Origin: a virus
Strand: one strand, 5' to 3'
IMG/VR virus record: IMGVR_UViG_3300021091_000333
Span: 1-27,790 of that record
Length of the DNA: 27,790 nt
Position numbers and translations under genes: made by a program. The notes beneath the pieces were generated by a model. That model ran no database searches and was not told the DNA's origin. It was given only the letters and a program-made list of their open reading frames with translations. This document shows, one piece after another, positions 1 to 27,790 of this stretch (position 1 is the stretch's first letter; each line of letters begins with the position of its first letter).

Positions 1-1925
1 CTGATCACAGGTCATCAGGCGGGATCTTATATTTCAAGTATACGATACCCATAGAGATAGACAGATCCATAATTTCAAGCCTAGATGGAGACCTACAGGT
101 CAAATGCTTTTCTTCGCAGAGATCTAGGCCTCGAATTGTTGTTAAGCGATCTGACGTTGCATCAACTAATTTTTTCAAAAAAATTGACTTACAAAGATTT
201 GATCAAATATCGAGCAGAAAATACGGAAAAAAATATTTTGCAACAAGGTTCATCGATCGGCCAGATCTAGTCAACCAGAGAATAAATTTTGAAATAGAGG
301 TCTCATCATCAGACGTAGTTGATACTTTCACAGTTGAGATTGTCAATCTAAGAACCGATGGAAGCAGTGATGTTGTTGACACAGCTGAGATAGATCACGA
401 GACCTGTCTAAAACAGTATGATATTCCGAGCGTTGACTTTTTACTCACTGCAACTCGTCTAAATGATCGAAAGATCTACGTTGCAGCATCGTCCAGTGAT
501 AAGAACGTTGGATCTTTTAAGTTTTTTTTGAAGAAGGAAACACAATCAGACTTTTTGTCTACAAAATTTTTGAGCCAAGTAAAATCTCCCGTAGATCAAG
601 GTGGAACATCTACGGCAATTTTTGAAGTCAGTGATAGTGAACAGGTTTACACAGTTCTAGCGCGCCCGATTTCTTCTATACTTTCTCAGGAGGTTGGAAA
701 TTTTAGGCAAAATACAATAGGCTATGTTCAATCAGTGAAACAGCTACCATTCTATCTGGATTCAATTCAGAGCAAAAATCTGAATTTCAGAGTCACAGGA
801 ATGAACTCATCAATAAAAAAAGTCTTTCTTTATAAGCAAAAATTATCGGAATATGAGAGAGAATACATAACTTACTCGGATAATTCCGGAGGATCGATCA
901 CGCTGGTTGACGAATCAAGAAACCCTCAATACGACCACATTTATACAGTTGACTATTTGAACAATCAAAATGAGCCAATGACAAGCCCATCATTTGTGGT
1001 AGTTCCTGCACTGAAACTTGATTCACTTGCGAGAATTAGCGCATCTCTTGTTTCGAGTGAATTTTCTCAAGAAAAATCAAAAACTTTGCTTTCTAGCAGG
1101 TATCTAAGCTTTAATGTTAAAGTAGCGTACAATACAGAAACAGTATACGATCAGCTAGTTACTGACCTAAAGAGCCTCGGTCTCGATAGCCTTGTTTCAT
1201 CTGATCTTGAGAAGACTACTAACAATTTAAAGCCAATTATTCGTGTTATTGTCTCCAGGATCTCTCTGAATACAGGAGAAGAAACTGACTTAGGAATTTT
1301 TTCTCCCGGAACAATTCAGATTCCTGTATCGACAAGTTCCAAATATGGATCAAATGAACCTTTCATTTATAGATTTGAGGTAGCAGTTCGATCATTTCCT
1401 GAAGCGCTCGAAGGCCTCACTTCCGGGCAGAGAGTAATTGCCGATAATTCTTTCAACATCGGATCCATAAATGATCTAGGCAGCAAACTTCTTGGAAATA
1501 GGTCTAAATCATCACAGTCAAATTTCAGCGCAAAATTCTTCTCAAGGAGCTCAATACGAGGATCAGAGCTTAGATATGGAGACAATTCAAATATTGGAGA
1601 TTTAGGTTTTTATGCAGGAAGAACGGGAATATTTTCGGATGTAAGAGTAAACCCAGAAAATATTACATCTATCTCTATTAAAAATCTTAAATTTTCTACA
1701 AGAACAAAAGGATCTTACATCTCTTGGAGCGTGTCAGGATTATCATCTGAGATTGACTTCTTTGAAGTAAGCGTCGATGGATCCTTGTTTTATAGTCACC
1801 CAACCTCAGCATCAGTTCAGATTTTTAATCTAGGTAACATTATTCCAAGATCAATTAGAGTTTCAATAGTTTCAAGAGGAACCAGACAAGAAACTGGGGC
1901 CTCAACACTTCAGGTGAACGCATGA
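1..1925 (+). CDS. Large virion protein, 5' end cut by window edge
   Basis: The reading frame is open from base 3 to the TGA at 1923-1925, giving 640 visible residues with no start in view; the TTG at 528 is not the start, because the upstream codons in the same frame read as coherent protein (for example RKYGKKYFATRFIDRP around 216-263). The protein is Ser/Thr/Ile-rich and beta-strand-like. Its last ~90 residues (about 1640-1920) alternate short strands and end in a sandwich resembling fibronectin type III, with YISWSVSG and FFEVSVDG strands. No catalytic motif is visible. It overlaps the next gene by ATGA, so the two are probably translationally coupled. It heads a run of six virion-type genes, so I infer a tail, baseplate or fibre component. 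The product is otherwise unrecognised. Confidence 0.8.
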   Translation, partial: DHRSSGGILYFKYTIPIEIDRSIISSLDGDLQVKCFSSQRSRPRIVVKRSDVASTNFFKKIDLQRFDQISSRKYGKKYFATRFIDRPDLVNQRINFEIEVSSSDVVDTFTVEIVNLRTDGSSDVVDTAEIDHETCLKQYDIPSVDFLLTATRLNDRKIYVAASSSDKNVGSFKFFLKKETQSDFLSTKFLSQVKSPVDQGGTSTAIFEVSDSEQVYTVLARPISSILSQEVGNFRQNTIGYVQSVKQLPFYLDSIQSKNLNFRVTGMNSSIKKVFLYKQKLSEYEREYITYSDNSGGSITLVDESRNPQYDHIYTVDYLNNQNEPMTSPSFVVVPALKLDSLARISASLVSSEFSQEKSKTLLSSRYLSFNVKVAYNTETVYDQLVTDLKSLGLDSLVSSDLEKTTNNLKPIIRVIVSRISLNTGEETDLGIFSPGTIQIPVSTSSKYGSNEPFIYRFEVAVRSFPEALEGLTSGQRVIADNSFNIGSINDLGSKLLGNRSKSSQSNFSAKFFSRSSIRGSELRYGDNSNIGDLGFYAGRTGIFSDVRVNPENITSISIKNLKFSTRTKGSYISWSVSGLSSEIDFFEVSVDGSLFYSHPTSASVQIFNLGNIIPRSIRVSIVSRGTRQETGASTLQVNA

Positions 1926-4900
1926 CAATAAAAAATCCTTCATTTTCAAATCTTGTTGTAAGCCCAGCTTCTGCAGCTACGACAGATTTAAAAGTAAAAG
2001 TCAGCGAAATGACCAGCAGAGCAAAGAATATTACTTCATATTCGAGAAGAAGAGAAGGATCAGAAGTCTCAACAGAGCAGTCTTTTCTTACGCTATCAAG
2101 GGAATCTCTAAGAACGTCAACGGTTTTATCAGAAAACACAAATTCTGTTTTTGATTATAGCATATCGGATTTTGATTCAGAGATAACAGGAAGCGGGATC
2201 ACTAGTGCATATCCAGTCATTCTAGCGACTTTGCCTCTCCAGAATCTATTTTCAGGTGGAACTGAAACAAATTTTGGAATAATTTATGACTTACAGAATC
2301 AAGTAAGAGATGTTACAGTTCAGCTAGCAAATGACATAGTCAACAAATTTTATGAATCATCTCCTGCATCTTCTGCGTCACTGGAAAAAATTAGAGACAC
2401 AAATCTTTCAAAATATAACACACTCGCCACATCAATTCCTAAGATTTTTAGACTTAGAGAAGAGATCATGAACTCTACAGAGATCTTAGCCGGGTCTGAT
2501 ACACAGCTGTTAATGATTAAGCAAAAATCTTCAACAACAGAAGCTGATAGTCAATCAACCTCATCGAGAACAGTTGCTCCTCTAGGGTCTGAATCTTCAA
2601 TAACATTTACAGGTATTGGAAATGTTGCACTTTCAATCGCAAGCTCAATAAATGTTTCTAGAATACCTGTTCAATCTTTTTCTGCTCTTTCTGGAGATTT
2701 TGGAAATCTATCAGTAGAATACAATGACGGAGATATTACGAAATACGATTCCGGAAAGAACATTATTGACAGCCTGACAACTAGATTGCTCGGAGAAAAT
2801 AGACAAGAGCAAGCAAGAACAACCAGACAATATCAGCTTCTTAAGGCTGCAATTGCACAGATCCAAGAGGGTCGTAGGTTCAATGATGTAGACTCAGAAG
2901 GCGACTACACTAGCCCGTATTCTAGCCTTGACTACAGGAAAGTCTCTCCGATAAGCCAGCTCTTGTCTGACACAATTTCAATGAAGCCAGGATTTTTGTT
3001 TGCAAAAAGAACAATATCAGAAATTGCTACAATCGCTGAGAATGGTTATCTCTTACCGTCTCCTGCTGGTGCTGGATCAAGATCGGGAGACTTTAGCTCG
3101 TCAGGAGTAGCAGCGCTTCAAGGGCTGCAGGACTCGGGCGTATTTTACGCTGGAAAGCTAAAAATATCTGAAGGAAGCACGCAGATTGCCTACGAGGATG
3201 ACACAGACAATATTTTCATAGATATCCATACAAGTTTATTGTCGCCATCAACGGGTGAAGAAACCCGGATGCGGGTTTTGCCAGTGGTAGGGCTGAATCT
3301 AGAGCTTCTTACACAGAAGTTCGTAAATCAAATTCCGGTTTTTCTTGCTTCGAATATAGTAAATGCTCAAACATCTTTTCCAGAGATTCCTGCGGCAATT
3401 AATCCGAGAGAATCACAGCCTATCAGCGTCTCTGACACATATCTTGACCAGCTAAGATACATCAATCAAAATTCTCGCGGCGAAAACATTTATATGTTTG
3501 ATAATTTCTTGCAGGGATCGATTGGAGATCCTGCAACTGCTATTTCAACTGTTATTACAGCACCCGTCGAAGATCTAAAGACTTTGAAGTCAAACATTGA
3601 CGGAATAACTGCATCTATCGAACGGTTTGCAACTGATAGAAGGTTTGAAATTTCAAATCAGTGTTCTTTGACAATAATAAAAATATTTTACAAGCATTTT
3701 AAAGGCTTTTTTGATCAAAGTGTACTTGGTACAGAGACTACTAGCACATACAGCGCAATTAGGGCAGCAATGTTTTTTATCGCATCACAGGATTCTTATT
3801 CTGCTGCAAAGCTTTTTAGGCTGATATGCGCAGGAGAAGAAGAGCTCACAAATATGATAGCGAATTCAGAATCATTCAATAGCGATGAATCCAGATCGAG
3901 CGGCGGTGGCAGCTCCGGGAGCACTGGGAATGACGTTTTTAGAGTAGACAACACATTTAAAGGCGACTACGGAGGCGTCAGTGATCAGTATTCTGGCTTT
4001 ATTTCTGATTATTCAAGTGGAGCTCTAAAGACAGGCGATCCCGGTGATAAGCGCTCGGGCGTTAATATTAAAATCAGAGCACCCACACTGGCAGTTGATG
4101 CTCTTGCTACTGTGCAGGCGGCGGCGGTGGCGGTGGGGGCCGATGAGGACATCACATTTAATGAAGCGGCTGAATCAATAGAAATTATGGAGGCCCTCGG
4201 CGAAGGGGCCGCCGCTTTGTTTCCAAGCACGCTAAACAAGACCGGAGAAGAAGGATACGAAGATTTCTTGAAGTTTCTATACGACAAATCGGGAAGCTTC
4301 AAGACCATTGATAATATAGCGGCAGAGCTTGCCTCGTATTACCCTGCAATATCTCAAAATAAAAAGCTTGAGAATGAGGTAAAAATTTGTGCATATTTTA
4401 TGTTTTTGCATATCCTGCGAGGAATAAGTGCACAAATTTCACTGAAGCTAAATTTAGTATCTTATGGAGGAGAAAATTACCAAGTATTCCTAAAGTGGTT
4501 TCCTGCAGACATAGCAGCATTATCTGATTGTCTTGGCGAGGCTCTGGAGGAGACGACTTCTGCAGACATGAGATTTGAGAGATTTTCCAAGATTACAGGG
4601 ATCACTCCGGATCCAGATCAGATTTCTTTAATAGATTCATCATTCTTCAAAAAAATTAGGTCACCAATCAAGTATGCTTTGCAAGCTTCTCAAGATATGC
4701 AGTCTTTGCTTGCGTACCAGAACACTGTATTAAAATCACAAAGCAGTCTAATTCAGAGCATAATAAATCTCTACGATCAGATTTCCGATGTTTATGGAGG
4801 TGACTCTTCAAAGACTGCACGTATTGTGTCAAGATATTCAACAATAGATTCTGTTGTTGAGCTGCTGTACAGATCAAAAAGATATCAAACTCTGATTCCG

Positions 4901-5704
4901 GGTACTCAAATTTCCGCAGTCGCAACCCGATCGGAGAGCTACAGGTCGTTGGTGAAGGCAGCATTCAAAAATATTATTCCTGACAAGAATGATCTTCAGA
5001 TTTGCATAGTAGGTGTCCCCTATGGGATGCTTGAGAGAATGAGATTTGCGCTAGATGATAGAAATGAGTATTTTGGAGTTACTGCCTACTCGGGCGCAGC
5101 CAACACACTCGATCCGGTAGGAAAGAGAGCTGATTATAATTTTTCCTACAACACACAGTCTACAAATAGACGGCCAAATCTAGGCGGGCCTTATTGCTCT
5201 CTTGTCCCGAATATTGATGACAACTTTGATTCCAGCATAGAGTTCTCAACTGCAGCAGAGGATGATATTTCGATTCTAAAAATATCTAACGACGGATCTT
5301 CACTGGAGTCTCTAAGGCGCGGAGATTCATCGGATAACGTCAAGGCAATAGACATACCAGCAAATGTAGTTCAGGCTGCTCTGCAAGCCTACGTTGAAGA
5401 TATCTACGGTCTTTATCCAAGATATGCTTCGACAAAGGCACCAATGAAAGAGACCTATCGGGAGCAGACATTTGCTGATAAAGCACTCGAAGAACAAGGA
5501 TATAGGACTTTTGGATCTAGCGATGAAATACTTCAATACTACAGGCTAAGGGCAATGATAATGATGCACAGAGATTTCATAACCTCTAGAATGATCGATG
5601 AGCTCGAAGCTTCGCCTTCTTTTGATAGACTTGTTTACCTTGTTATAAATGGAGACAAGTTTGATGACATTGTGACTGAATTTTATTCACAGGTGGAGAT
5701 TTAA
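1922..5704 (+). CDS. Very large unknown virion protein (1260 aa)
   Basis: The ATG at 1922 lies inside the stop of the previous gene (ATGA), and the frame runs cleanly to TAA at 5702-5704. I do not recognise a family. Visible parts: a Ser/Thr-rich N-terminal third; a low-complexity Ser/Gly stretch near residues 656-668 (SSGGGSSGS), which looks like a flexible linker; an Ala-rich patch near residues 722-760 (AAAVAVGA) encoded by an unusually GC-rich segment at 4111-4142; then a mostly helical C-terminal half with several Tyr-rich segments. There is no signal peptide, membrane segment or nucleotide-binding motif. Its size and place between two beta-rich structural genes suggest a tail or baseplate component, but that is inference from context. 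The next gene starts on the last base of its stop codon (TAATG). Confidence 0.85.
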   Translation: MTIKNPSFSNLVVSPASAATTDLKVKVSEMTSRAKNITSYSRRREGSEVSTEQSFLTLSRESLRTSTVLSENTNSVFDYSISDFDSEITGSGITSAYPVILATLPLQNLFSGGTETNFGIIYDLQNQVRDVTVQLANDIVNKFYESSPASSASLEKIRDTNLSKYNTLATSIPKIFRLREEIMNSTEILAGSDTQLLMIKQKSSTTEADSQSTSSRTVAPLGSESSITFTGIGNVALSIASSINVSRIPVQSFSALSGDFGNLSVEYNDGDITKYDSGKNIIDSLTTRLLGENRQEQARTTRQYQLLKAAIAQIQEGRRFNDVDSEGDYTSPYSSLDYRKVSPISQLLSDTISMKPGFLFAKRTISEIATIAENGYLLPSPAGAGSRSGDFSSSGVAALQGLQDSGVFYAGKLKISEGSTQIAYEDDTDNIFIDIHTSLLSPSTGEETRMRVLPVVGLNLELLTQKFVNQIPVFLASNIVNAQTSFPEIPAAINPRESQPISVSDTYLDQLRYINQNSRGENIYMFDNFLQGSIGDPATAISTVITAPVEDLKTLKSNIDGITASIERFATDRRFEISNQCSLTIIKIFYKHFKGFFDQSVLGTETTSTYSAIRAAMFFIASQDSYSAAKLFRLICAGEEELTNMIANSESFNSDESRSSGGGSSGSTGNDVFRVDNTFKGDYGGVSDQYSGFISDYSSGALKTGDPGDKRSGVNIKIRAPTLAVDALATVQAAAVAVGADEDITFNEAAESIEIMEALGEGAAALFPSTLNKTGEEGYEDFLKFLYDKSGSFKTIDNIAAELASYYPAISQNKKLENEVKICAYFMFLHILRGISAQISLKLNLVSYGGENYQVFLKWFPADIAALSDCLGEALEETTSADMRFERFSKITGITPDPDQISLIDSSFFKKIRSPIKYALQASQDMQSLLAYQNTVLKSQSSLIQSIINLYDQISDVYGGDSSKTARIVSRYSTIDSVVELLYRSKRYQTLIPGTQISAVATRSESYRSLVKAAFKNIIPDKNDLQICIVGVPYGMLERMRFALDDRNEYFGVTAYSGAANTLDPVGKRADYNFSYNTQSTNRRPNLGGPYCSLVPNIDDNFDSSIEFSTAAEDDISILKISNDGSSLESLRRGDSSDNVKAIDIPANVVQAALQAYVEDIYGLYPRYASTKAPMKETYREQTFADKALEEQGYRTFGSSDEILQYYRLRAMIMMHRDFITSRMIDELEASPSFDRLVYLVINGDKFDDIVTEFYSQVEI

Positions 5705-7509
5705 TGTCTTCTTACGTCACAGACGTTGACCTGTTTGACATCACATCGTCAATCAGCACCCCTTTTTATCTTCTATCTCTGACTGGGAAGGAGCAGATAT
5801 CTGGACAATTTGTCTACAATTACTATACAAGAGACGAAGGAGTCTCTGAAACTGTAACTCTTGGTGCAGTCGATGCACAGAGCGATCAGTATGATTTTAT
5901 AGTTGAAAATTGGGAGAATGGAGTCTATCCTCGACAAATAAATCTTTCATTTTCTGTAAGATCAAAATATTTGCCGACAACGCTGGACAAAGGAGTTCTT
6001 ACAACTGCTGCACAAAATGAGCAAGTCATATTTGAAGATGCACCATTCAGCACAAAATTTTCAAGTGTCCTTGCTCATGACACATCTGTCGATGAAAAGA
6101 TATATGCTGCATTCGAAGGAGTCGATGATGCAGAAATACCCGAACGCACAAAAGGATTCTTGAACGTCTCAAGATTTCAATCGCAAGGATACAGATTTTC
6201 AAAAGCACAAGCAAGAGAAGAGATAGTAGACCTCTACGAGTCAGATACGAAGACCTTGAACCTTGCAATCTCTCTAAATTCCCTATTTGTAGCAGACGTT
6301 CTTAGGACTACAACAAGGTGGCAAGCTTCGGCATTCTCTGATGAATTTGCTTTTCCAATAGAAGAGGCACAGACAATTCAGGATAGTGCAAGATCAAACT
6401 CCTCAAATCCTTTTCAAATTTCTGAAGATGAAATAGACGTATCTTTGAAAGTAATTGAAACAAAATATGTAAGATCAAGTGTTCTATTTGGAAGCGCAGA
6501 GGAATCTAGTGTGTATGAAACTTATAGGACATCAAGGATTGGTTACATTATTGAAAAATACGGAGAACAGGTTGACGGATCTACTCTAAGACATGACGAT
6601 ATCATCATTGAGGATCCTAATGAAACTGCCTTCACAGACTCGCAGGTAAGATATGGGGGAGTTTACAATTACAGAATTAGAACTGTATATCGAACTTACA
6701 TAATTTCACCAAGAGAATCAGGAAGCGAGTTTTTTGATGGTTACGACATTGCAACAATATTTGTTGCAACAAAAGGTACTTACACCACCGTTCAATGCAC
6801 TGAAAACATTCCACCACTTCCGCCTAATAATATTTCCTTTCAGCAGACTCTGAGAGGCCTCTATATTCGTTGGAACTTTCCAATAAATACACAAAAAGAC
6901 ATAAAGCGATTTCAAGTCTTTAGAAGGAAAAGCATTGAAGATCCTTTTTCTTTGATTACAGAAATCAACTTCGATCAGACGATACTTCCTTATACAACAG
7001 GCGAGAATATTCCTAAAGAAAAGATAGAGAAATCAGTCGGACCAGTTAAGCACTACATTGATAGAGAATTTTCTGATATTTCTAGCGATTTCATCTACTC
7101 AATTTGTTCAATTGATGCACATGGGCTATCTTCTGCATATTCAGATCAGTTTCGGGTAAGGTTTGACAAAATTACAGGAAAACTATTAATTTCAAGAGTC
7201 TCAACAGAAGGAGCTCCCAAGCCATATCCAAATGTCAACGTCGAGGCAGATTTTTTCAGCGATCTAATCACAGATAGCGGTCACAGCAGGATTAGAGTCT
7301 ACTTTGATCCTGAGTATTCTGATGTAACTAGAAAGAGAAAAAGTCTTTCTTTGATTTCAAAGGATGAAATTGGTGTTGCAAATTACAAAATAAGCTTGAC
7401 TGAAATAAATCTCGCAAAAAGTCAAATATTCGATATATTTGTAGGAAAGAGCGGCGTAAATTCAGATGGAATACCGATCAGTCTCGCAAGGTTTTATACT
7501 GCAGATTGA
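5704..7509 (+). CDS. Virion protein with fibronectin-III-like domain (601 aa)
   Basis: The ATG shares a base with the upstream TAA, with GGAG at 5695-5698 as a plausible ribosome binding site. Residues about 368-485 look like a fibronectin type III domain: a Pro-rich entry (PPLPPNNISF), the strand LRGLYIRWNFP with its core Trp, FQVFRRKS, and a later YSICSIDAHGLSSAYS segment of the kind seen before the last strand. A similar strand pattern occurs just before it, about residues 270-360 (YNYRIRTVYRTYIISP), and may be a second copy. FN3 domains are common in phage tail, baseplate and fibre proteins, where they mediate assembly or weak surface binding. No enzyme motif is visible. With its two upstream neighbours it forms a tight three-gene group; a 51-base gap follows. 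Confidence 0.85.
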   Translation: MSSYVTDVDLFDITSSISTPFYLLSLTGKEQISGQFVYNYYTRDEGVSETVTLGAVDAQSDQYDFIVENWENGVYPRQINLSFSVRSKYLPTTLDKGVLTTAAQNEQVIFEDAPFSTKFSSVLAHDTSVDEKIYAAFEGVDDAEIPERTKGFLNVSRFQSQGYRFSKAQAREEIVDLYESDTKTLNLAISLNSLFVADVLRTTTRWQASAFSDEFAFPIEEAQTIQDSARSNSSNPFQISEDEIDVSLKVIETKYVRSSVLFGSAEESSVYETYRTSRIGYIIEKYGEQVDGSTLRHDDIIIEDPNETAFTDSQVRYGGVYNYRIRTVYRTYIISPRESGSEFFDGYDIATIFVATKGTYTTVQCTENIPPLPPNNISFQQTLRGLYIRWNFPINTQKDIKRFQVFRRKSIEDPFSLITEINFDQTILPYTTGENIPKEKIEKSVGPVKHYIDREFSDISSDFIYSICSIDAHGLSSAYSDQFRVRFDKITGKLLISRVSTEGAPKPYPNVNVEADFFSDLITDSGHSRIRVYFDPEYSDVTRKRKSLSLISKDEIGVANYKISLTEINLAKSQIFDIFVGKSGVNSDGIPISLARFYTAD

Positions 7510-7560
7510 TTTTAACTGTGCACTCAAGGCGTGGATATTTAAAGTAGCGAGGGTTTTAAA

Positions 7561-8265
7561 ATGGGATTCCTCAATCAGGATTCAAACAACATCATACTTG
7601 ATGCTGTTCTTACTGACACGGGCAGAAGGCTCCTTGCGAGCCAAGGAAGATTTGTCATCACAAAGTTTGCATTATCAGATGATGGTGTTGACTATGGAAT
7701 AATAGAGCAGTATGGTAGAAATGTTGGAAAGGAAAAGATAGAGAAGAACACACCAATGTTTGAGGCACTAACAAATCCAACACTTGCCATACGAAATAGC
7801 TTGCTTAGTATTTCAACAGTTTCAAATGTTGTGACTTATTTGCCAAGGCTCTCACTGTCGCCTAACGAGACAATTCTTCTGAATTTTTCCAGCACAACTT
7901 CGAAGACCATCAGTATCGAGCTATCAATTGAGGATGGATTTTCTGCTGCTGCCGAGATGATAGATGATGACTTTTTCGTTAGTGTTGACAATAGGTTCCT
8001 GCGTGCCTCTTCTACGAGCGTGTCGGTGCCGACCTCCATATCTTCGACTAGCATTGCGACATACACATTCCCAGCTGACGCAACTGCTGCAACAAATCCT
8101 CTCTCGAGGCTCTCTTTCACACTTACGCCACAGGCAGTTCCTGCAGCAACACAGCTCGCATACAAGGTTCCTGGAACAACCTACGTTGCAACTTACGTGA
8201 GTGTAATAGGAAGAAATTCTGGACAGAGAGCTGATATTCTTGTCAACATCACAACAACACAGTAG
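7561..8265 (+). CDS. Structural protein, GFLNQDSNNIILDAVLTDTG N-terminus (234 aa)
   Basis: The start is ATG at 7561 with the ribosome binding site AGGG just upstream. The N-terminal 60 residues (GFLNQDSNNIILDAVLTD, then GRRLLA and KFALSDDGVDYG) resemble, from memory, a block conserved in structural proteins of marine T4-like phages; I cannot confirm that by search. The C-terminal two thirds are Ser/Thr-rich and beta-like and look less constrained (strings such as TSVSVPTSISSTS). This suggests a conserved assembly head followed by a variable shell. The gene opens a second structural group after the longest gap in the left half of the window, and a TAGGA overlapping its stop serves the next gene. 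The role in the virion is unknown; tail-associated is my guess. Confidence 0.8.
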   Translation: MGFLNQDSNNIILDAVLTDTGRRLLASQGRFVITKFALSDDGVDYGIIEQYGRNVGKEKIEKNTPMFEALTNPTLAIRNSLLSISTVSNVVTYLPRLSLSPNETILLNFSSTTSKTISIELSIEDGFSAAAEMIDDDFFVSVDNRFLRASSTSVSVPTSISSTSIATYTFPADATAATNPLSRLSFTLTPQAVPAATQLAYKVPGTTYVATYVSVIGRNSGQRADILVNITTTQ

Positions 8266-8273
8266 GAATAAAA

Positions 8274-9557
8274 ATGCCTGTTTACAAGAGCATAGGACCA
8301 AAAGACCTAAAGACAACTCGTTCTTTCCTGAATCAACTTGTTGATGTTGTTCAGCAGAGCATCAGCGGATCAAACACAAGAAAAAGCTACGAGGTCTTTG
8401 TTTCGGGATCTGGCGCTGCTTCTTTGACATCATCCATCTTCCAGACAGTCTTCGACCAGGACTTTACGCTCGCAACAGCAAATGAGATGTTCGACATCAC
8501 AGTAGGGTTGTTTGCTTCGAGCAGCGTTGTTACTGGATCTCCAGGATACGGAGTTGATACAGCTGGAAAATTGACGTTCGCATCAAACACTGCCATGATG
8601 AGAGAAAAGGTTCAAGTCTACAATCAGTTTGCACAGGCCTTGCTTGGAGATGCAACATCTCAGTTCTCGTCTCCATTCACTGGCGGGACTGATTCTGATA
8701 AAATTGAATCTGCTCTCTTTATGCCATTCAAGCGACTGTTCTCTAGAGACAGCATAAAGCCTGAAACTTTTGCGATGAAGCTTTTTAGATCTGCAACTCT
8801 TGATGGATCTACATTTGCAGGATCTCATGAAAAGACAATCCTTAATGGACTGACTGCTTCCAATATCAACTTTCCGGGAGCGTCTGGTTCGATGATCATA
8901 ACAGACGCAGGTGCTGGATCAACTCCTCAGTTCACTTACGGAGGAACTGTTGCAAACCTTGTGAACTCTCAGAACACAAATGAAAAACTTGGGTTGATAT
9001 TCTATGACTACGGTGTCGCTGTTCTTGACATGAAGAAAACCTTTTTCCATGATCAGCATATGAGCGGCACAATAAGCGCAGCAACGGGGTCTGACATATT
9101 TGCAGGAACAACAACGTCTGCAGGAAGCACATTCATCGGTCGAGAGTTTGCTGCTGTCACAAATCGTTCTGCAACTTTTATTCCAGACTTTGTTGTATCG
9201 GCCTCAATTGACGACATTGTCAATCATCTGGCATCAGTTAGATTTGGAAATATATCCAACGCAAACGATACATCAATAACTTTCCAAAACATCACGACTA
9301 TAAATTCTACCCTTGTGTTCTGCAGAGCAACTGCTGATGAGTTTAACTACTCGTCAAATCCAACCTATACGGATACAGACGGAAGGATAGTCGTAATAAA
9401 CGAAGGAAATGAGTTGACAGAGACACCGTTTGTTTTCATCACGACAATTGGATTGTACGATGCAGCAGATAATTTGCTTGCTGTTGCAAAGCTTTCCCGA
9501 CCAGTTGAGAAGTCACCAGAGAAGGAGCTCACACTTAGACTTCGACTCGATTTCTGA
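8274..9557 (+). CDS. Structural protein with shared C-terminal module (427 aa)
   Basis: The ribosome binding site AGGA at 8264-8267 overlaps the previous stop, seven bases before the ATG. Early residues contain SSIFQTVFDQDFTLATANEM, which I recall from structural proteins of marine T4-like phages. The last ~190 residues match the end of the next gene product in order and spacing: a LGLIFYDYGVAVL strand pair, an EFNYSSNPTY segment, then a TTIGLYD/LLAVAKLS strand pair and a final RLRLDF. The two therefore share a C-terminal module. It has no enzyme motif and no membrane segment. Together with its neighbour it probably makes part of the tail surface or fibre apparatus, the shared module perhaps being the point where each trimerises or docks. 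Confidence 0.8.
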   Translation: MPVYKSIGPKDLKTTRSFLNQLVDVVQQSISGSNTRKSYEVFVSGSGAASLTSSIFQTVFDQDFTLATANEMFDITVGLFASSSVVTGSPGYGVDTAGKLTFASNTAMMREKVQVYNQFAQALLGDATSQFSSPFTGGTDSDKIESALFMPFKRLFSRDSIKPETFAMKLFRSATLDGSTFAGSHEKTILNGLTASNINFPGASGSMIITDAGAGSTPQFTYGGTVANLVNSQNTNEKLGLIFYDYGVAVLDMKKTFFHDQHMSGTISAATGSDIFAGTTTSAGSTFIGREFAAVTNRSATFIPDFVVSASIDDIVNHLASVRFGNISNANDTSITFQNITTINSTLVFCRATADEFNYSSNPTYTDTDGRIVVINEGNELTETPFVFITTIGLYDAADNLLAVAKLSRPVEKSPEKELTLRLRLDF

Positions 9558-9563
9558 GGTTGC

Positions 9564-11921
9564 ATGTCAGTCGTTGTCATTAGTCCCGATCTAGTCGAAA
9601 TAAATACGCTGCTTCTGCAGCCAAGCCAGTCTTTTTCTTCATCTTCGTCGGGAATAACAGGCAGCATAAGACTTTTGTCAAAACCATCCCAGTCAATTAA
9701 GGTAATTCCAGGTTCAATTTCTGGAGTTTCCTTTGTTGAAACAGCTGGTATTACACCTGACGATGATCTTCTTTATAATGCAAGTGAGTCCTATAAGCTA
9801 GGATCAACTAATATATTTCAGCAGATCTCTGCATATGTCAACAATGTCAATAACACCGGCGTCGGAAAAAAGAATATAATTCAGACACATCCTATTCGGA
9901 TAGAGTCACCAAGCAAGATATCTGCACCAGAAATCAATCTTCAAACAGGCATCGTTTCATTCAATACAGACCCCCACGATTGGCAGAATTTACATAGACG
10001 AGTGGTGAGAAAAATTCTTATCCCAGATCAACTTGTTGAAAATCCACTGTCATTTTTTTCCTACACAAATTACAACTGCATCAATTTTGTTTCATCAAGT
10101 AATTTTCCAACAGCATCGGCAATAGTGTTTCCTAATTTTCCAAATGCAAAAGGAATTAGAGATTACACTCCTGACAAGGAATTTACTGTTGATTTTTTTA
10201 TAAAGCCTCGTGCACCAATTGAAGCGGCTAGAAGATATCACGCAGGATCAATACTCCACATCTCATCTTCAATATGCATATCTCTTGCGAGTGGCTCTAC
10301 GCTAGGTCCCGACCAGAAGCCTGATAAGTTCAGAATAGTGCTTCAGCTAAGTCAAAGCGCAGATGTGAAACCAGACAGGTTGAATCTAGACTCGCTACCC
10401 CTTGCAGCACCTTCTGACTTAACTTTTGCAACTCCTGATGTTCTTGACAGAGACTCGTGGAACAGAGTAACAATTAGATGGGGCGCTTCTCAAAGAAGCT
10501 TCGGAACGGGATCGATACAGGTCAATAAATCACTAACCAGATTCAACGCAAATTTTCAGACAATATCCACGGGCCTTGCAAGTGATGCCCTTATGATTGG
10601 AAACTTTTATGATAGCGGAGACAGGATTGCAAGGTTTTTCAATTCTACAGCAGCAGCGACGTACGGAACTGAAACAGACACAGTTCCGGGCACGTCAGAT
10701 CCTGTAGGAATAACACTTAGCAATCCTCTAAATGCAGAGATTCATCATCTGTCAATTTTCAAAAGATACGTTCCTGATAATGAAATTAACTCAATAAACA
10801 AACTGTATCAGCTAGAAGATTTTGATGGCGGTCCTGCATTCTTTTTGCCTCCTTTCTTCACATCTTCTATTCCTGCTGCCGTTATTGTTCCCTACACTCC
10901 GATTTCCACGAATGAGCTAAAAACAGACGATCCTATCTTTCACAGGATGGCTTTAGGATACAGCGCGCTATATGTTAATACTCAAAATTTCTTGATCGAT
11001 TTTGCAAAAAAGAAGCAGTCCAGAGCTTATGGTATGTCAGAATTTACCAAACTTGCGGGTACCTTTGATTCAAGAGAGGGAACTGTCGACAGCCTAATTA
11101 TGAAGCAGCCTAGTGTTAGAAGAAGAAATTTCACAATACTTCCATGCGATAATGGAAATTTTGAGCCTGATTTCAGCATACTTGATAATGATTCAACAAG
11201 ATTTCACACCGCTTCGAATTTTGCTTCATCAATGATTCTTTCTCTTGAAAATCTTGCACCTATAAGCTCTTATTATCCAGTAACAAAATTTGGAGAATTT
11301 AGCTATGACGGGTCAGATTCTCCTTATTTACCGTTTTTGCAAGATATAAACTTTCCAACAGCCGTTGGTGATCTTGCAGATCGAAGCTCAAACAGGGTTG
11401 TGATATTCACTATTCCTAGCATATACTATATGAACAGGATAATACCTGGAACTTTTGCTATCTCTGATTTAAATATGTCTGGATCTGGTGGAATATCTTC
11501 CACCCTTCGAGATGACGAAAAAGGAAATCTCTATCGATCCGACTGCATCTCTCCTCCTGCCAAGTGGAACAGAGTCGGTTCGATCTTCTATTCTCACGGA
11601 ATTGTCGCAATACTATCTCCTCATCTTCCTTTCTTTGGAAAGACCGGATTCGAGATGTCATTCAGGGGAGATACACGCCGAATTGTTGCAAATTTTACAG
11701 TTCCTGCATCTCCGGGAGAAGTCAACAACTCTTACAATCCAACATACCAGAGTTTTCCGCCTACGTCACTTCGGTCTGAACAAGCCGATGAATTCACGTA
11801 TATTAGTGGTATAAACTTACACGATGAGAATTTTAACGTTGTAATGAGAGCAAAACTAGCACAGTCAATCCAGAAGAGAGAAGGTGATGAGATCGTTTTT
11901 AGGCTAAGATATGACTTCTAG
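9564..11921 (+). CDS. Large virion protein with LamG/ConA-like domain (785 aa), candidate adhesin
   Basis: ATG at 9564 follows GAGG at 9556-9559. Residues about 203-415 read like a LamG/concanavalin-type jelly roll: FTVDFFIKPR, then WNRVTIRWG, ALMIGNFYDSG, and the closing strand LNAEIHHLSIFKRYVPDNEI, the order typical of LamG-type domains found in surface-binding proteins. A beta-rich region follows, and the last ~130 residues repeat the C-terminal module of the previous gene (SIFYSHGIVAIL, NNSYNPTY, ending FRLRYDF). A lectin-like domain on a virion protein suggests binding of host surface glycan, so it is a reasonable receptor-binding candidate, though LamG folds can also be purely structural. 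The last 11 bases overlap the resolvase gene in another frame. Confidence 0.8.
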   Translation: MSVVVISPDLVEINTLLLQPSQSFSSSSSGITGSIRLLSKPSQSIKVIPGSISGVSFVETAGITPDDDLLYNASESYKLGSTNIFQQISAYVNNVNNTGVGKKNIIQTHPIRIESPSKISAPEINLQTGIVSFNTDPHDWQNLHRRVVRKILIPDQLVENPLSFFSYTNYNCINFVSSSNFPTASAIVFPNFPNAKGIRDYTPDKEFTVDFFIKPRAPIEAARRYHAGSILHISSSICISLASGSTLGPDQKPDKFRIVLQLSQSADVKPDRLNLDSLPLAAPSDLTFATPDVLDRDSWNRVTIRWGASQRSFGTGSIQVNKSLTRFNANFQTISTGLASDALMIGNFYDSGDRIARFFNSTAAATYGTETDTVPGTSDPVGITLSNPLNAEIHHLSIFKRYVPDNEINSINKLYQLEDFDGGPAFFLPPFFTSSIPAAVIVPYTPISTNELKTDDPIFHRMALGYSALYVNTQNFLIDFAKKKQSRAYGMSEFTKLAGTFDSREGTVDSLIMKQPSVRRRNFTILPCDNGNFEPDFSILDNDSTRFHTASNFASSMILSLENLAPISSYYPVTKFGEFSYDGSDSPYLPFLQDINFPTAVGDLADRSSNRVVIFTIPSIYYMNRIIPGTFAISDLNMSGSGGISSTLRDDEKGNLYRSDCISPPAKWNRVGSIFYSHGIVAILSPHLPFFGKTGFEMSFRGDTRRIVANFTVPASPGEVNNSYNPTYQSFPPTSLRSEQADEFTYISGINLHDENFNVVMRAKLAQSIQKREGDEIVFRLRYDF

Positions 11922-12444
11922 GGTTGTTGTTGGATTAGACGTATCTACTTCTTGCACTGGAATATGCTGCCTTGATGAGAATGGAAATATTCTAAAAATT
12001 TCTCCCATAGTTCTCACAAAAGAGGATACATTTTCCAAAAAATGTGATCTGATAACTCGTGAGCTCACAGGCATTTCTAAAGAAATGAAAATTTCCGAAG
12101 TTTTCATTGAGCAAAACCTGAGCTCTTTTAGAAGGGGTCTCTCATCCGCTCATACGATCAATACGTTGGCAAGATTCAACGGAGCCTGCAGTCTAATAGC
12201 TTACCGGGTGTTTGGTGTTGATCCTGTCCTGCTTAACGTCACAAATGCAAGAAATCACGTCGGGCTGAGGATGAATCACAAGGATAAGACGGTCTCTACT
12301 AAGGAAAAAGTCTTTTCCTGGGTTTCACCTCGGGTCGAAGTTTTGTGGCCTCTGAAAAAGAACGGCGAACGCAAGGATATCTGTTACGACATGGCAGATG
12401 CATACATAATAGCACTTGCCGGATTAACAGGTTGTAAAGAGTAG
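11911..12444 (+). CDS. ruvC: RuvC-type Holliday junction resolvase
   Basis: At 177 aa this is close to the usual RuvC length (about 170). The RNase H fold catalytic acids are all in place: D10 in VGLDVSTSCTG, E67 in VFIEQN, and D160 with D163 in YDMADAYIIA. Spacing resembles E. coli RuvC (D7, E66, D138, D141). The expected activity is metal-dependent symmetric cutting of four-way DNA junctions. In T4 the same need, debranching replicated DNA before packaging, is met by the unrelated endonuclease VII (gp49); this phage may use a RuvC-type enzyme instead. The ATG at 11911 lies within the last codons of the structural gene upstream, so it is probably co-translated with it. No clear Shine-Dalgarno is present. 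It opens the DNA metabolism block. Confidence 0.85.
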   Translation: MTSRVVVGLDVSTSCTGICCLDENGNILKISPIVLTKEDTFSKKCDLITRELTGISKEMKISEVFIEQNLSSFRRGLSSAHTINTLARFNGACSLIAYRVFGVDPVLLNVTNARNHVGLRMNHKDKTVSTKEKVFSWVSPRVEVLWPLKKNGERKDICYDMADAYIIALAGLTGCKE

Positions 12445-12451
12445 ATTTTCT

Positions 12452-13429
12452 TTGTTTGATTACATTGTGCAATCAACTTTTACTGAAAAGATCTCATTTA
12501 TTGAACGATCCTTTGGAAAAGGTGTTCTTTCTCGCAGCGGCGATGATATTGCCATTGCTTGTCCAGCGTGCAAGGATAATAAAAAGAAAAAGCTTTCTAT
12601 TTCGTTGAACACCTGGGGTTTTCATTGCTGGGTTTGCAACACCAAGGGCAGAACTCTTGTTCCTCTGCTTAGGAAGTACAAGGGCAGAGACCTTCTTGAA
12701 GAGTACAGACGAAACTTTTTGAATCAAAAGTTTTCATATGATGTTGACTCTAACCAGGAACAAAAATTTGAATATCCAGCAGGTTTCATTCCATTAGTAA
12801 ATCTACTGGATTCGAAAGATCCAAACGTGAAAGCTGCACTAAAATACCTCAGATCTCGAGGTTTGACTGATTCTGATTTTTACAGGTATCGTGCAGGTGT
12901 GACACCTAATGGAAAAGATTCTAGGAGAGTGTATTTTATTTCGCTGGATAGCACTGGAGAAGAAAACTATTTTGTTTCAAGATCAATAGACCTGAGCACA
13001 AAGCAGCGCTATGTCAACTCAACCATCGACAAGATGAAGATTGTTTTCAACGAATGCGAAGTTGATTGGGATTCTCCTGTCTATCTGGTTGAAGGAATAT
13101 TTGATCAGATAAGACTCGGAAAAAATAGCATCTGCATGCTCGGATCTTCCTTGCCTGAATCTTCGCTGTTGTTCAAAAGAATAGTTGAAAATCAGTGTCA
13201 CATAATACTTGCTCTCGATTCTGACGCCAAGGAGAAGGAAAGAAAAATTGCTGACACTCTGATTGAATATGGATGCAATGTCGATATTTTGACAGTTTCA
13301 AATGGAAAAGATTTAGGATCAATGTCAGGAGAAGAAATTGAAAAATCTATCCGTTTTATTTCTCCTTGGAATGCAAAAACATCACTTCTCTCCAAAATAG
13401 GAATGATCAGAAGCGGTTCTATCCTGTAG
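12452..13429 (+). CDS. DnaG-type DNA primase (zinc finger plus TOPRIM)
   Basis: It is 325 aa, close to T4 primase gp61 (about 340). The N-terminus carries a zinc-binding site (C37-x2-C40 and C59-x2-C62, with H58 beside it) that would read template DNA. The middle region (residues about 125-205) fits the RNA polymerase part of the primase. The TOPRIM core is visible as E214 in VYLVEGIFD and D256/D258 in ALDSDAKEKE, the metal-binding acids that catalyse primer synthesis. There is no helicase domain, so a separate gp41-like DnaB helicase is expected elsewhere in the genome. The start is a TTG at 12452; no ATG or GTG precedes it in frame after the resolvase stop, and AAAGAG lies about ten bases upstream. 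The neighbours are recombination genes. Confidence 0.85.
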   Translation: MFDYIVQSTFTEKISFIERSFGKGVLSRSGDDIAIACPACKDNKKKKLSISLNTWGFHCWVCNTKGRTLVPLLRKYKGRDLLEEYRRNFLNQKFSYDVDSNQEQKFEYPAGFIPLVNLLDSKDPNVKAALKYLRSRGLTDSDFYRYRAGVTPNGKDSRRVYFISLDSTGEENYFVSRSIDLSTKQRYVNSTIDKMKIVFNECEVDWDSPVYLVEGIFDQIRLGKNSICMLGSSLPESSLLFKRIVENQCHIILALDSDAKEKERKIADTLIEYGCNVDILTVSNGKDLGSMSGEEIEKSIRFISPWNAKTSLLSKIGMIRSGSIL

Positions 13430-13444
13430 AAGATATGTAGGCTT

Positions 13445-13777
13445 ATGCGTTCAATTAGAGAGATGGTCCGTTCAATTCTGAAAGATGATGCGCTTTATGC
13501 GCGCAGAGATTTGCCCGGTGATGTCGATGATCAGATTGATCACGAAGATTGCGGTTGTAGCAATGTGTGTAATTGCAACAAGGGCTGCGGATGCGACTGC
13601 GGGTGTGATAACTACGCGGGCGACGAAAACTACGTCACGCCAAAGTATGCTCTTTATTCTATGATCGGAGAAGCAATATCGCTGTATGATCGAATGGATG
13701 AAGATAGCACGGGCGACAAGAGTATTGACGATCTCATTGTTTCAACTGCACACATGTTCAGAAAATTAAACGGTTGA
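13445..13777 (+). CDS. Small protein with metallothionein-like CxC cysteine cluster (110 aa)
   Basis: I do not recognise this protein as a named family. Three parts are visible. An N-terminal amphipathic helix (MRSIREMVRSILKDD) resembles the starts of two other small proteins in this window. Residues 36-54 hold eight cysteines as C36, C38, C42, C44, C48, C50, C52 and C54: every cysteine is in a CxC pair, as in metallothioneins, and there is no histidine in the cluster. A C-terminal helical part, about residues 66-108, follows (YALYSMIGEAISLYDRM and later STAHMFRKL). The cysteine cluster reads as an insert between two helical ends. Metal binding is a strong inference; its purpose is not. It sits between primase and the SbcDC fusion, with short gaps on each side. 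Confidence 0.75.
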   Translation: MRSIREMVRSILKDDALYARRDLPGDVDDQIDHEDCGCSNVCNCNKGCGCDCGCDNYAGDENYVTPKYALYSMIGEAISLYDRMDEDSTGDKSIDDLIVSTAHMFRKLNG

Positions 13778-13808
13778 ATATTTGCATTCTCTCGTGTAGA
13801 ATAAAAAC

Positions 13809-16800
13809 ATGAAGATTGCACATTTTGCTGATGTACATTTTAGAGGGCTTTCTCGGCACGCTGAATATCGAGAAGCTTTTGAAGATGCATTTCAAACTCT
13901 AAAGGAATTGAAGCCTGATCTTATTTACATCGGCGGTGATATTGTTCATTCAAAGACACAGGGAATAACACCAGAGATAATTGATGTTCTTCACTGGTGG
14001 TTTAAGTCTCTTGCAGATATCGCACCTGTTGATGTCCTGCTTGGAAATCACGACGGTCTGATTATGAATAAGAACAGACAGGATGCTGTCTCACCTGTGA
14101 TTGCTGCGCTAGGTGATCCAAGAATCAGAATAATGAAGAAATCTGGAACTTACGAAACAAATTATCCTCAGTTTGTTTTTCACGCTTTTTCATTGTTCGA
14201 CAATTCAGGATGGGAGAACATTATTCCTGTTCCTGGAAAAATCAACATTGCGCTTTACCACGGTGCTGTGAGGGGTGCAACGTCTGATACAGAGTATGAA
14301 ATCGAGGGAGAAACAACAGTTTCTTTCTTTGAGAAATTTGATTTTTCACTACTTGGAGACATTCACAAGCGCCAGTTCTTGAACAGCCAACGCACTATTG
14401 CATATTGCGGATCAACAATTCAGCAAAACTACGCTGAAGAGCAGAGCAAGGGATTTCTGTTTTGGGACATTAGAAGCAGAAATGATTTTGACGTAACATT
14501 CCACCCTGTCAAGTGCATTCACCCGTTTGTCACAGTATCATTCTCTGATGATACAGATCCTGTTTTTGCTCTCAAAAGTGTGCCTGAAAGATCGCGCGTG
14601 CGGCTAGATGTTTCCTGTCGGGACTCTAATAAGCTGCGTGATTTCTGCGACTTGATTGAAAATAAGATTCATCCAATTGAGATAACCTACAAGACTCACG
14701 TTGATCCCGCAGGACACACTGTTAAAGCACAGGAGAGCTCTTCTCCTATTGACGTAAAGAAGTCTTTGATAGATTTCATCAACCGGAGGGGATTACCAGA
14801 AGAGGTCACAAGTGAGGCTATTAAGCAGCTTGATTTTTATCTATCTTCTAGAGATGGCGCAGAGGATACCGTCAGAAATGTCAAGTGGGATCTCAATAAG
14901 ATTGAATTTGATAATCTATTTGCTTACGGAGATAGAAACTCAATAGATTTTGGATCTCTTCCCGGGATCACAGGAATATTTGGAAAGAATAGAACTGGAA
15001 AATCTTCAATTATTGGCGCCATCGTTTACTCTCTCTTCAACACAACTGACAGAGGGAGTATGAAAAATTTGCATGTTATCAATGCCAAGAAAGATTCTTG
15101 CCGTTCAAAAGTAGATCTATCTGTATCTTCTGACAGATATGAAATCACTAGAGAGACAATTAAAAACTATCCTAAAAAATCTGAAGTTTGGGCCAGCACT
15201 ACGCTTTCTGTGTCAAAGCAATCCGCAGGGGATGCTGACAAGACAGATCTCAATGATGAGCAAAGGAGAGAGACTGAGAAGGTCCTAAGAAGTCTAATTG
15301 GGACTGCTGATGATTTCTTCTATACTTGCTTGTCTCCGCAGGGATACATGAATCTTTTCATCAATGAGAAGTCAACAGCAAGAAAGCAAATGCTGACCAG
15401 GTTCTTAGACATTGACTATTTTGAGGAGCTCAATAACAAGGTAAAGTCGGATATTGCTCCCTATAAGACTAAACTGAAATTCTCCGGAACAGAGACAGAT
15501 TGCAAGAATCTAATCGATCTGTCTGATAGAAAAATTTCTGAACTTGAGACAAAAAAAGATGTTCTCATCAAAGAATCAGAAAATCTCAGAAATCTGATTT
15601 CTGAGATCAATGGAAAGATCCCACCGGACACAATAAAAAACAAGAGAGAGCTTTCTAGGCTTTCTGAGGAGCTGAACAAGACATCACTCGAAATTCAGCG
15701 GGCAGAGGATGATCTAGAAAGAGAGAAATCCAATCTGGATTTAGTTGTCTCTAAGCTTTTGCGTACTCGAAAAGCTCTGAGCGAAGTGAGCTTTGCAGAG
15801 CTTGAGAAGCAGTCAAACGATCAGCGAGACATTTCTCGACAAATAGAATCTGAGGAAAAAGACCTTAGATCTAGGCAGCGCGAGAGAGATACTCTCCTTA
15901 AGTCTGTTGAACTTCTAGGGCAGGTACCATGTATGGGACAGTACCCGACATGCCAGTTCATCTGCGATTCACACAGAAACAAAGAGCGGCTACCTAGCAT
16001 CGAATCTCAGGTATCCGGCAAGGAAAGATCAATTCAGATTCTAAAGAATAGATCAAGCTCTCTCGAGAAAGAAAATCCAATTGATGCCCTAAAGAAAGCT
16101 ACAAAGATAAGAGATCTTCAAAAAGAGCTTGAGTTTGAGGAGAAAAGCTTTGAATCAAGGATTGCTGTTTTATCTGAAAGAATTTCAAATAAAAATCACA
16201 CGCTCGACCAGGTGAAGAAGAAAATTGATGAAATTAGGTCCAGTAATTCTGAAATAGAATCAGGAGATGAGCTGAGGTTGATGCCTCTCGAGGATTCGCT
16301 TAGACAAAAAGAAAAAGAGATACTCTCTTGCGCAACAGAGATTGGAGTTCAAACAGAGAAGATCAGGCAGCTGAAAAACCAGATTAGTGAGATTTATTCT
16401 TCTCAAAATGCACTGCGAGTTCTTGAGACACTTGAGGCGGCTTTCTCCAAGAAGGGCGTGCCACAAGAGATTATTTCAAGAGCTCTACCCAAGATCAATT
16501 CTGAGATTTCACAGATTCTTGATGGCATTGCAGGATTCAATGTTGAGATAGAGTGCGATGATTCAAATTCGGTGGAGGTCTACATAAATTACGGAGACAG
16601 TCGTAGGTTAATTGAGCTAGGTTCCGGTATGGAGAAGATGATATCTTCAATAGCGATTCGTGTTGCGCTGACGAATGTTTCTTCTTTACCTAAATCAAGC
16701 ATGTTTATAATCGATGAAGGGTTTGGTGCCCTTGATGAGAATAATCTTGAGGCATGCGCTCGACTTCTCACTAATCTTAAATCTTATTTTAAGAACATTC

Positions 16801-16892
16801 TCATCATATCGCACGTTGACGCAATCAAGGATATTGTTGATAATGTAATAGACATTGGATGGGAGGATGGATATGCAAGAGTCTCATGCTGA
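13809..16892 (+). CDS. sbcD-sbcC: Fused SbcD-SbcC (gp47-gp46) recombination nuclease/ATPase, 1027 aa
   Basis: One uninterrupted frame carries both subunits of the Mre11-Rad50-type complex. Residues 1 to about 355 are the calcineurin-like nuclease: D8-H10 (FADVH), GGD 42-44, GNHD 79-82, H151 and GDIH 183-186. Residues about 358-1027 are the SMC-like ATPase: Walker A GKNRTGKSS 392-400, Q-loop near Q511, coiled coil about 565-700 and 725-870, a cysteine apex (C708, C715, C719) where the zinc hook belongs, signature ELGSGMEKM 936-944, Walker B MFIIDEGFGALDE with D969/E970, and H1002. In T4 these are two genes (about 340 and 560 aa) that resect DNA ends for recombination-dependent replication and host DNA breakdown. 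Here the join falls where gp47 would end. No strong Shine-Dalgarno precedes the ATG. Confidence 0.92.
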   Translation: MKIAHFADVHFRGLSRHAEYREAFEDAFQTLKELKPDLIYIGGDIVHSKTQGITPEIIDVLHWWFKSLADIAPVDVLLGNHDGLIMNKNRQDAVSPVIAALGDPRIRIMKKSGTYETNYPQFVFHAFSLFDNSGWENIIPVPGKINIALYHGAVRGATSDTEYEIEGETTVSFFEKFDFSLLGDIHKRQFLNSQRTIAYCGSTIQQNYAEEQSKGFLFWDIRSRNDFDVTFHPVKCIHPFVTVSFSDDTDPVFALKSVPERSRVRLDVSCRDSNKLRDFCDLIENKIHPIEITYKTHVDPAGHTVKAQESSSPIDVKKSLIDFINRRGLPEEVTSEAIKQLDFYLSSRDGAEDTVRNVKWDLNKIEFDNLFAYGDRNSIDFGSLPGITGIFGKNRTGKSSIIGAIVYSLFNTTDRGSMKNLHVINAKKDSCRSKVDLSVSSDRYEITRETIKNYPKKSEVWASTTLSVSKQSAGDADKTDLNDEQRRETEKVLRSLIGTADDFFYTCLSPQGYMNLFINEKSTARKQMLTRFLDIDYFEELNNKVKSDIAPYKTKLKFSGTETDCKNLIDLSDRKISELETKKDVLIKESENLRNLISEINGKIPPDTIKNKRELSRLSEELNKTSLEIQRAEDDLEREKSNLDLVVSKLLRTRKALSEVSFAELEKQSNDQRDISRQIESEEKDLRSRQRERDTLLKSVELLGQVPCMGQYPTCQFICDSHRNKERLPSIESQVSGKERSIQILKNRSSSLEKENPIDALKKATKIRDLQKELEFEEKSFESRIAVLSERISNKNHTLDQVKKKIDEIRSSNSEIESGDELRLMPLEDSLRQKEKEILSCATEIGVQTEKIRQLKNQISEIYSSQNALRVLETLEAAFSKKGVPQEIISRALPKINSEISQILDGIAGFNVEIECDDSNSVEVYINYGDSRRLIELGSGMEKMISSIAIRVALTNVSSLPKSSMFIIDEGFGALDENNLEACARLLTNLKSYFKNILIISHVDAIKDIVDNVIDIGWEDGYARVSC
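16862..16866 (+). promoter_or_regulatory. Shine-Dalgarno that sets the zinc-ribbon start
   Basis: GGAGG lies six bases before ATG 16873. This favours that ATG over the TTG at 16855 and the ATG at 16867, which would sit upstream of or directly on the site. The site is inside the last codons of the SbcDC fusion. Confidence 0.65.
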
Positions 16893-17130
16893 GAACATGC
16901 CATTCTTTTGCAAGGTTTGTGAATTTCCTCACGATCTAAGCAGAGATTGGGATTACTTCAAAAAATTTCAAATGTGTCAAGAATGTGCAATGTCGCTTGT
17001 CGAGGCAAGACAATCAGACTGGAAGAAAGGATGGCGTCCGACACAAGAGCAGATAGATATGTATATTAATGAAAGATTGCACCTAATCAGGTGCTCCAGA
17101 GGATATGATGCTAAGCTTCCAGGAAATTAA
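16873..17130 (+). CDS. Small zinc-ribbon protein (85 aa)
   Basis: I choose ATG 16873 because GGAGG lies six bases upstream; starting at TTG 16855 would add six residues. The gene overlaps the end of the SbcDC fusion by 20 bases and the next gene by about 23. It has two CxxC knuckles, FCKVC and MCQEC, about 22 residues apart, the spacing of a treble-clef or zinc-ribbon finger. A helical tail follows (SLVEARQSDWKKGWRPTQEQ). Such small zinc ribbons often bind DNA or a partner protein; nothing in the sequence decides between these. Its place, tightly coupled between a recombination nuclease and the packaging genes, suggests a late or packaging accessory role. The family is not one I can name. Confidence 0.7.
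   Translation: MQESHAENMPFFCKVCEFPHDLSRDWDYFKKFQMCQECAMSLVEARQSDWKKGWRPTQEQIDMYINERLHLIRCSRGYDAKLPGN
17098..17102 (+). promoter_or_regulatory. Shine-Dalgarno for the 127-aa gene
   Basis: AGAGG lies five bases before the second of two adjacent ATGs (17108) and only two before the first (17105), so 17108 is the likelier start. It lies inside the upstream zinc-ribbon gene. Confidence 0.5.
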
Positions 17131-17491
17131 TGTTCTAGGACAGATTCTTAATACGACGTGGGGCGGAACTTCAACTTCTGTCTCGCCTACGTGCTCCATC
17201 AAGCACACAATGCAGGGCGACGTAATCACTCTGACATACACTACGATTACAAACATTGTCATGGGAATAAACCCAAGAGACCAAGTCAGAGAGCAAGAGA
17301 GAGAGTCGGTTGAGATGCTTAAGCAGTTTGTCAAGAATCTTGAGAAGTCTTTCAAGGAGTCGACTGGAAAAAGTCTAAAACTAAAAGAAATAGGCTCAGA
17401 CGATTCTGTTGAGATGATCTCAATGTCTCCTCACAATCCAAAGCGCACAGCTTACTATCGGAGAAAGACTTCATTTAGAATTGGTGATTAG
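17108..17491 (+). CDS. Unknown protein directly upstream of terminase (127 aa)
   Basis: Two adjacent ATGs exist; 17108 is better spaced from AGAGG (17098-17102), while 17105 would add one residue. The N-terminal half is beta-like (LGQILNTTWGGTSTS, then IKHTMQGDVITLTYTT), the middle is a charged helix (REQERESVEMLKQFVKNLEK), and the tail is basic (PKRTAYYRRKTSFRIG). T4 has its small terminase gene 16 in this position, and the length is near that of gp16 (164 aa), but I see no helix-turn-helix or long coiled coil, so I do not call it a small terminase. The fold looks like a small conserved phage protein of unknown role. Its stop shares one base with the terminase GTG start. Confidence 0.7.
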   Translation: MLSFQEINVLGQILNTTWGGTSTSVSPTCSIKHTMQGDVITLTYTTITNIVMGINPRDQVREQERESVEMLKQFVKNLEKSFKESTGKSLKLKEIGSDDSVEMISMSPHNPKRTAYYRRKTSFRIGD

Positions 17492-19101
17492 TGTCCACAC
17501 AAGCACCTAACAAACAGCGTCAAGTTCAGGAAATAATAAGGTGCGGAAAGGACCCAATCTATTTTTTCAACATGTATGTTAAGATTCAGCACCCAACCAA
17601 GGGATTGCTCCCGTTTAAGACGTATCAATTCCAGGACGAATGCGTCAGAGGCTTTATAGAAAATAGATTCACTGTTGTTGTTAAGGGAAGACAGCTTGGA
17701 CTGTCAACGCTTGTCGCTGCCTATGCAGTATGGCTTGCACTCTTCCAAAAAGACAAAAATATTCTCATTATTGCCACAAAGCTTCAGGTGGCACAGAACT
17801 TCATAAAGAAAACAAAAACTATACTTCGAAACTTACCGCCTTGGCTGATGCTTCCGCAGATAGTTGCTGATAATAAGCAATTTGTAGAATTCAGCCATGG
17901 ATCCTCTATTAAAGCAATTCCAACATCTGATGATGCAGGCCGATCTGAGTCTCTATCACTTCTAATTGTTGATGAGGCTGCTTTCGTTAAGAACTTTGAT
18001 GAGCTCTGGACTGGTCTCTACCCTACTCTGTCCACAGGAGGTCGTGCAATTGTTCTTTCAACCCCTAACGGAGTTGGTGGACAATACTACAAGCTTTATA
18101 AGGAGGCTGAGTCTGGTATCAACGAGTTCAAAGCAATTAAGCTGAACTGGGATGTTCATCCCGAGAGAGATCAGGAATGGTTTGAAAAAGAGACAAGAAA
18201 CATGTCCCCACGACAGATCGCACAGGAGCTCCTGTGCGATTTTGCATCTTCTGGTGAGACATTTCTAGGAGATGATGAGCTGAAGTGGGTTTTCAACAAT
18301 ATCAAGAATCCAATAGAGAGAAAGGGATTTGACAGGAACGTTTGGGTCTGGAAGTACCCGCTTTCTGAGAACAAATACCTGATATCAGCCGACGTCTCAA
18401 GAGGCGACGGAAAAGATTATTCCACATTTCACATCATAGATCTAACGACCGGAGAGATCGTAGCAGAGTACAAAGGAAAGATTGCCCCAGACCGTTTTGG
18501 TGATCTCCTGTGTGAATACGGATTGTTGTATAATAAGGCACTTCTCTGCCCAGAAAATAACACATACGGATATGCGACAATCATTCGACTTCGAGATCTG
18601 AACTATCCGAGAATGTATTATCAAAAGAGCAACGCGGTCTACATTGGAGATTATGTTCCTCCAGGAAATACTGAGTCTGCCGGATTTAACACAAGCGGAA
18701 AGACACGCGGCCTTATTTTGACAAAGCTTGAGGAGCTTATAAGAAACAAGCTTCTAATAACCTATTCTTCGAGATTCTATGACGAACTAAAGACTTTCGT
18801 CTGGCAAGATAATCGAGTTGCTGCAATGAAGGGAGAGAATGACGACCTTGTTATGTCTCTCGCTATTGGAGCATGGCTGTACGATGCATCATCTGAGCAC
18901 TCTAGAGATTCAGGAGCAATAAACAAAGCAATGCTGGCAGGAATGTCAGTCAATACTAATCACTTTAACGGTGCCTCGAATAGTATTATGAATAATGAAC
19001 ACATAAAAAATGTTCAAGCCAAGAGAGATCTGGTTACAGGCGGAAAAAGATCACAACCGGGAATGATACCACCAGAATTTGCGTGGGTCTATAGAGGATA
19101 A
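17491..19101 (+). CDS. terL: Terminase large subunit (gp17-like DNA packaging motor)
   Basis: The protein has both functional halves. The ATPase part has a P-loop-like KGRQLGLST at 65-73, which lacks the usual final Lys and instead has K65 in front, and Walker B LLIVDEAAF with D161/E162. The nuclease part has the RNase H-type acids D301 (SADVSRGDG), E355 (PENNTYG) and D451/D452 (ENDDLVMSLAIG), matching T4 gp17 D401, E458 and D542 in order. The length of 536 aa is near T4 gp17 (610). It pumps concatemeric DNA into the prohead through the portal and cuts it when the head is full. The start is GTG overlapping the preceding stop (TAGTG). A perfect 24-bp palindrome lies within it at 18217-18240. 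Confidence 0.95.
   Translation: MSTQAPNKQRQVQEIIRCGKDPIYFFNMYVKIQHPTKGLLPFKTYQFQDECVRGFIENRFTVVVKGRQLGLSTLVAAYAVWLALFQKDKNILIIATKLQVAQNFIKKTKTILRNLPPWLMLPQIVADNKQFVEFSHGSSIKAIPTSDDAGRSESLSLLIVDEAAFVKNFDELWTGLYPTLSTGGRAIVLSTPNGVGGQYYKLYKEAESGINEFKAIKLNWDVHPERDQEWFEKETRNMSPRQIAQELLCDFASSGETFLGDDELKWVFNNIKNPIERKGFDRNVWVWKYPLSENKYLISADVSRGDGKDYSTFHIIDLTTGEIVAEYKGKIAPDRFGDLLCEYGLLYNKALLCPENNTYGYATIIRLRDLNYPRMYYQKSNAVYIGDYVPPGNTESAGFNTSGKTRGLILTKLEELIRNKLLITYSSRFYDELKTFVWQDNRVAAMKGENDDLVMSLAIGAWLYDASSEHSRDSGAINKAMLAGMSVNTNHFNGASNSIMNNEHIKNVQAKRDLVTGGKRSQPGMIPPEFAWVYRG
18217..18240. repeat. Perfect 24-bp palindrome followed by TTTT, inside terminase
   Basis: The left arm ATCGCACAGGAG is followed at once by its exact reverse complement CTCCTGTGCGAT, and the T at 18240 begins a run of four T. 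As RNA it would form about a 10-bp stem with a 4-base loop, in the shape of a weak intrinsic terminator, but it encodes the in-frame residues IAQELLCD. Confidence 0.85.
19093..19097 (+). promoter_or_regulatory. Shine-Dalgarno that sets the portal start
   Basis: AGAGG lies five bases before ATG 19103. This supports that start rather than the longer frame opening at 19079 inside the terminase gene. Confidence 0.65.
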
Positions 19102-19102
19102 A

Positions 19103-21124
19103 ATGGCAAAAAATGAAAACATCTTCGGTCGACTGACTACGCTCTTCAGAAGCGGACCAGTCGTTAAGAGAAGAGTAAGAGAGTACAAGCCTAGCGAGGC
19201 AAGCTCATCAGCATATGAGCTTTTCAGAAAAACGCAGAGCAACGTCTACAGTACAGCCATGAGTGCCTACGGCGCCTATGATAGAATGGCAAGGTACTCA
19301 GATTTTCAAGAGATGGAATACACTCCTGAAATCGCGAGCGCACTTGACATTTACTCTGAAGAATCAGTCTCGCCAGACGACAAGGGAAATGTTCTACACA
19401 TTTATTCTGAAAATGCTCAAATTCAGAGGTTGCTTAACGAATTATTCTTTGACACACTAAACGTCAACTTCAATATGACGTCGTGGGTCAGAAATATGTG
19501 CAAGTACGGAGACTTCTTTCTTTTTAATGACGTTTCTCCTGAACACGGTGTTATAAATGTTTTTCCTATTGCAGTCAACGAGATCGAGCGTGAAGAGGGA
19601 TTTGATAAGAATGATCCACTAGCGGTTAGATATCGGTGGGTAACGCAGGGAAATCAAACACTTCAGAACTGGCAAGTGTCACATTTCAGGTTGCTTGGAA
19701 ATGATGCCTTCTTGCCATATGGAACATCTGTTCTTGAGGCAGCAAGAAGGATCTGGCGTCAGATGATTCTTGTCGAAGATGCAATGTTAGTCTATAGAAT
19801 TGTAAGAGCACCGGATCGTCGAGTTTTCTACGTTGATGTTGGAAATGTTCCACCGGAAGAAATTCCAAACTACATGGAGCAGGCTCAGGCTACACTCAAA
19901 AAGAGCCAAGTTATTGATAGGTCAACGGGAAGAGTTGATCTGAGATACAATCCGATGTCTGTTGATGAGGACTACTTCATTCCAGTCAGAGGCGGTCAAA
20001 CAGGTACAAAGGTTGATAATCTTGCTGGAGGACAAAATGCAGCTGCAATTGAGGATGTTCAATACATCCAAAAGAAGCTCTTTGCAGCACTCAAGATTCC
20101 AAAGGCATATCTTGGATACGATGAGGGTCTGGGTGCCAAGGCTACTCTTTCGCAGGAAGACATCAGGTTTTCAAGGTCCATCAATAGAATTCAAAGAACC
20201 ATAGTTTCTGAACTTAACAAGCTTGCAATCGTTCATCTTTACTGTAATGGCTTTGATGGTCACGATCTTCTCGATTTCGAACTCAAGCTCACAAACCCCT
20301 CAACGATTGCGCAACAGCAAAAGCTTGAGCTCTACAACACAAAATTTACAATTGCCCAGGCAGCAAAGAATATTGAAAACCTTGTAAGCATGGACTGGAT
20401 AAGAAAAAATGTGTTCATGATGCCTGATGAAGAGATTTCTGAAATTGAGAAGAGCATCATTCAGGATAAGGAATTTTCACTCAAGATAGAAGCAGTAAAG
20501 CTTCCCGAACCAGAGAAGGGACCAGGCGCGGAAGGAGAATCCGGTGGTGAAGAGGAGCCAGGCGCTGAGCCGACTGGAAGTCTCGAGCTTGGATCTGAAG
20601 AGCCTGGCCCTTTGACAGCTAGCGACTCTAGAAATCAAGACCGACTCCCAGTGGTTACTGAGCTTGAAGATGAGGAAAATGTTGATTTTTCAAAAATAGC
20701 TGCAGCTAAGGGACTACCAGTTAGAGCTTTTTCTGGATTGACAAGAAAAGAACCGTCAGTTCGAAGCTTGCTCGACGAAAAAACAAAGATTGGTCCTAAT
20801 TATGCAGAAAGAGAGATATACAACAAGTCTAGAAGAAAGCCTGTTGGAACAATTGGCACCAGAACACATCACCATGACATGGTAAGATCTGACAAGAAAG
20901 ATCCAAGAGATTCAATTGCACATCCATTTGGAGAAAAGCAAGACCTGATCAACCCGCTTAAGAATGCCCACAAGCCAGATCTTTCAGAAAATGATGAATT
21001 TGTTGAAAACTATCTTTCTAGAAAAATTGGTCAAATCGAGAGAAGCGATCTTGAGGTCGAGGGAATAATTAGATCATTAGGGAACACAATCTCTGCGTCA
21101 AATACGCCAGAGGAGGAAACATGA
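19103..21124 (+). CDS. 20: Portal vertex protein (gp20-like) with long acidic C-terminal extension
   Basis: The start is ATG 19103, five bases after AGAGG; the frame is open to 19079, but that would reach into terminase. The portal core is clear: RAPDRRVFYVDVGNVPP from residue 235, the STGRVDLRYNPMSV and DYFIPVRGGQ region, and GGQNAAAIEDVQYIQKKLFA near 310-330, all hallmarks of gp20. It forms the twelve-subunit ring at one vertex through which DNA enters. At 673 aa it is about 150 longer than T4 gp20 (524). The extra length lies after about residue 465: a Pro/Gly/Glu-rich acidic stretch containing EEEPGAE, then a charged tail with THHHDM. The stop overlaps the next ATG (ATGA). Confidence 0.93.
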   Translation: MAKNENIFGRLTTLFRSGPVVKRRVREYKPSEASSSAYELFRKTQSNVYSTAMSAYGAYDRMARYSDFQEMEYTPEIASALDIYSEESVSPDDKGNVLHIYSENAQIQRLLNELFFDTLNVNFNMTSWVRNMCKYGDFFLFNDVSPEHGVINVFPIAVNEIEREEGFDKNDPLAVRYRWVTQGNQTLQNWQVSHFRLLGNDAFLPYGTSVLEAARRIWRQMILVEDAMLVYRIVRAPDRRVFYVDVGNVPPEEIPNYMEQAQATLKKSQVIDRSTGRVDLRYNPMSVDEDYFIPVRGGQTGTKVDNLAGGQNAAAIEDVQYIQKKLFAALKIPKAYLGYDEGLGAKATLSQEDIRFSRSINRIQRTIVSELNKLAIVHLYCNGFDGHDLLDFELKLTNPSTIAQQQKLELYNTKFTIAQAAKNIENLVSMDWIRKNVFMMPDEEISEIEKSIIQDKEFSLKIEAVKLPEPEKGPGAEGESGGEEEPGAEPTGSLELGSEEPGPLTASDSRNQDRLPVVTELEDEENVDFSKIAAAKGLPVRAFSGLTRKEPSVRSLLDEKTKIGPNYAEREIYNKSRRKPVGTIGTRTHHHDMVRSDKKDPRDSIAHPFGEKQDLINPLKNAHKPDLSENDEFVENYLSRKIGQIERSDLEVEGIIRSLGNTISASNTPEEET

Positions 21125-21981
21125 ATCAATCATTGATAAATCACAATAAAAAAAGAAATGTTGGAATAGTTTATGAGCTATTGCTACGCTCTGTTTCCTC
21201 GTATTTAATTGAAGGCGACAAGCAAAAAGCGCAGATAGCGCTTGACATCATCGCTCAGAGATTTTCGAAAGATACAGAGCTATTCAAGGAATTCAGGCTT
21301 TTTAACGCTCTTTCAAAGACTCGTGTATCCGATTCTGCTGTCTCAGCCGTAATCTTGACTGAAACTAAATCAGCTGCCAAAAGAATTGATCATGCCAAGC
21401 TTGACAGGGAAAAATCTTTACTCATAAGAGATATTAATCACAGGCTTAATGATGATCTATTCTTTCACAGGAGAATATCAAACTATAGAGATCTCGCAAC
21501 AATTCAAATAGCCTTGAACGAGTGGTCGCTAGGTGACAGATCTGACCTCTCTAAGACTCTGCTTGTTGAAACAAAGCTTGTTGAGATGCTAAAGAGCGAA
21601 AAAATTGAGCCTATAACGCTTGAGAATCCAGAAACTCCTATTGATACTCTTGTAGTGAAGATCTTGAACGAGAAATTTAACAAGAAGTATATGGGTAGGC
21701 TAACTGAGGATCAGAGAAGCCTGATCAGAGACTATGTCATGCTTGACACAGCAGCGGGCCCAACGCAGAACATGATTGATAGAGCACAGAAGATTAAGTC
21801 AAATTCTTTGATTTGTCTCGAAGTTTTAGAAAAATCAGAAAAAAATCAAATTATCCAAGAAAATCTGAAAGATGTTAGAAGAAAAGTTGAGTTTCTTGAC
21901 ATTAAAATACTGAATGATGATAATCTTGGAAAGCTTATGACTCTTGCACAGCTCATTGAAGAGTCCAGGGAGGAAAAATGA
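21121..21981 (+). CDS. Unknown helical protein at prohead core position (286 aa)
   Basis: The gene lies between portal and protease, where T4 carries the small core genes 67 and 68, and overlaps both neighbours by ATGA. The protein is almost entirely helical and charged, starting with NHNKKRNVGIVYELLLRSVS. I recall similar N-termini in marine T4-like phages between portal and protease, without known function, and cannot verify this here. A protease-type site LIE/G occurs near residue 30 (SSYLIEGDK). A scaffolding or core role is the reasonable inference from place and composition. It could equally be an assembly chaperone that is lost from the mature particle. At 286 aa it is far longer than gp67 or gp68 (about 80 and 141 aa). 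Confidence 0.75.
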   Translation: MNQSLINHNKKRNVGIVYELLLRSVSSYLIEGDKQKAQIALDIIAQRFSKDTELFKEFRLFNALSKTRVSDSAVSAVILTETKSAAKRIDHAKLDREKSLLIRDINHRLNDDLFFHRRISNYRDLATIQIALNEWSLGDRSDLSKTLLVETKLVEMLKSEKIEPITLENPETPIDTLVVKILNEKFNKKYMGRLTEDQRSLIRDYVMLDTAAGPTQNMIDRAQKIKSNSLICLEVLEKSEKNQIIQENLKDVRRKVEFLDIKILNDDNLGKLMTLAQLIEESREEK

Positions 21982-22583
21982 GCGCGCTTTCTTTGTTGAC
22001 AGAGTGGATGCCGCTTTCAATAAATCCCTCGCTTGTCAAGGAGTCGAGGTCTCAAAACAACGGAAAGATCTTTCTAAGAGGTGTGATCCAGCGTTCTGAT
22101 ACATTGAACCAAAATGGAAGAATCTATCCAAAGCCAATTTTGGAAAGAGAAATTGTAAATTATCAAAAATTTATAAAAGAAAATCGTGCGCTCGGAGAAT
22201 GCGACCATCCAGACACGTCAGTTGTTGAGCTAAAGAACGCTTCTCACATTGTTAGAGAAGCCAGGATGGAAGGTGACACTGTCTACGGTGCTGTTGAGCT
22301 TCTAGATACTCCTAGTGGAAAAATACTGCAGAGTCTCATTGAATCCGGAGTTACTCTCGGAATATCAAGTCGCGGTGTAGGATCTACAAAGCAGCAAGGT
22401 GGAAATCTTGTTGTTCAGGAAGATTTTCAGCTCATATGCTTTGATATAGTTTCTGAGCCTAGCACACCCGGTGCATTTATGCTTAAGGAGTCTAGATTAA
22501 TTAATCCAGCTGACCTACGTGCAACCTTTAATAGATCGGACAGAATTAATAGAATTTTCAATGACATAAAGGCTTGGAAGTGA
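21978..22583 (+). CDS. 21: Prohead core protease (gp21-like)
   Basis: The serine protease of the T4 prohead family is recognisable by H77 in GECDHPD and S130/S131 in LGISSRGVGS, the herpes-assemblin-type His and Ser positions. The N-terminus (GKIFLRGVIQRSDTLNQNGR) also fits. Its length of 201 aa is close to T4 gp21 (212). The enzyme removes scaffold and trims the capsid protein after (L/I)-x-E before DNA packaging. GGGAGG at 21968-21973, four bases upstream, is one of the strongest ribosome sites in the window, and the ATG overlaps the preceding stop. Matching cut sites appear in the scaffold, the capsid protein and the 162-aa gene just downstream. Confidence 0.93.
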   Translation: MSALSLLTEWMPLSINPSLVKESRSQNNGKIFLRGVIQRSDTLNQNGRIYPKPILEREIVNYQKFIKENRALGECDHPDTSVVELKNASHIVREARMEGDTVYGAVELLDTPSGKILQSLIESGVTLGISSRGVGSTKQQGGNLVVQEDFQLICFDIVSEPSTPGAFMLKESRLINPADLRATFNRSDRINRIFNDIKAWK

Positions 22584-22586
22584 ACC

Positions 22587-23075
22587 ATGAAAATGACAAG
22601 GCATGATTTAAAAGGTCTTGTTAAGGAGTGTTTGGTCGAGATTCTATCGGAAGGATTGAATGAGACATCGCATTCAATAAATGAAAACAAATCTGTGCAG
22701 ACTCGAGCTAGACAAGCAGACCCTCAGGCACCAGTCCGAAGGACAAACATAGCTGACAAAATTAGCTTTTTGCCTAGTAAGAATGAAATTAGACAAAGTC
22801 AGGCAGCTCAATCGCCTATTCAAAATCAGAATCTTGCAAGATCTTTGACGTCTGATCCTGTTCTTGCAGACATTTTTGCTGATACTGCTAGAAGCGGTGC
22901 GCATAGACAGATGAATGAGTCGACATCAATGACAAATCACGAGCAAATGGTTGCATCTGCTGGAGATGCAGCTGCAAAAGCAATGCTCAGAAGTGATCCC
23001 ACAGATATTTTTGGAGAGAGCGCTGAAAAGTGGGCATCTCTCGCTTTTGCTGAGAAGTTGCCTGGAAAATTCTAG
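22587..23075 (+). CDS. Possible internal head protein with cleavable N-terminus (162 aa)
   Basis: Unrecognised family. The first 22 residues form an amphipathic helix ending in EILSE, followed by G23: L20-S-E22/G23 fits the gp21 cut rule exactly. In T4, internal proteins carried in the head have a short N-terminal capsid targeting sequence removed in this way. The rest is low-complexity and polar (Gln, Asn, Ser, Ala), probably partly disordered, with a short hydrophobic C-terminal motif (WASLAFAEKLPGKF). It sits three bases after the protease gene; GGAAG upstream is a modest ribosome site. Either an internal (ejected) head protein or a core component fits; the targeting role is inference. Confidence 0.72.
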   Translation: MKMTRHDLKGLVKECLVEILSEGLNETSHSINENKSVQTRARQADPQAPVRRTNIADKISFLPSKNEIRQSQAAQSPIQNQNLARSLTSDPVLADIFADTARSGAHRQMNESTSMTNHEQMVASAGDAAAKAMLRSDPTDIFGESAEKWASLAFAEKLPGKF

Positions 23076-23082
23076 GCAGCGT

Positions 23083-23090
23083 AATAAATA
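23083..23090 (+). promoter_or_regulatory. Late-promoter-like octamer upstream of the 102-aa gene
   Basis: AATAAATA matches the NATAAATA form reported for late promoters of T4-like phages (T4 consensus TATAAATA) and lies in a 40-base intergenic gap. Transcription would start some six bases later, leaving a leader of about 20 bases with the AAGGGG ribosome site. The same octamer also occurs by chance in coding sequence (for example 9599-9606), so this rests on position. Confidence 0.4.
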
Positions 23091-23102
23091 ATAATGTAAC
23101 CT

Positions 23103-23108
23103 AAGGGG
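23103..23108 (+). promoter_or_regulatory. Ribosome binding site of the 102-aa gene
   Basis: AAGGGG lies seven bases before ATG 23116. The run from GGG through the start codon is identical over 14 bases to the leader of the gene at 7561. Confidence 0.6.
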
Positions 23109-23115
23109 TTTTAAA

Positions 23116-23424
23116 ATGGCAATCAAGTTGACACCAGAGACACTTCGTCGCCTCGTTCTTGAGGAGAAGGCAAAGATGACTGCAAAGATGAGCAAGGAAG
23201 AAAAGAAGCACGCGCTCGATCCAAAGGCCAAGAAGGAAATGTATATGGAGATGGATGAGGACTATCCTGGCACTCCTCCTCACGCCAAGAAACAAACTCC
23301 TGGCAAGAAGCTCGAGGCCATGAAGATGCTCAAGGAGCACGAGGAAAATCTTCGCAATCAGCTTCGACGTCTCCAGGAGCGTCGCCTTGCTCTCCGCCGT
23401 CAGATCATCTCTGAGATTGAGTAA
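23116..23424 (+). CDS. Small highly charged protein (102 aa), possible core protein
   Basis: The protein is about half Lys, Arg and Glu and helical throughout, with no cysteine. It opens with IKLTPETLRRLVLEE, an amphipathic helix like those starting two other small genes here. The middle is Lys-rich (KMSKEEKKHALDPKAKKE), and the last 40 residues look like a coiled coil rich in Arg (NLRNQLRRLQERRLALRRQI). Its arginines use CGT and CGC, unlike upstream genes that mostly use AGA, so it may be highly expressed. It has a candidate late promoter and a good ribosome site. In T4, small charged proteins at this place are prohead core or internal proteins, and I infer the same here without a family match. 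Confidence 0.72.
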   Translation: MAIKLTPETLRRLVLEEKAKMTAKMSKEEKKHALDPKAKKEMYMEMDEDYPGTPPHAKKQTPGKKLEAMKMLKEHEENLRNQLRRLQERRLALRRQIISEIE

Positions 23425-23449
23425 CTTAAAAAACTAGACAGGAGTCGCA

Positions 23450-23980
23450 ATGTCATCAGTCAAATTTGGCACAGTTGTTCCTTTAGGCGTTCCCGGTGAG
23501 GGAGGCTATGGGCACAGGAGTGATGTCAACTTGTCTGCGATGTTTGCGACTCCTGTTGGTACCATTTACAGCGAGACTGCTGTTAGAAATGCAGGAATAT
23601 CTGCACTTAACGGTGGCGGCGGCGCAGGAGATTTGATTCCAAACATTGGAGTAACAGAAGGAGTCATCAATGATGGCGGATACATGTTTGGAACTTTTAA
23701 TTTGAATTTCCCTAATGCACCTGATCTAGATACAGTTGCTACAGGTGGTGAAGGATTGCCTGCATCTGCTTATGTACCTAATCCGGCTTCTCCTGGGCCA
23801 GGCAGCACTCAACCTGCTGACCAGCCCGAGTACACAGGCAATCTTCCCGAGAAGGGCAATGAGTATGGATTTGGTTTAGGCGCTGTCTCACCGAGCCTTA
23901 CAACCGACGGAATTAGAGGTCAGACAATTGGATCATACATCATTGGTCGGTCATATCTTGGGTCTGATGGTCGGACCTAA
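23450..23980 (+). CDS. Unknown Gly/Pro-rich head-cluster protein (176 aa)
   Basis: The ATG follows AGGAG (23440-23444) by five bases. The protein is rich in Gly, Pro, Asn and Thr with few charged residues (for example GGGGAG near residue 57 and PNPASPGPGSTQPADQPEY near 110), so it probably has extended or loop structure rather than a catalytic core. There is no signal peptide, cysteine or known motif. It forms a pair with the next gene: both are 176 aa, both Gly/Pro-rich, and they overlap by one base (TAATG). Its position between protease and scaffold points to a head or core accessory role. I do not recognise it. Confidence 0.65.
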   Translation: MSSVKFGTVVPLGVPGEGGYGHRSDVNLSAMFATPVGTIYSETAVRNAGISALNGGGGAGDLIPNIGVTEGVINDGGYMFGTFNLNFPNAPDLDTVATGGEGLPASAYVPNPASPGPGSTQPADQPEYTGNLPEKGNEYGFGLGAVSPSLTTDGIRGQTIGSYIIGRSYLGSDGRT

Positions 23981-24510
23981 TGCCTAAATTTGTCCATGAC
24001 CAGAGGACAGGCGCAGGATACGGTTTTACTGGAAGAAAAGGATTCCAAACCGAGCCTACAAAGTCAGGAAATACTTTTCCATACACACAAGAAGATGGCC
24101 CGAAAGAAGAAATCGAAGATGAGATGCTAGATCTCAAGGCTATGATTAATAAGAAGCTTTCTTATGGAAATCTAGGAAGACCTCCTGAGTCATACAGCAG
24201 GACTGATAGGTTCACGCTTTCTAAGAATAGACTCAATCTTGCTGAGAGCGAGTCGCACATTTCAATCCTTTCAGGGCTTGTTCCTTTTCCAATGAAAGGA
24301 TTTGACGGACCAGCGATTGGCGGTACTTCTGTTAATCCAGCATATACGGTTGCACCAGGTAGGATTGATGGGTCTCCTTATGGATGGACAAAGGGAGTTC
24401 TCTCTCCGATGATTGATACACCTGATGCACCCTCTAGATTTCTTGATGCGATTGATCCAGAGATAAGAGACAGAGTTGGGAAAAAGCTAAAAATAGCAAG
24501 GATTAAGTAG
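23980..24510 (+). CDS. Unknown head-cluster protein (176 aa)
   Basis: The start is on the last base of the previous stop (TAATG), so the two genes are likely co-translated. The N-terminus is polar with GAGYGFTGRKGF; a short acidic helix (EEIEDEMLDLKAMINKK) follows; then a stretch rich in Gly and Pro (VPFPMKGFDGPAIGG) and a basic C-terminus (RDRVGKKLKIARIK). The pattern suggests a small virion or scaffold-associated protein. One LAE/S site (NLAESES) would suit the gp21-like protease. There is no enzyme motif. Together with the preceding gene it fills the gap between the small charged protein and the scaffold gene. Function unknown. Confidence 0.65.
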   Translation: MPKFVHDQRTGAGYGFTGRKGFQTEPTKSGNTFPYTQEDGPKEEIEDEMLDLKAMINKKLSYGNLGRPPESYSRTDRFTLSKNRLNLAESESHISILSGLVPFPMKGFDGPAIGGTSVNPAYTVAPGRIDGSPYGWTKGVLSPMIDTPDAPSRFLDAIDPEIRDRVGKKLKIARIK

Positions 24511-24534
24511 ATCGGGAAGAATGGAAAGAATAGA

Positions 24535-24542
24535 TATACATA
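24535..24542 (+). promoter_or_regulatory. Late-promoter-like octamer upstream of scaffold gene
   Basis: TATACATA differs from the T4 late consensus TATAAATA at one base. It lies 26 bases before the scaffold ATG, nearly the same distance as the octamer at 23083-23090 from its gene (25 bases). Confidence 0.35.
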
Positions 24543-24568
24543 ATTTTAGCAATGAGGCTAATTGACGC

Positions 24569-25915
24569 ATGTCAAAATCACTCTTCGAAGAAGCAATAGC
24601 AGATGCAAGACAGCTTAGAGAAGCTGCCGAGCAGAACGCAAAGAATGCCATCATTGAGGCTGTTACTCCAAGAATTAGAGAACTAATTGAAAATCAGCTT
24701 GTTGGAGGCAACTCAATCAATGAGGATGCTGATTTTTTGTCATCTGCGCTAGATGAAGAGCAGGAGGGTGAAGAGGTTGAGCTTGATGAATCTGCTCTTC
24801 GTTCTCTTGCAGGACTTCTTAACAGTGGATCTTCTAAGAAGTCAAAAGATTTTGCGGCGCTCTCTGAGGCCTTTTCTTCTTTGACAGATGATGAGCAGAA
24901 TAAGCTCATGAGTATGCTTCGTGAAGAAGACGAAAAGAGCAATGCCGAAAAAGCTGCAACTGGTGAAGCCTATGAGATAGATCTTGATGAGCTTAAGGCT
25001 TCCATTGTTTCTGAGGCTAAGCATTCAAAAAAATTAAACGGAGATAAATCAATGAAGAAAGGCATGAAGGACATAAAGGACATGGATGGCATGGATGAAG
25101 ATCTCTATGAACTCGACGAGATGATGAATATGGATGATGATGATGATGATCTCGATGAAGCAGTCTTTAAGATCTTCGGAACAACAGATGAGAAACAGAT
25201 GGCATCTGATCTCTTTCCAGATATTGATTTCGTTGAAGAGGAAGGCGAGGGAGAAGAGGTTGTTGCCGAGGAAGAACCAGGCGCCGAGGCACCTCCAGCC
25301 GAAGGAGAGCCTGCAGAGATGGCTGAGGCAGTCTACGAGATAGACGAAAATATGCTTCGTCGCGAGCTTATGAGGCTTCGCGAAGCCAAGTCAGGCAAGA
25401 AGAAAGGATCTTCACATGCTTCTCACACAGCCGCAGCAAATGCTTTTGGCGGTGGAACTCTTGAGGGAGACGTTCTTGAGGTTGAAATCAACAAGACAGC
25501 TGCCAAGACAGAGAAGATGAAGCACGCACTTATGAAAGAGGCACGGGAAAATCGTGCTCTAAGACAACAGCTCAATGATTACAGAGGCGCAGTTGAAACG
25601 CTTCGTGAGCAACTTTCCGATCTTAACTTGTTCAACGCAAAGCTTCTTTACGTCAACAAGATCCTCCAGAACAAGGACGTTGCACCAAATCAACGTCGCG
25701 CAATCATTGAGGCACTTGATGGCGCATCTAATCTTCGCGAGGCCAAGTTGCTTTACGAGAGCCTCTCCACTTCCATCACAAAGAAGAATGAGTCTCTCAA
25801 TGAGTCAGTCAAGCACACAGCCGGCTTGGCATCACGCCCGGTCACGTCTTCAGCTGCCCGAATGAGCGGTGCAGATGAGGTTGATCGTTGGGCAACCCTT
25901 GCAGGCATCAAGTAA
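24569..25915 (+). CDS. 22: Prohead core scaffold protein (gp22-like)
   Basis: At 448 aa it is longer than T4 gp22 (269) and shows the scaffold character: a helical start (LFEEAIADARQLREAAE), a long Glu/Asp-rich middle including six Asp in a row, and a helical C-terminus (LNLFNAKLLYVNKILQNK, then GADEVDRWATLAGIK) of the kind that ends gp22. It builds the inner core around which the capsid protein assembles and is then destroyed by the protease. Consistent with that, at least eight (L/I)-x-E/(A or S) sites are present, for example LRE18/A and IIE30/A. The ribosome site GAGG is weak and 11 bases away. Arg codons shift to CGT and CGC toward the 3' end. The middle contains EEEPGAE, also found in the portal tail. 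Confidence 0.9.
   Translation: MSKSLFEEAIADARQLREAAEQNAKNAIIEAVTPRIRELIENQLVGGNSINEDADFLSSALDEEQEGEEVELDESALRSLAGLLNSGSSKKSKDFAALSEAFSSLTDDEQNKLMSMLREEDEKSNAEKAATGEAYEIDLDELKASIVSEAKHSKKLNGDKSMKKGMKDIKDMDGMDEDLYELDEMMNMDDDDDDLDEAVFKIFGTTDEKQMASDLFPDIDFVEEEGEGEEVVAEEEPGAEAPPAEGEPAEMAEAVYEIDENMLRRELMRLREAKSGKKKGSSHASHTAAANAFGGGTLEGDVLEVEINKTAAKTEKMKHALMKEARENRALRQQLNDYRGAVETLREQLSDLNLFNAKLLYVNKILQNKDVAPNQRRAIIEALDGASNLREAKLLYESLSTSITKKNESLNESVKHTAGLASRPVTSSAARMSGADEVDRWATLAGIK
25133..25150 (+). repeat. (GAT)6 trinucleotide repeat in scaffold gene
   Basis: Six GAT codons in frame encode six Asp at residues 189-194 of the scaffold protein. It is a simple repeat that could vary in length between relatives. 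Confidence 0.8.
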
Positions 25916-25942
25916 TCATAAGCACTTAGGAGAAACAAAGAA

Positions 25943-27790
25943 ATGTCTAAGAATTTTTCGTTAAACATGCTCACTGAGGGAATCAGTGATCGCAATATCA
26001 CCGAGGAGGGCCGCCGCCTCGTTGAGAAGTGGACCCGCACAGGTCTTCTTCGTGGTCTCGATGGCGTTAAGCGTGACAACATGGCTCGCCTCATGGAGAA
26101 CCAGGCTGCACAGCTCCTCCGCGAGGTTAACACCCTCGGCACGGGCGCCGGCGCTGGCACTTCATCCGGCGACATCCGCGGCTTCACCAACATCGCCTTC
26201 CCGATCGTTCGTCGCGTGTTCGGCGGTCTTGTGGCCAACGAGCTCGTCTCGATCCAGCCCATGAGCCTTCCTTCTGGTCTGCTCTTCTACCTGGATTACA
26301 CCTACGGCTCTGATGTTGGCGGTGATTCCTCGCTCACGACAGGCGAGTCAAGCTCGGGTGCCACCTACAAGTCCGGTCAGTCCATCTACAACAACCCAAC
26401 TGGCAAGGGTGTCCGCTCCGGATCCCTCGCTGCTGGTGGACAGTACGATCTCGTTGGAACAGGATTCACGAAGGTTCACTCCTCCTCAACTGGTGTCTCA
26501 GTCGCGCAGCGCGGCGCCTTCAGGGGCGGAAGCTCGATCACCAACAGCGTCACCTGCTTTGCCACAGGTACGGACGGACGTTTCCTCCAGTTTGATCCGC
26601 AGATCTCGACCCTCATCGAGGAAGATCCCGGTCACGTTGGAAGTGGAAGATTCCAGTTCCTTTTCCTGAACTGCTCGTCTTTCCCTGCCAACGTTGACTT
26701 CCAGCAGGTCAAGGAGGTTGCTCTCCACTCAGCACAGGCTGCATCAGTCACCGGCCTTGCGGCTCCAGGTGAGACCTTCCAGGGCGGAAACAACATTCTT
26801 AACGTTCGTCGTCTGAATCAGCTTGGAACTCTGGTCGGAGGTGTCTTCACCCCTAACCCGCTCCTTGCCTCTGGATCAGCCAACGCTGTCGTTCTCACAG
26901 TTGTTTCAGGCGCTTACACTCCGGCTGCCGGAGCCGCCTCGACAGCTCTCACAGCTTCGTACGCGATCGCTGATTCACTCAACGTCGACAGCTCCGACGC
27001 CTCGACTCTCACGATCCCCTCGTTCGAGTCGAACTTCGGCAGCTCGCCCTCGCCGATCATCCCCGAGATCGACATCAAGATCGAGAGCATCCCAGTCACC
27101 GCCACGACCCGCAAGCTGCGCGCTCGCTGGTCACCGGAGCTCGCGCAGGACCTGAACGCCTACCACAGCATGGACGCTGAGGTTGAGCTTACACAGATCC
27201 TCTCCGAGCAGATCGCTCTTGAGATTGACCGTGAGATCCTCAACGACCTGCTCACCGAGGCTCGTGGCGCGAACTTCTTCTGGAGCCGCGCTCCAGGCAA
27301 GTTCGTCAACAAGACAACTGGAACTGAAGTTTCTCGCGGTTCTTCGCTCACCCCTGGTCCTGCCTTCACCGGCACGGTCCGCGAGTGGTACGAGACCCTC
27401 ATCGAGACGATCATCGACGTCGCCAATGAGATCCACCGCAAGACCCTTCGCGGTTCGGCGAACTTCATCGTGGTTTCACCCGATGTTGCCACCGTCCTCG
27501 AGGCCTCGGTCATGTACAAGCCTAACTACTCGATCGACGGCCAGGGTCAGGTCGGCGGCGCGATGTCCATCGGCGCCTCCCCCATCGGTACCCTGTCCAA
27601 CCGCTTCACCGTCTACAAGGACCCCTACTTCCCCAGGAACAAGGTTCTCGTCGGCTACAAGGGCGGCAGCTACCTCGAGACCGGCTACGTCTACGCTCCG
27701 TACGTCCCGCTCATCGTCACCCCGACGATCTTCGCTCCCGAGGATTTCACTCCTCGTAAGGGCGTCATGACTCGCTACGGTAAGAAGATG
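25943..27790 (+). CDS. 23: Major capsid protein (gp23-like), 3' end cut by window edge
   Basis: The frame is open from ATG 25943 (AGGAGA at 25928-25933) to the last base, giving 616 residues with no stop. Diagnostic blocks are FPIVRRVFGGLVANELVSIQ (86-105) and RKLRARWSPELAQDL with a following LSEQIALEIDREIL (390-433), both typical of T4 gp23. It forms the hexameric capsid shell. The T4 protein has a 65-residue propeptide cut at LTE/A; here the equivalent site is LRE61/V62, and a second candidate LTE12/G13 lies near the start. It is longer than T4 gp23 (521), with extra sequence mainly between residues 122 and 370. The gene is clearly more GC-rich than its neighbours and prefers CGC/CGT, CTC and GTC codons. 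Confidence 0.95.
   Translation, partial: MSKNFSLNMLTEGISDRNITEEGRRLVEKWTRTGLLRGLDGVKRDNMARLMENQAAQLLREVNTLGTGAGAGTSSGDIRGFTNIAFPIVRRVFGGLVANELVSIQPMSLPSGLLFYLDYTYGSDVGGDSSLTTGESSSGATYKSGQSIYNNPTGKGVRSGSLAAGGQYDLVGTGFTKVHSSSTGVSVAQRGAFRGGSSITNSVTCFATGTDGRFLQFDPQISTLIEEDPGHVGSGRFQFLFLNCSSFPANVDFQQVKEVALHSAQAASVTGLAAPGETFQGGNNILNVRRLNQLGTLVGGVFTPNPLLASGSANAVVLTVVSGAYTPAAGAASTALTASYAIADSLNVDSSDASTLTIPSFESNFGSSPSPIIPEIDIKIESIPVTATTRKLRARWSPELAQDLNAYHSMDAEVELTQILSEQIALEIDREILNDLLTEARGANFFWSRAPGKFVNKTTGTEVSRGSSLTPGPAFTGTVREWYETLIETIIDVANEIHRKTLRGSANFIVVSPDVATVLEASVMYKPNYSIDGQGQVGGAMSIGASPIGTLSNRFTVYKDPYFPRNKVLVGYKGGSYLETGYVYAPYVPLIVTPTIFAPEDFTPRKGVMTRYGKKM

Follow-up and report, generated by a model that had tools for sequence, protein, structure and literature searches.

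A single-chain Mre11-Rad50 (SbcD-SbcC) gene from a probable T4-type myovirus, fused in its sampled relatives and split again inside the nuclease in some of them

The window analyzed here, a stretch of viral DNA of 27,790 nucleotides, holds a gene that very probably encodes a single-chain Mre11-Rad50 of a T4-type myovirus, which would form an M2R2-type dimer and resect DNA ends for recombination-dependent replication and repair. We infer the enzyme activity, the dimeric form, and the role in infection from knowledge of the family and from the neighboring genes. Within the sampled lineage this fusion is both old and fixed, and a single chain is how Mre11-Rad50 normally occurs across a widespread group of aquatic myoviruses. 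As a kind of protein it is not new, as it was described in 2011.

The open reading frame (Table 1) runs in one frame with no internal stops. Pfam profiles match Metallophos over residues 1-175 (E 4.6e-11), AAA_23 over residues 364-637 (E 3.2e-11), and, below threshold, SbcC_Walker_B over residues 932-988, while the PHROGs profiles assign residues 1-341 to SbcD (E 2.6e-29) and residues 358-1025 to SbcC (E 2.8e-60). On this sequence evidence, chance is excluded as the source of the domain matches in a frame of 1027 aa. The proposal made in a sequence-only reading, that a full nuclease and a full ABC ATPase share one 1027-aa protein, has thus been confirmed by the reading frame, Pfam, and PHROGs. 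No in-frame ATG, GTG, or TTG was found between residues 320 and 418, which makes a separate SbcC translated from an internal start implausible.

Table 1. Features of the single-chain gene, its conserved neighbors, and its interrupted relatives (positions without a locus name refer to the window).
Feature	Position	Strand	Basis or remark
Single-chain SbcD-SbcC (Mre11-Rad50) gene	13809..16892	+	ATG start at 13809, 1027 aa, profile matches
Mre11/SbcD nuclease domain	13809..14543	+	~residues 1-245; Pfam Metallophos, phrog_100, model
Nuclease motif I, D8-V-H10	13830..13838	+	invariant where aligned
Nuclease motif II, GGDIVH 42-47	13932..13949	+	D44, H47 invariant in 132/132
Nuclease motif III, GNHD 79-82	14043..14054	+	alignment
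Nuclease motif IV, H151	14259..14261	+	alignment
Nuclease motif V, GDIH 183-186	14355..14366	+	D184, H186 invariant; Asp for usual His
Rad50-binding two-helix domain of Mre11	14754..14846	+	residues 316-346; model helices 316-326, 331-346
Linker at the join	14847..14882	+	residues 347-358; model; without start codon
Walker A, GKNRTGKS 392-399	14982..15005	+	K398, S399 invariant
Coiled-coil arm, ascending	15417..15923	+	residues 537-705; model
Apex hook VPCMGQYPTC, Cys-X6-Cys (C708, C715)	15924..15953	+	residues 706-715; model loop
Coiled-coil arm, descending	15954..16445	+	residues 716-879; model
ABC signature ELGSGMEK 936-943	16614..16637	+	G940, E942 invariant
Walker B and D-loop MFIIDEGFGALD 965-976	16701..16736	+	Pfam, alignment
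H-loop H1002	16812..16814	+	conserved in 131/132
RuvC-like resolvase, conserved neighbor	11911..12444	+	phrog_159, synteny
DNA primase, conserved neighbor	12452..13429	+	phrog_47, synteny
T4-type large terminase, downstream neighbor	17491..19101	+	synteny
Re-split relative, example	L053:5001-8226
More re-split loci	L016, L044, L055, L063, L252, L253, L255, L256, L259, L261, L272, L281, L293, L300, L302
Endonuclease-like genes in the break	L060:2979-3881, L292:2075-2977, L265:2108-2977, L083:3665-4582

The phosphoesterase motifs of Mre11/SbcD (DxH, GDxxD/H, GNHD, H, and GxxH) are all present, with H47 and D184 as variants. Both active-site substitutions, the His of motif II and the Asp of motif V, are fixed in all 132 proteins of the conservation alignment (131 homologues plus the query). 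The latter stands where P. furiosus Mre11 has His206, and could alter metal use or activity. Such fixation would also suit a protein acting mainly as a DNA-end tether, whose nuclease would be weak or inactive owing to these two residues. However, the ligand positions are all metal-capable and invariant, which speaks for catalysis being under selection, and the GDxxH form of motif II is also found in the examined SbcD proteins of Herelleviridae. A tether is considered very unlikely, and a catalytically competent nuclease is the preferred reading.

The Rad50/SbcC set (Walker A, Q-loop, signature, Walker B, D-loop, and H-loop) is complete as well. All the motif sets that had been listed from the sequence are therefore in place, with details that require correction: motif II reads GDxxH, the signature is ELGSGMEK and not LSGG, and the hook is C708-X6-C715 and not CXXC. 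When the hooks of the 132 proteins were scored by pattern, 121 showed CX6C, typically as VPCGDxFPTC, and the remainder CX2C (5), CX8C (4), or CX3C (2). The CXXC hook has been called conserved among Rad50 homologues across all forms of life (PMC5093744), and CX2C is the spacing found in the three Herelleviridae and the T4-like cyanophage examined, while a Moorella phage carries CX7C (VPCNDKLKPSC). A word search of the literature for hook spacings other than CXXC returned nothing relevant, which is weak evidence of novelty, and the Cys-X6-Cys hook in place of CXXC may be a new detail. Because the Cys spacing is atypical, dimerization through the hook, including zinc binding, is putative in this clade.

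An AlphaFold2 model of the monomer, obtained from a 57-sequence alignment (mean pLDDT 84.9, pTM 0.49), shows a two-helix segment, a linker, the ABC head, and an antiparallel coiled coil (residues 537-879) with the apex loop. The join, previously placed at about residue 355, corresponds in the model to residues 347-358, between the end of the Rad50-binding helices and the first Rad50 strand. In the PDB, the leading matches to the model are the heads of Rad50 and of other SMC-type proteins, together with SbcD on the N-terminal part. In Foldseek comparisons, the nuclease and capping-domain fold resembles S. aureus SbcD (7dog, TM 0.69 by target length), and Rad50 heads reach TM ~0.72 by target length. 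Sequence matches among solved structures are exclusively Rad50, SbcC, Mre11, and SbcD chains. The best viral structural matches are mostly full-length, fusion-sized proteins from giant viruses, Tenacibaculum jumbo phages, and a Listeria phage, the nearest neighbors being mimivirus-like proteins.

Scans of IMG/VR and GTDB yielded relatives at 162 loci that were classified. The junction is reached in 153 of them and bears a stop in none; three of the 153 were flagged as interrupted, all inside the nuclease and none at the junction. In a second count, enlarged by loci from a third scan and listing some contigs under two locus ids, all 195 loci with a readable SbcD-C/SbcC junction were fused there, within a survey biased toward long fused matches by the use of a fused query. 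A second scan of IMG/VR gave at least 600 candidate stretches, of which at least 579 encode relatives, and the fusion family is therefore large. The proteins of near relatives from other metagenomes (L002, L003, L004, L013, and L037; 65-71% identity) equal that of the window in length. Their genes are arranged in the order RuvC-like resolvase, primase, Cys-rich ORF, fusion, small ORF, terminase, and portal, which, minus the Cys-rich ORF, is kept down to ~37% identity.

These independent contigs with a fused junction lead us to reject an assembly or reading error, and bear out the earlier view that the architecture has evolved. An artifact of this type, or the chance loss of a stop in a single phage whose true genes are separate, does seem to occur elsewhere, in Listeria phage LMTA-57, where a 1009-aa frame is joined through intergenic-type sequence. 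In contrast, the join in the window has neither an intergenic remnant nor a start codon, the protein is matched in length by its 65-71% identical relatives sampled in other metagenomes, and fusion is seen at every junction that can be read, so that this explanation is extremely improbable and a genuine fusion is retained. The LMTA-57 fusion (L247:3495-6524) is apparently recent and independent, and may be a sequencing error; it looks like a recent read-through because its join retains intergenic-type sequence and the Met start of SbcC. In the sister Listeria phages the match is confined to the SbcD part.

Judged by comparison with the published description of R555, the window protein is a member of the known group of R555-like Mre11/Rad50 fusions. 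In 2011, Yoshida, Claverie, and Ogata reported such a fusion for Mimivirus R555 and for twelve other sequences, a set that includes Bacillus phage 0305phi8-36, plasmids, bacteria, and eukaryotes (PMC3175470). R555 homologues were argued to be abundant in aquatic viral metagenomes and often phage-borne, while the long environmental sequences that confirmed the fusion itself were few (PMC3175470). Both proteins consist of one ORF with Mre11 at the N-terminus and Rad50 at the C-terminus, a short linker, and a retained HLH, and come from an aquatic virus setting; they also share GDxxH in motif II and Asp for His206, which on the R555 side are taken from its description (His in motif II, Asp for P. 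furiosus His206; PMC3175470). R555 differs in its length (1351 aa) and its cellular-length coiled coil, whereas the 1027-aa window protein comes from a T4-type myovirus. The 2011 inference, drawn mostly from short metagenome reads, is extended here to long contigs with phage synteny. The fusion had been regarded as unusual, a view that does not hold, given that all sampled relatives are fused, with all 195 readable junctions among them, and that the kind was already published; the original observation is right and its significance was overstated.

Other single-chain proteins have been found. Microcystis phage Mel-JY01 encodes one of 1066 aa (WWT39521.1, annotated as 'AAA domain containing protein') with a primase upstream, but it is only ~29% identical to the window protein and has a CX2C-type hook (HEYDPKCKHC) instead of CX6C. 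Further fusions occur in a 735-kb uncultured phage and in LMTA-57, and fusion-sized structural matches in the Tenacibaculum jumbo phages pT24 and PTm1. A fused homologue of 1043 aa (L167:4001-7129, 38% identity) was also observed on a contig of 305,838 bases binned as a Methylococcaceae MAG, which is possibly a jumbo phage contig.

Separate genes for the two enzymes, which had been proposed for T4, E. coli, and Bacillus phages, were indeed found in the T4-like cyanophage and in most of the Herelleviridae examined. T4 gp46/gp47 and Herelleviridae SbcC/SbcD are the same two enzymes, and in the annotated records examined the SbcD gene precedes SbcC and lies near replication genes; T4 gp46/gp47 occupy two ORFs and the window protein only one. 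In three Herelleviridae the genes lie ~90-110 nt apart, and in cyanophage S-CAM9 a small ORF lies between them. These phages exhibit Cys-X2-Cys hooks and GHYH in motif V, in contrast to CX6C and GDIH in the window. That the Herelleviridae genes are themselves read-through fusions was rejected, as the sequence between them has stops in all three frames and looks intergenic. In a quick IQ-TREE analysis, in which some rows sit on long branches, a branch with 100% support parts the fused clade from the Herelleviridae, the T4-like cyanophage, and the Moorella phage.

A fixed 1:1 ratio and a covalent link had been put forward as the meaning of the fusion. Separate Mre11 and Rad50 subunits already assemble 1:1, and for this reason the link is unlikely to change the stoichiometry. 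The proposal is also doubtful in light of ~20 related contigs in which the catalytic half has been separated again. In these (26 of 190 loci, ~20 distinct contigs) the break in the frame falls after motif V and before the IAYPGS...QQN segment; the window gene itself is not re-split. At most of these loci a GTG, TTG, or ATG overlaps the upstream stop or is only a few bases away from it, and both the tail (RDVEIEIDE..L.KYPGAEVIE) and the head (SKKIKIRTKKPW) are conserved, features that together suggest that the halves are two translationally coupled genes. A group I intron was discarded as the explanation, since Rfam reported none in L083 and the stop/start overlaps favor two coupled genes. All the metal ligands of the re-split nuclease are on the N-terminal piece, and, because this is a separate polypeptide, the catalytic half apparently does not need a covalent link to the ATPase.

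A gene of ~300 codons lies inside the break in four distinct contigs (L060, L265, L292, and the 484-kb phage LR756508). The in-break proteins of L060, L083, and L265 match homing or HNH endonuclease profiles, and that of L292 is the same as that of L060. These endonuclease-like proteins have a cysteine-rich N-terminus and a Vsr-, TnsA-, or PvuRts1I-like C-terminus. A FastTree phylogeny, with long branches and with gains and losses of the split indistinguishable, needs six changes between the fused and split states, at least five of them forced by well-supported branches. A comparable arrangement is known in phage Aeh1, where nrdA is split by mobE and the two pieces still give an active enzyme (PMC2988022). 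As in L060, L265, L292, and L083, a homing endonuclease gene resides inside a split phage gene; the target gene is different, however, and the parallel concerns the re-split relatives and not the window. The break inside the nuclease domain of this clade may be a new detail. On balance, it seems probable that the clade gene has been broken again several times at one site after motif V, presumably by homing-endonuclease invasion, leaving a free catalytic half and a capping/Rad50-binding part fused to the ATPase, and that this arrangement with its CX6C hook would constitute a new structural variant with catalysis in trans. The re-split relatives amount to a natural experiment on which covalent links are required by the machine, and the natural single chain could ease structural work on the Mre11-Rad50 complex.

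In the proposed mechanism, two single chains would dimerize into the usual M2R2 head, ATP would clamp both ABC heads on a DNA end, and the Mre11 nuclease would then shift to its cutting position, with the coiled coils meeting via the apex hook. The reaction would leave a resected 3' end to be used in break repair and in recombination-dependent replication, as with T4 gp46/gp47, and the neighboring RuvC-like resolvase and primase would act alongside. The terminase and portal genes, which lie within a few hundred bases downstream in an order kept in relatives, could instead point to a use outside replication, such as host DNA degradation or the cutting of hairpin or branched DNA before packaging, and cellular SbcCD is reported to cut hairpins (PMC6265447). 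Nevertheless, the nearest conserved upstream neighbors are the primase and RuvC-like genes, T4 gp46/gp47 act in recombination-dependent replication, and the two uses are not exclusive. A non-replication use is judged unlikely, and end resection for replication and repair is preferred.

Regarding the rest of the window, tRNA and Rfam scans of its whole length found nothing, and the long ORFs at 1922-11921 (1260, 601, 427, and 785 aa), upstream of the fusion, matched neither Pfam nor PHROGs profiles at E 0.001. Directly upstream of the fusion, positions 13445-13777 encode a 110-aa protein with a dense cysteine cluster (CGCSNVCNCNKGCGCDCGC), for which no family match was found and which has counterparts of 41-48% identity at the same place in near relatives. 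At the other end, a small ORF with two CxxC pairs (16873-17130) overlaps the 3' end of the fusion by 20 bases, and its place is kept in relatives.
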